A stretch of 64,000 bases of DNA from Rhodospirillales bacterium (GTDB taxonomy: Bacteria; Pseudomonadota; Alphaproteobacteria; Rhodospirillales; Magnetospirillaceae): assembly GCA_019455065.1 (NCBI GenBank), contig JACFNC010000003.1:186001-250000 (forward strand), in the 5' to 3' direction. Below the pieces are notes generated by a model that did no database searches, had not been told where the DNA came from, and saw only the letters and a list, made by a program, of their open reading frames with translations. Positions 1-64,000 of the stretch are shown one piece after another. The position numbers were made by a program, and so were the translations under genes. Each line of letters opens with the position of its first letter. The stretch's first letter is position 1.

Positions 1-1
1 G

Positions 2-1465
2 GTATGGCAGATTCGCACCGCCGATCTTCTCGTGCTGGGCTGCGGATATCTGGCCACCGCCTTGCTCGCCGCCATCCAGTTGCTCAGCTTTCCGAACGTC
101 GCGGGACCCTTAGGCGTGGTCGGCGGGGATGCGCAGACGCCGCCCTGGCTTTGGAACTTCTGGCACCTCGTGTTTCCGCTCGCGGTCCTGGGCTACGCGA
201 ACGTCCGGCGGCCGCTGGGCGGCAATGTCGGACGTACCATCCTGGTGGCCGTGATCGCGACGGTCGCCATCGTGATCGGCCTGTTCCTGCTGGCCACGCG
301 CTTCACCGCCTATCTGCCGGCGCTGATCGACGGCTTGGCGTTCACCGGCGTCTTCCTGCACATCAACTATCCGCTGATGACGGCCCTGTGCGCCGTCGCC
401 CTGCTGATGCTGGTCGTCAAACGCGAGCGTTCCGTCGTGTCGCTCTGGCTGGCCGTCAGCGTCCTGGCCTTCATGCTCGATGTCGTGAACAACTGGCATT
501 CGGGGGCCCGCTATGCCGTCGGCTGGTATGTGGGGCGGGGCAGCGGCCTGGTTTCCAGCCTGCTCCTGCTCATCGTCTTCGTCGCCGAGACGGCGCTGCT
601 GCTGCGCTATGTCGGGGCGGCCGCCCAGCGCCTCGAATTCCTCAACGGCCAATTGCGCCAGGCGCTGCGGCGGGCCGAGGAGGCAAGCGAGGCCAAGACG
701 CGCTTCTTCGCCGCCGCCAGCCACGACCTGCGGCAGCCCTTCCAGGCCATGCGTCTGTTTCATGGCGTCCTGGAAAGCCAGGACCTCGAGCCGTTCCCAC
801 GGCAAGTCGTCGGGCGCCTGGGCGAGGCCATGGCCGCCGGCGAGGGCCTGCTGACCTCGCTGCTGGAAATCGCCCGGATCGATAGCGGGACCATGGAGGT
901 GAAGCCGCAGCGCCTGGAGGTTTCCAGCCTGTTGCGGGAAATCGTCTCCGCATTCCAGCCGCTCGCGGCCGAGAAAGGCCTGAGACTGAGGATGTTCGCG
1001 CCTGAAATGGCGGTTCAGAGCGACCCGATGATCCTGAGACGCATCCTTACCAACCTGGTGAGCAATTCCGTACGCTATACGGACCGCGGCGGGGTTCTCG
1101 TCGCGGCGCGACGGCGCCGCGGCCGCGTGGTGTTCGAGGTCTGGGACACCGGGATCGGCATGTCGCCGGACGGCGCCGCGCGCGTGTTCGAGGAGTTCTA
1201 TCAGGCGGGCAATCCCAATCGGGATCGTTCCGAGGGGATCGGGCTCGGCTTGCCCATCGTGAAACGCCTGAGCGCCATGATGGGCTATGAGGTGGCGTTC
1301 TACTCGCGGTTGGGTCGGGGAAGCGTGTTCCGGGTCATCGGCCCGCCCTGCGGCGCCGGCGCGCCTTCCCCCGTGACGCCCAGCGAGGAGGTCGCGCCCC
1401 CCCGATCGCCCGCCGTACCCCATCCAATGAACCCTTTGCCGCAACCGGTGTCCGGCGCACGCTGA
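2..1465 (+). CDS. Membrane sensor histidine kinase, 5'-truncated by the window edge
   Basis: The frame is open to the first base, so the start lies outside the window. The visible part has several hydrophobic segments over its first ~195 residues, resembling MASE-type membrane sensor regions, then a short helical linker. A HisKA H-box follows with the motif FFAAASHDLRQP, whose His (about residue 231 from the GTG at 32) is the expected phosphorylation site. The HATPase domain shows an N-box (LTNLVSNSVRYT), a DTGIGM G1 box and a GLGLPIV G2 box. A Pro-rich tail of about 40 residues ends the protein. No receiver domain or partner regulator is seen downstream; the next gene is a racemase 23 bp away, so the cognate regulator may lie upstream. 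The signal sensed cannot be inferred. Confidence 0.88.
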   Translation, partial: VWQIRTADLLVLGCGYLATALLAAIQLLSFPNVAGPLGVVGGDAQTPPWLWNFWHLVFPLAVLGYANVRRPLGGNVGRTILVAVIATVAIVIGLFLLATRFTAYLPALIDGLAFTGVFLHINYPLMTALCAVALLMLVVKRERSVVSLWLAVSVLAFMLDVVNNWHSGARYAVGWYVGRGSGLVSSLLLLIVFVAETALLLRYVGAAAQRLEFLNGQLRQALRRAEEASEAKTRFFAAASHDLRQPFQAMRLFHGVLESQDLEPFPRQVVGRLGEAMAAGEGLLTSLLEIARIDSGTMEVKPQRLEVSSLLREIVSAFQPLAAEKGLRLRMFAPEMAVQSDPMILRRILTNLVSNSVRYTDRGGVLVAARRRRGRVVFEVWDTGIGMSPDGAARVFEEFYQAGNPNRDRSEGIGLGLPIVKRLSAMMGYEVAFYSRLGRGSVFRVIGPPCGAGAPSPVTPSEEVAPPRSPAVPHPMNPLPQPVSGAR

Positions 1466-1488
1466 GGGCGTTCGGGCGGGAGGTCGGC

Positions 1489-2568
1489 ATGACGGAAGCC
1501 GCCACTATCGTGTCGCTGCGGGCGCGTCCGGTGGTCGTCCCGCTGTCGCGGCCGTTGCGGACGGCGGCCGGCGCCATCCCGGCCGCCCCATTGCTGCTGC
1601 TGGACGTCACCGATGCCGACGGCGTTATCGGCCGCGCCTATGTCTTCGGCTACACCCCGATCACCCTGCGTCCCCTGGCGGCTCTGGCCGAGTCGCTGGC
1701 GGAGCTGGTGATCGGCAAGCCGGCCGCGCCGTCCCTCCTGTTCGACCTGGCGTCGCGGCAGTTCCGGTTGCTGGGGCGGCAGGGCCTGCTGGGAATGGCG
1801 TTGTCCGGCCTCGACATGGCGCTCTGGGACCTGCTGGGGCGGGCGGTCGGGCGACCCGTCGCCGAGCTCCTGGGCGGTGGGTGCCGGGCGATGCCGGCCT
1901 ACGACAGCTTCGGCCTCGTCGACCCGGTGGCGGACCGCGCCATGCTGGAGGCATCGGTTGCCCAGGGCTTCCGGGCGATCAAGATCAAGGTCGGCGATGG
2001 AAGCGAGGCCGCCGACGCCGATCTCGTGCGTGCCGTTCGGGACATCGTCGGACCTGAGGTGCGGCTGATGGTCGACTTCAACCAGTCGCAGGACGTGATG
2101 TCGGCGGTCCGACGCATCGAGCGTCTCGCGCCCTACGACATCACCTGGGTCGAGGAGCCGGTGGCGGCCGAGGATTTCGCCGGCCATGCGCGGGTGCGGA
2201 CCGCCTCGTCCGTTCCCGTTCAGACGGGCGAGAACTGGTGGTTTCCGCGCGACATGGAACGCGCCCTGGCCGCCGGGGCCTGCGACTTCGCCATGCCGGA
2301 TCTGATGAAGATCGGTGGCGTCACCGGCTGGGTCCGCGTCATGGGATTGGCCGAGGCCGCCGCTCTTCCGCTATCCAGCCACCTGTTCGTCGAAGCGAGC
2401 GCCCATATGCTCGCGGTCAGCCCGACCGCCCACTTTCTCGAATATCTCGATGTCGCCGGCCCCATCCTGACCGCGCCGGCACGCCCTGTGGGCGGCCTTG
2501 TCGTGCCACGGGGCCCCGGCCTGGGCATCGAATGGGACGAGAGCGCCCTGCGCCGCTACGCGGCCTGA
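1489..2568 (+). CDS. Mandelate racemase (enolase superfamily)
   Basis: The 359-residue product has the same length as Pseudomonas putida mandelate racemase. Every catalytic position is present with a one-residue offset: the KIK motif (K165, K167), metal ligands D196, E222 and E248, and the second-face acid/base set D271, H298 and E318. Blocks such as VDFNQS, GENWWFP, MKIGGVTGW and SSHLF match the family closely. The fold is an N-terminal capping domain (about 1-130) plus a TIM barrel. The expected chemistry is Mg-dependent abstraction of the alpha proton of a 2-hydroxy acid, with inversion through an enolate. No mandelate dehydrogenase or benzoylformate decarboxylase is visible, so the natural substrate may be another aryl or alkyl 2-hydroxy acid. 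It may be co-transcribed with the kinase 23 bp upstream. Confidence 0.85.
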   Translation: MTEAATIVSLRARPVVVPLSRPLRTAAGAIPAAPLLLLDVTDADGVIGRAYVFGYTPITLRPLAALAESLAELVIGKPAAPSLLFDLASRQFRLLGRQGLLGMALSGLDMALWDLLGRAVGRPVAELLGGGCRAMPAYDSFGLVDPVADRAMLEASVAQGFRAIKIKVGDGSEAADADLVRAVRDIVGPEVRLMVDFNQSQDVMSAVRRIERLAPYDITWVEEPVAAEDFAGHARVRTASSVPVQTGENWWFPRDMERALAAGACDFAMPDLMKIGGVTGWVRVMGLAEAAALPLSSHLFVEASAHMLAVSPTAHFLEYLDVAGPILTAPARPVGGLVVPRGPGLGIEWDESALRRYAA

Positions 2569-2645
2569 TCTCCCGGCAAAGCCGACCAGGCCCCATCGCC
2601 AGCCGCTGCTCGCGGGAATTGCGGGTCGTGCGCGGCGCCGCTAGC

Positions 2646-2885
2646 ATGGCGCCACCTGATGCCCTTGCGGTGAGGACCGTGGAAAACGCGCTCTTGTACG
2701 GCATCATCCTCCCGGTCGGGGGGCTGGTCCTGCTGGCGATGCTGGCGGCGGTGGTGTGGCTGCTGTGGCGAATCCACCCGCTCATCGTGGTGGTATTCGT
2801 GGCAGTCCACCTCGTCTGGCTGAGCCTGGAGCTGGGCCAGGACCGTGAACCCGAATGCCGCGAAGCGCTCCTCTCGGCCTGCTAG
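2646..2885 (+). CDS. Small two-TM membrane protein of unknown function
   Basis: A 79-residue frame starting at ATG 2646. Two hydrophobic stretches (about residues 17-38 and 41-56, the first rich in Leu/Val/Ala and the second beginning IVVVFVAVHLVWL) are separated by WRIHP, as in a helical hairpin. The short tail is polar and carries one Cys at the end. No good SD sequence precedes the ATG, and GTG codons at 2670 or 2679 are alternatives. It lies 77 bp after the racemase on the same strand. No family was recognised. The hydrophobic pattern and the absence of any competing gene are the only support. Confidence 0.45.
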   Translation: MAPPDALAVRTVENALLYGIILPVGGLVLLAMLAAVVWLLWRIHPLIVVVFVAVHLVWLSLELGQDREPECREALLSAC

Positions 2886-3217
2886 AGCGTTCCCGGTGTG
2901 CGCGAAGGTGTCAAACCCATACGCATTATGGGGGATTTGGCCGCCGGCAGGCGGAAGGCGGGGTTTGATGTTCGTTCCCCCCGGGGCGACGGGCTATACT
3001 CCGCACATGGGCGTGATGCCTGATCAACCCCATGCGGGGCTCGGATCCTGTCTCTCCCAATAGTGCCTGTGCGCGACGTGCTCATTTCGCTAGGTCGGAA
3101 TAGCCTTTGGCGATAGGGGATTTTGCCCCGGATGCCATATCGCCCTCATAGGGATTATGCTGCAAACTGGCCTTTCGGCAGGCTCAACCACGGATTGGCG
3201 TTTCATGATCAGGTCTT
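2886..3217 (+). other. Intergenic region upstream of the chemotaxis-like kinase
   Basis: This 332-bp gap holds no convincing gene. It contains short GC hairpins only (for example CCCC-ATGC-GGGG near 3030) and no clear sigma-70 or EcfG-type promoter match that I can defend. It must carry the promoter of the gene at 3218, which has a weak SD (AGG, a few bases before the ATG). Confidence 0.5.
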
Positions 3218-6200
3218 ATGCGCAGTAGCCGGTTTCCAATCGTCGCCATCGGCGCCTCGGCTGGCGGGGTGGAAGCGCTCACCGCGTTGTTCCGGGGGCT
3301 GCCGCCGCGGCCGCATGCGGCGTTCGTGATCATCACCCATCTCGCGCCGCATCGCGAGAGCTTGCTTGCCGACATCCTGGTGCGTCACACCGACATGCCG
3401 GTGGCGGAAGCCCACAACGATCAGGCGATCGAAGAGGGCCATGTCTATCTGATCCCGCCCGACGCCGTGATGACGGTCGCGGATGAGCATCTGATATTGA
3501 ACGAGCGCGGTGGCGAACGCAATCCGGTCGATATCTTCCTCACGTCCTTCGCCCTGGCTGTCGGCGACCGGGCAGTGGCGGTCATCCTGTCGGGATCGGG
3601 CACCGACGGCGCCATCGGCGTGAAGGCGGTGCGCGAGGCCGAGGGGTTCACGCTGGCCCAGGGCGGCAGCGGTTCGCAGCCGGGCCACCACGGCATGCCG
3701 GATGCCGCCATCGCCACCGGCTTCGTCGACTGCATCCTGCCCATCGACGCCCTGGCCGAGCGCATCGCCGCCTACATCGACACTTTCGAGAAACAGCCAT
3801 TTGGCGCGCGCGGTGACGGCGGCAAGGCCACGGAGGAAATCGAGGAGGCGAGAACCGCCCTCTGCGCGATTCTTCGGGAGCGGGTGGGGCATGATTTCAG
3901 CCGCTACAAACCCAACACCTTCCTCAGGCGGGTGGAGCGGCGGATGCAGGTCCGCCGCATCGCCGACCTGCGCGGCTATGTCGCGTTCGTCAAGGACGAT
4001 CCGGAGGAAGCGACATTCCTGTTCCGCGACCTGCTGATCGGCGTCACCAGCTTTTTTCGCGATCCCGAGGCCTTCGATTGCCTCGCGCGGCTGGTGATAC
4101 CGGAGATCTTCGCCGGCAAGGGCGCGGATGATTGGGTGAGGGTCTGGATCCCCGGTTGCGCGACCGGCGAAGAGGTCTATTCGGTCGCCATTCTGCTACG
4201 CGAGCACATGAGAACGATGGCGCCGCAACCGCACGTTCAGGTTTTCGCGACCGACGTGGACGAAAACGCCCTGGCGGTCGCCCGTGCGGGCCACTATCCG
4301 GCCAAGCTCCTGGAGCGGATGTCGCCGGACCGCCTGGAGCGGTATTTCGTGCGCGAGGGCAGAAGCTTCACGATCGCCAAGGAGGTGCGGGAGATCTGCC
4401 TGTTTTCCTGCCACAGCATCGTGCGAGATCCGCCCTTCCTGAACCTGGACCTCATTTCCTGCCGGAACTTGTTGATCTATTTCAAGACGGAACTGCAGAA
4501 CCAGGTTCTCCCGCTTTTTCATTACGCGCTGCGTCCGGGCGGATTCCTTTTCCTCGGCATTTCCGAGCACGTCAGCCAGAACGCGGACCTGTTCGCGCCG
4601 CTCGACAAGAAGCACCGCATCTTCCGGCGTCGCGACCAGCCCGGCCGCCCGGCGGTGTTTCCGGTCGTCGCCCAGACGCTCACCGGCCGTCGGGCAACGC
4701 AACCGCAAGCAAAGCCGGTGAGTGGCACCGAGGTCGTGCGCCGGGCCGAGACCGTCATGCTGGATCGCTTCGCGCCCGCCTATGTGATCGTCGACGACGA
4801 CTGGAACCTCGTCCGCTACTCGGCGCGCACGGGGAAATACCTCGAACCCCCCGCGGGGGTCCCGACTCGCAACCTCTTGGCGATGGCGCGCAGGGGGCTG
4901 CAACTGGCCTTGCGTTCGGCCATGCATGAGGTGGTGAAGACCGGTTCGGCGACGCGTCGAGAGGGCGTGCGGGTGGAGTGCGAAACCGGCGTTCAGACTA
5001 TCGACCTTACCATTGAACCGATACCGGACAAGGGGGGCGATCATTTTTGGCTGATCGTGTTCGCCGACGTGGGGGCGGTGCGCGGGCGCGACGAGGGCGT
5101 CGCAGCGGACTGGCCGGCGGATCAGGAACAAGCGTTCCGTCAGATCGAGCAGGAACTTCACCAGACCAGAGAGCGATTGCAGATTTCCACCGAGGAATAC
5201 GAAACCGCGGTGGAGGAACTGAAGTCGGCCAACGAGGAACTGCTGTCCCTCAACGAGGAATTGCAGTCGACCAATGAGGAGTTGGAGACCTCCAAGGAGG
5301 AACTTCAATCGGTCAACGAGGAGTTGCACACCGTGAACGTCGAGCTTTCGGCGAAGATCGACGAACTCGACCGTGCGAACAGCGACCTCAAGAACCTGTT
5401 CGCCAGTACCCGGATCGCCACGATCCTCCTCGACAGAACCCTGATCATACGCAGCTTCACGCCCGCCGCCAGCGGCATATTCCGGCTGATCCAGACCGAT
5501 TGCGGACGGCCGCTGGCGGATATCGCGACCTTTCTCGATTATGCCGGCCTGCCCGAGGATCTCAAGTCGGTGCTGTCCTCGATGAATTCGATCGAGAGGC
5601 AGCTCACCTCCCGCAACGGCGAGGCGCACTACCTGATGCGCCTGCTGCCCTATTGGAACAGCGACCGCCGCATAGACGGCGTCATCGTCACCTTCATCGA
5701 CGTGACGGACATGATTCACGTCGGCCAGCAGAAGGCGTTGGTGGCCGAGTTGAATCATCGGGTCAAGAACGTGCTTGCCGTGGTCACATCGATGGCCGCG
5801 CAGCTGGCGCGGCGCAGCACGAGCGTCGATGAATTCAACGAGGGCTTCCTCAGCCGAATTCGGGGATTGGCCCAGACCCATGACATTCTGGCCCGGCACG
5901 AATGGTCGGACGTCGCCTTGGACGAGCTGTTCGCGGCCGAACTTTCGGCGTTCGTGGGCGAGTCGGGCCGGGCCGCCCTCGTCGGACCGAAGGTTCATCT
6001 GCGGCCAAGGGCGACGACGACCCTCGGCATGGTGATTCACGAACTGGCGACCAATGCCGTGAAATACGGGGCGCTGTCCGACGATAACGGACGGGTTTCC
6101 GTGGCATGGGCGCTTCGTCTCGACGCCGAGCCGCCGATGCTCGAGATCACATGGCGGGAAATCGGCGGGCCACCCGTCAAGACGCCGGAACGAAAGGGAT

Positions 6201-6376
6201 TCGGAACCGAACTGATCGAGCGCAGTCTCGATTTCGAACTGGGCGGAACCGCCCGTATCGACTACGCCCGCGAGGGCTTGGTCGTGACACTCGCCATTCC
6301 CGCCATACACGCCGTCCACACGGAAGGGGGCACGAATGAGCAGATCCACGAACCCCAGGAGAGTGCTCGTCATTGA
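3218..6376 (+). CDS. CheB-CheR-PAS-HWE hybrid signalling histidine kinase
   Basis: A 1052-residue multidomain cytoplasmic protein. Residues about 1-190 are a CheB methylesterase with an intact triad (S14 in GASAGG, H41, D130 in GSGTDG). Residues about 210-470 are a CheR methyltransferase with its helical N-domain and the SAM-binding block PGCATGEEVYS. A PAS-like linker precedes a coiled coil at about 640-720 built from near-heptad NEEL repeats. A second PAS follows. The C-terminal kinase is of the HWE/HisKA_2 class: phospho-acceptor H847 in ELNHRVKNV and an N-box HELATNAVKYGAL. No CheA, CheW or MCP gene is nearby, so it probably acts outside classical chemotaxis. The last 41 bp overlap the response regulator gene, which is the likely phosphotransfer partner. 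Confidence 0.93.
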   Translation: MRSSRFPIVAIGASAGGVEALTALFRGLPPRPHAAFVIITHLAPHRESLLADILVRHTDMPVAEAHNDQAIEEGHVYLIPPDAVMTVADEHLILNERGGERNPVDIFLTSFALAVGDRAVAVILSGSGTDGAIGVKAVREAEGFTLAQGGSGSQPGHHGMPDAAIATGFVDCILPIDALAERIAAYIDTFEKQPFGARGDGGKATEEIEEARTALCAILRERVGHDFSRYKPNTFLRRVERRMQVRRIADLRGYVAFVKDDPEEATFLFRDLLIGVTSFFRDPEAFDCLARLVIPEIFAGKGADDWVRVWIPGCATGEEVYSVAILLREHMRTMAPQPHVQVFATDVDENALAVARAGHYPAKLLERMSPDRLERYFVREGRSFTIAKEVREICLFSCHSIVRDPPFLNLDLISCRNLLIYFKTELQNQVLPLFHYALRPGGFLFLGISEHVSQNADLFAPLDKKHRIFRRRDQPGRPAVFPVVAQTLTGRRATQPQAKPVSGTEVVRRAETVMLDRFAPAYVIVDDDWNLVRYSARTGKYLEPPAGVPTRNLLAMARRGLQLALRSAMHEVVKTGSATRREGVRVECETGVQTIDLTIEPIPDKGGDHFWLIVFADVGAVRGRDEGVAADWPADQEQAFRQIEQELHQTRERLQISTEEYETAVEELKSANEELLSLNEELQSTNEELETSKEELQSVNEELHTVNVELSAKIDELDRANSDLKNLFASTRIATILLDRTLIIRSFTPAASGIFRLIQTDCGRPLADIATFLDYAGLPEDLKSVLSSMNSIERQLTSRNGEAHYLMRLLPYWNSDRRIDGVIVTFIDVTDMIHVGQQKALVAELNHRVKNVLAVVTSMAAQLARRSTSVDEFNEGFLSRIRGLAQTHDILARHEWSDVALDELFAAELSAFVGESGRAALVGPKVHLRPRATTTLGMVIHELATNAVKYGALSDDNGRVSVAWALRLDAEPPMLEITWREIGGPPVKTPERKGFGTELIERSLDFELGGTARIDYAREGLVVTLAIPAIHAVHTEGGTNEQIHEPQESARH

Positions 6377-6716
6377 GGACGAGCTGATGGTCGCCATGGG
6401 CCTCGAAATGCTTCTCACCGATTCCGGCTGCGCGGTGGTGGGACCGCACGGACGCTTCGATCGGGCCATGGAGGCGGCGCGGAACGAGGCCGTGGACGCG
6501 GCGTTGATCGATGTCAATCTGAGGGGCAGCAAAATTTATCCCATCGCCGACGTACTCGCCGAGCGCGGTATACCGTTCGCCTTTCTGACCGGCTACGAAA
6601 AGGAGACGCTTCCCGAGCGCTTCGCGCACGAACTCCTGCTGTCGAAGCCGTGCGGCCCGCAGGATCTCGTCGCGGCGGTCGCTCGCATGTGCGAGCGATC
6701 GCTGGTCCGCACATAG
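6336..6716 (+). CDS. Single-domain response regulator (receiver only)
   Basis: 126 residues forming one receiver domain and nothing else. The acidic pocket (E14, D15), the phospho-acceptor D59 in LIDVNL and the conserved Lys K104 in LLSKP are all present. The ATG lies inside the 3' end of the HWE kinase gene (41-bp overlap, different frame), so the two are almost certainly translated together. Receivers of this kind often pair with HWE kinases and act by protein-protein contact, either as phosphate sinks or by competing for another receiver; the output is not visible here. The next gene is convergent, 20 bp away. Confidence 0.93.
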   Translation: MSRSTNPRRVLVIEDELMVAMGLEMLLTDSGCAVVGPHGRFDRAMEAARNEAVDAALIDVNLRGSKIYPIADVLAERGIPFAFLTGYEKETLPERFAHELLLSKPCGPQDLVAAVARMCERSLVRT

Positions 6717-6736
6717 TCCGGGGGCGCAACGCGCAG

Positions 6737-8113
6737 CTACGCTGGCACCGTCACCGCGTTGCTTTTGTTCGCTCCCGGCAGTTCGGCGAAACAGGCCAGC
6801 AGCCCGCGGACGTCGCCGGCGGGCAGGGTGTCCACCCAGGCCTCCAGGCGGTCGTAGACGCCGCCCGGCACGCCGCCCTCGGCGCCGACGCGGCGGATCA
6901 GGTCCGATACCGCGCCGCGGTCGTAGTTGTAGTCCTTCACCGTCATGTTCTGCTCGCGCACCAGGGACTCGCCGTTCTCGAGATCGACCTCGATGCGGGC
7001 GCACAGGGTGGGCACGGCGGAATCGCTGATCAGCTTCACGCGGTCGATCAGGGCCGCCACGGCGCGGTCGTCATAGGTGGTCATCAGCTTCATCGTCGGC
7101 ACCCCGTGGACGAGGGTGTTGGCGATGCAGAAGGGAATGCTCATCAGCGTGCCCGAGATCGAGTGGAACGGGCCCACCGCGTCCATGCCGGCATAGCCGG
7201 TCTCGTAGGGGTTCATGCTCACGCGCACGGCGCGGATGGCGCGGCCGGCGATCTGCTCGCGCAGCACCAGGGCGCCCGTGACCGGGGTCTGGTTGAAGGC
7301 GCACACCGGATAGGGCTTGAACACCACCCGGTGGATCAGCCACTCGCGGCCCAGCGTGGCGGCAAGCGCCTCGACGTCGCACTCGGTGCGGGCGAAGGTG
7401 CGGACGAAGCCGCTGCGGCCCTCCAGCGCGTGCGGCGCCGACACCGAGCCGGCGCGCGCCAGCTCGGCCGCGGTCAGGCCCTGGCAGGCGGCGGCGCCCA
7501 CCTGATAGCGCCACTCGTCGGTGCCGTCGGCGAAGGATTGCAGGATGCCGCCCGCGAACGAGGCGGCGTTGGCGATGGCCGCCGCGGTGCGCTCGCCGTC
7601 GAGGCCGAACAGCTTGGCCGCGGTGGTGGCGGCGGCCAGGGTGCCGTAGAGCGGCGAGGCGCGCAGCCCGACCGGCGTGGTGTGGCCGGCATAGGCGCGC
7701 TCGAACAGCCCGCCCACCTCGTAGCCGAGGACGACGGCCGGCAGCAGGCGCTGAATGGGCGCGCGGCCGGTCTCGACGAGGGCGGTGGCGAGGGGCAGCA
7801 GGATGGTTCCGAGATGGGCGGCGCCGCTGGTGTCCTCCTGGGCGCGGCCGTGGAACAGCGCGGCGTTGGCCAGAATGGCGGCGGCCACGGTGGTCTTGCG
7901 GCCGTCGCCCAGGAGCGTCGCGCCGTCGGCCTGTTCGCCGCCCATCGCCAGCGCCGCCCGCCGCGCCACCGGGGCGTAGGGGGTGTCGTGGCAACCTAGC
8001 CCGATGCCGTAGCCGTTGAGCAGGCAGACCTTTCCCTTTTCGACCACTTCGGGGGGCATCTCGGCCGGGCCCGTACGGGCCACGAAATCGCCGATGGCGC
8101 GTGCGAGGCTCAT
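6737..8113 (-). CDS. MmgE/PrpD family protein (2-methylcitrate dehydratase-like)
   Basis: 458 residues from ATG 8113. Family features include the N-terminal helical block with DTPYAPVARRA, the segment ALFHGRAQEDTSGAAHLG that holds conserved Asp/His active-site residues, and the KPYPVCAFNQ motif. Members dehydrate 2-methylcitrate, decarboxylate cis-aconitate or epimerise/isomerise related small carboxylic acids, so the family alone does not fix the reaction. No prpB/prpC genes are present, which argues against a standard methylcitrate cycle. It is the last gene of the seven-gene operon; its ATG overlaps the TGA of the acyl-CoA ligase (ATGA), giving translational coupling. Confidence 0.88.
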   Translation of the reverse strand: MSLARAIGDFVARTGPAEMPPEVVEKGKVCLLNGYGIGLGCHDTPYAPVARRAALAMGGEQADGATLLGDGRKTTVAAAILANAALFHGRAQEDTSGAAHLGTILLPLATALVETGRAPIQRLLPAVVLGYEVGGLFERAYAGHTTPVGLRASPLYGTLAAATTAAKLFGLDGERTAAAIANAASFAGGILQSFADGTDEWRYQVGAAACQGLTAAELARAGSVSAPHALEGRSGFVRTFARTECDVEALAATLGREWLIHRVVFKPYPVCAFNQTPVTGALVLREQIAGRAIRAVRVSMNPYETGYAGMDAVGPFHSISGTLMSIPFCIANTLVHGVPTMKLMTTYDDRAVAALIDRVKLISDSAVPTLCARIEVDLENGESLVREQNMTVKDYNYDRGAVSDLIRRVGAEGGVPGGVYDRLEAWVDTLPAGDVRGLLACFAELPGANKSNAVTVPA

Positions 8114-9627
8114 GCTTGCGTCTCCTCTGCCGGGGTGCCCGCCAGTTCCTGGCGGATCACCCGTTTCAAAACCTTGCCCGAGGGATTGCGCGGCAGGGCG
8201 TCGCGCAGGACCAGGGTGCGCGGCACCTTGAAGCGGGCCAGATGCTTGCCGCAGTGTTCGACCAGTTCGTCGGCGGTGAGCCGCGTGCCCGGCTTGAGCA
8301 CGACCACCGCCACCGGGCGTTCTCCCCAGCGCTCGTCGGGAACGCCGACGACGGCGGCCTCCGACACCTGGGGCAGGGCGTAGATCACCCGCTCGACCTC
8401 GGACGAGGCGATGTTCTCGCCGCCCGAGATGATCATGTCCTTCTTGCGATCCGTCAGGTACAGGAAGCCCTCGGGGTCGAGATAGCCGACGTCGCCGGTG
8501 CGGAACCAGTCGCCGTGGTAGCTGGCCGCCGTCTTCGCCTCGTCCTTCCAGTAGCCGCGGGTGATGCGCGGACCGCGCAGGCAGATCTCGCCCTCGCTCA
8601 TGGCCGGCAGCGGGCGCCCCCCGTCGTCCATCACGGCGATGTCGGTGAGCGGCAGGACGCGGCCGGTCGAGCCGATCTTGTCGATTTCGCGGCCGGCCTC
8701 CATCATGGTGTCGCCGCTGCACGACTCGGTCAGGCCGTAGGCGTCGATGTAGCGGCCGTGGGTGAACACCGTGGTGAAGCCGCGGATACGGGACTCGGGG
8801 GTCTTCTCGCCGCCCCCGATGCACCACTTGAACGAGGTCAGGTCGCGTTTTGCGCCATCGGGATGCGCCAGGATGGCGTTCAGCATGACCGGCGCCATCC
8901 AGCCGCAGCTCAGCCGCTCGGTCTCGATGGCGGCCAGCGCCGCGCCGGCGTCGAAGTCGCGCAGCACGCACATCGTGCCGCCAACAAGCAGCAGCGCCAC
9001 GCCCGGAAGGTCGAAGGCGCCGACGTGGTAGAGCGGCCCGACCACCAGCAGTTTTTCGTCGCGCGTCAGGCCGAGGACGATGACGTGGTCGAGGCACTTC
9101 CAATAGAAGTTCTCGTAGTTGTGCATCACCCCCTTGGGGCGGTCGGTGGTGCCCGAGGTGTACATCAGGCGGAACATCTCGTCGGGCCGGCAGTGGGCCG
9201 CCTCGATGACCGGTGCGGCCCCCCCGCAGGCGCGGCGCATGTCGGCCTGGGCGGCCGCGTCGACGACCACCACCCGGTCGAGCCGGGGCGCGTTGGCGGC
9301 CAGCTCGGTGTCCACGAAGGCGATCTTGGCCCCGGCGTTGTCGGCGATGTAGGCCACCTCTTCGGGCGACAGGCGGAAGTTCACGGGCAGGAACACGGCC
9401 CCCAGATGGCTGACGGCGAGCGCGATCTCGATGAAGGCGGTGCTGTTCTTCATCAGCACCAGCACGACATCGCCGCGTCCGATGCCTTGGGCGCGCAGCA
9501 GGCCGGCCACCCGCGTGAGGCGGTCGTAGAGGTCGGCATAGGTCACCCGCTGCTCGCCGTAGATGATGGCGAGGCGTTCGGGGTGCGCGTGGGCATGATA
9601 GCGGATGGTGGCGCTAAGGGTGATCAT
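8110..9627 (-). CDS. AMP-forming acyl-CoA ligase
   Basis: 505 residues of the ANL superfamily. The phosphate loop YTSGTTDRPKGV, the adenine-binding YGLTES block, the hinge/TGD-type segment WFRTGDVGYLD, the SGGENI motif and the catalytic Lys region NPSGKVLKR are all present in the normal order. It activates a carboxylic acid to an acyl-CoA through an acyl-adenylate. The substrate is not set by the sequence alone, but the neighbours (acyl-CoA dehydrogenase, enoyl-CoA hydratase, 2-oxoacid dehydrogenase, MmgE/PrpD) suggest a small branched or dicarboxylic acid. It starts 19 bp after the acyl-CoA dehydrogenase stop and ends with ATGA coupling to the PrpD-like gene. Confidence 0.93.
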   Translation of the reverse strand: MITLSATIRYHAHAHPERLAIIYGEQRVTYADLYDRLTRVAGLLRAQGIGRGDVVLVLMKNSTAFIEIALAVSHLGAVFLPVNFRLSPEEVAYIADNAGAKIAFVDTELAANAPRLDRVVVVDAAAQADMRRACGGAAPVIEAAHCRPDEMFRLMYTSGTTDRPKGVMHNYENFYWKCLDHVIVLGLTRDEKLLVVGPLYHVGAFDLPGVALLLVGGTMCVLRDFDAGAALAAIETERLSCGWMAPVMLNAILAHPDGAKRDLTSFKWCIGGGEKTPESRIRGFTTVFTHGRYIDAYGLTESCSGDTMMEAGREIDKIGSTGRVLPLTDIAVMDDGGRPLPAMSEGEICLRGPRITRGYWKDEAKTAASYHGDWFRTGDVGYLDPEGFLYLTDRKKDMIISGGENIASSEVERVIYALPQVSEAAVVGVPDERWGERPVAVVVLKPGTRLTADELVEHCGKHLARFKVPRTLVLRDALPRNPSGKVLKRVIRQELAGTPAEETQA

Positions 9628-9646
9628 GACCTGCCCTCCTTGCCGG

Positions 9647-10819
9647 TCAGTAGGATCGCGGCATGCCGAGGTCGTGCATGGCGATGAAGTTCAGGGCCAT
9701 TTCCTCGGAGACCGGCGCGAACCGGAACAGCCGCGCGTCGCGCCACAGGCGTTCGACATGGAACTCCTTGGAAAAGCCCATCCCGCCCATGGCCTGCATC
9801 GAGCGCTCGGTGGCCGCCGACGCCGCCTGCGCGGCCAGCAGCTTGGCCTGGTTGGCCTCGCTGCCATAGGGCTGGCCGGCGTCGAACGATGCGGCCGCCT
9901 TGTAATTCAGCAGGGCGGCGGCTTCGTTGAGGGCGTGGGTCTGGGCGAAGGGGAACTGGATGCCCTGATAGGACCCCACCGGGCGGTTGGCGAACACCTT
10001 GCGCTCGTTGGCGTAGGCGACGCCCAGCTTGATCGCCAGCCGCGACGTGCCGACCAGGCCGGCGGTGGTGACGATGCGCTCGGTGTTCAGCACGTCGAGC
10101 AGCTCGTACCAGCCGTTGTCGAGGGTGCCCACGAGTTCCTCGCCCTCGACGCGGACGTCATCGAAAAAGACGCTCGACGAGGGCAGGGTGTTGGTGCCCA
10201 CCTTGTCGATTGCGGTGTGGTCGACGCCCGCTCGGTCGACGTCGATCAGAAACAGCGAAATGCCTTCGGTGCGACGGCGCACCTCGTCGCTGCGCTTGGT
10301 GCGGGCGACGACCAGCATCTTCTTCGCCTGCGGTACGGCGGTGATCCAGATCTTGCGCCCGTTGAGGCGCCAGCCGTTGCCGTCGGCGCGGGCGAAGGTG
10401 CGCAATTCGAGGCTGTTGGTGCCGGCATCGGGCTCGGTCAGGGCCATGCAGCAGGTGATTTCGCCGCTGATCAGTTTGGGCAGGAAATCGGCCTTCATCG
10501 CCGGGCTGCCGAAGCGCGACACGGCGACGCCGCCGAAAATGGGATTGACCATGAAGAGCTGGCCGACTGTCGAGCCGGCCCCGGCTTCGGCCAGTTGCTC
10601 GACGACCATCGCCATCTCCAGCATCCCCAGGCCGGCGCCGCCGTACTCGGTGGGCAGGGCGATGCCGCACAGCCCGGCGTCGCAGATCTCCTGCCAGCAG
10701 GCGGCCGGATAGGCCTTCTCGGCGTCGAGCGCCCGCCAGTAGTCGAGGCCGTATTTCTCGCCGACGCGGCGGGCGGTCTCCTTGATCATGCGTTGTTCTT
10801 CGGTGATGGCGAAATCCAT
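9647..10819 (-). CDS. Acyl-CoA dehydrogenase
   Basis: 390 residues with the usual three-part fold. FAD/substrate signatures are visible (ALTEPDAGTNS; the C-terminal QAMGGMGFSKE). The catalytic Glu of medium-chain enzymes (YEGT motif) is absent at its C-terminal place, whereas LNTERI in the middle of the protein carries a Glu at the helix-G position used by isovaleryl-CoA and long-chain enzymes. This fits oxidation of a short branched acyl-CoA, though that is inference. It forms the oxidation step between the ligase and the enoyl-CoA hydratase of the same operon. The upstream E2 gene ends 10 bp before its start. Confidence 0.92.
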   Translation of the reverse strand: MDFAITEEQRMIKETARRVGEKYGLDYWRALDAEKAYPAACWQEICDAGLCGIALPTEYGGAGLGMLEMAMVVEQLAEAGAGSTVGQLFMVNPIFGGVAVSRFGSPAMKADFLPKLISGEITCCMALTEPDAGTNSLELRTFARADGNGWRLNGRKIWITAVPQAKKMLVVARTKRSDEVRRRTEGISLFLIDVDRAGVDHTAIDKVGTNTLPSSSVFFDDVRVEGEELVGTLDNGWYELLDVLNTERIVTTAGLVGTSRLAIKLGVAYANERKVFANRPVGSYQGIQFPFAQTHALNEAAALLNYKAAASFDAGQPYGSEANQAKLLAAQAASAATERSMQAMGGMGFSKEFHVERLWRDARLFRFAPVSEEMALNFIAMHDLGMPRSY

Positions 10820-10829
10820 GACGGCAACC

Positions 10830-12032
10830 TCAGACAGGGGGGGCGACGAGACGCAGCGGCGCCTCGATGAGGGAGACGATGCGCCCGAGCAGGGCGGCGC
10901 CGTCGGTGCCGTTGAGCACGCGATGGTCGCAGGCCAGCACCAGCCCCAGCTCGCGCTTCAGGAGCGGCTTGCCGTCGGCATCCGGGCGGAACACGTCGCG
11001 CACCCGCCCCACGCCCAGAATCGCCGCCTGGCCGGGATTGACGATCGGCGTGAGATAGGTGACGGGATGCCGGCCGACATTTGAGACGGTCAACGCGCCG
11101 CCGCCGCCGTCCTCGGGCAGCGGGCGGCCGGCGCGGGCGCGTTCGATCAAGGGTTCGGCACGGCCGGCGATCTGGGCCACGCCCAGGCGTCCGGCGCCGC
11201 GCAGCACGGGGGCGAACAGGCCGCGCTCGCCGTCCACGGCGACGCCGACATCCGTTCCGCCGAGCCGGCGAACGCCGCCCTCAGCCCAGACCTTGTCGAA
11301 CTCGGGCAATTCCGCGAGGGCGCGTCCGGTGGCCGCCAGCAGCCAATGCGTCAACGTCAGTCTCGGGCAGTCGGGCAGGGCACGCAGGCGCTCCTGCAGG
11401 GCGAGCAGTTCGCTTACCTCGGCCTCGGTGGCCAGATAGAAGTGCGGGATTTCCTGCTTGGCCGCGGTCATACGCCGCGCCACCGCCGCCTGCACGTGGG
11501 ACAGGGCCTCAACGGGCCCCGCCCCGGCGGGGACCGGCGCCGGTTCGACGGGGCGCGGCTCGGCGGAGGCAGAAGCGTGGCGCACGTCGGCGGCCTTGAT
11601 CCGGCCTCGCGGGCCGCTGCCCCTCACCGTCGCGAGGTCGACACCGAATTCCCGCGCCAGGCGGCGCGCCAGTGGTGTCGCGATGTGGCGCCCCGATTGC
11701 GGCGCCGGCGCCGAAGGAGCGGGTGGGGGTGCGGGGGACCGCGCGGCGGGGACCGGGGCGGCCGCGGGCTTGGGCGGCGGAGCCGAGCCCTCATCCCGCC
11801 AGCGGGCGAGCACTGTTCCCACCGGCACGGTGGCCCCGATATCGACCAGGATTTCCCCGATCACGCCCGAGCGCGGGGCCTCGACCTCGTTCGCGATCTT
11901 GTCGGTCTCGACGACGAACAGCACGTCGCCTTCGGCGACCTGCTGCCCCGGCTGCGCCTTCCACTCCACGACCACCCCCTCGGTCATGGTCAGGCCGAGC
12001 TTCGGCATGACGATCTGGGCGGCCGCGGTCAC
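10830..12032 (-). CDS. 2-oxoacid dehydrogenase E2 (dihydrolipoamide acyltransferase)
   Basis: 400 residues with a probable GTG start (GTG ACC GCG). One lipoyl domain (about 5-80) has its lipoyl-lysine K45 in VETDKIA. A Pro/Ala-rich linker leads to a peripheral-subunit-binding domain (about 115-150, with ATPLARRLAREFG and the GPRGRI turn). The acyltransferase core follows and ends with the catalytic His in DHRVLNGTDGA. It takes the acyl group from the E1 pair encoded upstream and passes it to CoA. No dihydrolipoamide dehydrogenase (E3) gene is in the operon, so E3 must be borrowed from another complex. Sequence style is nearer acetoin-dehydrogenase E2 than the pyruvate complex, but this was judged by eye. 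Confidence 0.92.
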   Translation of the reverse strand: MTAAAQIVMPKLGLTMTEGVVVEWKAQPGQQVAEGDVLFVVETDKIANEVEAPRSGVIGEILVDIGATVPVGTVLARWRDEGSAPPPKPAAAPVPAARSPAPPPAPSAPAPQSGRHIATPLARRLAREFGVDLATVRGSGPRGRIKAADVRHASASAEPRPVEPAPVPAGAGPVEALSHVQAAVARRMTAAKQEIPHFYLATEAEVSELLALQERLRALPDCPRLTLTHWLLAATGRALAELPEFDKVWAEGGVRRLGGTDVGVAVDGERGLFAPVLRGAGRLGVAQIAGRAEPLIERARAGRPLPEDGGGGALTVSNVGRHPVTYLTPIVNPGQAAILGVGRVRDVFRPDADGKPLLKRELGLVLACDHRVLNGTDGAALLGRIVSLIEAPLRLVAPPV

Positions 12033-12035
12033 GGC

Positions 12036-12821
12036 CTAGCGCCCCTGAAAGTCCGCGCTGCGCTTCTCGAGGAAGGCGCGGCAGCCTTCATGCGCGTCCT
12101 GCGAATCCAGGACCAGCCCGATCATCGCCTGTTCGTAGGGCAGGGCGGCCGACAGCGGCATGTCGCCGCCGTCACGCAGGGTGCGCTTGAGCAGCTTGAG
12201 GACCAGCGGCGACTTGGCTGCGATCTTTTCGGCCAGGGCCAGCGCCTCATCCATCAAGCTGGCCCGCGGGACCACGCGGTTTGCGAGGCCAATGGATACG
12301 GCCTCCTCGGCGGATATATGGTCGCCCGCGAACATGATTTCCTTGGCGCGGCATAGCGGCACCTGGCGGATGATGCGCTGGGTGCCGCCGGCGCCCGGGA
12401 AAAGGCCGAGCGTGATTTCCGGCAAACCGAGTCGCGCATTGTCGGCGAGGATGCGGATGTCGAGGGCGAGAACAAGCTCGGTGCCGCCACCCAGCGCCCA
12501 GCCGTTTACCGCCGCGATGGTGGGCTTGTCGCAGGTTTCGTAGCGCCGGAAGACGCGATGGATGACCTCGGCGAACTCCTGGTAATGCTGGAGACCTTGC
12601 CGGGAATCCAGATCGGCGATGTCGCCGCCGGCGACGAAGGCGCGCTCGCCGGTGCCGGTCACGACGATGACCCGGACCGCGTCGTCGGCCTCCATCCGCC
12701 CCAGCGCCTCTTCCATGGCCAGCATGGTCGGCACGTCGATGGCGTTCAAAACCTTCGGCCGGTTGATGGTGATGATGCCGATGCGGCCGCGGGTTTCTGT
12801 CAGGATCGAGGGTTCGCTCAT
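12036..12821 (-). CDS. Enoyl-CoA hydratase/isomerase (crotonase family)
   Basis: 261 residues from ATG 12821. Both catalytic glutamates of true hydratases are present, in GGGTELVLALD and LPEITLG, together with the oxyanion-hole block FVAGGDIADL and the FPGAGGTQR motif. It would hydrate a 2-enoyl-CoA made by the acyl-CoA dehydrogenase of the same operon. Its place between E1beta and E2 of a 2-oxoacid dehydrogenase is unusual; those genes are normally contiguous. It starts 11 bp after the E1beta stop and ends 3 bp before the E2 start, so it is clearly part of the transcript. Confidence 0.93.
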   Translation of the reverse strand: MSEPSILTETRGRIGIITINRPKVLNAIDVPTMLAMEEALGRMEADDAVRVIVVTGTGERAFVAGGDIADLDSRQGLQHYQEFAEVIHRVFRRYETCDKPTIAAVNGWALGGGTELVLALDIRILADNARLGLPEITLGLFPGAGGTQRIIRQVPLCRAKEIMFAGDHISAEEAVSIGLANRVVPRASLMDEALALAEKIAAKSPLVLKLLKRTLRDGGDMPLSAALPYEQAMIGLVLDSQDAHEGCRAFLEKRSADFQGR

Positions 12822-12832
12822 CTGTTTTTCCT

Positions 12833-13807
12833 CTATTCCAGGGTGCGGCGCACGGCGGCGGCCACCTGGGCGGCGCCGGGCAGGTAGGCGGCCTCGACAT
12901 TGGGGGCGAACGCCACCGGCATGAACGGCGCGCCGACCCGCACGATGGGGGCGTCGAGTTCGTCGAATCCGACGTCGGCCATGCGCGCCGCGATCTCGGC
13001 GCCCACCCCGAACGCCTCGACGGCCTCGTGAACGACGACCAGCCGGTGGGTCTTCGCCAGCGAGGCGAGCACGCCGGCCTCGTCCCACGGCTGGATGCTG
13101 CGCAGGTCGAGCACCTCGGCCGACACGCCGTCGGCGGCCAAGGCATCGGCGGCGGTCAGGGCGGTGCCGACGGCGGCTCCGTAGGCCACGACGGTGACGT
13201 CCGCGCCCTCGCGGGCCACGCGCAGCCGGCCCAGCGGGATCGGTCCCGCGTTCTCCGGCAGGTCCCCCTTGGCGGCGTACAGCGACTTGTTCTCGACGAA
13301 GATGACGGGGTCGGGGTGGTCGATGGCGGTGCGCAGAAGGCCGTAGGCGTCGGCGGCGTTGCTCGGGCAGACGACGCGCAAGCCCGGAATGTGGGCGAAC
13401 CACGCCTCCAGGCATTGCGAGTGCTGCGGCCCGGCGCCGACGCCCGCGCCGTGGGGCGTGCGCAGGACCATCGGCACCGAACACTGGCCGCCGAACATGA
13501 ACCGCGCCTTGGCCGCCTGGTTGACGATGGCGTCCATGGCGATGCCGCAGAAGTCCATGAACATGATCTCGACGACCGGCTTGAGGCCGCCGATGGCGGC
13601 GCCGACGGCGGCACCGACGATGGTCGCCTCGGAGATCGGCGTGTCGCGCACCCGCTCAGGCCCGAACGCGTCGAGCAGGCCACGCGTCACACCGAAGGGA
13701 CCGCCCGGAACCGCCACGTCCTCGCCGAACAGAACCACGTCGGGGTCGTCGCGCATAGCGTCGGCAAGTGCCTGGCCGATCGCCTTTCCGAACCGGGTTT
13801 CAGCCAT
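12833..13807 (-). CDS. 2-oxoacid dehydrogenase E1 beta subunit
   Basis: 324 residues from the ATG at 13807 (MAETRFGKAI), which gives the normal length of the family. It has the transketolase pyrimidine-binding domain (GEDVAVPGGPFGVTRGL, PISEATIVGAAVGAA) and the C-terminal transketolase domain. It pairs with the alpha subunit to form the thiamine-diphosphate-dependent decarboxylase of an acetoin/branched-chain/pyruvate-type complex. Its start overlaps the alpha subunit stop by 8 bp, a layout typical of obligate E1 heterotetramers. Confidence 0.94.
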   Translation of the reverse strand: MAETRFGKAIGQALADAMRDDPDVVLFGEDVAVPGGPFGVTRGLLDAFGPERVRDTPISEATIVGAAVGAAIGGLKPVVEIMFMDFCGIAMDAIVNQAAKARFMFGGQCSVPMVLRTPHGAGVGAGPQHSQCLEAWFAHIPGLRVVCPSNAADAYGLLRTAIDHPDPVIFVENKSLYAAKGDLPENAGPIPLGRLRVAREGADVTVVAYGAAVGTALTAADALAADGVSAEVLDLRSIQPWDEAGVLASLAKTHRLVVVHEAVEAFGVGAEIAARMADVGFDELDAPIVRVGAPFMPVAFAPNVEAAYLPGAAQVAAAVRRTLE

Positions 13808-14792
13808 GGGCGGCCTCGCAGGGCGAATAGACGTCGGCCCGGGCGCGGGCGATATCGGGTTCCGTTCCGGCGCGCGCAGCGGCCACCGCCGCCGCGATGC
13901 GGTCCTCGACCTCGGCAGTGACCTTTGCGACGTCGTCCGCACCAAGCTTCGCGGCGCAGCGTCGCAACGGGTCGTGGTTGGGGAGCGTTTCGAGGTCCGC
14001 GGGATCGCGATAGCGCTGGGGATCGCCCTCGTAGTGGCCGTGAACCCGGTTGGTGACGCAGCGCAGTACCTGCGGACAGCCGTCCCGCGCCGCCGCGACC
14101 ACCTTGGATGCGGCGCGCGCCACCGCGGCCACGTCGTTGCCGTCGACCGTGGCGGCGTCGATCCCGAAGGCCCCCGCCAGGGCGATCAGGTCGCCGGTGA
14201 ACTGGCGCGAGGTCGGCGAAAACTCGCCCCAGCCGTTGTCCTCGCACACGAAAAGCATGGGAAGGTGCCAGAGGGCGGCCAGGTTCAGCGTTTCATGCAG
14301 GGTGCCCTCGGCCATCGCCCCGTCGCCGAAGAAGGCGACGGCGACGCCGCCGGTGCGGCGCACCTGATGGGCGAGGGCGCTGCCGGCGGCGATGGGCAGG
14401 CCCGCGCCGACGATGCCGTTGGCGCCCAGCATGCCGACGCCCATGTCGGCGATGTGCATCGAGCCGCCACGGCCGCCGCATACGCCCTCGGCCCGGCCCA
14501 TGACTTCGAGGAAGAACCTCTCGAGGTCGAGACCTTTGGCCAGCGCGTGGCCGTGCCCGCGATGATTGGAGGCAAGGGTGTCTTCGAGGCGCAGCGCGGC
14601 GCACACGCCGACCGGCACCGCCTCCTGCCCGATGCTGAGATGGATGAAGCCCGGCACCTCGCCGTCGGCGAACATCTGCGACAGCCGCTCTTCGGCCCGC
14701 CGCACGATCAGCATGCGCCGGTAAAGCTCCAAGAGTTCAACGTCGCGGTCGGCGGCGGACGCGGCGTCCCCGCCTTTTGCATTCCTGGCCAC
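13800..14792 (-). CDS. 2-oxoacid dehydrogenase E1 alpha subunit
   Basis: About 330 residues. The thiamine diphosphate/Mg site is clear (GDGAMAEGTLHETLNLA followed by EDNGW), as is the GGRGGSMH block typical of E1 alpha chains. The start is uncertain: GTG at 14792 sits just behind a GGAGGGGAG run and is preferred here, while an in-frame TTG at 14804 has no SD of its own. This is the promoter-proximal gene of the seven-gene minus-strand operon that runs down to 6737. The presence of the decarboxylating complex implies that the degraded compound passes through a 2-oxoacid. Which 2-oxoacid cannot be told from sequence. Confidence 0.92.
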   Translation of the reverse strand: MARNAKGGDAASAADRDVELLELYRRMLIVRRAEERLSQMFADGEVPGFIHLSIGQEAVPVGVCAALRLEDTLASNHRGHGHALAKGLDLERFFLEVMGRAEGVCGGRGGSMHIADMGVGMLGANGIVGAGLPIAAGSALAHQVRRTGGVAVAFFGDGAMAEGTLHETLNLAALWHLPMLFVCEDNGWGEFSPTSRQFTGDLIALAGAFGIDAATVDGNDVAAVARAASKVVAAARDGCPQVLRCVTNRVHGHYEGDPQRYRDPADLETLPNHDPLRRCAAKLGADDVAKVTAEVEDRIAAAVAAARAGTEPDIARARADVYSPCEAAHG

Positions 14793-15083
14793 CTCCCCTC
14801 CCAATTCTTGTGGTTTGCCGGTCGCGCCGACGTGCCAAGGTCTTCAGGTGTAAGGGGATTGTTGGCACAGTTGGAAAGGCCGCGCCAACACCGTCTCCTT
14901 ATGCGAGCCATCGGAAAAATTTACGGGAACGCGGAAAGGGCCAAATGAAAGCGGTGGAGCCGGACCATCACGAAAGGCGATTGCAACCATAAGATATTCC
15001 GCCTACCGCGTTTCGGGTGGCCAAGGCTAACTTGACCGCGAACATTCATTGCCCTTGTGCCACTCCCGTCCGGAGGTCCCGCC

Positions 15084-15908
15084 ATTTCCGCCGATACGCT
15101 CTATTGGTTGTCGTTCGCCGTGAAGCTGGTGCTGACGGCGGGGATCGTCGTTTCCGCCTCGGTGGTCGTCGAGCGTGCGGGGCCGCTGATCGGCGCGCTG
15201 GTCGTCACACTGCCGGTGACGGTATGGCCGGCCTACGTCTTCCTGGCTCTCGACCACGACGCCGCCTATCTCGCCGCCAGTGGCAAGAGCGGGCTGGCGG
15301 TGACCGCCGTGAGTGCCGCGTTCATGCTGGTCTATCTCGTGCTTGCGCAGCGCCTGGGGGCGCTCGTCAGCGTCATTCCCGCCGTCGCCTGCTGGATCGG
15401 TCTGGCGTGGTTCGTGCGGGGCGTCGAATGGACCGTCGCCGAGGCGGCGTTGCTCAATGCCGTGGCGTTCGCGATTGCGATAAGGCTGAGCGGCAGATTT
15501 CGCGACGTCAAGGTGCCGAAGATCGCGCGGCAGTGGTACGAACTGCCGTTGCGTACGGCCCTGGTGTGCGCGCTGATGGGCGCGGTGCTCGTGCTCAGCA
15601 ATGTGGCCGGGCCCACCGCGACCGGGATGATCGCGGTCTATCCGATCTCGACCACCTGCACCATGCTGATCCTGCATACGCGCATCGGCGGCCGGCCGAG
15701 CGCGGCCGTCATCGCCAACGGCCTGTGGGGCATGGTCGGCTTGGCCGGCGGCCTGTTCGCGTTGACGGTGACCGTCGAGCCGTTCGGGGAAGTGGTGGCG
15801 CTTGCGTTGACCCTGCTGGTGCCGATCGCCTGGAACATGTCGGTGTGGTACACGCGCCAGCGGGCCGCCCGCGCGCTGGCGGGCGCCGAAGCCGTCTCGT
15901 CGCGCTGA
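15084..15908 (+). CDS. Multi-pass inner-membrane protein of unknown function, probable ATT start
   Basis: About 274 residues with eight or so hydrophobic helices and almost no soluble domain. Short polar loops carry RQRAAR near the C-terminus. No family was recognised with certainty; a transporter or lipid-associated role is possible. The start is odd: a perfect GGAGGT (15072-15077) lies 6 nt before an in-frame ATT (15084), whereas the in-frame GTG at 15057 has no SD. I therefore place the start at the ATT. The gene is divergent from the dehydrogenase operon across about 290 bp, which holds a GTTGGC...GCCAAC inverted pair near 14873-14900. It converges with the old yellow enzyme gene, 15 bp away. 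Confidence 0.7.
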   Translation: MSADTLYWLSFAVKLVLTAGIVVSASVVVERAGPLIGALVVTLPVTVWPAYVFLALDHDAAYLAASGKSGLAVTAVSAAFMLVYLVLAQRLGALVSVIPAVACWIGLAWFVRGVEWTVAEAALLNAVAFAIAIRLSGRFRDVKVPKIARQWYELPLRTALVCALMGAVLVLSNVAGPTATGMIAVYPISTTCTMLILHTRIGGRPSAAVIANGLWGMVGLAGGLFALTVTVEPFGEVVALALTLLVPIAWNMSVWYTRQRAARALAGAEAVSSR

Positions 15909-15923
15909 AGGCCGCCCCGCGCC

Positions 15924-17066
15924 TTATCGGGCCGGGGTCTTGCCGGGCATCGTGCGGGCGCGACGGTCGAGCCACCATCCGTACTGCTCCGGCCACGAGG
16001 CAAAGTTGCCCCCATGGCCCAGGGTCCGTTCCGCGTGGAGCGGCCAGTGCGGATCGAACAGCGCTTCGCGCCCGATGGCGATCAGGTCGGCGGCGCCCGA
16101 CTGAAGGATCTCCTCCGCCTGCTCGGCCTCGGTTATCAGACCCACCGCCATGGTCGCGATGCCGGCGTCTTGTCGTATCCGCGCCGCGAAGGGCACCTGG
16201 AAGCCGGGTCCCCGCGGCAGGCGAGCGGCGGTGGCCGGCCCGGTCAGCCCGCCCGAGGAACAGTCCATGACGTCGATACCGCGCGCCCTGAGTTCGCGTG
16301 CCAAGGTCACCGATTCCTCGAGCGTCCAGCCGCCCTCGACGCCGTCGACCGCGGAAACCCGGAAGAACACCGGCTTGTCATCCGGCCATGCCGCCCGCAC
16401 CGTCTCGGCCACCTCCAACGGGAAGCGCATCCGCCCCGCGAGGTCGCCGCCGTAGCCGTCGTTCCGGCGGTTCGACAGCGGCGACAGGAACTGGTGCAGG
16501 AGGTAGCCGTGAGCGCCATGCACCTCGGCCACCTCGAAGCCAGCCTCCAGGGCCCGTAGCGCGGCGCGCCGGAAGCACTCGCGGATGTCCCCGATCTCGT
16601 CGACCGACAGGGCGGTGGGCATCAGCCATCCCGCATCCATTGGCAGTGGGCTCGGCGCGACCACCGGCCAGGGATGGTCGCCGCGCGCCAGATCGTCCGC
16701 AGTCAACGGCCCGTTGCCGTACCAGGGCCGCTGCATGCTCGCTTTGCGCCCGGCATGCGAAATCTGTATGGCGGGCACCGCGCCGTGCCGTCGCAGAAAG
16801 TCCGCGATGCGGCGCAGCGGCGCGACCTGCCGGTCCTCCCACAGGCCGATGTCGCCGTGGGTGATCCGGCCGTTGGGATGCACCGCAATGGCCTCGGAAA
16901 ATATCATGCCCGCCCCGCCCAGGGCGAACTGGCCGAGATGGACGAGGTGAAAGTCCTCGGCCATGCCGTCCGTGGCCGAGTACTGGCACATCGGTGAGAT
17001 GACCACGCGGTTGCGCAGCGTCACGCCGCGGATCGTCATGGGTGACAGCAGCATGGTTTCGCTCAT
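15924..17066 (-). CDS. Old yellow enzyme / NADH:flavin oxidoreductase
   Basis: 380 residues, FMN-binding TIM barrel. Family blocks are complete: PMCQYSA near the N-terminus, QISHAGRKA, the active-site segment VAEVHGAHGYLLHQFLSP with the two catalytic histidine-region residues, YGGDLAGRMRFPLEV, and the C-terminal IAIGREALFDPHW. The N-terminal MCQYSA segment is like the thermophilic-like YqjM/xenobiotic reductase branch. It reduces activated C=C bonds of enones or enoates with NAD(P)H. It is the last gene of the kinase-ACAD-SurE operon; its ATG overlaps the SurE TGA (ATGA), so a role on an unsaturated intermediate of that pathway is plausible. Confidence 0.93.
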   Translation of the reverse strand: MSETMLLSPMTIRGVTLRNRVVISPMCQYSATDGMAEDFHLVHLGQFALGGAGMIFSEAIAVHPNGRITHGDIGLWEDRQVAPLRRIADFLRRHGAVPAIQISHAGRKASMQRPWYGNGPLTADDLARGDHPWPVVAPSPLPMDAGWLMPTALSVDEIGDIRECFRRAALRALEAGFEVAEVHGAHGYLLHQFLSPLSNRRNDGYGGDLAGRMRFPLEVAETVRAAWPDDKPVFFRVSAVDGVEGGWTLEESVTLARELRARGIDVMDCSSGGLTGPATAARLPRGPGFQVPFAARIRQDAGIATMAVGLITEAEQAEEILQSGAADLIAIGREALFDPHWPLHAERTLGHGGNFASWPEQYGWWLDRRARTMPGKTPAR

Positions 17067-17857
17067 TCCTCTCTCCCGTTCGTTCGATCGGCCGACGCCA
17101 AGCGGTCGGCGAGTGCGGCCAAGCGGGCGTCGAGGGTGTGGTCGCGGTCGATCGGGGTGATCGCGATGCGCCGTTTCCGAAGGGCCTCGGCGTCGCTTCC
17201 GGGCAGCCGGGTGCCCGAACCACGGTTCAGCGCCAGCCAGAAGTAGTCGCGGGCGCGGGCGTCGCGGCGCTTCTCGACGGCGACGTCGATGGTTGCGGCA
17301 CTCTGGCGCGCCGCCGCCATTCCCCGCACCTCGTGTGGCGCCACATCGGGAAAATTGACGCTATAGCATTCCGAAGCCGTCGGGCCGGCGGGAAACAACG
17401 CCCGGAGCACCGCCGGCGTCCAGGTCCTGGCCGTGTCCCATTGAATGGCGTCCGGCGCGCGATAGGTCTGGCTCAGCGCCACCGCCGGAATGCCGTGCAT
17501 GCTGCCCACCAGGGCCGCCCCAAGGGTTCCGGAAAAGATGACGTCGTCGCCCAGATTGCCGCCGCAGTTGATTCCAGACAGGACGAGGTCGGGCGGCTCC
17601 GGCATCAGGTGCCGGAGCGCGACCAGCACCGAGTCGGCGGGCGTGCCTCTGACTTCGTAGCGCGCCGGGCCGAGTTGGCGGATGCGGATCGGTTCGTGTA
17701 CGCTGACCGAGCAGGCGGCGCCGCTGCGATCGCAGTCCGGCGCCACGACCCAGACCTCGTCGGCGATCTCCGCCGCCACCGCTTCCAGGACGGCAAGGCC
17801 GAGGCCGTCGATCCCGTCGTCGTTGGAAAGCAGGACGCGGCGAAATCGCGGCGTCAT
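17063..17857 (-). CDS. surE: SurE-family 5'/3'-nucleotidase / acid phosphatase
   Basis: 264 residues from ATG 17857. The metal-binding start LLSNDDG (two Asp), PDCDRSGA, LVLSGINCGGNLGDDVIFSGTLGAA and the C-terminal ITPIDRDHT all match SurE. It is a metal-dependent phosphomonoesterase, normally active on nucleotides and other phosphoesters. SurE is usually beside pcm and nlpD; here it is 4 bp after an acyl-CoA dehydrogenase and overlaps an old yellow enzyme gene. In this place it could hydrolyse phosphorylated acyl intermediates or dead-end products of the upstream kinase. That is inference from position; the catalytic core itself looks normal. Confidence 0.92.
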   Translation of the reverse strand: MTPRFRRVLLSNDDGIDGLGLAVLEAVAAEIADEVWVVAPDCDRSGAACSVSVHEPIRIRQLGPARYEVRGTPADSVLVALRHLMPEPPDLVLSGINCGGNLGDDVIFSGTLGAALVGSMHGIPAVALSQTYRAPDAIQWDTARTWTPAVLRALFPAGPTASECYSVNFPDVAPHEVRGMAAARQSAATIDVAVEKRRDARARDYFWLALNRGSGTRLPGSDAEALRKRRIAITPIDRDHTLDARLAALADRLASADRTNGREE

Positions 17858-17861
17858 CGTT

Positions 17862-19112
17862 TTAGAGCCGGTCGGGTACGGTGAGATATCGCGCCGCATC
17901 GCCGAAGCGTTCGCGGCTCTTGCGGACCTCGGCGCGGGCGATGGCCCGCAGATGAACCTCGTCCGGGCCGTCGATGAAGCGCAAGGCGCGGCCCCAGGTC
18001 CACAGCGTCGCCAGCGGGGTGTCGGGCGACAGTCCCATGGCACCGAACACCTGGATGGCGCGGTCGAGCACTTGGTTCTGCAGCCGCGCCGCGACCACCT
18101 TGATCATCGAAATCTCGTTGCGCGCGGCCTTGGCGCCCTGGGTGTCGATCATCCATGCCGCCTTCAGCACCAGCAGGCGGGCCTGGTCGATCTCGAGGCG
18201 CGACAGGGCGATCCATTCGGCGACCGTGCCGTGCTCATGCAGGTGCTTGCCGAAGGCCCGGCGTTCCTGGGCGCGTTCGGTCATCAGTTCCAGCGCCAGC
18301 TCGCACTGGCCGATCGAGCGCATGCAGTGATGGATGCGCCCCGGACCTAGCCGCGCCTGCGCCAGGGCGAAACCGCTGCCCTCGGTGCCCAGCAGATTGG
18401 ACGCCGGGACCCGGACGTTGCGGAATACGATCTCGCAATGCCCCTCCGGCGAATGGTGGTTCATGATCGTCAGGTTCCGCACGATATCGACCCCAGGGGT
18501 GTCCATCGGCACCAGAATCATGCTTTGGCGCGCGTGCGGTTCGGCATCGGGGTTGGTAAGCCCCATGACGATGCCAATTCGGCAGCGCGGGTCGGCGGCG
18601 TTGGTGATGAACCATTTCCGGCCGTTGATGACGTAGTCGTCGCCGTCGCGGCGAATCATGGTCTGTATGTTGGTGGCGTCGGACGAGGCCACATCGGGCT
18701 CAGTCATGCAGAAGCAGGAGCGGATGTCGCCCTCGAGAAGCGGCCGCAGCCAGCGGTCATACTGCTCGGGGGTCGCGAACTTGTGCAAAAGTTCCATATT
18801 GCCGGTGTCGGGGGCGTTGCAGTTGAACACTTCCGACGCCCACATGACGCGGCCCATGATCTCGGCCAGCGGGGCGTATTCGAGATTGGTCAGCCGCGTG
18901 CCGGGCTCGTCGTCGCGGAGGCCGGGCAGGAACAAGTTCCACAGGCCCTCGGACTTGGCCAGTTCCTTGAGCTGTTCGACCACCGGCGGCGGATAGATGC
19001 CGGCCTCGACGTCGCGGACCCATTCCTTGTTGGCGGGGACCACGTAGCGATCCATGAAGTCGCGCACGCGCGACCGGAGTTCCTCGACTTTGGGCGTGTA
19101 GGCGAAATCCAT
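17862..19112 (-). CDS. Acyl-CoA dehydrogenase, ACAD10/11-LvaC type
   Basis: 416 residues. Normal FAD-binding blocks are present (CMTEPDVASSDATNIQ, INGRKWFITNA, QVFGAMGLSPDTP). The C-terminal catalytic loop reads RFIDGPDEVHLRAIA instead of the YEGT of medium-chain enzymes; DGPDEVH is characteristic of the ACAD10/11 group. In that group the dehydrogenase works with a 4-hydroxyacyl-CoA kinase to remove phosphate and isomerise the product (LvaA/LvaC in levulinate use, ACAD10/11 in animals). The matching kinase gene lies 15 bp upstream here. The SD AGAGGA precedes the ATG. Confidence 0.92.
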   Translation of the reverse strand: MDFAYTPKVEELRSRVRDFMDRYVVPANKEWVRDVEAGIYPPPVVEQLKELAKSEGLWNLFLPGLRDDEPGTRLTNLEYAPLAEIMGRVMWASEVFNCNAPDTGNMELLHKFATPEQYDRWLRPLLEGDIRSCFCMTEPDVASSDATNIQTMIRRDGDDYVINGRKWFITNAADPRCRIGIVMGLTNPDAEPHARQSMILVPMDTPGVDIVRNLTIMNHHSPEGHCEIVFRNVRVPASNLLGTEGSGFALAQARLGPGRIHHCMRSIGQCELALELMTERAQERRAFGKHLHEHGTVAEWIALSRLEIDQARLLVLKAAWMIDTQGAKAARNEISMIKVVAARLQNQVLDRAIQVFGAMGLSPDTPLATLWTWGRALRFIDGPDEVHLRAIARAEVRKSRERFGDAARYLTVPDRL

Positions 19113-19127
19113 GGCATCCTCTGCGTT

Positions 19128-20177
19128 TCAAATTCCGACGACGGAACAGCCGCGCGCGGCGTAGGCCACGCTCAGGCGGCCGACATCCTTGGCGTCGTCG
19201 GCGGCGGCGTTGCCCTGGGCGGCTCGTCCGGCGATCCCCTCCAGGATCACGGCGAAACGGAACAGGGCAAAGGCCAGATGGAATGGCTGCAGACCGTCGG
19301 GGCGACCCGTCCGGCGGCAGTAGGTGGCGGCATACTCCTCCATTTCGGGTATGCCGAGGGCAGACAGGTCGAGCCCGGCGATGCCCCCGAATTCCGACGG
19401 TGCGGCGTGCCAGATCATGCAGTTGTAGCCGAGATCGGCCAGCGGGTGCCCGAGGGTCGAGAGCTCCCAGTCGAGCACGGCGATGACGCGCGGTTCGGTC
19501 GGATGGAACATGAGGTTGCCGAGCCGGTAGTCGCCGTGCGCGATCGCGGTGTCGTCACCCGGCGGAATGTGGTCGGGCAGCCACGAGGCGAGGCGTTCGA
19601 TTTCGCCGATGTTCCGGGTCTTCGAAGCCTGATATTGGCGGCTCCAGCGCGCGACCTGGCGTGCGAAGTAGTTGCCGGGCTTGCCGTAATCGCCAAGCCC
19701 GACCGCCCGCCAGTCGACCAGATGCAGGCGGGCCAGTGTCTCGTTCATGGCGTCGTAGACCGCCCGCCGCTCGTCCGATGCGATTCCGGGAACCGCCGAG
19801 TCATGAAAGACCCGACCGTAGAGGCGCGCCATGACGTAGAAAGGGGTTCCGATAACCCCCTTGTCTTCGCAGAAGTGAAGCATCCGCGGGACGGGCACGT
19901 CGGTTTCGGCGAGTGCCGTCATCACCTTGTACTCGCGGTCGATGGCGTGCGCCGAGGGCAGAAGCGGCCCGGGCGGCTGTTTGCGCAGGACGAAATCGCC
20001 GCCGCCCGCGAACTTCACGAAGAATGTCGGGTTCGATTGCCCCCCCGAAATCCGCTCGAGGTGCATCTCGCCTGAAGTCTCGGGAAGAACGCGGGCGAGA
20101 TGATCGCGCAATGAGCGGGCGTCGAAGCCAAGAGGCGGCGAAACGTCGGGGGAGGGTAGGGATTGGCTTTGGCTCAT
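19128..20177 (-). CDS. APH-family acyl-CoA kinase (ACAD10/11-LvaA type)
   Basis: 349 residues with an aminoglycoside-phosphotransferase fold. The nucleotide loop (RISGGQSNPTFFV), catalytic Brenner motif (HGDYRLGNLMF) and metal-binding VLDWELSTLGHP are intact. This combination is typical of the kinase half of ACAD10/ACAD11 and of LvaA, which phosphorylate 4-hydroxyacyl-CoAs rather than antibiotics. The next gene is the matching dehydrogenase, so a split version of the animal fusion is encoded. The start ATG has a good SD (GAGG). It is the first gene of its operon; the LysR gene 75 bp upstream is on the same strand. Confidence 0.9.
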   Translation of the reverse strand: MSQSQSLPSPDVSPPLGFDARSLRDHLARVLPETSGEMHLERISGGQSNPTFFVKFAGGGDFVLRKQPPGPLLPSAHAIDREYKVMTALAETDVPVPRMLHFCEDKGVIGTPFYVMARLYGRVFHDSAVPGIASDERRAVYDAMNETLARLHLVDWRAVGLGDYGKPGNYFARQVARWSRQYQASKTRNIGEIERLASWLPDHIPPGDDTAIAHGDYRLGNLMFHPTEPRVIAVLDWELSTLGHPLADLGYNCMIWHAAPSEFGGIAGLDLSALGIPEMEEYAATYCRRTGRPDGLQPFHLAFALFRFAVILEGIAGRAAQGNAAADDAKDVGRLSVAYAARGCSVVGI

Positions 20178-20252
20178 TGCAAACCTCGTCGGCTGGCGCC
20201 GGCGGCCCGGTCATCCGCCGCCTGCGCGTTCTCCTGTCGCGTCATCAGGGCG

Positions 20253-21188
20253 TCATGCGGGATCGGAAACCGATTCCCAGAACGAGCGTGCCCGGTCGAC
20301 TTCGCGTTGCAGGGCGTCCACGAACAGGGTGGCCGACTGCCCGAGGGGAACCTTTTTCAGATGCACCAGATAGAGCTGGCCCTGAAGAGGCGGATCAACG
20401 ATCGGGTTGATGACCAGGTCGTCGCTGTCGATGTCGCAGATGATGGCGACTGTCGGCAGGATGGTGACCCAGTCCGATCGTTTCACGAACTCGATCATCC
20501 CGCAGACGGAATCCATCTGCATGCTGCGCGCGACTTTGATGTCCTTGGTCCAGATGCTGCGCTCGATGCTGGACCGCAGGCCATGGCGGGGCGTCGGCAG
20601 CACCAGCTTGAGCGGAGGAAGGTCTTGCAGGCGCACCGGGTGGCCGGACGGCACCGGGCCCTGGTTGCCCGCGATCATCACCGCCGGGCCACCACCGAGG
20701 CTGGTGATCTCCAGCGCCTCGTGCTGCGGAGGCTCGACCACCACGGCGAAGTCGATTTCCTGGGCGAGCAGCCAGTTCAAGAGCGTGCCGCTGAAGCCCT
20801 CCACTAGTTGAAGGTTGATATGCGGATAGGCCTGCACGAACGGCGGCAAGAAGGTCGGCAGCAGACCGCGGACGACCGAAGGAATCAGTCCCGCGCACAC
20901 GTCACCCGAGACATGGCCCGCGATGGCGGAAATGTCGCGTTCGGCCACGTACAGCGAACGCAGGATGGCGACGGCGTGCTGATAGAACTGGCGGCCGGCA
21001 AAGGTGGGCACGACGCCGCTCGCCGAGCGTTCGAACAACGTGGACGCAAGCACACCCTCGAGCAGACGCACCTGCGCGCTCAACGCAGGTTGCGAGCAAT
21101 TCTCGCGCTCGGCCGCGCGACTGAAACTGCCTTCTTCGTAGACCGCCGCGAAATACTGCAGCTGCCTGACGCTTATCTGAGGTATCAC
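20253..21188 (-). CDS. LysR-family transcriptional regulator
   Basis: About 311 residues from the GTG at 21188, which gives the usual LTTR length and puts the helix-turn-helix at the N-terminus (SVRQLQYFAAVYEEGSFSRAAERE...CSQPALSAQVRLLEG). An ATG at 21302 in the same frame would add 38 poorly conserved residues. The C-terminal half is the periplasmic-binding-like co-inducer domain. It is transcribed away from the M24-ligase-SDR-TRAP cluster across about 590 bp, the normal arrangement for an LTTR that controls its divergent neighbour, with the cluster substrate or a CoA derivative as the probable inducer. Confidence 0.9.
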   Translation of the reverse strand: MIPQISVRQLQYFAAVYEEGSFSRAAERENCSQPALSAQVRLLEGVLASTLFERSASGVVPTFAGRQFYQHAVAILRSLYVAERDISAIAGHVSGDVCAGLIPSVVRGLLPTFLPPFVQAYPHINLQLVEGFSGTLLNWLLAQEIDFAVVVEPPQHEALEITSLGGGPAVMIAGNQGPVPSGHPVRLQDLPPLKLVLPTPRHGLRSSIERSIWTKDIKVARSMQMDSVCGMIEFVKRSDWVTILPTVAIICDIDSDDLVINPIVDPPLQGQLYLVHLKKVPLGQSATLFVDALQREVDRARSFWESVSDPA

Positions 21189-21779
21189 GCGCTTCTGCCT
21201 TGCCTCGCCCCAAGGGAGCGAGGCCTCTGGGCCGAGCAGCGATTCTGCGGAGAAGGCGAGCGCGCCGTCAAGCTTTGCTCGCTTCGTGGGCTGCGATCTC
21301 ATGGCGACGAGGTGGGCAAGTTAGGGCCGCAGCCGGCGCCAGGATTGCTGATTCCAGATGGCATGAGGTCGGCAGGCACGAAGGTTCTCCCCGGTACCGG
21401 CCCTTGCGGGCGGGACAGCTAAGGTAGAACTCGTCAAAGCCTCCGCGCCAATAGTTGTTCATTATGGTCCCTATATCATTCTCGGATGGCCAAAGGAAAT
21501 AACTGTGGCCCCCATCGGGATTTCCGTTGAATTAGCAACAGCGTATTCAACCGGACGAAATATAAAATGGTTCTAAACATAATGACCGAAAGTAGTAGTC
21601 TCCGGTCCTGACGTTCTGACGGTCAAAACCCCTTTGCTGGAGCCGGCCGGCGATTATAGTATTTTTCGATAGGAAGAATAAGAACATCATATTTTTCATT
21701 CTGGCTGGGAGGGGATAGCGTCTCCCTCGCTATCACCAAGCCGGGGGAGGTCCCTTGGCTTTTCCAGGGGAGGAGTCCC
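21189..21779. promoter_or_regulatory. Divergent LysR / M24 cluster regulatory region
   Basis: This 591-bp gene-free stretch is clearly AT-richer than its surroundings between about 21450 and 21700. It must hold the promoters of both the regulator and the catabolic cluster. Near the M24 gene the leader can form a perfect 7-bp hairpin (GATAGCG at 21714-21720, CGCTATC at 21728-21734), followed by a second one using CCAAG/CTTGG. The M24 ATG has the SD AGGAG. I could not single out one LTTR T-N11-A site with confidence. Confidence 0.55.
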
Positions 21780-23057
21780 ATGACAGACGCATACGGTAAG
21801 TCCTTTCCGATCCATCAGGCGGATTGGATCGAGGGTGTTAACATGCACAAACTGCGCACCGGCCGCCGCGACCGTGCGCAGAAGGTGTTGTTCGAGAACC
21901 GCAATTTCGGCGCGCTCCTGTCGCTGAATGAGTGGAACACCCGTTACATCACCAGCACCTACACCCCGCAATGGACCACGCCGAGCTCGGGCCTGCGCTA
22001 CTCGCTGTGGTGCAAGGGCGACTCCTGGCCGGTCGTGTTCGAGCAAGGCGACATCGGCTACCACACCGAGCGCAGCTCGCCCTGGCTGCCGCAGGGGCAC
22101 GTCAAGTACGCCATCACCGGCATGGGCTGGATCGCCCGCTGCATGGGCGCCAGCGCTCATGAGGAGGCGGTGCGCAAGTTCGTCGACCAGATCATGGTCG
22201 AACTGAAGCGCGCCGGGGTGGAAAAGGAAGTGCTGGCGATGGACTTCTCGGATCCGATCATCACCGCCGCCTTCGAGGCGCGTGGCGTGAAGACCAGCTC
22301 CGACGGCTACATGGCGATGCTGGAAGCGCGCAAGAACAAGCTGCCGGAAGAGGTCGAGTGCCTGCGCAACACCTGCACCATCGGCGACACCATGTTCGCC
22401 GCGCTGACCCGTACCGCGCGCCCCGGCGTGTCCGAGTACGAGATTCTCGGCGAAGCCTTCAAGGCCTGCTACAGCAATGGCGGCGAAGTGCATTCGGGTG
22501 TGTTCTGCACCTCCGGCCCGTACTCCTGGCCGAACCTGCGCCACACCACCGGTCGGCGCATCTCCGCCGGCGACGTCGTGTACATGGACGTCTATAACAC
22601 CGCCTGGAACGGCTACAAGACTTGCTACTATCGCACTTTCAGCATCGGCGAGCCCTCCAAGGCCACCCGGGACGCCTACCAGCGTGCCTATGACTGGCTG
22701 TACGAGAGCATCAGCGTCATCAAGCCCGGCATCAGCACCAAGGACATCGCGGCGAAGTGGCCGGCGGGTCCCGACGTGTGGGGCGACATCGGCGTCACGA
22801 CCGAGGATCAGACCGCCGGCAACAACTGGGCGCATGGCATCGGCCTGACCCTCTACGAACCGCCGCTCGTCTGGCGTGGTTGCTCGATGGATCATCCGAT
22901 GGAGATCGAAGAGGGCATGACCTTCGCCATCGAGACCCAGGAAGGCGACGGCGAAGGCCAGGGCGTCCGCATCGAAGAGGTGATCCACGTCACCGCCACC
23001 GGTGTCGAGATCCTGTCGAAGTGGCCGGTCAAGGAAATCACCGTCATCGACATCTAA
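21780..23057 (+). CDS. M24-family (creatinase/Xaa-Pro peptidase-like) protein with altered metal site
   Basis: 425 residues: an N-terminal creatinase-like domain (about 1-185) and a pita-bread M24 domain. Most ligand positions are kept: D270 in VVYMDVYN, H352 in NWAHGIGL, a Glu in EEGMTFAIE and the last Glu in VRIEEV. The second Asp of the pair, expected about 11-12 residues after D270, is replaced: GYKTCYYRTF puts C282 there. A standard two-metal peptidase is therefore unlikely. Creatinase also lacks metal ligands and cleaves C-N bonds; other relatives are ectoine hydrolase and the DMSP lyase DddP (which keeps the Asp residues). It is the first gene of a LysR-controlled TRAP cluster, so it probably acts on the imported compound. 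Confidence 0.85.
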   Translation: MTDAYGKSFPIHQADWIEGVNMHKLRTGRRDRAQKVLFENRNFGALLSLNEWNTRYITSTYTPQWTTPSSGLRYSLWCKGDSWPVVFEQGDIGYHTERSSPWLPQGHVKYAITGMGWIARCMGASAHEEAVRKFVDQIMVELKRAGVEKEVLAMDFSDPIITAAFEARGVKTSSDGYMAMLEARKNKLPEEVECLRNTCTIGDTMFAALTRTARPGVSEYEILGEAFKACYSNGGEVHSGVFCTSGPYSWPNLRHTTGRRISAGDVVYMDVYNTAWNGYKTCYYRTFSIGEPSKATRDAYQRAYDWLYESISVIKPGISTKDIAAKWPAGPDVWGDIGVTTEDQTAGNNWAHGIGLTLYEPPLVWRGCSMDHPMEIEEGMTFAIETQEGDGEGQGVRIEEVIHVTATGVEILSKWPVKEITVIDI

Positions 23058-23066
23058 ACCCGGTTC

Positions 23067-23091
23067 GGCCCCCTTCCTCAGGAAGGGGGCC
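23067..23091 (+). other. Strong intercistronic hairpin after the M24 gene
   Basis: A perfect inverted repeat (arm GGCCCCCTTCCT at 23067-23078, complement at 23080-23091) gives an 11-bp stem with a 3-nt loop, 9 bp after the M24 stop. No T-run follows, and the next gene begins 30 bp later. It looks like an mRNA 3'-end stabiliser or partial terminator that would favour M24 over the downstream genes. Confidence 0.6.
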
Positions 23092-23121
23092 GTCACCATT
23101 CCATTCAGGAAGGGTTGGGAC

Positions 23122-23358
23122 ATGCCTGTTTTTTCCTATAGCTGCGGCTCCTGTCGCCACCAGTACGAAGTTTTCAGCCTCGGCGGCAGCGATGGCGAGA
23201 TCCGGTGCCCGATGTGCGGTTCGACCGAAGCGCGCCGGGAGATCTCGATGGTCAGCATCCGGCCCTCCAATCGCAAACGCGGGGGACTGCTCGACCTAAG
23301 TTCGAACAAGTGTCCGTGCGGCTGCAGCAGCGGCAAGAAGAAGCAGGCCAGCGCCTGA
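23122..23358 (+). CDS. FmdB-like small zinc-ribbon protein
   Basis: 78 residues from ATG 23122, preceded by the SD AGGAAGGG. The N-terminus has the FmdB form: a short strand (PVFSYSC), CxxC (SCGSC), then CPMC about 28 residues later, making one four-Cys zinc ribbon. The tail adds a second Cys group (CPCGCSSGKKK) that is not part of the standard motif. FmdB was named as a putative regulator of formamidase genes in Methylophilus, but most homologues have no assigned role. It sits between the M24 gene and the acyl-CoA ligase (7 bp), so it belongs to the operon. Confidence 0.8.
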   Translation: MPVFSYSCGSCRHQYEVFSLGGSDGEIRCPMCGSTEARREISMVSIRPSNRKRGGLLDLSSNKCPCGCSSGKKKQASA

Positions 23359-23365
23359 CACGACG

Positions 23366-24973
23366 ATGAGCGAGCTCGCCAAGAACGCGGCCAATTATCG
23401 GGCTCTGACTCCGCTGGATTTCCTGGTGTGGGCGTCCCGCGCCTATCCCCGGAAAACGGCGGTGATCGACGGCGAGCGCAGGTTTACCTATTCCGAATTC
23501 GCGGCGCGCTGTCGGCGGCTCGCCAGCGCGCTAGCCGGTCAAGGCATCGTCCGCGGCGACACCGTGGCCGTGCTGGCGCCCAACATCCCGGCGACGCTCG
23601 AGGCGCACTACGGCGTGCCGATGCTCGGCGCCGTGCTCAACGCCCTCAACATCCGTCTCGATGCGGCTTCCATCGCCTTCATCCTGGGGCATGGCGGCGC
23701 CAAGATCCTCATTGTGGACGCCGAATTCGCCTCGGTCGCGCGGGCGGCGCTGGAAGCCATGACGGGGCCGCGCCCCATGGTCGTCGAGGTGACCGAGCCC
23801 GGGACGGGGCTCGCGGTCGGCGAAATGGACTACGAGGAACTCCTCGGCGCAGGCGATCCTGCCTTCGTGTGGACCCCGCCGTCCGACGAATGGCAGTCGC
23901 TGGCCCTCAACTACACATCGGGCACAACCGGCGACCCCAAGGGCGTCGTGTATCATCATCGCGGCGCCTTCCTCAACGCGCTGGCCAACGCCATGACGTT
24001 CGGGCTGACGGCGCGGAGCGTCTATCTGTGGACGCTGCCGATGTTCCATTGCAACGGCTGGAGCTACCCTTGGGCGGTGACCGCGGTCGGCGGCACCCAT
24101 GTCTGCCTGCGCAGAATAGACCCGGTCGCCGTCCTCGACCTCATCGAGCGCCATTCGGTCACGCATTTCTGCGCCGCGCCAATCATCCTCAACATGCTGA
24201 TGCACGCCGAGGGGGCCAGGGACAAGCGCTTCTCGCACCGCGTCCAGGTGGCGACCGGTGGGGCCGCGCCGCCCTCGACCGTAATCGCGGCGATGGAGGG
24301 AATGGGCATCGAGGTCACGCATCTCTACGGCCTGACCGAGAGCTACGGTCCCGCCACCGTCTGCCTGCCCCAAGAGGACTGGCAGGACAAGCCGCTTGCC
24401 GAGCGCGCTGGCCTGATGGCGCGCCAGGGGCTTCCCCATTTCGCCGTGCCCGAGATGATGGTGGCCGACTCCGAGACGCTGGCGCCGGTGCCGGCGGACG
24501 GGGCGACCATCGGCGAACTGGTGTTCCGCGGGCATACCCTCATGAAGGGTTATCTCGCCAACCCCAAGGCGACCGACGCGGCCTTTGCGGGGGGGTGGTT
24601 CCACAGCGGCGACTTGGCGGTGCAGCACCCGGACGGCTATGTGGAGATCAAGGACCGCGCCAAGGACATCATCATTTCCGGCGGCGAGAACATTTCCAGC
24701 CTCGAGGTCGAAGAGGTTCTCTATCGCCACCCGTCCGTGCTCGAGGCGGCGGTCGTGGCGCGGCCGGACGCCACCTGGGGTGAGACGCCGTGCGCGTTCA
24801 TCGCCCTCAAGCCCGGGATCCCGATCCCCGACGCGAACGAGATCATCGGGTTCTGCCGGCAGAATCTGGCCCATTTCAAATGTCCCCGGACCGTGGTCTT
24901 CGGAGAACTTCCAAAGACTGCGACCGGCAAAATCCAGAAATTCACGCTGCGCCAGCAGGCGGGTGAGCTATGA
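23366..24973 (+). CDS. AMP-forming acyl-CoA ligase (DmdB/medium-chain type)
   Basis: 535 residues of the ANL superfamily with all core motifs: NYTSGTTGDPKGVVYHH, YGLTESYGP, WFHSGDLAVQHPDGY, ISGGENISS and the C-terminal catalytic Lys in TATGKIQKF. Overall form (N-terminal LTPLDFLVWASRAYP, length near 540) resembles the family that includes 3-methylmercaptopropionate-CoA ligase DmdB as well as many fatty-acid ligases, so the substrate is open. It probably activates the acid released from the imported substrate. Its stop overlaps the SDR start (ATGA). Confidence 0.92.
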   Translation: MSELAKNAANYRALTPLDFLVWASRAYPRKTAVIDGERRFTYSEFAARCRRLASALAGQGIVRGDTVAVLAPNIPATLEAHYGVPMLGAVLNALNIRLDAASIAFILGHGGAKILIVDAEFASVARAALEAMTGPRPMVVEVTEPGTGLAVGEMDYEELLGAGDPAFVWTPPSDEWQSLALNYTSGTTGDPKGVVYHHRGAFLNALANAMTFGLTARSVYLWTLPMFHCNGWSYPWAVTAVGGTHVCLRRIDPVAVLDLIERHSVTHFCAAPIILNMLMHAEGARDKRFSHRVQVATGGAAPPSTVIAAMEGMGIEVTHLYGLTESYGPATVCLPQEDWQDKPLAERAGLMARQGLPHFAVPEMMVADSETLAPVPADGATIGELVFRGHTLMKGYLANPKATDAAFAGGWFHSGDLAVQHPDGYVEIKDRAKDIIISGGENISSLEVEEVLYRHPSVLEAAVVARPDATWGETPCAFIALKPGIPIPDANEIIGFCRQNLAHFKCPRTVVFGELPKTATGKIQKFTLRQQAGEL

Positions 24974-25737
24974 GCGCGGCGTTCCGCATCGATGGGCGGT
25001 GTGCGCTGGTGACGGGGGCGTCCAGCGGCCTCGGCTGGCATTTCGCCAAGGTGCTCTCGGAGGCGGGGGCCGCGGTCGCGCTGCTGGCACGCCGTCGCGA
25101 CCGGCTCGACGAACTGGCGGGGCAAATTCGCGCCGAAGGGGGAGAGGCGTTCGTGGTCACCGCCGACGTGCGCGAGCGCGCCGAGGTCGAGGCGGCGCTT
25201 GACGAGGTGTGGCGTGACTTCCGGCCAGTCGATGTGCTGATCAACAACTCCGGCATCGCGCGCAGCCGGGCATTGCTGGAGCAGACGCAGGAGGACTGGG
25301 AGACGGTCATCGACACGAACCTGAACGGTTTGTGGTGGGTTGGCCAGGGCGTGGCGCGACGCATGGCGGCCCGAGGGGCCGGCGGCGCGATCGTCAATGT
25401 GGCGTCAACCCTGGGCATCCGCATTGCCACCTCCATACCCGCCTATGTGGCCTCCAAGGCGGCGGTCATTCATCTGACAAAGGCGATGGCCGTCGAGCTG
25501 GCCCCGCACCGTATCCGGGTGAATGCGCTGGCGCCCGGTTATCTGGCCACGGAGCTCAACAGCGATTTTTTCGAGAGCGATGCGGGCAAGGCCCTCCTGA
25601 AGCGGATACCGGCGCGTCGCCTGGCCGATCCGGCGGAACTCGATGGCCCGTTGCTGCTCCTGGCGTCCGACGCATCATCCTTCATGACGGGCAGCACGCT
25701 CGTAGTTGACGGAGGCTATGCCGCTTCCGGACCGTAG
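24970..25737 (+). CDS. Short-chain dehydrogenase/reductase
   Basis: 255 residues. Classical SDR features: the cofactor loop TGASSGLG, the NNSG stretch (NNAG in most members), catalytic Ser in VASTLG and the YxxxK in AYVASK, and a C-terminal LVVDGGYAASGP ending. Basic residues after the second strand (ARRRDR) hint at NADP(H). It would oxidise or reduce a hydroxyl/keto group, perhaps at the CoA-ester level because its start overlaps the stop of the acyl-CoA ligase. The TRAP transporter follows after 68 bp, with the SD GGGAGAGG. Confidence 0.93.
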   Translation: MSAAFRIDGRCALVTGASSGLGWHFAKVLSEAGAAVALLARRRDRLDELAGQIRAEGGEAFVVTADVRERAEVEAALDEVWRDFRPVDVLINNSGIARSRALLEQTQEDWETVIDTNLNGLWWVGQGVARRMAARGAGGAIVNVASTLGIRIATSIPAYVASKAAVIHLTKAMAVELAPHRIRVNALAPGYLATELNSDFFESDAGKALLKRIPARRLADPAELDGPLLLLASDASSFMTGSTLVVDGGYAASGP

Positions 25738-25805
25738 GTGGGTTGTTCGTAACCGCGAATCTCCGCGCAATAAAAGAAGAACGGTTGCACAGAGGGAGAG
25801 GATAA

Positions 25806-26372
25806 ATGGAGTCCAGTTCGCCGCGTGGCGGCGCCCTGCGCTTGGTGCAGGCGGTGATGGCTAGGTTAAACGACCTCGCCGTGACGATATCGTCGGCCGC
25901 GCTCGTCATCATGGCGTTCATGATCACGGCCGACGTCATCTTGCGCTTCCTGTTCAACGCGCCGCTGCCGGCCAGCGTCGAGATCAGCCAGCTGCTCCAG
26001 CCCTATGTGGTGCTGCTGCCCATGGCCTATACCCTGGCCGTGGGTCAGCATGTGAGGGTGACGATCGTCACCAATCTGCTGCCGCCGGCGGCCCGCGGCG
26101 CCTGTGAGATCCTCACCTACGTCCTCGACTTCATCCTGTTCTCCATCGTCGCCTATTACGGGTGGACCGAGTTTGCTCATTCCCTGGCGATCCGCGAGGT
26201 GATGTTCGCGGCGATCGAACTGCCCTGGTGGGTCGGCAAGTTCGCGCTTCCGGCCGGAATGATCGTCCTCACCATTCAATGCCTGGTTCAAATATCCCTG
26301 ACCGTGCAGCGGATCTGCGACACCGGGTTCGGCGCCGTCGACCTCAAGGCGCAGGCGAGGGAGGGCGTATGA
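25806..26372 (+). CDS. dctQ: TRAP transporter small permease (DctQ)
   Basis: 188 residues with four predicted membrane helices and the family block ADVILRFLFNAPLPASVEISQLLQPYVVLLPMA seen in pieces (VILRF, EISQLL, YTLAVGQHVRV). It forms the membrane complex with DctM and takes ligand from the DctP binding protein encoded downstream. Its stop overlaps the DctM start (ATGATG), as is usual for the pair. The transport is driven by an ion gradient, typically for organic anions. Confidence 0.93.
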   Translation: MESSSPRGGALRLVQAVMARLNDLAVTISSAALVIMAFMITADVILRFLFNAPLPASVEISQLLQPYVVLLPMAYTLAVGQHVRVTIVTNLLPPAARGACEILTYVLDFILFSIVAYYGWTEFAHSLAIREVMFAAIELPWWVGKFALPAGMIVLTIQCLVQISLTVQRICDTGFGAVDLKAQAREGV

Positions 26373-27694
26373 TGGACCCGATGGTTCTCGGCCTCCTCGG
26401 TTTGGGGGGGTTGGCCGCCCTGCTGCTCCTGGGCGTGCATATCGGCGTGGCGCTGATGCTCGTTGGCATCGTCGGCATTGCCGCCATCGTGGGGTTGGAG
26501 GTGGCGATGGGGATGGCGGCAAGCACCGTCTATCACACGGTCGCCGCCTACGAACTCATCACCATCCCGCTGTTCATCCTCATGGGCTATCTGGCCTGCG
26601 CGGGCGGCATCAGCGGCGACGTCTTCAAGTCGATCAACGACTGGCTTGGGCGCCTGAAGGGCGGCATCGGCACCTCGACCGTCATGTCCTGCACGGCCTT
26701 CGGCGCGGTTTGCGGCTCGTCGCTGGTGACCGCGTCGGTGTTTTCGCGCCTCTGCGCGCCGGAAATGCGCAAGCTCGGCTACGACAAGCGCATCGCCTAT
26801 GGAATCTGCGCCTCCGGGGGCATGATCGGCATGCTCATCCCGCCGAGCATCCTGATGGTCGTATACGGGGTGCTTTCCGGCGAATCGATCGGCAAGCTGC
26901 TGATCGCCGGTGTGACGCCCGGCATCATGCTGATGCTCGCCTTCTCGCTGGTCATCGTGGCGATCGCCTACTTCCGCCACGATCTCATCAAGCCCGGCGG
27001 GCCCGCCGAAATCGTGCCGCTGGGCCGCCGGTTACTCGATCTCTTCAAGATTTGGCAGGTCTGGTTCGTCGCCATCGTGATCTTCGGCGGAATCTTCGGC
27101 GGCATCTTCAACCCGACGGAGGCGGCAGCGGTCGCGTCGGCCTTCCTCATCGTCCTTTTGGGCTTGACCAAGTTCCGTGACCTGCGCGCCATCTTCCCCG
27201 AGGCATTCCGCGAAACCGCGTCGACCACATCGATGATCTTCCTGGTCATGGCCGGGGCGGCGGTGTTTGCGCAGTTTCTCGTCCTAACCGGAACGGCGGC
27301 GACCATCGTGTCCTGGCTCCAGTCGCTGGAACTCTCGACGATGGGCTTCATCGTCGCCATCGTCGTCTTCTACGCCGTGCTCGGCTGTTTCCTCGATTCC
27401 ATTTCGATGCTCAGCATCACGGTGCCCATCCTCAATCCCCTGGTGCAGGCGATGGGCGTGGACACGATCTGGTACGCGGTCATCGTGATCATGGCCGTGG
27501 AGGCGGGCCTGTTGACCCCGCCGGTGGGCCTGAACGTCTACGGTGCCTACGCGGTCGCCGAAGATGACGTGCGGCTGGAAGAGATCTTCTCAGGAATCAT
27601 CCCGTTTTTCCTGGCAACCTGGATGGTGATCGTCGTTCTCATCCTGTTTCCGGGTCTCAGTACCGGGCTTCCGAACCTCATGATGAGCAATTAG
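26369..27694 (+). CDS. dctM: TRAP transporter large permease (DctM)
   Basis: 441 residues from the first ATG of an ATGATG pair. It has about 12 membrane helices, the conserved ITIPLFILMGYLA region, the GTSTVMSCTAFGAVCGSS segment and the IPPSILMVVYG block of the DctM/TRAP large subunit, as well as GGIFGGIFNPTEAAAVAS. This is the ion-coupled transport subunit. It overlaps dctQ by 4 bp and is followed by dctP after 45 bp. Confidence 0.95.
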   Translation: MMDPMVLGLLGLGGLAALLLLGVHIGVALMLVGIVGIAAIVGLEVAMGMAASTVYHTVAAYELITIPLFILMGYLACAGGISGDVFKSINDWLGRLKGGIGTSTVMSCTAFGAVCGSSLVTASVFSRLCAPEMRKLGYDKRIAYGICASGGMIGMLIPPSILMVVYGVLSGESIGKLLIAGVTPGIMLMLAFSLVIVAIAYFRHDLIKPGGPAEIVPLGRRLLDLFKIWQVWFVAIVIFGGIFGGIFNPTEAAAVASAFLIVLLGLTKFRDLRAIFPEAFRETASTTSMIFLVMAGAAVFAQFLVLTGTAATIVSWLQSLELSTMGFIVAIVVFYAVLGCFLDSISMLSITVPILNPLVQAMGVDTIWYAVIVIMAVEAGLLTPPVGLNVYGAYAVAEDDVRLEEIFSGIIPFFLATWMVIVVLILFPGLSTGLPNLMMSN

Positions 27695-27739
27695 GCGGCC
27701 CGGAACAATGCACTCAAGCGAAGAGAGAGGGAGGAGCAT

Positions 27740-28804
27740 ATGAAGTCCCGTGGAATAGTGGCGCTCGGTTTCCTGGGCGCCCTTGCAGCCTCGTCCGCGA
27801 TGGCGGCCGATTATCCCGAAATGAAGCTGCGCCTGGCTTCCACCTACCCGCCGCCCGAGGTGTCGATGAGCAGCCTCTCGGCGAAGATGTGGATGGATGA
27901 AATCACCAAGCGGTCCGGCGGCAAGATCACTTTCCAGGCATTCTGGGGCGGCGCCCTCGGCAAGCCGGCCGAGTATATCGGGCTGGTCGAGAAGGGTGCC
28001 GTCGATCTCGCCATTAGCAGCTCGATCTACACCCCGGGCAAGCTGCCGCTCGGCTGCTTCGAATACGGTTTCCCGTTCGGTCCGGTCGATCCCGTGATCG
28101 TCACCAAGGCCAAGCGCCAGATCGCCGACGAGTTTCCGCAGATCGCCGCCGACTACGCGAAATACAACATCGTCGAGATCATGAATCCCCCGGGCGCGGC
28201 CTATCACATCCTGTCGAAGAAGGCGGTTGCCGGCCTCGATGACTTCAAGGGCAAGCGGCTGACCTTGGCCGGCCGCTATTTCGGCCGTTGGGTGGAGCCG
28301 GCCGGCATCACCCCGGTCGTCGCCCCTGCGCATGACCGCTATACCATGCTGCAGACCGGCGTCGTCGACATGGATCTGCTGCCTCTGGACCTGTTCAGCG
28401 CCTTTAAGGTTTACGAACAGGCCAAGCATGCCGTGATGGTCGGCGCCATGACCGGGAACTTCACCGAGTTGTGGGTCAACAAGCAGGTCTTCGACAAGAT
28501 GCCTCCGCACGTCCAGAAGCTGTTCAAGGACGTCGGCCGAGAGATCGAACTCAAGGTGGCGAACGAAGTGGTCCCCGAGTGGACCAACAAGATCATGGCC
28601 ACCTTCAAGAAGAATGGGGTCGAGGTGATCGATTTCCCCGATGCCGAACGCACCAAATGGGCGCACCTGATCGCGGACATCCCGGCTGAATGGGCCAAGG
28701 AAGTCTCGGACAAGGGCTACCCTGGGTTCGAGATCGTCAAGCGCTATCAGGAACTGACCACCGCACTCGGCTACAAGTGGCCGCGCCAGTGGGGCAAGCA
28801 GTAA
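27740..28804 (+). CDS. dctP: TRAP transporter substrate-binding protein (DctP)
   Basis: 354 residues with a Sec signal peptide ending at about residue 23 (AASSAMA-ADYPE). The mature part shows DctP family order: LRLASTYPPPE, LGKPAEYIGLVEKGAVDLA, LKGKR-like DDFKGKRLTLAG and the late NKQVFDKMPPHVQKLF segment. It lacks the Arg-rich signature that would point to a simple C4-dicarboxylate, and the ligand is unknown. The order dctQ-dctM-dctP is the less common one. A strong hairpin lies just after the gene. Confidence 0.94.
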   Translation: MKSRGIVALGFLGALAASSAMAADYPEMKLRLASTYPPPEVSMSSLSAKMWMDEITKRSGGKITFQAFWGGALGKPAEYIGLVEKGAVDLAISSSIYTPGKLPLGCFEYGFPFGPVDPVIVTKAKRQIADEFPQIAADYAKYNIVEIMNPPGAAYHILSKKAVAGLDDFKGKRLTLAGRYFGRWVEPAGITPVVAPAHDRYTMLQTGVVDMDLLPLDLFSAFKVYEQAKHAVMVGAMTGNFTELWVNKQVFDKMPPHVQKLFKDVGREIELKVANEVVPEWTNKIMATFKKNGVEVIDFPDAERTKWAHLIADIPAEWAKEVSDKGYPGFEIVKRYQELTTALGYKWPRQWGKQ

Positions 28805-28826
28805 TCACCCGATTACGGCGATTGGT

Positions 28827-28850
28827 GGGCCGGGGAGCGATCCCCGGCCC
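28827..28850 (+). other. Strong intercistronic hairpin after dctP
   Basis: A perfect 10-bp stem (GGGCCGGGGA at 28827-28836) closed by a GCGA tetraloop lies 22 bp after the dctP stop and 22 bp before the cupin gene. There is no T-run. Stem-loops after binding-protein genes often protect the upstream message, which would allow high DctP levels. Confidence 0.6.
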
Positions 28851-28872
28851 CTGTCCATCCGAGGAGACGCTC

Positions 28873-29268
28873 ATGAGAGTGGCGCGCGCCGACGAGAGCA
28901 AGGAAATCCAGATCACCGAATTCCCCTACAAGGGGGTTCCTCTGCCGGTCAGGGACGTGACCGTTCGCTGGCTGTCGCAGGCCGGCCCCGCCGACAGTCC
29001 GGAATACGGGCTGCGGCTGTTCCGGATCGGGCCGTCGGGCGAGATCCCGATTCACAAGCACTTCTACTATCAAACCATGTACGTGCTGAGCGGCGCCATG
29101 GTCGTTGCCGTCCACGATCCCGAAACCGACGCCAAGACGGACGAGCGGCGCGCCGGGCCGTCCGAGGTGGTCTTCATTCCGACCATGGAGCCGCACAGCA
29201 TCGTCAATGCCAGCGCGCAGGAAGAGTGCGTGTTTCTTTGCGCGATCGCCAACGTCTACGACAACTGA
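28873..29268 (+). CDS. Small single-domain cupin
   Basis: 131 residues from ATG 28873, which has a good SD (GAGGAG). Cupin motif 1 is seen as GEIPIHKHFYYQTMYVLSG: the HxH pair is there, but the usual Glu is Gln/Thr. Motif 2 is FIPTMEPHSIVN with its His. Metal binding by three His is still possible. Such proteins may be isomerases, dioxygenases or simple sensors, and the reaction cannot be named. It lies in the TRAP cluster just before the cyclase (9-bp gap), so it likely acts on the same substrate. Confidence 0.85.
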   Translation: MRVARADESKEIQITEFPYKGVPLPVRDVTVRWLSQAGPADSPEYGLRLFRIGPSGEIPIHKHFYYQTMYVLSGAMVVAVHDPETDAKTDERRAGPSEVVFIPTMEPHSIVNASAQEECVFLCAIANVYDN

Positions 29269-29277
29269 GGGGGCAGC

Positions 29278-29976
29278 ATGTTCGAAGGCAGGATCATCGA
29301 TCTCTCGCAGGAGATCTACAACGGCATGCCCGTCTATCCGGGCCATCTCAAGACGGTGATCTGGAAGCATCTGTCGCATGAGGAGTGCAAGCGCATCCTC
29401 GGCACCGGCTTCTCGTACGAGACCTCGGGCATCCTGCTGTGCGACCACGGGCCCACGCACATCGACTCGGTGAGCCATTTCACCACCGACCCCGAGGCCG
29501 AATCCATCGACGAGCTGTCGCTGTCCAAATGCATCACCTCGGCCATCTGCCTGGACGTGAGCGACGTTCCGCTGCGCACCCAGTTCGGGCCCGACAAGAT
29601 CGAGAGCGAGCTTGCCCGTTGGAACCTCGACATCAGGGCCGGAGACACCATCCTGTTCCACACCGGCCATTACGACCGCTGGTATGGCAAGCCGGAATAC
29701 ATGACCGAATATCCGGGGCTCGACCGCGCCGCGACCGAATACATCATCGACCGCGGCTGCGTGAACTTCGGCGTCGATTCGCCCAGCCCCGACATGTTCT
29801 ACGACAAGACCTATCCTTGCCATGACACTTGCGGCAAGCGCCGCGTGACGCATGTCGAGAACCTCTGCAATCTCGACCAGGTGGTGGGCAAGCGGTTCAC
29901 CTACATCGGCCTGCCGTTGCGGATAAGGAAGGGAACCGGATCGCCGATCCGCGCGGTGGCGGTTCTCGGCGGCTGA
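29278..29976 (+). CDS. Cyclase-family metal hydrolase (KynB-like)
   Basis: 232 residues of the family of arylformamidase KynB and related cyclases. The N-terminal IIDLSQEIYNGMPVYPGH and the metal motif DHGPTHIDSVSHF are present; the motif has Pro where HxGTHxDxxxH usually has Gly, while all His/Asp ligands remain. Members hydrolyse N-formyl groups, cyclic amides, imides or lactone-like rings. No kynurenine-pathway gene is near, so tryptophan breakdown is unlikely. Together with the creatinase-like gene and FmdB-like ribbon it suggests a nitrogen-containing or cyclic substrate. It is the last gene of the cluster. Confidence 0.88.
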   Translation: MFEGRIIDLSQEIYNGMPVYPGHLKTVIWKHLSHEECKRILGTGFSYETSGILLCDHGPTHIDSVSHFTTDPEAESIDELSLSKCITSAICLDVSDVPLRTQFGPDKIESELARWNLDIRAGDTILFHTGHYDRWYGKPEYMTEYPGLDRAATEYIIDRGCVNFGVDSPSPDMFYDKTYPCHDTCGKRRVTHVENLCNLDQVVGKRFTYIGLPLRIRKGTGSPIRAVAVLGG

Positions 29977-30042
29977 AGGGGGGCAGGGCATCCCGACCGT
30001 GGCGATGGATCGGCCCAGCGCATCGAACCCCACAACCAGCGG

Positions 30043-30090
30043 CCCGGCCGGTCAGGAAGCCGGGTTTCCCCGACACCCTGACCGGCCGGG
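30043..30090. terminator. Bidirectional terminator-like hairpin
   Basis: A perfect 14-bp inverted repeat (CCCGGCCGGTCAGG at 30043-30056, complement at 30077-30090) with a 20-nt loop lies between the convergent cyclase and outer-membrane protein genes. T-runs on either side are short, so termination strength is uncertain; its position fits the end of both transcripts. Confidence 0.65.
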
Positions 30091-30099
30091 AGCGCGTTT

Positions 30100-31200
30100 C
30101 TAGAATTCGATCCCGTAAGACACCAAGCCGCCCACGGTCTGGGTGACGAGGCCGGCCTGGTCGATGCGCAGCCATCCGGCCTGAACGCCGATTCCGTTCT
30201 CGAAGTCGTAGCCGCCGGACAGTTGGACGAATGTGTCGTCCGTGTCGGGCTGGCCGGGTTGGCTGTCCGTCCGCCGGCCGCCGGTCACCGCGGCGTTCCA
30301 GGGGCCGCGGACCAGCCCCAATCCCGCCGTCAGATAGGTTTCCGCCGCGCCTCCGATCGAGGTGGGCGACTCGACCCCGATCGCATCGGTGGAGCGGATG
30401 AAGTCGACCATGGGCATCAGGAACGTATCGTTGCCCAGGTCGAGTTCGTAGACGCCCCCGAGTCCATAGGCCCATTGCTCATCGGCGTCGCCGACCCCGG
30501 GTGCCTGCCTGAGCGCCGAGGCACGGACGGAAAGAGCCGGCGCAACCTGCAAATTCTTCACATCCACGGCCAGGGCGAAGCTTTCCAAGCCGGACGTGTT
30601 GCCCGGCCCTCCGTCGCTCTCGCGCAGGCGGCCCCTCTTGGTGCCCACGGAGTTGCTGAGGGCGGTGGTGTCGCGTTTGAACAGCGCGGCTTGTACGGAA
30701 ATAGTCGCGGCCTCGGGAATCTCCCACTCGTAGCCGGTGCCGATCCCCAGCCGTTCCACCAGTTCGTAGTTCGCCGACAGGGTGTCGCCGTAGAGGCCGG
30801 GAACGAGGTCGGGATCGATGCCGAAGGCTGGGGTGAACTTGCCGCCATAGGCGAACCAGCCGTCGCTCTCGTAGGCGAGCAGCAGGGTATCGACATAGGC
30901 GCCGTGGTCCTCGAAAACCCGGTCGACACCCGGCACCGGGTCGGCAACGGGTTCGGCGGTCAGGCCGAGTTGGAGGGACAGCCCTTTGCTCAATCGCAGG
31001 CGGAATTGGGCCTCGATAGTGGCATACAGATCATTCGCCTCCGAGCCGTCGTCAGCGTCAAATAGGTTGTCGTTCTGCACCTCAACCGAAAGCGCCCCCG
31101 AAAGGAGCGGGTCCTCGGCGGTGTCCGCCGCGGCTGCCGATTGGATTGCGATCAGGGCAGTCGCGGTTACGGCGACTGCCATCTTCCCCTTGTAGAGCAT
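30100..31200 (-). CDS. Predicted outer-membrane beta-barrel protein
   Basis: 366 residues. A signal peptide ends near residue 25 (SAAA-ADTAEDP). The mature chain is made of alternating hydrophobic/polar stretches of 8-10 residues with Gly/aromatic turns, and it ends in ...VSYGIEF; a terminal Phe is the usual BAM recognition residue of outer-membrane barrels. There are no soluble-enzyme motifs. It may be a porin for the neighbouring catabolic cluster or for the iron locus, but nothing fixes the ligand. It has its own promoter and a good SD (AGGGGG). Confidence 0.75.
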   Translation of the reverse strand: MLYKGKMAVAVTATALIAIQSAAAADTAEDPLLSGALSVEVQNDNLFDADDGSEANDLYATIEAQFRLRLSKGLSLQLGLTAEPVADPVPGVDRVFEDHGAYVDTLLLAYESDGWFAYGGKFTPAFGIDPDLVPGLYGDTLSANYELVERLGIGTGYEWEIPEAATISVQAALFKRDTTALSNSVGTKRGRLRESDGGPGNTSGLESFALAVDVKNLQVAPALSVRASALRQAPGVGDADEQWAYGLGGVYELDLGNDTFLMPMVDFIRSTDAIGVESPTSIGGAAETYLTAGLGLVRGPWNAAVTGGRRTDSQPGQPDTDDTFVQLSGGYDFENGIGVQAGWLRIDQAGLVTQTVGGLVSYGIEF

Positions 31201-31224
31201 GGAAACCCCCTAAATTTGCGCAAT

Positions 31225-31254
31225 GTTATAATATAACAGAGAGGTTCTGGTCAA
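31225..31254 (-). promoter_or_regulatory. Sigma-70-like promoter of the beta-barrel gene
   Basis: On the minus strand, TTGACC (31254-31249) and TATAAC (31230-31225) are separated by 18 bp, 25 bp before the ATG. The -10 region is inside a near-palindrome, GTTATAATATAAC (31225-31237), which could also be an operator. Confidence 0.5.
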
Positions 31255-31258
31255 CTGC

Positions 31259-31302
31259 GTCTCCCGGATGGACCTCCTAGCGGCGCGGTCCACCCGGGAG
31301 AC
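31259..31302 (-). terminator. Terminator-like hairpin after the P19-type gene
   Basis: Arms of 16 bp (GTCTCCCGGATGGACC at 31259-31274 and 31287-31302) pair at 15 of 16 positions around a 12-nt loop, 4 bp beyond the stop of the iron-protein gene. No T-run follows. It separates the iron locus from the beta-barrel gene. Confidence 0.6.
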
Positions 31303-31306
31303 AGGG

Positions 31307-31864
31307 TTAGTAGCCGCCCTTCTTACCGGTTCCGGCAAAGACGAAATCCCACTCGACGGTGAACGGCTGCCACCAGGCACCGACGCCCGTCTCCTTGTCG
31401 GTGTGGCGGAGGAAACCGTTCTCAGACGGAGGGGCGATCGTGTATGCCACGTGGTACTTGCCCGGTCCCTCGAACTTGACGTTCGCACCGTAGTGCGGGC
31501 CGTCGGAGGCGACCATGGGTACCAGTTTCCCGGCCGCCTTGAAGGTGCTGCCGGGTTTCGTCACCACATAGTTGACGTTGAGGTAGGGGATCCATTCGCC
31601 CTCGGCGAAGCCGCTATTGTTGCCCTTCAAGCCTTTGATGTCGGCCTCGATGTGTGCGTCGGTGGGGGTGGGGGGATTGGCCGCGTTGCGGTCGGCGAAG
31701 CATACGTCTGAGAACGAAGCCGGCTCCATCATCACCGCCTGCAGGTACACGGCGGCAATCTCCATGCCGTTCTGCTCGACCGGTTCGCCGATCGGTTTTT
31801 CACCGGCCATGGCCGGTGAGGCAAGAAGGAATGCGGAGGTCAGGAAAAACGCGTGTCTGTTCAT
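31307..31864 (-). CDS. Periplasmic P19/FetP-type iron-binding protein
   Basis: 185 residues from ATG 31864, with a clear signal peptide (MNRHAFFLTSAFLLASPAMA). The mature start GEKPIGEPVEQNGMEIAAVYLQAV is characteristic of the P19/FetP/FtrA family, and likely metal ligands are visible: the Met and Glu of GMEIAA, the His of DAHIEADIKG and the His of GPHYGAN. These dimeric periplasmic proteins bind Fe and Cu and serve a ferrous-iron uptake system with an FTR1 permease and a polyferredoxin. Here the polyferredoxin-like gene is directly upstream but no FTR1 gene is present. Confidence 0.87.
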   Translation of the reverse strand: MNRHAFFLTSAFLLASPAMAGEKPIGEPVEQNGMEIAAVYLQAVMMEPASFSDVCFADRNAANPPTPTDAHIEADIKGLKGNNSGFAEGEWIPYLNVNYVVTKPGSTFKAAGKLVPMVASDGPHYGANVKFEGPGKYHVAYTIAPPSENGFLRHTDKETGVGAWWQPFTVEWDFVFAGTGKKGGY

Positions 31865-31952
31865 GGTTTTCTCCCCTGGTAATAAAAGGTTTTGTAAAGC
31901 GAGCGCGTCGCGTTCGCATGTGTGAGGTAAAAAATCGTCGACCATCCAAGCC

Positions 31953-33365
31953 TCATCCCGGGAACAGGGCGGTCCACCATGCGGCGGCTACGATGGCGCT
32001 GCCGGCCAGGCCGGGCATCAAGACCACCGCACGGGCCGCCGCGCCGAGCCCTTGGCCGGCGGCAATGCGATCTCCGAGGCGCACGCTCCAGGCGATGCCG
32101 ACTGCAAACAGACCGACCTTGAGAGCCCTTACGGGTTCCTGCGGGAGACCAGCCCAGGCGATCGCTTCGAACAGCTCGCCACCGAGACCGATGACCAGCG
32201 AGACCATGGCCACGGGCGCGAACTGGTAACCCAGTTCGACGAAGCGCTGGGCGCGCGTTCCGGTGCCGCCCAGCCTGCCCGACAGCGCCGCGGCGCTCCA
32301 GGTTGCCGCCGCGAGGGCGGCGGTGAGAGCGACCGTGACGGCGATCATGAAGCCCGAGATCATGACGAAATCCAGCCAGGTGAACACTTCGCGGCGCTCG
32401 GGATGGACGCTCATCAGCCACCATGGGCCAGGCTCGCCGATCCACAGCCAGTCCTTCTCGATGAACCAGACCGCCACGATGTCGCGCAGTTGCCCGTACA
32501 GGGGCAGCACAAGCCAAAGAAAGCCGCCGAGAGCCGCCCCGGATCCGAGGAAAAGGAACCAGACTTCGGCGGAATTGGGATTATGGTCACGGATGCGCTC
32601 GACCTCTTCGCCGGGATGACGCAGTCGCAGGTAGAGGCCGCCGGGGGCGGGCGGGCTGACGCAGCGGAAGCACTCGATGCAATGGCGCGATTCCTGCTTG
32701 CGCCGCAGGTCGATCATGGTCGGACAAACGCCCCTGTCGGTCCAGCGGTCGCCTCCGGGCTCGGGGCGCTTGGGGGCGAACTGCACGGCTCCCAGCCGCG
32801 AGAATACGCCCAGGAGGAGACCGATGGGGCAGGCGTGCCGGCACCAGGGGCGTTTTCCGGGGGCGTAAAGGAAGCCGACGACGATGGCGAGAAGCATGGT
32901 CCCGCCGAAGACCTCTGCCGCCGCTTCGGGGTGGTCTCGCACGCCGACGGTCTGCCCCAGGATGGTGACGGCGATGAAGCTGACGACGGGGGTGCCCTCC
33001 CAGGTCAGCCAGCGCGGGATCGCGCGTTTCAGCCCCACCTTGCTGGCGTATTCGGAAGCGGCTCCCATCGGGCACAGGAGACCGCACCACGAGCGGCCGG
33101 TGAAGATGACCGACAGCAGGACCAGGGGAAACCAGATGCCCCACAGGGCGAAGTTCGCGAACGGCACGAGATGGTCTAATGGGCCGGCTTGTTCCGGCGG
33201 GTCCGGGAGCAGCGCCGGCACCACGACGAGGGTCACGAAGACCAGGAACATCGCGGTATGGACGTAGGGCAACCACCGGCGATGGCGGACGAACAGGGCC
33301 TCGATGCGCCCCGCCAGGCGCCCCGCGGGTCGGCGCAACTCGATGGCAGGGACCTGTCTCAGCAT
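31953..33365 (-). CDS. Membrane polyferredoxin (NapH/FtrD-like)
   Basis: About 470 residues from the ATG at 33365. Several membrane helices surround two CxxxCP motifs (WCGLLCPMG and WCRHACPIG), as in NapH/NosR-type electron-transfer proteins, and a third Cys cluster HCIECFRCVSP. The C-terminal third is again membranous. In P19 iron systems such a protein is thought to supply electrons for reduction or oxidation of periplasmic iron. I chose the ATG because its first base overlaps the stop of the 48-residue ORF upstream (TAATG); an in-frame GTG at 33380 is the alternative. Spacing to the P19-type gene is 88 bp. Confidence 0.82.
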   Translation of the reverse strand: MLRQVPAIELRRPAGRLAGRIEALFVRHRRWLPYVHTAMFLVFVTLVVVPALLPDPPEQAGPLDHLVPFANFALWGIWFPLVLLSVIFTGRSWCGLLCPMGAASEYASKVGLKRAIPRWLTWEGTPVVSFIAVTILGQTVGVRDHPEAAAEVFGGTMLLAIVVGFLYAPGKRPWCRHACPIGLLLGVFSRLGAVQFAPKRPEPGGDRWTDRGVCPTMIDLRRKQESRHCIECFRCVSPPAPGGLYLRLRHPGEEVERIRDHNPNSAEVWFLFLGSGAALGGFLWLVLPLYGQLRDIVAVWFIEKDWLWIGEPGPWWLMSVHPERREVFTWLDFVMISGFMIAVTVALTAALAAATWSAAALSGRLGGTGTRAQRFVELGYQFAPVAMVSLVIGLGGELFEAIAWAGLPQEPVRALKVGLFAVGIAWSVRLGDRIAAGQGLGAAARAVVLMPGLAGSAIVAAAWWTALFPG

Positions 33366-33511
33366 TAGGTGGCGGCCCACTCGAAAATTTGGTGGGCGTC
33401 GGCCTCTGGCTGTTCATCGAGCAACTTCGCAACCACAGGCCGGACCGAAGTCGGGACGAGGCCGAGAAGCCTGAGAAGAGCGATCGCAGGTCGAAAGGGC
33501 TCGGTGTGCAT
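33365..33511 (-). CDS. Small 48-residue ORF coupled to the polyferredoxin gene
   Basis: ATG at 33511 with a good SD (GGAG, 6 nt spacing); the stop forms TAATG with the polyferredoxin start. The product is slightly amphipathic: a hydrophobic N-half (AIALLRLLGLVP) and an acidic C-half (LDEQPEADAHQIFEW). No family was recognised. It may be a small partner protein or a translational coupler. Support comes from the SD and the exact coupling. Confidence 0.55.
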   Translation of the reverse strand: MHTEPFRPAIALLRLLGLVPTSVRPVVAKLLDEQPEADAHQIFEWAAT

Positions 33512-33568
33512 CCGTTGCTCCGCTCAGGCTGACTAGATGGACGTCACCCTAACAGAGCACGAAAGTGG

Positions 33569-33591
33569 TTGCAAGTGCGTCGCACTTGCAA
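33569..33591. promoter_or_regulatory. Perfect 23-bp palindrome, candidate operator
   Basis: Two 11-bp arms (TTGCAAGTGCG and its complement) flank one central T, 57 bp upstream of the small ORF that opens the iron locus and just after the EamA gene stop. Perfect symmetry, a one-base centre and the position suggest a homodimeric repressor site, for example for a Fur-family or other metal regulator. No T-run follows on either strand, which makes a terminator less likely. Confidence 0.55.
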
Positions 33592-33595
33592 ATAG

Positions 33596-34492
33596 TCATC
33601 GTCGCGGTGGAGCCCGGTTGACCAGATAGATTCCAAGGCCGACGAGAACGAGCGCCAGGGCGAGCGCCCAGGTCACCTGTTCATCCAGCAGCAGCCAGCC
33701 GGCAAGCATCCCGAAGAGCGGCGTCAGGAAGGAGAACGAGGATAGCCGCGAGGCGGGGTAGTGGGCGATCAGCCAGAACCAGGCGAGATAGCTGATGAAG
33801 GCCACCCCCACGGCCTGATAGGCCACCGACACGGCCACCAGCGGGGTAATTTCGACCACCCCCGGCTCGCCCAGCGCCCAGGACAGCGGCGGCAACACCA
33901 GCGCCGAGGCGGCGAGCTGGTAGAATAGCGTCTTGCTGGCTGGGATCGTGGCGAGCCGGCTGGCCTTGATGAGCACGGTGGTGGCGCCCCAAAGGACGGC
34001 GGCCCCCAGTAGCATCGCGTCGCCGACGAGCATGTGCCGGTCTGCCAGGCGCAAGCCATCCCCGAAGGCCGCCACCACCCCGAGGAAGGCGCACACCAGG
34101 CCAACTACCTGCACGCGGCTCAGTTTTTCGCCGGGCACCAGCACATGGACGCCGGCTGCGACGACAAAGGGCGCCGTGTAAAGAAAGATCACCGCGCGAG
34201 ACGCGGTGGTGTAGGACAAGCCCCAGAAGATCAGGCAGAACTCGCCGGCGAACAGCAGCCCCGCGGCAATTCCAGGCACGAGCGAGCCGTCGCGGTTGAA
34301 CAGCGGGGCGCCGCGCAGCATGCACCAAGCCCACAACAGAGCGGTCGCCGCGACGGAGCGGATGCCGGCTTGAAATACCGGCGAAATGCCCTCGTTGGCG
34401 ACCTTGATGGCCACCTGCTGGAGCCCCCAGCTGGCGCACAGCACCACCATGGTCAGGATGGCGAGGGTGTCGAGATGGGCGCGGCGGTGCAA
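33596..34492 (-). CDS. EamA/DMT-family exporter
   Basis: About 298 residues with ten hydrophobic helices in two EamA repeats of five (SWGLQQVAIKVANEGISPVFQAGIRS opens the first; LLGAAVLWGATTVLIKAS the second). I place the start at TTG 34492 because GGGGAG lies 9 nt before it and the length then matches the family; an in-frame GTG at 34549 lacks an SD. The family exports amino acids, metabolites or other small solutes; the substrate is unknown. It lies between the iron locus and fhs on the same strand. Confidence 0.88.
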   Translation of the reverse strand: MHRRAHLDTLAILTMVVLCASWGLQQVAIKVANEGISPVFQAGIRSVAATALLWAWCMLRGAPLFNRDGSLVPGIAAGLLFAGEFCLIFWGLSYTTASRAVIFLYTAPFVVAAGVHVLVPGEKLSRVQVVGLVCAFLGVVAAFGDGLRLADRHMLVGDAMLLGAAVLWGATTVLIKASRLATIPASKTLFYQLAASALVLPPLSWALGEPGVVEITPLVAVSVAYQAVGVAFISYLAWFWLIAHYPASRLSSFSFLTPLFGMLAGWLLLDEQVTWALALALVLVGLGIYLVNRAPPRR

Positions 34493-34648
34493 TGCGGTCG
34501 TCTCCCCGGCAAGAGCCCACCGGGCGACGCGGCTTCGCCGGTGATCCACCCGGAAGGTATCGTTGTTGGGCGGTTGTCTGGATGTCGTCCGAACCGGCTC
34601 GCCCCCCGTGGAGAGATTAACCGTCCCGAAAGCGTTGGCAACCCGGGT

Positions 34649-36373
34649 TCAGAACAGGCCGGCTATGCGATTGGCGTCGTCGAGGTGGATTCCGGTCGCT
34701 GCCGGTTTGCGCGGAAGCCCCGGCATGGTCATGATCTCGCCGCAGATGACGACCACGAATTCCGCCCCCGCCGACAGCCGCACCTCGCGAATCGGCAGGA
34801 CATGGTTGCTGGGCGCGCCCTTGAGGCTGGGATCGCTCGAGAAGCTGTACTGGGTCTTGGCGATGCACACCGGAAACCTGCCAAATCCGCCGCCCTGCAA
34901 CTCCTTGAAACGCTCGCGAACCTTGGTGTCGGCGATGATTCCTTGGGCGCCGTAAAGGGTCTGCGCGATGGTGCGCACCTTGTCCCAGAGGGAAAGGTCG
35001 TCCGGATAGAGGAAGCGGAAATCGCCGGGGTGCTCGTCGATCATCCGCGTCACGTGGTGCGCCAGGGCTTCCGCGCCGGCGCCCCCGTCCATCCAGTGGC
35101 TGCATACGATCGCCTCGACGCCCAGTTCCGCGCAGTGTTGCCGCAAGGCGTTGATTTCCTCGGGGGAATCGGTGCTGAACAGGTTGAGCGCCACGACCGC
35201 CGGAACCCCGAAATGCCGCAGGTTCTCGACATGGCGCGACAGGTTGACCAAGCCCTTGCGCAGCGCGGCGACGTCCTCGATGCCAAGGGCGTCCTTCGCC
35301 GCCCCGCCGTGCATCTTGAGTGCCCGGATGGTTGCGACGAGGACCATCGCGTCGGGGCGGATTCCCGTCTTGCGGCATTTGATGTCGACGAATTTCTCGG
35401 CACCCAGGTCGGCGCCGAATCCGGCTTCGGTGACCACATAGTCGGCCAGTTTCAGAGCCGCTTTGGTGGCCACCGCGGAATTGCAGCCATGGGCAATGTT
35501 GCCGAACGGGCCGCCATGCACGAAGGCTGGATTGTTTTCGATCGTCTGCACCAGATTGGGCATGAAGGCGTCTTTCAGCAGCACCGTCATCGGACCGTCC
35601 GCGCCGAGGTCGCGCCCCGTGATCCTTCGCCGGTCTCGGGTCTCGCCGACCACGACATTGCCGAGTCGCCGTTGCAGATCCTTCAGGTCCTCGGCCAGGC
35701 AGAAGATGGCCATGACCTCCGATGCGACGGTGATGTCGAAGCCGTCCTCGCGCGGGAAGCCGTTGCCCACGCCGCCCAGCGAGCAGACGATGCTGCGCAG
35801 GGCGCGATCGTTCATGTCCATCGCCCGGCGCCATGAAACCCGCCGGGGATCGATCCCGAGTTCGTTGCCCCAGTACACATGGTTGTCGAGCATCGCCGCC
35901 AGCAGGTTGTGGGCGGTGCCGATGGCATGGAAATCGCCCGTGAAGTGAAGGTTGATGTCCTCCATGGGCAGGACCTGGGCATAGCCGCCGCCGGCGGCAC
36001 CGCCCTTCATGCCGAAGCACGGGCCGAGGCTGGGCTCGCGCAGGCAGATCATCGCCTTCCTGCCGATGCGGTTGAGGGCGTCGCCGAGGCCGACGGTGGT
36101 CGTCGTCTTGCCCTCGCCGGCCGCCGTCGGCGTGATCGCCGTGACCAGGATGAGCTTGCCGTCGGGCCGGTCCTTCAGCCCCGCAATGAAATCGAGCGAA
36201 ATTTTCCCCTTGTGAGGGCCGAACAGATAGAGCGCGTCGGCGGGGATGCCGAGTTTTTCACCGACCTCGACAATCGGCCGGATGGGTGCGGCGCGGGCGA
36301 TCTCGATATCGCTGGGAGGGGAGCCTTTGCGGGTTTGAGGGGCGGGCGGGACGCGAAACAGTTCCTTCGACAT
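34649..36373 (-). CDS. fhs: Formate-tetrahydrofolate ligase
   Basis: 574 residues, slightly longer than many homologues (~557). The ATP-binding loop [18 protein letters not shown], the substrate block [19 protein letters not shown] and the FTGDFHAI and KCRKTG segments are all intact. It makes 10-formyl-THF from formate, ATP and THF, linking formate to purine, serine and methyl metabolism. It is divergent from the formate dehydrogenase genes, with 242 bp between, so formate can be assimilated or oxidised from one locus. The ATG has no strong SD. Confidence 0.97.
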
Positions 36374-36573
36374 GCACCCTCTCTTCGCCGTCTTTTCGGT
36401 AGTTAAAAGGAGAGCGAGGAGAAACGAAAATAGCGGCTGGCGGGAAACACGTCGATTGCCAAAATGCGCTTCGGCCTTCCGTCATGCGGGCTGTTCGTGG
36501 CCGCGCAGCGCTATTCGAGGCTTCACCCCACGGGTGAATGGCGTAAGCTTGGCCAATCGAGAGGGAGACGAGA

Positions 36574-36615
36574 ATGCGCGTGAACGCCAGCAACCAAGCC
36601 GCGGCTGGGTTCTAG
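36574..36615 (+). CDS. 13-codon leader ORF in frame with FdhB
   Basis: ATG at 36574 has a strong SD (GAGGGAGA) and encodes MRVNASNQAAAGF, then a TAG immediately followed by the ATG of the formate dehydrogenase beta gene, in the same frame. The FdhB ATG itself has no good SD, so ribosomes may reach it by termination-reinitiation at TAG-ATG. It could also be the remnant of an N-terminal extension lost by a nonsense change. Confidence 0.5.
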   Translation: MRVNASNQAAAGF

Positions 36616-38286
36616 ATGACTGGGAAGGGGCGAAGAGGCCGGACCGGCGCCTTTCCCAAGGGGCGGCAGGTCGACGAGGGCGCGCGGCAGCGAATTCGCG
36701 AACTGCTCGGCGATCGCCCGCGCCGGCGCGATCTGCTGATCGAGCACCTGCACCTGATTCAGGACCGTTACGGCTGCTTGTCCGCCGCCCACTTGCTGGC
36801 TTTGGCGGAGGAGCTGCGGCTCGCCCCCGTCGAGGTGTACGAGGTGGCCACGTTCTATGCACATTTCGATGTCGTCGAGGACGAGACGAGCGTGCGGGCG
36901 GTGACCGTCCGCATTTGCGACGGCCTGCCCTGCGCCATGAACGGGGCGGAAGCGTTGATCGCCGAGGCGGCGGAACTGGGAGCGGCCGTGCGCGTCGTGC
37001 GTGCGCCGTGCATGGGGCTGTGCGACCGCGCCCCGGCCGCCACCGTGGTTCGAGCCGGGCGGCCGACGGTCGAGGTGTCCAAGGCGGACCTGTCGCGTCT
37101 GCGTGAGGCCGCATCGAACGGGGCGGAAGTCGGAGGCCCCGGGGCAACGCTCGACGCTTATTGCGCAGCTGGTGGCTATGCGCTGTTGAAGGACTGCCTG
37201 TCCGGCCGCCGAGGAGCCGAGGAGGTCATCGCCGCCGTCGAGGGATCCCGCCTTCGGGGTTTAGGCGGAGCGGGGTTTCCCACCGGCCGCAAATGGCGCC
37301 TCGTGCGCGCCCAACCCGCGCCGCGCTACCTTGTGGTGAATGCCGACGAGGGCGAGCCGGGCACGTTCAAGGATCGCCACTGCCTCGAAACCGATATGCA
37401 CCGCTTTCTGGAAGGGGTTCTGGTGGCAGCGTGGGCGATCGAAGCTGCCGAGGTCTATATCTACCTCCGGGACGAGTACGCCGCTCTGCGCGGACAATTG
37501 GCGTCGGCAATCGCCGAGGTCGAGGGAGCCGGTCTCGCCGGTCGCCCCGTTCATCTCCGCAGGGGCGCCGGTTCATATGTCTGCGGCGAGGAGTCGGCGA
37601 TGCTGGAGAGCCTTGAAGGAAGGCGCGGGCTCCCTCGCCATCGGCCGCCGTTCGCCGCCGAGCGCGGCCTGTTCGGCCGGCCCACCCTGATCAACAACGT
37701 CGAGACACTGTTCCGGGTGCGCGACATCGTGGAGCGCGGCGCGGAGTGGTTCCGCGCGCAGGGGCGGCACGGAAGGGAGGGGCTGCGCGCCTTTTCGGTG
37801 TCCGGGCGCGTTCGCGAGCCGGGGGTGAAGCTGGCACCGGCGGGCATCACCCTCCGGGAACTGATTGACGAGCATTGCGGAGGGATGGCCGAGGGGCACC
37901 GGCTGAAGGCCTATCTCCCAGGCGGAGCGTCGGGCGGCTTCTTGCCCGCAAGCCTGGCCGATGTGCCGCTTGATTTCGGCACCATCGAGCCGCATGGCGG
38001 GTTCATCGGCTCGGCCGCCATCATCGTGCTGTCCGACCGGGACGACCTGCGCGCGGCGGCGCTCAATCTGACGCGTTTCTTCGCCGACGAAAGCTGCGGG
38101 CAGTGCACGCCCTGCAGGGTGGGGACGGCGAAGGCCGAACTGCTGCTCGCCGAAGCGGCATGGGACCGACCCCTGCTCGAGGACCTGGCGGGTGTCATGC
38201 GCGACGCGTCGATCTGCGGTCTGGGCCAGGCCGCGCCCAACGTCTTCATGTCGCTGTTGCGGCACTTTCCGGAGGAGTTGGCGTGA
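36616..38286 (+). CDS. fdhB: NAD-dependent formate dehydrogenase beta subunit (NuoE-NuoF fusion)
   Basis: 556 residues. The N-terminal ~160 residues are a NuoE-like thioredoxin-fold [2Fe-2S] domain (VATFYAHF, CDGLPCAMNG, CMGLCDRAP). The rest is NuoF-like: the FMN/NAD loops GLRGLGGAGFPTGRKW-type and NADEGEPGTFKDR, the GAGSYVCGEESAML block and the [4Fe-4S] motif ESCGQCTPCRVG. This fusion replaces the separate gamma and beta subunits of FdsGB enzymes, as in Methylobacterium Fdh1B. It carries electrons from formate to NAD. Its TGA overlaps the GTG start of the alpha subunit. Confidence 0.93.
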   Translation: MTGKGRRGRTGAFPKGRQVDEGARQRIRELLGDRPRRRDLLIEHLHLIQDRYGCLSAAHLLALAEELRLAPVEVYEVATFYAHFDVVEDETSVRAVTVRICDGLPCAMNGAEALIAEAAELGAAVRVVRAPCMGLCDRAPAATVVRAGRPTVEVSKADLSRLREAASNGAEVGGPGATLDAYCAAGGYALLKDCLSGRRGAEEVIAAVEGSRLRGLGGAGFPTGRKWRLVRAQPAPRYLVVNADEGEPGTFKDRHCLETDMHRFLEGVLVAAWAIEAAEVYIYLRDEYAALRGQLASAIAEVEGAGLAGRPVHLRRGAGSYVCGEESAMLESLEGRRGLPRHRPPFAAERGLFGRPTLINNVETLFRVRDIVERGAEWFRAQGRHGREGLRAFSVSGRVREPGVKLAPAGITLRELIDEHCGGMAEGHRLKAYLPGGASGGFLPASLADVPLDFGTIEPHGGFIGSAAIIVLSDRDDLRAAALNLTRFFADESCGQCTPCRVGTAKAELLLAEAAWDRPLLEDLAGVMRDASICGLGQAAPNVFMSLLRHFPEELA

Positions 38287-41030
38287 GCGTCGAGTTCACC
38301 CTGGACGGTCGGGCGGTGGTGGCCGAACCGGGCGAAACCATCTGGCAGGTGGCCAAGCGCAGCGGGCTGGCGATTCCCCATCTCTGCCACTGCGACCGTC
38401 CCGGCTATCGTCCGGACGGCAACTGCCGGGCCTGCGTGGTCGAGATCGAGGGAGAGCGGACGCTTGCCGCATCCTGCGTCCGGCAGCCGACGGCCGGCAT
38501 GGTGGTGCGTACGGCCGGCGAGCGCGTCGAGAAAGCGCGGCGGATGGTGTTCGAGTTGCTGGTCGCCGACCAGCCCGAGCCGCCCCCGGATTCGACCTCA
38601 GCCTTCAATGGGTGGGCGGAGCGGCTTGGTGTGCGCGCCAGCCGCTTCGTGAGAAGCGAGCCTTCGCCCGCCGCAGACCGCAGCCACGTCGCCATCGCCG
38701 TGCGGCGCGACGCCTGCATACATTGCGGCCTGTGCATCCGCGCCTGTCGCGAGATTCAGGGGAACGACGTTCTCGGAATGGCCCGCCGCGGGCGCCGGTC
38801 GCAGATCGCGTTCGATCTCGACGATCCCCTGGGGGCCAGCCGGTGCGTCGCTTGCGGCGAATGCGTCGAGGTGTGTCCGACAGGAGCGCTTCTCGAGGCG
38901 GGGCTGGTCGACGGCCGCGGGATCAGGTCGATATGGGCCGACCGCAGCGTGGCCAGTGTCTGTCCTTACTGCGGGGTCGGCTGCCAGCTCACCTTTCATG
39001 TGCGCGGCAATCAACTCATCGCCGTGGACGGGGCCGACGGGCCGGCAAACCGCGGGCGTCTGTGCGTGAAGGGGCGGTTCGGCTTCGACTACGTCCACCA
39101 TCCCCACCGCCTGACCAAGCCGTTGATCCGCAAGGCGGGGGTTCCGAAACGCGGCGACGAACTGGTCGATCCCGCGAACCCCCACACCCATTTCCGCGAA
39201 GCAAGCTGGGAGGAGGCGCTGGAACTGGCGGCGGGGGGACTGCGTCGGATTCGCGATCGGCGGGGATCGCAGGCGCTGGCGGGATTCGGGTCTGCCAAGG
39301 GTTCCAACGAAGAGGCGTACCTGTTCCAGAAGCTGGTGCGGGTGGGGTTCGGAACCAACAACGTCGACCACTGCACCCGGCTGTGCCACGCCTCGTCGGT
39401 CGCCGCCCTGATGGAGAACATCGGGTCCGGGGCGGTGACCGCTCCGTTCGAGGAATGCCTCAATTCGGAGGTGATCCTCGTCATCGGATGCAATCCCACC
39501 GTCAACCATCCGGTCGCCGGAACATTCATCAAGAACGCGGTCGCGAAGGGGGCGCAGCTCGTGGTCATGGACCCGCGCGGTGCGCAGGGCCTTACCCGGC
39601 ACGCGGCCCTCGAACTGGCCTTCCGTCCGGGAAGCGATGTCGCGCTTATCAACGCGCTCATGCACGTCATCGTAACGGAGGGGCTGCACGACCCCGCGTA
39701 CATCGCGGAACACACCATCGGGTTCGCGGAACTGCGTGACCATCTGGCCGGCTACGCGCCGGAGGCGATGGCCGGCATCTGCGGCATTGCGCCCGGCACC
39801 ATTCGCGCGGTCGCCCGCCTGTATGCAAAGGCCCGGAGCGCGATGCTCTTCTGGGGGATGGGGGTGGCCCAGCACGTCCACGGCACCGACAACGCCCGCT
39901 GCCTCATCTCGCTGGCCCTGCTGTGCGGCCATATCGGCAAGCCCGGCAGCGGCCTGCATCCGCTGCGCGGCCAGAACAATGTGCAGGGTGCTTCCGACGT
40001 CGGCCTGATTCCCATGGTGTATCCGGAGTACCGGTCGGTGGAGAAAGCCGATGTTCGCGGATTCTTCGAGGACTACTGGGGCGCGAAGCTGGATCCGCGA
40101 CGTGGCCTGACGGTGGTCGAAATCCTGAACGCCGCCTTCGAGGGGCGGATCACGGGGATGTACATCATGGGGGAAAACCCGGCGATGTCGGATCCCGATC
40201 TCGCGCACGCACGGGCCGCCCTCGCCAGTCTGGAACACCTCGTGGTGCAGGACATCTTCCTGACCGAGACCGCCTTCCATGCCGACGTCATTTTGCCGGC
40301 GTCCGCCTTTCCGGAAAAGACCGGCACCTTCACCAACACCGACCGCCGGGTTCAGCTCGGGCGCCAAGCGATCGATCCTCCGGGCGACGCCCGGCAGGAC
40401 TGGTGGATCGTACAAGAAATGGCGCGCGCAATTGGATTGGACTGGCGCTATGGAGGGCCGGCCGACGTCTATGCGGAGATGCGAGGGTGCATGCCCTCGC
40501 TGCGGGGTATTTCCTGGCAGCGTCTGGAACGGGAATCCTGCGTCACCCATCCGTGCACGGACGAGCACAGCCCCGGCCAAGCCATCCTGTTTGCGACGGG
40601 CTTCCCGACCCCGATGGGGAAGGCGCGCTTCACACCCGCCGGATTCCTTCCCCCCGACGACCTGCCGGATCCCGAGTTTCCTTTGGTACTCACGACGGGG
40701 CGTATCCTCGAACACTGGCACACCGGCGCGATGACGCGGCGGGCAGCACGACTTGACGCCATCGAACCGGTCGCCACGGTCCAGTTGTCACCGGCGCTGC
40801 TCGCGCGGGTCGGCGTGACCGCCGGCGGACTGGTTCGGATTCTCACGCGCCGGGGCGAAATCATCGCCGCTACGAGGGCCGTGCAGGGAATGCCGGAGGA
40901 ACTCGTATTCATGCCGTTCTGCTATGCCGAGGCGGCCGCCAACCTCCTGACAAACCCCGCCCTCGACCCCGACGGCAAGATCCCTGAGTTGAAGTACTGC
41001 GCGGTCCGGGTGGAAGCGGCCGAAAACTGA
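38283..41030 (+). CDS. fdhA: Formate dehydrogenase alpha subunit (Mo/W-bis-MGD)
   Basis: 915 residues from the GTG at 38283 (GTGA overlap with fdhB). An N-terminal NuoG-like [2Fe-2S] domain has C37-x10-C48-x2-C51-x13-C65. Two ferredoxin clusters follow (CIHCGLCIRAC and CVACGECVEVCP), then the molybdopterin [4Fe-4S] motif CPYCGVGC. The active site has Cys (C368 in TRLCHASSV) followed by His, so it is a Cys enzyme, not a selenoenzyme. The C-terminal half has the MGD-binding domains. The complex oxidises formate to CO2 (or the reverse) in the cytoplasm. No fdhD or cofactor-insertion gene is near. Confidence 0.95.
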   Translation: MSVEFTLDGRAVVAEPGETIWQVAKRSGLAIPHLCHCDRPGYRPDGNCRACVVEIEGERTLAASCVRQPTAGMVVRTAGERVEKARRMVFELLVADQPEPPPDSTSAFNGWAERLGVRASRFVRSEPSPAADRSHVAIAVRRDACIHCGLCIRACREIQGNDVLGMARRGRRSQIAFDLDDPLGASRCVACGECVEVCPTGALLEAGLVDGRGIRSIWADRSVASVCPYCGVGCQLTFHVRGNQLIAVDGADGPANRGRLCVKGRFGFDYVHHPHRLTKPLIRKAGVPKRGDELVDPANPHTHFREASWEEALELAAGGLRRIRDRRGSQALAGFGSAKGSNEEAYLFQKLVRVGFGTNNVDHCTRLCHASSVAALMENIGSGAVTAPFEECLNSEVILVIGCNPTVNHPVAGTFIKNAVAKGAQLVVMDPRGAQGLTRHAALELAFRPGSDVALINALMHVIVTEGLHDPAYIAEHTIGFAELRDHLAGYAPEAMAGICGIAPGTIRAVARLYAKARSAMLFWGMGVAQHVHGTDNARCLISLALLCGHIGKPGSGLHPLRGQNNVQGASDVGLIPMVYPEYRSVEKADVRGFFEDYWGAKLDPRRGLTVVEILNAAFEGRITGMYIMGENPAMSDPDLAHARAALASLEHLVVQDIFLTETAFHADVILPASAFPEKTGTFTNTDRRVQLGRQAIDPPGDARQDWWIVQEMARAIGLDWRYGGPADVYAEMRGCMPSLRGISWQRLERESCVTHPCTDEHSPGQAILFATGFPTPMGKARFTPAGFLPPDDLPDPEFPLVLTTGRILEHWHTGAMTRRAARLDAIEPVATVQLSPALLARVGVTAGGLVRILTRRGEIIAATRAVQGMPEELVFMPFCYAEAAANLLTNPALDPDGKIPELKYCAVRVEAAEN

Positions 41031-41122
41031 CTGCCGTATCCGGCCGTCTGAGCCGGGAACATCCGCCGGAAGGGCTGCGTACACAGGGGTGTGTCCTAAA
41101 ACAGGCAACCGAGGAGGCCAGA

Positions 41123-41467
41123 ATGGCACTTGCACCCCATTCCACCGGCGCAATAGCTCAGTCGCTGAGCGGCATCGATTTCCCGGCCAACAAGAGCAAG
41201 CTCGTCGATTGGGCGCGGAAGAACAATGCCGATCGGGAGGTGATCAGCGTCCTCGAGAGTATGCCCGAGGAGCAGTACACGAGCATGGCCGACGTCTTCA
41301 AGGGCGTCGGCCATGAGCGAAAGCTGAAGCCAGGCAAAGCTTCCGGCGGGGACCAAAGTGGCTCCGCCGGACTTGCATCCATGCCTTTTCAGGCAGTTCC
41401 AGTTCATCCATCGGAGAGCGAGGAGGAAGGGGTAGGGCGGCCTGCCGCTGATGCGGAACCTTTCTAG
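41123..41467 (+). CDS. DUF2795 protein, copy 1 (with extended tail)
   Basis: 114 residues with a strong SD (GAGGAGG). Residues 1-65 are one DUF2795 domain (IAQSLSGIDFPANKSKLVDWARKNN..., MPEEQYTSMADVFKGVG). It is followed by a 50-residue low-complexity tail rich in Ser/Glu/Gly that copies 2 and 3 lack; the tail may come from loss of a stop right after KGVG. The domain is small and helical, of unknown function. It begins 92 bp after the formate dehydrogenase alpha gene, on the same strand. Confidence 0.82.
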   Translation: MALAPHSTGAIAQSLSGIDFPANKSKLVDWARKNNADREVISVLESMPEEQYTSMADVFKGVGHERKLKPGKASGGDQSGSAGLASMPFQAVPVHPSESEEEGVGRPAADAEPF

Positions 41468-41518
41468 GAAGGGTGTTGTTGTCCGGTCGAAGGCCAACCC
41501 AATCGAGGAGTTATGGAA

Positions 41519-41740
41519 ATGCCTCTCGCGCGTCAATCGACGACCCATGACATAGCTCAGAGCCTGGCTGGGATCGATTTTCCGGCCAATCGGAGCAAGA
41601 TCATCGAGTACGCGAAGAAGAACAACGCGAATCAGAACCTGCTCGACGCGCTCCAGAAGATGCCCGACGAGCAGTACACGAGCATGGCGGACGTGTTCAA
41701 GGGCGTGGGCATCTCCGAAGAGGGCTCGCAGAAGTCCTAG
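41519..41740 (+). CDS. DUF2795 protein, copy 2
   Basis: 73 residues if the second of two in-frame ATGs is used: GAGGAG lies 8 nt before ATG 41519 but only 2 nt before ATG 41513. The product is close to copies 1 and 3 (GIDFPANRSKIIEYAKKNN; MPDEQYTSMADVFKGVG) and differs mostly in charged positions. No other domain is present. Confidence 0.83.
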   Translation: MPLARQSTTHDIAQSLAGIDFPANRSKIIEYAKKNNANQNLLDALQKMPDEQYTSMADVFKGVGISEEGSQKS

Positions 41741-41771
41741 TCGGCGTTCCCTTTAGACCCCCAACGCCTGC

Positions 41772-41797
41772 CCCCCACCCTCGCCAGAGGGTGGGGG
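41772..41797 (+). other. Hairpin between DUF2795 copies 2 and 3
   Basis: A perfect 11-bp stem (CCCCCACCCTC / GAGGGTGGGGG) with a GCCA loop lies 31 bp after copy 2. No T-run follows. It may attenuate or stabilise the message ahead of copy 3. Confidence 0.6.
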
Positions 41798-41823
41798 AAG
41801 GCGGGTATGAAGGACCCACCAGT

Positions 41824-42024
41824 ATGGCCCTCGCACCCCATTCGACCAAGGTGATCGCGCAGGCCCTTAGCGGCATCGAGTTCCCCGCCGGCAAGAGCCA
41901 ACTGGTCGAGTGGGCAAGGAATAACGGGGCCGAAAAGGATGTCGTCGGCGTCCTGGAAAAAATGCCCGACGAGCAATACACGAGCATGGCGGACGTTCTA
42001 AAAGGGGTCGGGAAGACCGACTGA
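41824..42024 (+). CDS. DUF2795 protein, copy 3
   Basis: 66 residues, the shortest and cleanest form of the domain: MALAPHSTKVIAQALSGIEF, then an amphipathic helix pair ending MPDEQYTSMADVLKGVGKTD. Its first residues are nearly the same as copy 1, so the two arose by recent local duplication. An AGGA sits 8 nt upstream of the ATG. It converges with the eIF2B-like gene, 7 bp away. Confidence 0.83.
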   Translation: MALAPHSTKVIAQALSGIEFPAGKSQLVEWARNNGAEKDVVGVLEKMPDEQYTSMADVLKGVGKTD

Positions 42025-42031
42025 GAGAACG

Positions 42032-42892
42032 TCAGGCGATCCCGTCGTCCTCCGCTACGCATGCGGTCACCAGGGCTGCCGGCGTGATCTCGAAATAGGC
42101 ATTGACGACCGTCACCCCTGGCAGCACCGGGGCCCCAAGTTCCGCGGGGTCCATCCTCTCCATCGGCGGATCCGGCATCCCCGCCGGACAGCGTTTGTAG
42201 CTTTCCGCGCAAACGTAGAACGGCTTCTTCGCCTCGCGCGCGGCCAATGCCAGGAGATAGGTTCCGACTTTGTTGACTACCCGTCCGTCGGCCAGGATGC
42301 TATCCGCCCCGACCGCAACCACGTCCGCGCCTGATATGGCCAGGCCCATCTGTGCATCGGTAACGAGCGTGGTGCGAATGCCGAGCTCATCGAGTTTGGC
42401 CGCCAGGACGTACCCCTCGCACAGGGGCCGGGATTCGGAAACGATCGCAGTTACGTCGCGGTCTCTTAGGATGCGGTAGAGTTCGACGATCGTCGAACTC
42501 AGGCTGTGCGTCATGATGGCGGCGCCAGGCGGCACTCTGCTTGCCAGCCTTGCCGCAGCCAGCTTTGCGGCCAGCCGCGACTGTCGGGCCAGTTCCTCGG
42601 CGGCTTCGGCCGCCAGTTGGCCCGCCATCACGGGGTCATTGGGAAGATTTTCCAGGGATGCCGACCACTTGGTCATGTGATTGTAAAGCGGCGCCATACT
42701 CGGTCGGGTTCCGGCCAGCGCGGCGGCCCTCGCCCTAAACACCTCGACCATACGCGGCGTCGTATCTTGGTCGTGCTTCCGGGCGCAATCCGCCATCAGG
42801 CGCAGAGCGGCTCTGGCGATTTCGCTCGCTCCATGCTCGCGATCTTCCCGAAAGCGCTGAAGAGAGGTTTCGAAATCCCGGTCGCGCATCAT
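42032..42892 (-). CDS. eIF2B alpha / ribose-1,5-bisphosphate isomerase-like protein
   Basis: 286 residues. An N-terminal helical domain (about 1-110) precedes the Rossmann-like domain with family motifs: HSLSSTIVELYR, VSESRPLCEG, TLVTDAQMG and GADSILADGRVVNKVGT. This pattern is shared by eIF2B alpha subunits, MtnA and archaeal R15P isomerases; the length and the SESRPLCEG form favour an R15P/eIF2B-like member over MtnA (~340-370 residues). It probably isomerises a phosphorylated aldopentose. No RuBisCO or AMP phosphorylase gene is visible to complete a pentose-bisphosphate route. Confidence 0.8.
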   Translation of the reverse strand: MMRDRDFETSLQRFREDREHGASEIARAALRLMADCARKHDQDTTPRMVEVFRARAAALAGTRPSMAPLYNHMTKWSASLENLPNDPVMAGQLAAEAAEELARQSRLAAKLAAARLASRVPPGAAIMTHSLSSTIVELYRILRDRDVTAIVSESRPLCEGYVLAAKLDELGIRTTLVTDAQMGLAISGADVVAVGADSILADGRVVNKVGTYLLALAAREAKKPFYVCAESYKRCPAGMPDPPMERMDPAELGAPVLPGVTVVNAYFEITPAALVTACVAEDDGIA

Positions 42893-43032
42893 CCTTCCTT
42901 GAGTACGACTCGGCGGATTTTGCCCTAGTGCGCGGGCGCAGGGAATTGAACTCCCTGCGGATCAGCTCTGCGTTCGCGATGTTGCTTTCGCCAACCCCAT
43001 ATCTGTTCCAGTTGTCCACCGTGGAGGGAGAG

Positions 43033-43752
43033 ATGACGGAGGCGCCCAAGATCGAGGAAATCAGGGCCGCGCTGGGTGGCGATCCCCGCATTGGTTTTCC
43101 GGGGGTGCCAATCAAGATCAGCATCCTCGAGCAAGCGGTCGTACTCGAGGGCGAGGTCAGGGACGTGGCCGCGAAGAAGGTCGCCCTCGAGCGAGTGGCG
43201 GCGGTGAGGGGCGTCGGCGGTATAGTCGACCGGTTGCATGTCGCCCCCGCCGAGCAGCAGGCGGATGCCGAGATCACCGACCGGGTAAAGGACGCATTCC
43301 TGCAAGAGCCGGCATTCCGCGAAGTGGCCCTGCGGACCATGGACAAGGGGCGCCTGGTCGCTCAGTACGAACCGATCGGCGCGCGCGGCAAGATCGACAT
43401 AGAGGTTGGGGATGGGGTCGTGACGCTCAACGGGACGCTTTCCGGGCTCGAGCGGAAGCGTCTTGCGGGTGTTCTGGCATGGTGGGTTCCGGGCAGCCGC
43501 GACGTCGTGAACGGCATTGTCGTCGAACCTCCCGAGGTCGACACCGACGATCTCATGCGCGAGGCGGTACATCTCGTGCTGGAAAAGGATCCCTTCGTCG
43601 ACGCCAGCCAAATCGCAATACAGGTTCGTGACGCTCGCGTCACATTACGCGGCATCGTCCCCTCGCCGTCCGAGAAAAGGATGGCGGAAGCCGACGCCTG
43701 GTACGTCTTCGCGGTCGATGACGTGACCAACGAGCTCGAGGTCCGGCCCTAG
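43033..43752 (+). CDS. Protein with three BON domains
   Basis: 239 residues from the ATG at 43033, which has a strong SD (GGAGGGAG). There is no signal peptide and no lipobox, unlike OsmY and other exported BON proteins. Three BON units are seen: about 15-70 (KISILEQAVVLEGEV...GGIVDRLHV), 80-160 (IDIEVGDGVVTLNGTL...DVVNGIVV) and 170-239 (IQVRDARVTLRGIV...VTNELEV). The domain is thought to bind phospholipids or peptidoglycan-linked structures. The middle unit has an insert (GRLVAQYEPIGARGK). Its role is unknown. Confidence 0.82.
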   Translation: MTEAPKIEEIRAALGGDPRIGFPGVPIKISILEQAVVLEGEVRDVAAKKVALERVAAVRGVGGIVDRLHVAPAEQQADAEITDRVKDAFLQEPAFREVALRTMDKGRLVAQYEPIGARGKIDIEVGDGVVTLNGTLSGLERKRLAGVLAWWVPGSRDVVNGIVVEPPEVDTDDLMREAVHLVLEKDPFVDASQIAIQVRDARVTLRGIVPSPSEKRMAEADAWYVFAVDDVTNELEVRP

Positions 43753-44125
43753 CAGGCAGGTAAAAAAATGGGCCGTGACTGGCACGGCCCAAGTTTAGGG
43801 AGGAAACGTCCAAGAAGGCACTATCAGCCATACCCGCAGGATCAGCTAATATTGCAATGCAGAAGATGGCCAAGAGGGCCGACTTTTTCAAGCCTCGAGC
43901 GACGCGGTGCGCCATTTTGTCGCACCGTCGCCTGGCTTGCCAGCACGGCTGTGTCCATTGGTGACTACCCCCTTGGAGTGAGCCGGGCTGGGGTTATGCC
44001 GGATGACGTTCCGGGACTACCACGCACAGACGATTTCATGACCGCCGTCGACGTGCGATCTTGCGCCGGACGGCCGAAAAGGGAAAATAACGCCCATAAG
44101 TCCGTAAAGGAACCCGGGAGGCGGC
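43753..44125. other. Intergenic region between the BON gene and a small hypothetical gene
   Basis: 373 bp with a terminator at its left end and no convincing coding sequence in the rest. The GC content is locally a little lower. Possible promoters for the gene at 44126 could not be picked out. Confidence 0.5.
43762..43790 (-). terminator. Intrinsic terminator facing leftward
   Basis: GGGCCGTG (43770-43777) pairs with CACGGCCC (43783-43790) in a perfect 8-bp stem with a 5-nt loop. Read on the minus strand it is followed by seven T residues (43768-43762), the classic form. It could end minus-strand transcripts from the GH114/LhgO pair; on the plus strand it directly follows the BON gene with only a weak T-run. 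Confidence 0.7.
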
Positions 44126-44377
44126 ATGCCTAAGAATCCGCTGTATTGCCCTCGCAAGGGGTCGAAAACATTTGAAGTGCGCCTTTACAACAAAGATGTA
44201 CGGGCGCTGCTCAAGGCGAATCTCGAGCACGAGTTGTTCGATGCCAAATGGGCAGATGAGACCTGTCAGATCGTTGAGGCGCAAGACGCCGCCGAAGCCC
44301 GGATTCTGGCGGCGCGCCGCTATCCGCCCGAAAAGGGTTTCGTGATTTCCAAGGTATCGATGGTGTCGAGCCCATGA
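44126..44377 (+). CDS. Small hypothetical protein
   Basis: 83 residues, SD GGGAGG 4 nt before the ATG. The sequence is soluble and charged (KTFEVRLYNKDVRALLKANLEHELFD; AEARILAARRYPPEKGFVISKV), with two Cys and no membrane segment. It looks like a compact alpha/beta domain of unknown function. It converges with the GH114-like gene, 7 bp away. No family was recognised. Confidence 0.65.
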   Translation: MPKNPLYCPRKGSKTFEVRLYNKDVRALLKANLEHELFDAKWADETCQIVEAQDAAEARILAARRYPPEKGFVISKVSMVSSP

Positions 44378-44384
44378 GGGCTCT

Positions 44385-45452
44385 TCACCTCTCGGGGGAA
44401 GGGTCGGTGGCTTCGAAATCCAGATAAGCCGCGGTTCCGGTGAGAAGGACACCGTCGTAGCCGAGATCGATAACGCCCTTCAAATACGCTCCGACGATCT
44501 CTTTCCATTCAGCGTGCCAGTAGTCCACGTCGTAGGTGTTGGTGCCGGCGGCGCGACCTCTCAGCCAATTCGGCGTTCCGGGCGACCAATCAGGCTTCCA
44601 GTAATGGCGTTCCGGGTTGGCTGTGTTCAACGGAATCGCGGCGATGACGAGACGGCGACTGCCCAAGCGCTTGAACTGAAGGGCGGCGACGTCCTCGGCT
44701 GTCAGAGGGGCCGCCCCGAGATATGGTTCGACGATCACGACGTCGTGGTTGCTCTCGCGAAGCGCGGAAATGAGGTCCGCGACCTTGCGCAGGGTCCTGG
44801 TGGGGGCCACGAGAAAATTCGCCGCGCTTTTCAGGCCTGCCACGTGCGTGGCGTTCTCTCCCGGTGGTCGTTGACTTCCGTCGTCAACGAAGTAGGTGAG
44901 CGCTTTGTCGCGCTCCGCTCGGGCGGCGGCGGTACTTCGTGCCTGGAGGTCACGGCACCTCTCGACGACCAGCAGCCTCTTGCCCTCGGACACCATCAGC
45001 TTCGCAAGGCCGCTCGCGCCCGCATTCTTGGCCGCCGCGCTGCAATAAAGGCCTTCAACCAGCACGCCGTCCAGATTTTCGAGCAAGGAATGAAAGACCG
45101 CGCCGGCGGGGGCGCTCCGGACCTGCGGCGCTTGCTGCGCCTCCCACAGCGCCTCGCGGTCACCCTTGACCAGCAACTCGAAGCCGCCTTGCTGCAGCAC
45201 GACGAACGAGGGTTTGCGGCCCTTGGCGTAGGCGGCGAGGTTGCCGACGAGATCGCGCATGAGCGAGCGATAGTTCAGCTGATCTGCGACCGGCGGCGGC
45301 TGTTCTTCGGGCGCCGGCTGGGGAACTGCGGGGTCCAGCCCCGGGATGGCGTCGACGCTGCGCGGGAGGGCAAGCAGCCCTTGGGGCTCCGCGGCGGCGG
45401 GTGCCCCAGCAAGGACGGCCGCGAGGACATAGCCCAGCAGGCGTGATGTCAT
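44385..45452 (-). CDS. Secreted GH114/TM1410-like protein
   Basis: 355 residues with a signal peptide (LLGYVLAAVLAGAPAAA). It shows the TIM-barrel GH114/TM1410 pattern: a first strand RKPSFVVLQQGG, a middle LDGVLVEGLYCS, HDVVIVEPYLG, then VDYWHAEWKEIVGAYLKGVIDLGYDGVLLTG. Known relatives act on alpha-1,4-linked galactosamine polymers. The final strand usually carries Asp after the DGV-L segment; here it reads VLLTGTAAY, so the expected acidic residues are missing and activity is doubtful. The start overlaps the LhgO-like gene stop (ATGA), which ties the two together. Confidence 0.7.
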   Translation of the reverse strand: MTSRLLGYVLAAVLAGAPAAAEPQGLLALPRSVDAIPGLDPAVPQPAPEEQPPPVADQLNYRSLMRDLVGNLAAYAKGRKPSFVVLQQGGFELLVKGDREALWEAQQAPQVRSAPAGAVFHSLLENLDGVLVEGLYCSAAAKNAGASGLAKLMVSEGKRLLVVERCRDLQARSTAAARAERDKALTYFVDDGSQRPPGENATHVAGLKSAANFLVAPTRTLRKVADLISALRESNHDVVIVEPYLGAAPLTAEDVAALQFKRLGSRRLVIAAIPLNTANPERHYWKPDWSPGTPNWLRGRAAGTNTYDVDYWHAEWKEIVGAYLKGVIDLGYDGVLLTGTAAYLDFEATDPSPER

Positions 45453-46552
45453 GGCAACCGGTCCGCCACGTATTCGGCGATCGCCATCGAGGCCGTCAGG
45501 CCCGGCGATTCGATCCCATAGAGTGCGACATACCCGCTTACGCCGTGCTCGGCGGGCCCGTGCACGGCGAAGTCGCGGGCGGGCTCTCCGGGGGCCTGGA
45601 TTTTGGGGCGGATGCCGGCGTAGCCGGGCCGTAGCGCACCATCGGGAAGGTCCGGCCAATAGCGGCGGATGCCGGCGTAGAAAGCTTCCGTGCGAGCGGG
45701 CGCGACGGTGTAGTCGATCCGGTCGACCCACTCGACGTCCGGTCCGAAGCGCCCCTGGCCGGCGAGGTCTCGGGTGTAGTGCAACCCGAGGCTGGCTTCG
45801 GTGGGCAAGGGATACACGAGCCTTTGGAACGGCGGCCGTCCGGCCAGGTAATAGTAGTTGCCCTTGCAGAGATGGAGCGGCGGAACCGTGTCGGCGCGCA
45901 CGCCGGCGATCGCGTGGCTGACCGCCTGCGCGCCCAACCCGGCGCAATTGATCACCGCACGACAGACAAGCTCCGTCGGTTGTTCGCCCCCGACTCGCAG
46001 AACGAGGCCTTCACCAGTGGCGGCGCCGGACATGACGGGACTGAGAAACGCGAAAGCCGCGCCATGGCTCTCTGCGGCGCCTTGCAGCGCCAGCATGTAG
46101 GCGTGGCTGTCGAAGATTCCCGTCGAGGGGGACAGGAAGGCGGCGGCGCAGCGGACTTCCGGCTCCAAATCCCGCGCCGCGGCCGCGGACAGCCATTTCA
46201 AGTCATCCACTCCGTTGGCGGCGGCCTTGCGCCCCAAGGCCGCGAGGGCGTCCATCTCGCTCTCGTCGACGGCAACGATCATCTTGCCGACCATGTCGAC
46301 GGTCACCCCGTGACTGGCGCAGAAGGCCCGCAGCATCCGGTTTCCGGCCACGCACAGTCTGGCTTTCAGGCTGCCTTCGGGGTAGTAGATGCCGGCGTGG
46401 ATGACTTCGCTGTTACGGGAACTCGTTCCCGTGCCGATGGCGTCGGCGGCCTCGAGGACCACCACCTCCCGGCCTCGCATGGCCAAGGCACGCGCCACCG
46501 CAAGGCCCACGGCACCGGCCCCTATGACCGCGCATTCGATGGTTTCGGCCAT
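45449..46552 (-). CDS. FAD-dependent L-2-hydroxyglutarate oxidase-like protein
   Basis: 367 residues from ATG 46552 (MAETIECAVIGAGAVG). The Rossmann FAD site GAGAVG, then SSRNSEVIHAGIYYPEGSLKARLCV, are typical of LhgO/L2HGDH. A C-terminal GYAGIRPKI and YGIESPGLTASMAIAEYV close the DAO fold. It would oxidise L-2-hydroxyglutarate or a similar 2-hydroxy acid. It overlaps the GH114-like gene by 4 bp, an unusual partner. A mandelate racemase, also a 2-hydroxy-acid enzyme, is in the window, but 43 kb away. Confidence 0.88.
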   Translation of the reverse strand: MAETIECAVIGAGAVGLAVARALAMRGREVVVLEAADAIGTGTSSRNSEVIHAGIYYPEGSLKARLCVAGNRMLRAFCASHGVTVDMVGKMIVAVDESEMDALAALGRKAAANGVDDLKWLSAAAARDLEPEVRCAAAFLSPSTGIFDSHAYMLALQGAAESHGAAFAFLSPVMSGAATGEGLVLRVGGEQPTELVCRAVINCAGLGAQAVSHAIAGVRADTVPPLHLCKGNYYYLAGRPPFQRLVYPLPTEASLGLHYTRDLAGQGRFGPDVEWVDRIDYTVAPARTEAFYAGIRRYWPDLPDGALRPGYAGIRPKIQAPGEPARDFAVHGPAEHGVSGYVALYGIESPGLTASMAIAEYVADRLP

Positions 46553-46687
46553 CCGCTGACTATCTCCTGACGCGCCGCCGAGATATAGCAAACGCGGCAG
46601 GACGGCAAAAGCGGTACTTCATCCGGCGTTGCGCCGGCGGTGCCACCGCGGCTACAGTCCGGGCCCTGTCAATCTGGGGAAATCGGC

Positions 46688-47515
46688 ATGACAGCGACCG
46701 GCCGGCCGGGTAACGCGCACATCATCGTCGTCGGCAACGAGAAGGGGGGGACCGGCAAGTCCACGGTTTCGATGCATCTGACGGTCGGCCTGCTGCACCG
46801 TGGCCTGTCGGTCGCGACAATCGACCTTGATGCCAGGCAAGCCACCCTCAGCAGGTACATCGAAAACCGACGGAACAATCCGAAGGCCGTGGCTGCCGGA
46901 TTGGCGGTGCCCGAGCATGTCGCGATCAGGGCGTCGGAGGACCGCGCTGGCGACGAGGGACGCTTGCGCGAGGCGATCGCGCGGTTGCGGGCCGCGCATG
47001 ACGTAGTGCTGATCGATACGCCCGGCAGCGACAACTACCTGTCGCGCGTCGGCCATTCCTATGCGGACACCCTGGTCACGCCGCTGAACGACAGCCTGAT
47101 CGACCTCGACGTCCTGGCGGCAGTCGATCCCGCGACCATGCGCATCCTACGCCCCAGCCACTACAGCGAAATGGTCTGGGAAACCAAAAAACAAAGGGCG
47201 CTCCGCGGCGAGCGGGGAACGGTGGACTGGGTGGTCATGCGCAACCGCCTTTCCAGTCTCGACGCCCGCAACAAGCGGGACATGCACGACCTGCTGGAAA
47301 CCCTATCGCGCCGGATCGGGTTCCGCACGGTGGCAGGATTGGGAGAGCGGGTGGTGTATCGGGCGTTGTTTCTCGATGGCCTTACCCTTCTCGATCTGCG
47401 CGACGGCGACCTAGGGCATGGTCTCAGCCTCTCGCACGTCGCGGCGAGGCAGGAACTGCGAGCCTTGCTGCACGCCTTGGATCTGCCCCACAGGAATGCG
47501 CCCGCCCGCGTCTAG
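46688..47515 (+). CDS. mipZ: Division-plane positioning ATPase MipZ
   Basis: 275 residues from ATG 46688 (SD GGGGAA). The deviant Walker A GNEKGGTGKST (K19, K24), Walker A' IDLDARQATLSRY and Walker B VVLIDTPGSDNYLSR are in place. Later blocks (NDSLIDLDVLAAVDP, VWETKKQRAL, DWVVMRNRLS, HVAARQELRALLHAL) match Caulobacter MipZ closely, which separates it from ParA and MinD. It binds ParB at the poles and inhibits FtsZ in a gradient, placing division at midcell. MipZ is an alphaproteobacterial marker. Confidence 0.93.
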   Translation: MTATGRPGNAHIIVVGNEKGGTGKSTVSMHLTVGLLHRGLSVATIDLDARQATLSRYIENRRNNPKAVAAGLAVPEHVAIRASEDRAGDEGRLREAIARLRAAHDVVLIDTPGSDNYLSRVGHSYADTLVTPLNDSLIDLDVLAAVDPATMRILRPSHYSEMVWETKKQRALRGERGTVDWVVMRNRLSSLDARNKRDMHDLLETLSRRIGFRTVAGLGERVVYRALFLDGLTLLDLRDGDLGHGLSLSHVAARQELRALLHALDLPHRNAPARV

Positions 47516-47620
47516 GCGATCGCCCCCGCCATTGCGCCGAGCCCGTCATGTGGCCAATCTATTAATGCCGCTGCGTGGCTGCGACGCGGCAAGGGTTCGG
47601 TGGCATGGAGGTGACGGAAG

Positions 47621-48328
47621 GTGGCGCGGAACGGAAAGGGTCTTCCGAGTTCGGTTCAGCAGGCCGCGGTCGACGCTTTCTTGAAGAAGGTCGCGGCCGC
47701 TCCGGTGGCGCCGCATGAGGGTAGGGGCAGGTTGCTCTTCGCCCTCGACGCCACTGCCAGCCGCGAGCCGACGTGGCGGCAGGCGTGCCGCATTCAGGCG
47801 GAGATGTTTCGAGAGGCCGCCGCGCTTGGGGGCCTCGACATCCAACTCGCCTTCTACCGGGGATTCGCCGAGTTCCAGGCCAGTCCGTGGACATCGCATG
47901 GCGACGCGCTGCTGCGATGGATGGCCGACGTTCACTGTGTCGGCGGCCAGACCCAACTCCGCAAGGTTCTGGACCACGCCCTTGCGGAGACACGCGTGCG
48001 CAAGCTGAATGCCGTGGTGTTCGTTGGCGACTGCATGGAGGAGGACGTCGACCGCTTGTCGGCGAAGTCTGGAGAGCTTGGTCTGCTCGGCGTTCCGTTG
48101 TTCATCTTCCATGAGGGCGACGATCCGGTTGCGGCGCAGGCGTTCGCCGGGTTCGCCCGTCTCAGCGGCGGGGCATGCTGCCGGTTCGATGCCTCGAGTT
48201 CCGACCAGCTGCGCGATCTTCTTCGCGCGGTGGCCGTCTACGCGGCGGGAGGGCGGCCGGCGCTAAAGGATTTCTCCGCCCGCCGGGGCGGAATCGCGCT
48301 CCGCCTCATCGAACAGGTAAGGAGTTAG
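47621..48328 (+). CDS. VWA-like domain protein paired with a DnaJ gene
   Basis: 235 residues, GTG start with a strong SD (GGAGGT, 8 nt). A Rossmann-like VWA fold is suggested: RLLFALDATASREPTW (a DxTxS MIDAS-like motif, with Thr in place of the first Ser), a middle GGQTQL segment with the conserved Thr, and KLNAVVFVGDCMEED. There is no membrane segment. It is followed after 3 bp by a membrane DnaJ gene, which suggests a two-part chaperone or complex-assembly unit. The function is unknown. Confidence 0.75.
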   Translation: MARNGKGLPSSVQQAAVDAFLKKVAAAPVAPHEGRGRLLFALDATASREPTWRQACRIQAEMFREAAALGGLDIQLAFYRGFAEFQASPWTSHGDALLRWMADVHCVGGQTQLRKVLDHALAETRVRKLNAVVFVGDCMEEDVDRLSAKSGELGLLGVPLFIFHEGDDPVAAQAFAGFARLSGGACCRFDASSSDQLRDLLRAVAVYAAGGRPALKDFSARRGGIALRLIEQVRS

Positions 48329-48331
48329 CGG

Positions 48332-49060
48332 GTGCTCCCGTCACTCGCCCTCGGCCTGCTGTTGCTCGCCGCGTTCATTGTTGTCACCCGCTGGTTCTCC
48401 ACGGCGTCGCCGGGCAATCTCGCACGTGCGGCAACATGGACGGGGGCGGCGTTGCTGCTCGGGGTGGGCGCCTTCTTGTTGGCGACCGGCAGGCTTGGTT
48501 GGGCGATCGCGGCCGTCGCCGGCGCGGTTCCGTGGATCATGCGCGCAGTCCGTACGCACGCGATGTACCGGACGCTGCGTGGCGCCCTTGGGGGCAGGAC
48601 CGGCAACCGATCGCAACGGTCGGAGGTATCCACGAGCTATCTTCGCATGACCCTCGAGCATGACACCGGCGACATGGAGGGCGCGGTCCTTGCCGGCTCG
48701 CTGGCGGGACGGGCGTTGTCGACGCTGTCGATGCCCGAGTTTGTCGCGTTGTGGCGGGAGTGCCAGGCGGAGCCGCAGTCGGTGCAGTTGCTTGCCGCGT
48801 GGGCCGATCGGGTGCGCTCCGGGTGGCGGGAAGCCGCCGAGGAGTCGGCGGGGGGCGCGAGGCAGGATGCGGGTAGCGGGGCGATGTCGCGAGAGGAAGC
48901 CTACGATGTGCTCGGGCTTGGTCCGGGGGCCAGTGAAGACGCCATAAGGACCGCACACCGCAAGCTCATGGCAGTCGTGCACCCCGATCGAGGGGGTTCC
49001 ACCTACCTTGCGGCAAGAATAAACCAAGCGAAAGATGTGCTGTTAGGCTCGCGGGGGTAG
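48332..49060 (+). CDS. Membrane-anchored DnaJ-domain protein
   Basis: 242 residues, GTG start, SD AAGGAG. Two membrane helices (about 2-18 and 34-70) open the protein, a long central linker follows, and a J domain ends it ([37 protein letters not shown], shown in part; HPD at 217-219). The J domain is C-terminal, as in DjlC-like and Pam18/TIM14-like proteins, so it would stimulate DnaK at the inner membrane. It lies 3 bp after the VWA-like gene. Confidence 0.88.
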
Positions 49061-49155
49061 TTGCGTCCCGGCCCCCGACATGGCAGAAAGCACGCTCTTT
49101 TCCAATTATTTCGAGGCGGCCTCCGCACCGCATTTTCACCAGGGAGTCTCTTCAG

Positions 49156-50028
49156 ATGGCGCGTCGTGTCCGTAAGGCGGTTTTTCCGGTCGGTGGCATG
49201 GGCACCCGATTCCTGCCGGCAACGAAGGCCATGCCCAAGGAGATGCTGCCGGTCGTCGACAAGCCGCTGATCCAGTACGCGGTTGAGGAGGCTCGGGCGG
49301 CGGGCATCGAGCACTTCATCTTCGTGACCGGTCGCGGCAAGGCGGCGTTGGAGGACCATTTCGACCATGCGCCGGACCTCGAGCGCACGCTGCGCGAGCG
49401 CGGCAAGATGGCCGAGATCGAGGCGGTGACCGCCTGGATGCCCAAGTCCGGTCAGGTTTCCTACACGCGACAACAGGAGCCTCTGGGGCTGGGCCATGCC
49501 GTCTGGTGCGCCCGCGATCTGGTCGAGAACGAACCCTTCGCGGTCATCCTCCCCGACGACCTCATCCTCGCCAAGACGCCGTGCTTGAAGCAAATGGTCG
49601 CCGTACATACCGAGGTCGGCGGGAACGTCGTCGCGGTCATGGACGTGCCCAGGGAACACACCAAGCGGTATGGAATTCTCGACGTCGAGTTCGACAATGG
49701 ACGGCTGGCCCGCGCCAAGGGGCTGGTCGAGAAGCCCGATCCCGCAAAGGCGCCGTCGACGCTTTCGATCACGGGGCGCTACATCCTTCACCCCGAGGTT
49801 TTTGAACACCTCGATAGGCAGGAGCGCGGGGCGGGGAACGAAATTCAACTCACCGACGCCATCGCCGCCACTATCGGGACCGTGCCTTTCCATGGATTGC
49901 GCTTCGAAGGGCAACGCTTCGATTGTGGAGACAAGGTAGGCTTCCTGCACGCCAACATCGCCTTTGCACTCGCGAGACCGGACCTTGGCGACCAGGTCCG
50001 CGCCGTCCTGCGGGAACTGGCCCTGTAA
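49156..50028 (+). CDS. galU: UTP-glucose-1-phosphate uridylyltransferase
   Basis: 290 residues. Nucleotidyltransferase signature VGGMGTRFLPATKAMPKEMLPVVDKP (split here: GGMGTRFLP, KAMPKEMLP), LGLGHAVWCAR, ILPDDLILA and GNEIQLTDAI are all intact. It makes UDP-glucose from UTP and glucose-1-phosphate. The next gene encodes UDP-glucose dehydrogenase 29 bp later, then a phosphohexomutase: a compact UDP-glucuronate supply unit. Confidence 0.97.
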   Translation: MARRVRKAVFPVGGMGTRFLPATKAMPKEMLPVVDKPLIQYAVEEARAAGIEHFIFVTGRGKAALEDHFDHAPDLERTLRERGKMAEIEAVTAWMPKSGQVSYTRQQEPLGLGHAVWCARDLVENEPFAVILPDDLILAKTPCLKQMVAVHTEVGGNVVAVMDVPREHTKRYGILDVEFDNGRLARAKGLVEKPDPAKAPSTLSITGRYILHPEVFEHLDRQERGAGNEIQLTDAIAATIGTVPFHGLRFEGQRFDCGDKVGFLHANIAFALARPDLGDQVRAVLRELAL

Positions 50029-50057
50029 GTCTCACACATCTCGCCGCGGAGTCCGCC

Positions 50058-51410
50058 ATGCGCATTGCCATGATTGGGACCGGCTATGTCGGTCTGGTTT
50101 CGGGAGCCTGCTTTTCGGAATTCGGCGTCGAGGTCATCTGTGTCGACAAGGATCACGGCAAGATCGAGCGTTTACGGCGCAACGAAATGCCGATCTACGA
50201 GCCGGGGCTCGAAGAACTCGTTGCCAGCAACGTTAAGGCAGGGCGTCTGTCGTTCACGACCGACTTGGCAAGCGCTGTTGCCCGGTCGGACGCCGTCTTC
50301 ATCGCCGTGGGCACGCCTAGCCGGCGCGGCGACGGCCATGCCGATCTGTCCTACGTCTTCGCGGCCGCGCGCGAGATCGCGGCGGCGCTGGACGGCTACA
50401 CCGTGGTCGTCACCAAGTCGACGGTGCCGGTGGGCACCGGGCGGGAAGTCTCGAACATCATCCGCACCGAGCGTCCCGACGCGGATTTCGATGTCGTCTC
50501 GAACCCGGAATTCCTTCGCGAGGGTTCCGCCATCAACGACTTCATGCGTCCGGACCGGGTGGTTATCGGCACTGGAAGCGAACGGGCGCGCGCCGTGATG
50601 CGTCAGCTCTACCGCGTCCTGTATCTCATTGAAACGCCCATCGTATTCACGAGTCTGGAAACCTCGGAACTCATCAAATACGCCGCCAATACCTTCCTGG
50701 CGACCAAGATCACCTTTATCAACGAGATCGCGGATCTGTGCGAAAAGGTCGGCGCGGACGTCAACGACGTCGCCAAGGGAATCGGCCTCGATGGACGTAT
50801 CGGAAAGAAGTTTCTCCACGCTGGACCTGGCTATGGCGGATCCTGTTTTCCCAAGGATACCCTGGCCCTCGTGCAGACCGCGCGCGACGTGGGCGCCCCA
50901 TTGCGCATCATCGAGACGGTCGTCGACATCAACGACCGGCGCAAGGCGCGCATGGCTGAAAAAATCGTCGAGGCCTGCGGCGGAGAGGTGTCGGGAAAGA
51001 CAATCGCCGTTCTCGGCCTCACCTTCAAGCCGAACACCGACGACATGCGGGACAGCCCGAGCCTCGTGATCGTCCCGGAGCTTTTGCGGTGCGGGGCAAC
51101 GGTCCGGGCGTATGACCCCGAAGGCATGGCGGAGGCGAGGAAACTCCTCGATGGCGTCACCTGGTGCGAGGACGCCTACGACGCCATGACGGGCGCCGAC
51201 GCGCTGGCCATCCTGACGGAATGGAACGAGTTCCGCGCCCTCAACCTGGGGCGCGTCAAGGAGTTGATGGCGGCGCCGGTAATCGTGGATCTGCGCAACA
51301 TTTACAACCCATCGGAAATGGCGGCCGCCGGCTTCGCCTATTCGTGCATCGGGCGGCCCTCGGGCCCCGTCTCGCCCGATGCCGAATTGTCGGTCGGCGA
51401 GCTTGCCTGA
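50058..51410 (+). CDS. ugd: UDP-glucose 6-dehydrogenase
   Basis: 450 residues from ATG 50058. The N-terminal NAD fold (MIGTGYVGLVSGACF), the active-site Cys block GPGYGGSCFPKDT, the Lys/Asn region ETSELIKYAANTFLATKITFINE and the C-terminal LTFKPNTDDMRDSPS are all present. It oxidises UDP-glucose to UDP-glucuronate with two NAD, giving precursors for capsule, exopolysaccharide or LPS. It is 29 bp after galU. Confidence 0.97.
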   Translation: MRIAMIGTGYVGLVSGACFSEFGVEVICVDKDHGKIERLRRNEMPIYEPGLEELVASNVKAGRLSFTTDLASAVARSDAVFIAVGTPSRRGDGHADLSYVFAAAREIAAALDGYTVVVTKSTVPVGTGREVSNIIRTERPDADFDVVSNPEFLREGSAINDFMRPDRVVIGTGSERARAVMRQLYRVLYLIETPIVFTSLETSELIKYAANTFLATKITFINEIADLCEKVGADVNDVAKGIGLDGRIGKKFLHAGPGYGGSCFPKDTLALVQTARDVGAPLRIIETVVDINDRRKARMAEKIVEACGGEVSGKTIAVLGLTFKPNTDDMRDSPSLVIVPELLRCGATVRAYDPEGMAEARKLLDGVTWCEDAYDAMTGADALAILTEWNEFRALNLGRVKELMAAPVIVDLRNIYNPSEMAAAGFAYSCIGRPSGPVSPDAELSVGELA

Positions 51411-51459
51411 ACGCGCACGGGTGCCCTACATCTGAACGTATTGGCTGACGAGAGGTCCC

Positions 51460-52845
51460 ATGATGGCCGAAGCCCACCGCTTCCACCCGAGTATCCTGCG
51501 CGAGTACGACATTCGCGGCATCGTGGGCGAAACTCTTCATAGCTCGGATGCGAATGCGATCGGACGCGCCTTCGGAACCGAGGTCGTGCGGCAGGGCGGG
51601 CGGCGCGTCTGCGTGGGCTATGATGGCCGACTGAGTTCGCCGGATCTCGAACGGGCCGTCGTGGACGGCCTCGTAGCCTGCGGAATCGAGGTGCGGCGGA
51701 TCGGCCGCGGCCCGACCCCCATGCTGTACTACGCCACGAAGGTCCTGGAGGCCGACGGCGGCCTGATGATCACGGGCTCGCATAACCCGCCCAGCCACAA
51801 CGGCTTCAAAATGATGCTCGGCGGCCGCTCGTTCTACGGACACGACATCAAGCGGCTGGGCGACGTCGCGGCCAGCGGCGCGTTCGCCTCCGGCAAGGGC
51901 ATGATCGTCGATGCGCCGGTAATGGGGGAGTACGTGGAGCGGCTGCTTCGCGACTACAGCGGACAGAGGGAGCTTACCGTGGTGTGGGACGCCGGCAATG
52001 GCGCCACCGGTGAGGTCATGAGCCAGCTCATCAAGCGGCTCCCCGGGCGGCATGTCGCGTTGAACGCCACCATCGACGGCACCTTTCCCGCCCATCATCC
52101 GGATCCCACGGAGCCCGAGAACCTCCACCAATTGCAGGACACGGTGTTGGCCGAAGGAGCCGACCTTGGTATCGCTTTCGACGGCGACGGCGACCGGATC
52201 GGAGTGGTGGACGGGCTTGGGCGCATCCTGTGGGGCGACCAGCTCATGATCCTGTACTCCGAGAACGTGCTCGAAAAGCACCCCGGTGCGACGATCATCG
52301 CCGACGTGAAGGCCAGCCAAGTCCTTTTCGACGAGATTGCGCGCATGGGCGGCAATCCGCTGATGTGGCGCACCGGTCACTCGCTGATCAAGACCAAGAT
52401 GGCCGAGACCGGCTCGCCGCTGGCCGGAGAGATGAGCGGACACATATTTTTTGCCGACCGCTATTACGGCTTCGACGACGCCCTCTACGCCGCCGTGCGG
52501 CTGCTCGGAATCGTCGCCGGGTGGACCATGACGACATTGGCGGCGCGCTATGACGCGATGCCCCACATGGTCAACACGCCGGAGATGCGTTTCCCCTGCC
52601 CGGATGAGCGAAAGTTCGCGGTTATCGACGAGGTCAAGGCACGCCTGCGCGACAGCGGGGCCCGCGTGTCGGACATCGACGGGGTGCGGGTGTCGACGCC
52701 AGCCGGATGGTGGCTGCTGCGGGCGTCAAACACGCAGGCGGTGCTCGTGGCGCGCGCCGAAGCCCGCGACGCGGCCGGGTTGCGAGCGCTGCGAGAGGAG
52801 TTGGGTGCCCAACTACGGGCCAGCGGACTCCAACTGCCGTCCTAG
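51460..52845 (+). CDS. Phosphomannomutase/phosphoglucomutase
   Basis: 461 residues of the alpha-D-phosphohexomutase superfamily. All four active-site loops are visible: the phosphoserine loop MITGSHNPP, the metal loop DGDGDRIG, the sugar loop GEMSGH and the phosphate-binding RASNTQ. The AlgC/ManB-like length suggests use of both mannose- and glucose-phosphates. It feeds GalU with glucose-1-phosphate or provides mannose-1-phosphate for GDP-sugars. The start may be either ATG of an ATGATG pair. Confidence 0.95.
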
Positions 52846-52899
52846 CCACCCGCGCGGGCGCGCAATGCTGAACGTCGGCGGGCAGGGGGTTCCGCTGCG

Positions 52900-53427
52900 A
52901 TGCAATTGTTCTTCTATGGCACGCTCATGGACCCGGACGTTTCCGCTGTCGTGCTCGGTCATCGGTTGGCCGGCGACCAGTTCGCACCGGCATTCGTCAA
53001 GGGATTCCGCAGGGTGGTCGTGGCCGGGCGGACCTACCCCATGCTCCTTGCGCATTCCTTGGGCACGGTGAATGGAGTGCTGGTGCACGATCTCGATGCC
53101 GCGGCGGTCCAGAGGCTCATGATTTTCGAAGGGGCGGAGTACCATCTATTGCCCCTTGGGGTGCACACCGGCGACGGGGTGCGGCGGGCCGGGGTGTTTC
53201 TGGGAGACCACCGCGTGCGCCCGGGAAACCAGGAATGGAACCTGGCGGCCTGGCAGCGCCGGCATAAGCGGACCTTCCTGCGACGCGCCGCCTACCTGAT
53301 GGACCGCTACGGGACGCAAGCGACCTTGCGGCGCACGGCAAGCGGCATGCCGGCTCTTGTGGCGACGAGCGAACCCAAACGGCTCTGGGGCCGGCCCTAC
53401 GGGATCGCCCGGTTTATCGCCGGGTGA
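52900..53427 (+). CDS. AIG2-like / gamma-glutamylcyclotransferase-fold protein
   Basis: 175 residues. It opens with the fold signature MQLFFYGTLMDP, has GRTYPMLLA and a catalytic-type Glu in IFEGAEYHLLP, as in the AIG2/GGACT/ChaC superfamily. These enzymes form 5-oxoproline from gamma-glutamyl compounds; the exact substrate is not set. The C-terminal 60 residues are basic and extend beyond the core fold. Its last 14 bp overlap the end of the convergent carboxypeptidase gene. Confidence 0.85.
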   Translation: MQLFFYGTLMDPDVSAVVLGHRLAGDQFAPAFVKGFRRVVVAGRTYPMLLAHSLGTVNGVLVHDLDAAAVQRLMIFEGAEYHLLPLGVHTGDGVRRAGVFLGDHRVRPGNQEWNLAAWQRRHKRTFLRRAAYLMDRYGTQATLRRTASGMPALVATSEPKRLWGRPYGIARFIAG

Positions 53428-54658
53428 TGTCCCGCTGACTCCCTTCGTCCGGGGCGACGACGCTGCAGCTACCTTTGCGAACCGTCAGGCGTCGGCAGGC
53501 TTCGCGCGCTCCGTCCTCGGACAGCCCCGCCAACCGTGCACGGTACAGTGTGCGGTTTCCCGAGGGCAGGGGAACGACGGTGCCCTCGGCGCCGGCGACG
53601 AGCGCGCCCAGCGAGGCCGCAGCCCCTTCGATGGCCTTGTTCGCCGCCTTGGCCTGGCCGAACGCGCCGACCTGGATGCCCCACGAGGCATCCTCGGCAT
53701 CGCCGCTGCCGACGATACCGCTGACGTCGTAACCCTCATCCTCGGCCGTGTCTTCGGCAGACGCGGTGCGGATCACGGCGGGTTTGCCGGCCAAGCGCTC
53801 GAATCCCGCATCCAGCATCTCGACCATATGGCGGTCGCGCGCCTTGGCGGACCGCCCCCCGAACACCACGCCGATCAGGCGCCGCCCGTCGCGCTTGGCC
53901 GAGGCGACAAGATTGAAGCCCGATGCACCGATATACCCGGTCTTGATCCCATCCGCCCCCTCGTATCGGGCGAGCAGGCGATTGTGAGAGTGAATGGTCT
54001 GTTCGCCAAACGTGAAGGTTCGCGTGGAGAAATAGGTGTAGTAGCGCCCGTGCTTGCGGATGAGCATTCGCGCCAGCGTGGCCATGTCGCGGGCGGTGCT
54101 GACTTGCCCCCTGTTGGGCAGCCCGGAAGCATTGCGGAAGGTGGTGCGCGACATGCCAAGGGCCCGCGCCCGATTTGTCATCATGGTTGCGAACTGTGCT
54201 TCGCTGCCGCCAATCGACTCGGCAGCGACGACCGCCGCGTCATTTGCGGATTTCGTGACGAGGCCAAGGATCAAATCCTCGACCGTGATTGTCTGGCCGG
54301 GCAGCAAGCCCAGTTTCGAAGGGGTCTGTGCCGCTGCCTTTCGGGATACCTTCAGGCGCTGGTCGAGGCGAAGGGCGCCACGATCCAATTCGTCGAAAAT
54401 GATGAACAGCGTCATCATCTTGGTAAGTGATGCCGGGTAGAGTTGCTTGTCCGGCGCGGTCGCCTGCAATACCTCGCCGGAGGCGGCGTCGACGAGGATG
54501 GACGCGAACTTGGCGTTGTTGTTGGCCGCTTCGGCCGTTCCGGTGACCGCGAAGAGCAACCCGAGAAGGAATACGGCAAGAATGTGAAAAATCGAAAATG
54601 ATCGGCGAGAAAACGAAGAGCCGTCGATTATCGCAGAAATCATTATAGCCTTCGGCAT
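53414..54658 (-). CDS. D-alanyl-D-alanine carboxypeptidase with C-terminal SPOR domain
   Basis: 414 residues. A signal sequence ends near residue 44. The penicillin-binding motifs are all present: SLTK (S77, K80), SAN (137-139) and KTG (239-241). A linker follows, then a SPOR-like domain (about 325-400, WGIQVGAFGQAKAANKAIE) in place of the usual PBP5 anchor domain. It trims pentapeptide stems of peptidoglycan in the periplasm; the SPOR domain would direct it to denuded glycan at the septum. Its stop overlaps the AIG2-like gene. Confidence 0.95.
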   Translation of the reverse strand: MPKAIMISAIIDGSSFSRRSFSIFHILAVFLLGLLFAVTGTAEAANNNAKFASILVDAASGEVLQATAPDKQLYPASLTKMMTLFIIFDELDRGALRLDQRLKVSRKAAAQTPSKLGLLPGQTITVEDLILGLVTKSANDAAVVAAESIGGSEAQFATMMTNRARALGMSRTTFRNASGLPNRGQVSTARDMATLARMLIRKHGRYYTYFSTRTFTFGEQTIHSHNRLLARYEGADGIKTGYIGASGFNLVASAKRDGRRLIGVVFGGRSAKARDRHMVEMLDAGFERLAGKPAVIRTASAEDTAEDEGYDVSGIVGSGDAEDASWGIQVGAFGQAKAANKAIEGAAASLGALVAGAEGTVVPLPSGNRTLYRARLAGLSEDGAREACRRLTVRKGSCSVVAPDEGSQRDITRR

Positions 54659-55068
54659 AACAGCCTTAATCCCCCCGTCACTAAAATTAACCGTTTTTTA
54701 AGAAGCTCGTTTCGCCTTCATTGATTGCGACCAATTGCCCTGCTCCCCTGCGCCGCGAGCCCAGATTAACCTTAGGAACGTTAGTTTGAGAAGAGGGAGA
54801 ATGAAGAAAATGTGGCCGAACACGGCGGCATTAAGGCAATACTCGGTTACGTAGAATGACGCGTTTTCTATATCGCGTCGGTTGGTTGCTGGGGGAAACT
54901 TCTGAATGGTCAAGGAAAGCGTTCCGGGCGAGGTGCGCCTCGCCGGAGCCGCTCGGCCGATACCGATATCGCAGTGCAGCAAAGTTGTTGACGTGGATTT
55001 GTAAGGCGTGGCATGGTGGGCGTGCTGCAATGCAGCATGTTCCGAGTTGAGCCGAGAAGGACCAAAGC
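54659..55068. other. Intergenic region between the carboxypeptidase and phasin genes
   Basis: 410 bp, AT-rich on its left side, with divergent promoters expected. Near the phasin gene a TTGACG (54988-54993) could be a -35 box but no good -10 is evident. PhaR-like sequences are found at 54971-54981 (GCAGTGCAGCA) and 55023-55037. Confidence 0.5.
55023..55037. promoter_or_regulatory. PhaR-type operator upstream of the phasin gene
   Basis: TGCTGCAATGCAGCA is a perfect 7+1+7 palindrome 31 bp before the phasin ATG. It contains CTGC-N3-GCAG, the type of site bound by the PHA-responsive repressor PhaR in Paracoccus. A related GCAGTGCAGCA occurs about 50 bp upstream. PhaR would release the site when PHA granules form and bind PhaR. 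Confidence 0.6.
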
Positions 55069-55527
55069 ATGGGCACGACCAAGTCGAAGAGAGGGGGCGC
55101 CGCGGGCCGAAAGCCGGCCCCGAAGTCCACCGCCCCAAACAATGGAGAGGCGGCGGGCGGGGGTGGTCCGGCTTCGCTCCCGGGTTATCAAGAGGCGGTG
55201 CGGTTCAACCAGGATGCGGTTGAGGCGGTCCTGCGGGTCGGAACGGCGGTCGCCGAGGGGTGGAGGGACACCAACCTGCGGCTGATTGCGCTCGCTCAGG
55301 AAACGATTGAGGATAGTTTGTCGGCGACCCAAGCGCTGAGCGGTGCCAAGTCGTTGCGCGACGTCATCGATTGCCAGGCAAGGTTGGTGCAGGGCGGCCT
55401 TGACAGGTTCGTCAGGGAGGGGTCGAAACTCTCCGAAATGGGTACAAAGGTTGCCGAGGAGGCTTTTGCGCCTATCTCCGGAAGCGTCTCTGCGGTCATG
55501 TCGAGATGGGTGAAGCCCGCCGCCTGA
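55069..55527 (+). CDS. phaP: Phasin-family protein
   Basis: 152 residues. A basic Ala/Gly/Pro-rich N-terminus (residues 1-38) resembles the PhaF/AlgP-type DNA- or PHA-granule-linked tail. The core (about 40-145) is amphipathic helical with the phasin pattern VLRVGTAVAEGWRDTNLRLIALAQETIEDSLS...SLRDVIDCQARLVQGGLDRFV. It coats polyhydroxyalkanoate granules. No PHA synthase is in the window. The operator above and the terminator below mark a one-gene unit. Confidence 0.85.
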   Translation: MGTTKSKRGGAAGRKPAPKSTAPNNGEAAGGGGPASLPGYQEAVRFNQDAVEAVLRVGTAVAEGWRDTNLRLIALAQETIEDSLSATQALSGAKSLRDVIDCQARLVQGGLDRFVREGSKLSEMGTKVAEEAFAPISGSVSAVMSRWVKPAA

Positions 55528-55549
55528 CACCTTCCGAGGTTTTTTCGTT

Positions 55550-55586
55550 AGGCCCGGCGGAGAGTGATTCTGCCGGGCTTTCCTTT
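55550..55586 (+). terminator. Intrinsic terminator after the phasin gene
   Basis: GGCCCGGC (55551-55558) pairs with GCCGGGCT (55572-55579), extendable by a few weaker pairs, and is followed by TTCCTTTT. The 23-bp distance from the stop codon fits a monocistronic transcript. Confidence 0.75.
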
Positions 55587-55707
55587 TGCGGGGCTGACCT
55601 TTTTGCAGCGTCAATCTGGCTTACAGGGGGCTTTTCCGCACCTTGCCGAACCCAATATTATAAACCACGTTCCGACAGCCCATAGACCGACCTAGCAGAA
55701 GCAGCGA

Positions 55708-56040
55708 ATGAGCGACCAGGGAAACGATAAACGCAACGGCGGCGCGCCTAACACCGGCGTTGTCATCAAGACGCGGCCGAAAACCAAGAAGCCGTCGATG
55801 TACAAGGTGTTGATGTTGAATGACGATTACACTCCCATGGAGTTCGTCGTGCATGTCCTCGAACGCTTTTTTAACAAGAATCGCGAAGAGGCCACGCGCA
55901 TCATGCTTCATGTGCATAAGCGGGGTGTCGGGGTGTGCGGCGTTTTCACATATGAAGTGGCGGAAACGAAGGTGACGCAAGTCATGGACTTGGCCCGGCA
56001 GAACCAACACCCTCTGCAATGCACCATCGAAAAGGAATAG
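55708..56040 (+). CDS. clpS: ClpS adaptor protein
   Basis: 110 residues. The N-terminus is charged and flexible; then the core signature [25 protein letters not shown] with the N-end-rule binding pocket residues (NDD, Met of TPM) and the later [23 protein letters not shown]. ClpS delivers Leu/Phe/Tyr/Trp N-terminal substrates to ClpAP. It is 7 bp before clpA, the normal alphaproteobacterial order. Confidence 0.97.
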
Positions 56041-56047
56041 AGCCCCC

Positions 56048-58345
56048 ATGCTCTCTCGGAACCTTGAGCACAGCCTGCACAGAGCGTTGGCCCTCGCGAC
56101 GGAGCGGCGCCACGAGTACGCGACGCTCGAGCACCTGCTGCTGGCCCTGACCGAGGACCAGGACGCCACTTCCGTCCTGCGCGCCTGTAACGTCGACATG
56201 GACCGGCTGCGCCGAGACCTCACGGAGTTCGTCGACACCGCGCTCAGCGATCTGGTGACCACCCGGGTTACCGATCCCAAGCCGACGGCGGGTTTCCAGC
56301 GCGTCGTCCAGCGGGCCGCGATTCACGTCCAGTCCTCCGGGCGTGAAGAGGTGACCGGCGCCAACGTCGTGGTCGCCCTGTTCTCGGAAAGGGAATCGCA
56401 CGCCGTCTATTTCCTGCAGCTCCAGGACATGACGCGCCTCGATGCCGTCAACTACATCTCCCACGGGATTGCCAAGGCGCCTGGCCGCGGTCAAAGCCGA
56501 ACCGTTCATGGCGCCGACGATGAAGCGCAGGCGGAGAAAGTGGTGAAAAAGGGTCAGGAGGCGTTGAACGCCTATTGTGTGAACCTGAACCGCAAGGCGG
56601 CGCAGGGCAAGATCGACCCCCTTATCGGCCGCGAGATGGAGATCGAGCGGACGATCCAGATTCTGTGCCGACGAGCCAAGAACAATCCCCTCTACGTCGG
56701 CGAGCCGGGCGTCGGCAAGACGGCCATCGCCGAGGGTTTGGCACGCCGCATCGTGCAGGGCGAAGTGCCCGACGTGCTGAAAAACGCCACCATCTTCTCG
56801 CTCGACATGGGCTCGCTCCTCGCCGGCACGCGCTACCGCGGCGATTTCGAAGAACGGTTGAAGGCGGTGGTCGGCGAACTCGAGGCCTATGACGGCGCCG
56901 TCCTGTTCATTGACGAGATCCACACGGTGATCGGCGCCGGCGCCACCAGCGGCGGCTCGATGGACGCATCCAACCTGCTCAAGCCGGCCCTGGCGGCCGG
57001 TAACCTGCGCTGCATCGGATCGACGACGTACAAGGAATATCGAAACTATTTCGAGAAGGATCGCGCCCTGGTGCGGCGCTTCCAGAAGATCGATGTCAAC
57101 GAACCCTCGGTCGAGGATACGGTCAAGATTCTGCACGGCCTGAAGCCGTATTACGAGGCGCATCACCGGGTTCGTTACACCACCGAAGCCATTCGCGCCT
57201 CGGTGGAGCTGTCGGCCCGCTACATCTCGGACCGCAAGCTGCCCGACAAGGCCATCGACGTGATCGACGAGGTCGGCGCGGCGCGCATGCTGCTGCCCGA
57301 GAGCAAGCGGCGGAAGACGGTCACCGTGCGCGACGTCGAGGAGATTGTCGCCAAGATCGCGCGTATTCCGCCCAAGAGCGTATCGGTCAACGACATGGAG
57401 GCTTTGCGCACCCTGGAGCGCGACCTCAAGACGCTGGTCTTCGGGCAGGATCGAGCCATCGAAGCCCTGGCCAGCGCCATCAAGCTGGCGCGGGCGGGGC
57501 TGCGGGAACCGGAGAAACCTATCGGCAGCTACCTCTTCTCGGGTCCCACGGGCGTCGGCAAGACCGAGGTCGCTCGGCAGCTCGCCAAGATCATGGGGAT
57601 CGAACTGATCCGCTTCGACATGTCGGAATACATGGAACGCCACTCGGTATCGCGCCTGATCGGCGCGCCGCCGGGCTATGTGGGATTCGACCAGGGCGGG
57701 CTGCTCACCGACGCCATCGACCAGCACCCGCACGCGGTATTGCTCCTGGACGAGATCGAAAAGGCCCATCCCGATCTGTTCAACATCCTCCTCCAGGTCA
57801 TGGACCACGGGCGGCTGACCGACCACAACGGGAAGAACGTGGACTTCCGGAACGTCATCCTCATCATGACGACGAACGCCGGCGCGGCCGATCTGGCGCG
57901 CGCGGCCATCGGGTTCGAGCGTGAAGAACGCGAGGGCGACGATCAGGAAGCGATCCAGCGCATGTTCACGCCCGAGTTCCGCAATCGCCTCGATGCCACG
58001 ATTCCGTTCGCCAGCCTGACGCCGGAGATCGTGGCGCGCGTCGTCGACAAGTTCATCATGGAACTCGAGACTCAATTGGGCGACCGCGACGTGGCCATCG
58101 AGCTGACCGACGAGGCCCGGTCGTGGCTGGCCCGCAAGGGCTACGATCGCCACTTCGGCGCGCGGCCTCTCGGCCGCGTGATCCAGGAGCACATCAAGAA
58201 GCCGCTGGCCGAGGAGCTGCTTTTCGGGCGGTTGGCCAAGGGCGGGATCGTCAAGGTGGCGGTGAAGGACGGCGCGCTTACCTTCGATTTCGTCGAGGGC
58301 AGCCGCAAGGCCGACGGCGACCGGATACCGGAAATGGTCGACTGA
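56048..58345 (+). CDS. clpA: ATP-dependent Clp protease ATPase subunit ClpA
   Basis: 765 residues. N-domain (about 1-145), then two AAA+ modules. D1 has [13 protein letters not shown] and the [10 protein letters not shown] Walker B; D2 has [13 protein letters not shown] and [12 protein letters not shown], plus the ClpP-binding-type loop in the second module. ClpA unfolds substrates and feeds ClpP; with ClpS it serves the N-end rule. ClpP is not in the window. A terminator follows. Confidence 0.97.
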
Positions 58346-58368
58346 GATCGGCCGTCGCAGGGGAACGA

Positions 58369-58402
58369 GGGCATCGGCCAATGGCCGGTGCCCTTGTTCT
58401 TT
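58369..58402 (+). terminator. Intrinsic terminator after clpA
   Basis: GGGCATCGGCC (58369-58379) pairs with GGCCGGTGCCC (58383-58393), one G-U pair, 3-nt loop, followed by TTGTTCTTT. It ends the clpS-clpA transcript 15 bp before the next gene SD region. Confidence 0.8.
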
Positions 58403-58416
58403 GAAAGGGGGGAGGG

Positions 58417-59523
58417 ATGCTGCGGGAATGTTTGTCCGGCGTAAGGGTCTTGGACCTCAGCCAATACATACCCGGGCCGTTCGCCACGCTCATGCTCGCC
58501 GATCTGGGCGCGGAGGTGGTCAAATTGGAGCCGCCGGCCGGCGATCCGATGAGGAGCTTCGGACCGGTGGACCCCGACGGGATCGCCGCGTACTACAAGC
58601 TCGTGAACGGCGGGAAGACCGTGCTCAAGCTCGATCTCAAGACGCCATCGGGCGCACGGACCTTTGCCGAACTCGTTTCCGCAGCCGACGTGCTGCTGGA
58701 ATCCTACCGACCGGGAACACTGGACCGGCTCGGCTTCGACCGGGCGCGGTTTGAAAACCTCAATCCGGCTCTCGTCCACTGCGCGCTGTCCGGTTTCGGG
58801 CAGACTGGCCCTTACCGGCTGGCGGCGGGCCACGACATCACCTATCTGGCGAGCACGGGAAGCCTGCATGTGACCGGCACCGACGAGCATCCCGTCGTGC
58901 CCTTTCCCCCGGTCGCCGACCATGCCGGAGCGATGCAGGCGGTGGTTTCGATCCTGGCCGCCCTCATGCTGCGGCAGCGGACCGGGAAAGGAAGTTATCT
59001 GGACGTCAGCTTGGCGGAGGCCGCGCTGGCCTGGCAGTACACGACGCTGGCGCGTAGCGGTGGTGGATTGCTGCGGAACCAGGGCATCCTCAACGGCGGG
59101 GCCGCGTTCTATCGTGTCTATCGTACTGCCGACGGCAGGTTCGTGGCGCTCGGCGCTCTCGAAGAAAAATTCTGGCGCAACTTCTGCGCTGCCGCCGGTC
59201 GTCCCGATCTGGCGCCACGGCACGCCGATCCGTTGCCGCAAACCCGCCTGATCGCCGAGGTGGAGACACTGATTGCCACTCGGACCGATGCCGAGTGGCG
59301 ATCCGTCCTGGCGGGAGTGGATTGCTGCTTCGAGCCGGTGCGGGAGCCGGCCGAGGTGCCGTCGCACCCGCAGGTGGCGGGGCGAGGCTTGGTACATGAA
59401 ATGAACACAGGTGTTTACGAGATCTTGTTCGCTTGCCACATGAACGGACGAGAGCCGCAGCGTCGGCTGCCTCTGAGGGAGAGGACGGCCGAGGACGTGC
59501 TGCGGGAGTGGAGGGCCGCATGA
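58417..59523 (+). CDS. CaiB/BaiF CoA-transferase family, AMACR-like racemase
   Basis: 368 residues of the family III CoA-transferase fold. The N-terminus GVRVLDLSQYIPGPFATLMLADLGAEVVKLEPP is in the standard form (shown in parts). AGHDITYLASTGSL and the later PVADHAGAMQ align with the His and Asp acid/base pair of alpha-methylacyl-CoA racemase (MCR H126/D156) rather than with the Asp nucleophile of formyl-CoA transferase. So it probably epimerises 2-methylacyl-CoAs for beta-oxidation. The overlapping YjbQ gene (ATGA) is an odd partner. Confidence 0.85.
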   Translation: MLRECLSGVRVLDLSQYIPGPFATLMLADLGAEVVKLEPPAGDPMRSFGPVDPDGIAAYYKLVNGGKTVLKLDLKTPSGARTFAELVSAADVLLESYRPGTLDRLGFDRARFENLNPALVHCALSGFGQTGPYRLAAGHDITYLASTGSLHVTGTDEHPVVPFPPVADHAGAMQAVVSILAALMLRQRTGKGSYLDVSLAEAALAWQYTTLARSGGGLLRNQGILNGGAAFYRVYRTADGRFVALGALEEKFWRNFCAAAGRPDLAPRHADPLPQTRLIAEVETLIATRTDAEWRSVLAGVDCCFEPVREPAEVPSHPQVAGRGLVHEMNTGVYEILFACHMNGREPQRRLPLRERTAEDVLREWRAA

Positions 59524-59939
59524 AGCAGGCCATGGGGCGACTGGTCGTGCATACCTCGGGACAGGGGCCGTACGATATCACCTCCCGGGTTGCGGAGTGG
59601 GTAGCTGCGCAGGACATTTCGGACGGGCTGCTGACCGTGTTCATCCGGCACACCTCGGCGTCGCTCGTAATCCAGGAGAATGCCGATCCGGATGTCCTGC
59701 GCGACCTTCAATCCTTTTTCGATCGTGTCGTCCCCGAGGAGGCGGGCCTCTATCGTCATAGCATGGAGGGCCCGGACGACATGCCGGCGCATATTCGGGC
59801 GGCGCTTACGGCCACGCAGGTATCGGTCCCCGTCCTCGAGCGGTCGCTCGGTCTCGGTACCTGGCAGGGGCTCTATGTGTTCGAGCACCGTATCGCCCAG
59901 CACACCCGCACGCTGCTTCTGCATCTGATGGGCACGTAA
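59520..59939 (+). CDS. YjbQ/UPF0047 family protein
   Basis: 139 residues from the ATG at 59520, which overlaps the racemase stop (ATGA). The conserved strand-turns are visible: DGLLTVFIRHTSASLVIQENADPDV (in parts), YRHSMEGPDDMPAHIRAAL and the C-terminal LGTWQGLYVFEHRIAQHTRTLLLHLMG. The His-rich pocket could bind metal. Some members show weak thiamine phosphate synthase activity, but the true role is unknown. Confidence 0.9.
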   Translation: MKQAMGRLVVHTSGQGPYDITSRVAEWVAAQDISDGLLTVFIRHTSASLVIQENADPDVLRDLQSFFDRVVPEEAGLYRHSMEGPDDMPAHIRAALTATQVSVPVLERSLGLGTWQGLYVFEHRIAQHTRTLLLHLMGT

Positions 59940-60008
59940 CCTTTTTCGCGCGCCCCCTATCTCGTCTGCCAAATCCACTTACGCGGCCGGGCTTCCCACC
60001 TAGCCAAC

Positions 60009-62150
60009 ATGCAAATCGCCCGCGCCCGCGTCTGGCCCGGCAGCCCGAATGTCCTTGGCGCAACCTGGGACGGGGGCGGCGTAAATTTCGCCCTCTTCTC
60101 CGCGCACGCCGAGCGGGTCGAGCTTTGTCTCTTCGATCCATCCGGCCAGCGGGAGTTGGAGCGCGTCGCCCTCCCGGAATACACCGACGAGGTCTGGCAC
60201 GGATATCTACCCGACCTGGGGCCCGGCCAGCTCTACGGTTACAGGGTGTATGGGCCGTACGACCCCAGGCGCGGCCATCGCTTCAATCACCACAAGCTGC
60301 TGCTGGATCCCTACGCCAAGTCGATCGTAGGGCAATTGCTGTGGTCAGACGCTCATTTCGGGTACCGGATCGGCCACGGTCGCGAGGACCTATCGTTCGA
60401 CCGGCGCGACAATGCGCGTGGCATGCCAAAGGGCCAAGTGGTCGACACCGCGTTCACCTGGGGCGACGAACGGCGGCCGCAGGTGCCGTGGAACCGATCG
60501 ATTCTGTACGAGGCTCACGTACGCGGCATGACCAAGGCGCATCCCGAAGTGCCGCCGCAATACCGGGGAACCTTCGCCGGCCTCGCCTGGCCGACCATGA
60601 CGGACCATTTGAAGAATCTCGGAATTACGGCGATCGAGCTGCTGCCCGTGCACGCCTTCGTCGACGACCGCGTTCTCGTGCAGAAGGGACTTCGGAATTA
60701 TTGGGGCTACAACACGATCGGCTTCTTCGCCCTCGATCCCCGTTACATGGCGACGGGCCGTATCGGAGAGTTCAAGGCCATGGTGCGCCGCTTCCACGAC
60801 GCCGGCATCGAGGTGATGCTCGACGTGGTCTACAACCATACGGCCGAAGGGAATCACCTTGGGCCGACCCTCTCTTTCCGGGGGATCGACAACGCATCGT
60901 ATTACAAGCTGGTTCCCGACGACCCGCGTTACTACTGGGATTCCACGGGTTGCGGAAACACCCTCGATGTGGGCCATCCGCGCGTCCTCCAACTCGTGCT
61001 CGACAGCCTGCGCTATTGGGTCAGCGAGATGCACGTCGACGGCTTCCGCTTCGATCTCACCTCATCGCTGGCGCGGGAAGGGTTTATCTACGATCCCGGC
61101 GCGGCATTCTTCGACGCCATACGCCAGGATCCCGTGCTCTCTTCGGTCAAGCTCATCGCAGAACCATGGGACCTCGGTCACGGCGGCTACCAGGTCGGGG
61201 GGTATCCCCCGGGCTGGTCGGAGTGGAACGGGAAGTACCGCGATACCGTCCGCCGCTTCTGGAAGGGAGATGCCGGGCAGGTGCCCAACCTGGCCTCGCG
61301 CATGACGGGATCCAGCGACCTGTTCGGCCATCGCGGGCGTCGCCCCTGGGCCAGCATCAACTTCGTGACCGCCCACGACGGGTTCACGCTCGCCGATCTG
61401 GTCAGCTACAACGACAAGCACAACGAGGCCAATCTCGAGGACAACCGGGACGGCATCAATGAGAACGACAGCTGGAACTGCGGCGTCGAAGGAGCCACGG
61501 ACGATCCGGGCGTGTTGGAGCTACGCGAGCGGCAACGGCGCAACATCATGGCGACGCTGCTGCTGTCGCAGGGGGTCCCCATGCTCCTCGCCGGCGATGA
61601 AATCGGCAACGGCCAGGGCGGCAACAACAACGTCTATTGCCAGGACAACGAGATAAGCTGGATCGATTGGACCCAGCCGGACACTTCGTTCCTGCGATTC
61701 GTGCAGCGACTTTCGGCGCTTCGGCTAAGGCATCCCGTGTTTCACCGGGGCAGATTTTTCCGGGGACGGGTCGCCGAGGGCGAGGGGCGTCCTGACATCG
61801 TTTGGCTGGCGCCGGCAGGACGCGAAAACGCCGACGAGGACTGGAACTACGGCGAGGCCAGAACCCTGGGGATGCTGCTTACTGGCGATACCGGGGACTA
61901 CTATTTCACGACGCCGGCCGGAGTGCGGGAACTCGACCGCGCTTTTCTCATCCTGCTCAACGCCCATCACGAGGAGGTCCCGTTCGTGCTGCCGCCCGAA
62001 GGCGGTGATTGGGAGGCGGTGATCGACACGGCCGCGGAAAACGGCGGAGCCGGAGGAGTGACGAAGGCCGGCGAAGCCTTTCCCTTGCAGGGCAGGTCGC
62101 TCGTCGTGCTGGTTCGCCGCGAGGACGGGCGTCCGTTCAAACTCGCCTGA
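60009..62150 (+). CDS. glgX: Glycogen debranching enzyme GlgX
   Basis: 713 residues of the GH13 isoamylase group. An N-terminal CBM48-type domain (WPGSPNVLGATWDGGGVNFALFS), then the catalytic barrel with DVVYNHTAEG, DGFRFDLTS (nucleophile Asp), AEPWDLG (acid Glu) and TAHDGFTL (third Asp). It hydrolyses alpha-1,6 links of glycogen limit dextrins. No other glg gene is near, which is unusual. The SD is weak. It converges with the PuuB-like gene, 4 bp away. Confidence 0.95.
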   Translation: MQIARARVWPGSPNVLGATWDGGGVNFALFSAHAERVELCLFDPSGQRELERVALPEYTDEVWHGYLPDLGPGQLYGYRVYGPYDPRRGHRFNHHKLLLDPYAKSIVGQLLWSDAHFGYRIGHGREDLSFDRRDNARGMPKGQVVDTAFTWGDERRPQVPWNRSILYEAHVRGMTKAHPEVPPQYRGTFAGLAWPTMTDHLKNLGITAIELLPVHAFVDDRVLVQKGLRNYWGYNTIGFFALDPRYMATGRIGEFKAMVRRFHDAGIEVMLDVVYNHTAEGNHLGPTLSFRGIDNASYYKLVPDDPRYYWDSTGCGNTLDVGHPRVLQLVLDSLRYWVSEMHVDGFRFDLTSSLAREGFIYDPGAAFFDAIRQDPVLSSVKLIAEPWDLGHGGYQVGGYPPGWSEWNGKYRDTVRRFWKGDAGQVPNLASRMTGSSDLFGHRGRRPWASINFVTAHDGFTLADLVSYNDKHNEANLEDNRDGINENDSWNCGVEGATDDPGVLELRERQRRNIMATLLLSQGVPMLLAGDEIGNGQGGNNNVYCQDNEISWIDWTQPDTSFLRFVQRLSALRLRHPVFHRGRFFRGRVAEGEGRPDIVWLAPAGRENADEDWNYGEARTLGMLLTGDTGDYYFTTPAGVRELDRAFLILLNAHHEEVPFVLPPEGGDWEAVIDTAAENGGAGGVTKAGEAFPLQGRSLVVLVRREDGRPFKLA

Positions 62151-62154
62151 GCGA

Positions 62155-63420
62155 TCACAGGGCGTCGCGCAACCTGTACCAGGCCATGGCAAGCGCAAGC
62201 AGGGGTGTACGCAGGGCGCCACCCGGGAAGCGGCGATGTCTCAACCCGGCAAGGTTTTCCAACCCTCTCGAATCGCCGCTGGCTGCCTCGGCCATGAGCT
62301 TGCCGACGAGGCCGGTGAGGGTTACCCCCTGGCCGGAAAATCCCGTCGCAAACCAGATGTTCTCCTCCACCTGGCCCGCGAAGGGAAGGCGGCTCGTCGT
62401 AATTGCGACCTGTCCGCCCCAGACCCACTCGCACGCCACGTCGGTGAGTTGAGGGAAGACCCTGCGCAGCCGGCGCATGAGGACGAGCGAAGGCGAAGCC
62501 TCGGTCCGCCAGTAGCTGGCGCCGCCGCCGAAAAGGAGGCGGTGATCGGCCGAGAGCCTGAAATAGTCGAGCACCGCGTTGCAGTCGCTGACCGCCGCGT
62601 TTCCGGGCAGAAGCTCGCGGGCGCGTGCGGCTCCAAGAGGTTCGGTTGCGAGCATGTGCGTCGTGACCGGCACCACCATTCCCCGCGCCTCGGGCAAGAA
62701 TCCCTCGAGGTAGGGGGCGCACATCAACACTTGATTAGCCCGCACGCTTCCCCCCTGCGCGTTGAGCACGGGCCGGGGCCCGCGCTTCAGAGCAAGGACC
62801 GGGGTTTGTTCGAAGATGGTGGCGCCACGCGCTTCCGCCGCGCGCGCGAGTCCGCGAGCGTAGGACAGGGGATTCAGGTGCCCGCCGCCGGCGTCGAACA
62901 TTCCGCCGACATAGACGGGAGAGGCGACGATTGCAGGCAAGGCCTCGCGTGTGACCATGCGCGCATGGCGGTAACCGAACGCCTCCCAAGCCGCCAGTTC
63001 CTCCGAGAGTTCGTTCATATGGCGCGGTTTGACGGCGGCGAAGAAATATCCCCGCACCATCTCGCACGCGATTCCATGGCGCTCGATGGTGTCGATAAGG
63101 AGGCTCTTCGAGCCCTCGGCCAGGTCCCACAGCATGCGCGCCTTCGAAACGCCCAGGTTTCGCGCGATCGTCGTCAGGTTCACGGAGAACCCGGTCACGA
63201 TCTGGCCGCCATTGCGGCCTGACGCGCCGGCCCCGATCCGCTGCGCCTCGAGGACGACCACTTCGCGCCCTTGTTCGGCGAGGTGGAGCGCAGCCGAAAG
63301 CCCGGTGTAGCCCCCGCCGACCACGCACACGTCGCAGTCCACGTCACGGGCGAGGATCCGGCGCAGCGGTTCCCGCGGGGCAATGGCTTCGTAAAAGGAG
63401 CGATCGCGGAGATGCGTCAA
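62155..63420 (-). CDS. puuB: PuuB-like FAD-dependent amine oxidase
   Basis: 421 residues. The FAD site VVGGGYTGLSAALHLAEQG (GxGxxG), then GASGRNGGQIVTGFS, typical of gamma-glutamylputrescine oxidoreductase and related DAO enzymes. The C-terminus shows GFSGQGVTLTGLVGKL. It would oxidise gamma-glutamylputrescine or a similar gamma-glutamylated amine to the aldehyde. The divergent gene encodes a glutamate-putrescine ligase-like glutamine synthetase, which supports the assignment. Confidence 0.86.
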   Translation of the reverse strand: MTHLRDRSFYEAIAPREPLRRILARDVDCDVCVVGGGYTGLSAALHLAEQGREVVVLEAQRIGAGASGRNGGQIVTGFSVNLTTIARNLGVSKARMLWDLAEGSKSLLIDTIERHGIACEMVRGYFFAAVKPRHMNELSEELAAWEAFGYRHARMVTREALPAIVASPVYVGGMFDAGGGHLNPLSYARGLARAAEARGATIFEQTPVLALKRGPRPVLNAQGGSVRANQVLMCAPYLEGFLPEARGMVVPVTTHMLATEPLGAARARELLPGNAAVSDCNAVLDYFRLSADHRLLFGGGASYWRTEASPSLVLMRRLRRVFPQLTDVACEWVWGGQVAITTSRLPFAGQVEENIWFATGFSGQGVTLTGLVGKLMAEAASGDSRGLENLAGLRHRRFPGGALRTPLLALAMAWYRLRDAL

Positions 63421-63433
63421 CGGCGACTCGGGA

Positions 63434-63463
63434 TCGTGCTTGCTTCGAGGACTTGTTTATACT
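63434..63463 (+). promoter_or_regulatory. Candidate promoter of the PuuA-like gene
   Basis: TATACT (63458-63463) is a good -10 box about 35 bp before the ATG at 63498, but the -35 position (near 63434-63440, TCGTGC) is poor, so an activator would be needed if this is the promoter. Confidence 0.35.
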
Positions 63464-63497
63464 AGCTGAGCCGCGCCTTCGCACAGGGTGAACCTGA

Positions 63498-64000
63498 ATG
63501 ACCGATTTGGTGAAATGGATTCGGGACCGCGGAATAACCGAGGTCGAGTGCCTGGTTCCCGATATCTCGGGGATCGCGCGCGGAAAAATACTGCCGGCCC
63601 AGAAATTCGCCGCAAGCCATTCCGATCGTGGCCTCCGGCTTCCGGAAAGCATCTTCGTGCAGACGGTCACCGGAGACTACCCGGAGGAGGACGTCACCGG
63701 CGAGGCCAACGGCGACATCTACCTGCGGCCGGATCCCGACACCATCCGCGTCGTGCCGTGGTACGAGGAGCCGACCGCCATGGTGATCAACGACTGCGTC
63801 TACGCCGACGGCTCGCCGGTGCGGATTTCACCCAGGGAGGTGCTCCGGCGCGTGCTCGGTCTCTATCACCACAGGGGATGGAATCCGGTCGTCGCCCCTG
63901 AGTTGGAGTTCTTTCTCGTCAAAGTGAGTTCCGACCCCGACTATCCGCTGGAACCGCCCATCGGGCGGTCGGGGCGGCCGGAGATCGGGCGGCAGTCCTA
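63498..64000 (+). CDS. puuA: Glutamine synthetase-family gamma-glutamylamine ligase (PuuA-like), 3'-truncated
   Basis: The first 167 residues are in the window. The beta-grasp N-domain (CLVPDISGIARGKILPAQKF) has PuuA-like rather than GlnA-like sequence, and the start of the catalytic domain shows the first metal-binding Glu set PELEFF. The reading frame is open at the window end. It joins glutamate to putrescine or another amine, the first step of the gamma-glutamyl route, with the divergent PuuB-like oxidase as the second step. Confidence 0.85.
   Translation, partial: MTDLVKWIRDRGITEVECLVPDISGIARGKILPAQKFAASHSDRGLRLPESIFVQTVTGDYPEEDVTGEANGDIYLRPDPDTIRVVPWYEEPTAMVINDCVYADGSPVRISPREVLRRVLGLYHHRGWNPVVAPELEFFLVKVSSDPDYPLEPPIGRSGRPEIGRQS

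Follow-up and report, generated by a model that had tools for sequence, protein, structure and literature searches.

A split ACAD10/11-type kinase and dehydrogenase operon with a recurrently linked SurE paralogue as candidate accessory phosphatase

Introduction

Why does a gene of the SurE phosphatase family lie in one operon with a kinase and an acyl-CoA dehydrogenase (ACAD) that resemble the two halves of animal ACAD10 and ACAD11? The mammalian ACAD10 and ACAD11 enzymes were assigned only in 2024-2025. The pathway passes through a 4-phosphoacyl-CoA intermediate, and the kinase prefers R-4-hydroxy substrates (PMC11342911). Free 4-phosphohexanoate also occurs in cells, where the CoA ester is probably hydrolyzed to give it. 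ACAD10 has a HAD-fold domain, which lowers the phosphorylated intermediate without clear phosphatase activity (PMC11342911). The locus was analyzed within a 64,000-nucleotide stretch of DNA, referred to as the window. Labels beginning with G, L, C and f denote genomes, loci, contigs and families, and G000 is the genome carrying the window.

Operon structure and gene identity

Gene families of the operon were assigned with Pfam and NCBIfam. The genes of interest are:

20253..21302, minus strand, LysR-type regulator (PF00126 and PF03466), 75 bp upstream of the kinase
19128..20177, minus strand, APH-type kinase homologous to the ACAD10/11 kinase domain (PF01636, 2e-53)
17862..19112, minus strand, ACAD10/11-type dehydrogenase, LvaC-like (Acyl-CoA_dh, 1e-37)
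17063..17857, minus strand, SurE2, a paralogue of the SurE phosphatase family (PF01975, 2.2e-50; NF001490, 267 bits against a cut-off of 233)
15924..17066, minus strand, old yellow enzyme (OYE), a NamA/YqjM-like ene-reductase and the last gene of the operon (PF00724, 9e-66)
23366-24973, plus strand, AMP-forming acyl-CoA ligase, outside the operon
24970-25737, plus strand, short-chain dehydrogenase (SDR), outside the operon

The four minus-strand open reading frames given in the preliminary description are exact to the base. The kinase and ACAD genes are 15 bp apart, 4 bp separate the ACAD stop codon (17864-17862) from the SurE ATG (17857), and the SurE stop codon and the OYE ATG share an ATGA overlap (17066-17063). 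The 4-bp gap and the overlap through which SurE and the OYE had been described as coupled are thus both present. The end of a convergent gene, at 15908, lies 15 bp past the OYE stop codon. Judged by its position only, the LysR protein is a possible regulator of the operon. A scan for consensus promoters and terminators returned one promoter-like site against 0.5 expected and added nothing.

The kinase has the motifs of an APH-fold enzyme: the catalytic HGD is part of HGDYRLGN at position 214, with Asp 216 as the catalytic residue, and the metal DWE motif is part of DWELS at 236. Its nearest solved structures are 3dxp (5e-113) and mouse ACAD11 in its kinase half (8v3v, 5e-77), and it matches the ACAD11 kinase domain over the full length. 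The nearest solved structures of the dehydrogenase are human ACAD11 2wbi (8e-128) and mouse ACAD11 8v3u (2e-127); apart from the bacterial relative 4hr3, other ACAD structures are far weaker, the next best being 4u83 (4e-44). Residues R254, H262, R265 and D381 of the dehydrogenase align with R626, H634, R637 and D753 of mouse ACAD11, where the chain numbering in the alignment is one lower than in PMC12440821. These residues, including the catalytic D753, are named as peculiar to ACAD10/11 and LvaC (PMC12440821). The window enzyme therefore has the R/H/R phosphate site and a catalytic Asp instead of Glu. The split ACAD10/11 architecture suggested earlier is supported by two full-length homologous genes with intact catalytic residues.

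Compared with ACAD10 and ACAD11 of animals (PMC12440821, PMC11342911), the window has a kinase and an ACAD that are homologous over their full length and that retain the kinase catalytic Asp, the ACAD R/H/R phosphate site and the ACAD catalytic Asp, but they are encoded by two separate genes and are accompanied by an OYE. In ACAD10 the phosphorylated intermediate is kept in check by a domain with a phosphatase (HAD) fold, whereas the phosphatase of the window is a separate protein with the SurE fold and intact catalytic residues. The lva operon of Pseudomonas putida also has its kinase (LvaA) and ACAD (LvaC) as separate genes in one operon. No gene lies in the 15-bp gap between the kinase and ACAD of the window, hence there is no LvaB at that position. 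The CoA ligase (LvaE) and SDR (LvaD) are part of the lva operon, whereas the window operon has neither and the nearest ones are upstream on the opposite strand. No surE or OYE is known from the described lva operon of P. putida.

Upstream of the operon, positions 21780-25737 of the plus strand encode an M24 peptidase-family protein followed by the acyl-CoA ligase and the SDR. The latter two could be suppliers of 4-hydroxyacyl-CoA.

SurE2 is distinct from the housekeeping SurE

The genome carrying the window has two SurE genes. The housekeeping copy lies between serS and pcm (G000:C8, L070) and is 41% identical to the window copy. The same serS-surE-isoaspartate methyltransferase context is found in Sinorhizobium, and the serS neighbor is also found in Sphingomonas. 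The window SurE shares the Pfam family and the DD/S/N catalytic motif of canonical SurE, with the PF01975 profile and active-site residues D13, D14, S45 and N97, but lacks the serS-surE-pcm synteny and falls outside the canonical clade. In a SurE tree of 50 rows, all copies away from serS (10 linked to the kinase and 18 others) form one clade with support of 100/99, apart from the canonical copies of both classes; branching within the clade is poorly supported. These copies are referred to as SurE2. A second SurE was present in every linked genome checked (G000, G155, G405, G876, G877, G318, G559, G499, G592 and G710). In G876, two short adjoining SurE-like matches (G876:C2:109157-109606) occur beyond the two full SurE genes and are perhaps a broken third copy.

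SurE2 also differs at specific residues. The invariant Glu of canonical SurE, found in the motif 'MEG' at window position 117, is present in all 27 canonical copies and absent from all 12 kinase-linked and all 25 other SurE2 copies; the window copy has Val. After the catalytic Ser, the loop of the kinase-linked SurE2 copies also has no His at position 49. This position depends on lineage, since different residues stand there in canonical SurE of the other class, and it is weaker evidence than Glu 117. The changed loop, window 45-57, corresponds to residues 39-51 of StSurE, which lie near the active site (PMC3567009). With its metal-binding and catalytic residues intact, SurE2 should be active as a phosphatase, possibly with changed specificity. 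NCBIfam labels all linked SurE2 copies as 5'/3'-nucleotidase, and SurE enzymes are known as 5'/3'-nucleotidases and exopolyphosphatases (PMC8475336). Annotation pipelines call every SurE2 '5'/3'-nucleotidase SurE', which for now hides the distinction.

SurE2 recurs beside the kinase in other genomes

The preliminary description had proposed counting how often surE accompanies the kinase/ACAD pair in other genomes, and the outcome is positive, with the linkage recurring outside this genome. The window kinase was searched against 385 genomes of its class, of which 125 had a match at E <= 1e-90. Among 59 kinase neighborhoods examined, a few of them from the window's order and outside the 385-genome search, SurE adjoins the kinase in two besides the window, L092 (G405) and L127 (G155); the other 57 have no SurE near the kinase or ACAD. 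Searching the same 385 genomes with SurE added G093, G221 and G318, where surE is 2-3 kb from the kinase. In total, SurE2 lies beside the kinase in 6 of the 125 kinase-bearing genomes (4 families). The families of the same class with SurE2 beside the kinase or ACAD are f76 (G405, G876, G877), f121 (G155) and f59 (G093, G221, G318). At these loci surE and an SDR-kinase pair are transcribed divergently, and the region also has an ACAD10/11-type gene. A related TetR gene is found there too, except at L170, where there is none within the stretch examined. The cluster of G405 is kept within its genus in G876 and G877 (SurE identity of 98% and 96%) and partly lost in G878.

The linkage also extends beyond the class. 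A phylum-wide search together with a class-wide kinase search found G559, G499 and G592 (f228), G710 (f217) and G1038 and G1142 (f412). These three families, from at least one other class, have one-strand operons in the order ACAD-SDR-kinase-SurE-CoA ligase (AMP-forming), with a 4HBT thioesterase upstream of ACAD in five of the six loci (the exception is L283). In L202, L232 and L233 there is a 4-bp overlap between the kinase and surE reading frames. Overall, the link is found in seven families of at least two classes and in several gene orders. The commoner partner at SurE2 loci is an SDR, often with a thioesterase and CoA ligase, and not an OYE.

Close relatives of the window's genome give a different result. 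The 60 closest relatives have no second SurE of the SurE2 kind beside the kinase, and the kinase itself is present in only 5 of 61 close genomes, G000 included; therefore, the family as a whole has not conserved the operon. In a contig scan with the single protein, SurE matches did not exceed 48% identity and none lay beside the kinase, which taken alone would wrongly suggest no linkage. In the plasmid collection, the two annotated matches are canonical serS-surE, and there was no linkage among the few matching records opened. Since most such kinases have no SurE nearby, SurE is an accessory and not a core enzyme of the kinase/ACAD pathway.

The linkage is more frequent than expected by chance. 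With the window left out, SurE2 lies within 3 kb of the kinase in three of the five SurE2 genera of the class among the matches listed. The probability of at least three in five by chance is 3e-7 to 2e-6. Starting from the kinase, the window's class gives 2 of 57 loci used (P = 0.014), which is weaker alone, and in the class of G710 surE is adjacent in three of the best 21 kinase loci against 0.035 expected. These figures are rough because the genera are not fully independent, uniform gene density is assumed and the matches listed are their basis. All 10 SurE2-bearing genomes found in the class sample carry the kinase, compared with 125 of 385 overall, although large genomes favor both.

The origin of the linkage was assessed with a quick kinase tree with SH-aLRT support only. 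Of the ten linked kinases, nine belong to a single 12-row subclade, which also includes the second kinase of G000. The window kinase is in another subclade, among unlinked kinases, and its nearest relative is from G242 (65%). Since the window kinase and the other linked kinases are in different subclades, there were probably two or more origins of the link, or else a transfer of surE2 from one kinase operon to the other in this lineage.

The second kinase of G000 belongs to an ACAD10/11-type ACAD-kinase pair without surE (G000:C17:59666-62203; L068 7666-10228). It is surrounded by ligases and further ACADs, and about 9 kb away lies an SDR resembling those of the linked loci (64%). Two ACAD10/11-type kinase genes lie close together, with no surE nearby, in L088, L108, L110, L111 and L112, and the pair is in tandem in L088, L110, L111 and L112. 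A motif search with crude regular expressions found no histidine-phosphatase or HAD stand-in within 3 kb of other kinases.

SurE2 also occurs away from such a kinase in Burkholderia, in Nitrospirillum-like genomes and in L167 and L168 (G384 and G304). In L167 (9976-12236) and L168 it adjoins a GlcD-type FAD-linked oxidase near a PfkB-family kinase. The surE and oxidase frames touch in L167, and turnover of phosphoglycolate or a related phospho-acid is imaginable. In the Nitrospirillum-like loci L172, L174 and L029, SurE2 is near DUF1491 (PF07372, confirmed in L172).

Proposed function of SurE2

Based on homology and the conserved residues, the kinase would phosphorylate the 4-hydroxyl group of 4-hydroxyacyl-CoA and the ACAD would eliminate the phosphate to give a 2-enoyl-CoA for beta-oxidation. 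SurE2 may hydrolyze off-pathway products, above all the free 4-phospho acids that arise from 4-phosphoacyl-CoA by loss of the CoA. Excess 4-phosphoacyl-CoA is perhaps also a substrate. The 4-hydroxy acid would thereby be returned for another round. We give about an even chance (roughly 0.5) to the reading that the operon is a split ACAD10/11-type module with SurE2 as a dedicated accessory phosphatase, most likely acting on off-pathway phosphorylated products. The phosphorylated dead-end product that had been postulated does exist, as 4-phosphohexanoate forms as a by-product in cells (PMC11342911). The recurrence in unrelated families of at least two classes suggests a pathway-specific job for SurE. 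The recurrent linkage, frame overlaps, low chance probabilities, second SurE, two kinase subclades, kept catalytic residues and changed loop near the active site also argue for this reading, as do free 4-phosphohexanoate and the ACAD10 HAD-fold domain (PMC11342911).

Several points count against an accessory phosphatase. Most kinase/ACAD loci have no SurE, so it is dispensable, and many SurE2 copies are not beside the kinase. We know of no SurE activity on phospho-acyl esters. The known activities are those of a nucleotidase and exopolyphosphatase (PMC8475336).

A more specific form of the accessory-phosphatase reading is put forward tentatively, at somewhat less than even odds. SurE2 may be a dedicated 4-phospho acid phosphatase in a thioesterase/ligase salvage loop, as a counterpart with a different fold to the ACAD10 HAD-fold domain. 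The loop would run from 4-phosphoacyl-CoA to 4-phospho acid, 4-hydroxy acid and 4-hydroxyacyl-CoA. The thioesterase-ACAD-SDR-kinase-SurE-ligase order of f228, f217 and f412 holds every enzyme that it needs, and there the CoA ligase downstream of surE and the upstream thioesterase-fold gene would close it.

The main rival is that SurE2 is a nucleotidase of the pathway, which would drive activation by removing the AMP that the ligase makes, or a different adenine nucleotide. It draws on the known activity of the family (PMC8475336), the NCBIfam name of all linked copies and the AMP-forming ligase gene directly after surE in the f59, f228, f217 and f412 loci. It explains the ligase neighbor, but not the ligase-free loci: the clusters of the window, f76 and f121 have no ligase, while the kinase and ACAD are constant. 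Ligases also generally need no SurE, and a canonical SurE is already in each genome checked; we consider this role unlikely. Alternatively, SurE2, like the ACAD10 HAD-fold domain, may be a brake that acts on 4-phosphoacyl-CoA itself, where a futile cycle limits the build-up of this intermediate when ACAD is slow. The ACAD10 domain restrains the kinase product (PMC11342911), and translational coupling joins surE2 to the kinase gene in f228 and to the ACAD gene in the window; however, the phosphatase activity of the ACAD10 domain itself is negligible and the SurE pocket would have to admit a CoA ester. We consider a brake quite improbable. Least probable is that surE2 is a passenger of catabolic regions with no functional tie to the kinase, since the many genomes with SurE2 but no nearby kinase and the absence of the pairing from 60 relatives are set against coupled frames, low chance probabilities and a spread over seven families, at least two classes and several gene orders.

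No description of a SurE tied to such a kinase/ACAD cluster was found in the open-access literature searched, where a recurrent SurE-family accessory of a known pathway module is thus undescribed. If the accessory-phosphatase reading is true, the widely conserved SurE family would have, besides the turnover of nucleotides and polyphosphate, a specific role in metabolism. The pathway, for whose phospho-acid by-product no fate is known, would also gain a repair or overflow step.

Old yellow enzyme and other neighbors

PF00724 covers the whole chain of the OYE. It was not assigned as NamA because the equivalog NF010047 scores 351 bits, below the cut-off of 431. By saturating a 4-hydroxy-2-enal or 4-hydroxy-2-enoate ahead of the kinase step, the OYE may provide the 4-hydroxyacyl substrate. 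It was rejected as a conserved partner, as one 53% homologue lies 3 kb from a kinase (L110) and the others are distant OYEs. In L269, L274 and L275 (f395; three species of one genus), a distant OYE (27-28% identical to that of the window) adjoins an ACAD10/11-type kinase.

The window also has a run of minus-strand genes at 10830-14804 which encodes the E1-alpha and E1-beta subunits of a 2-oxoacid dehydrogenase, an enoyl-CoA hydratase and a lipoyl E2, with the hydratase located between E1-beta and E2.
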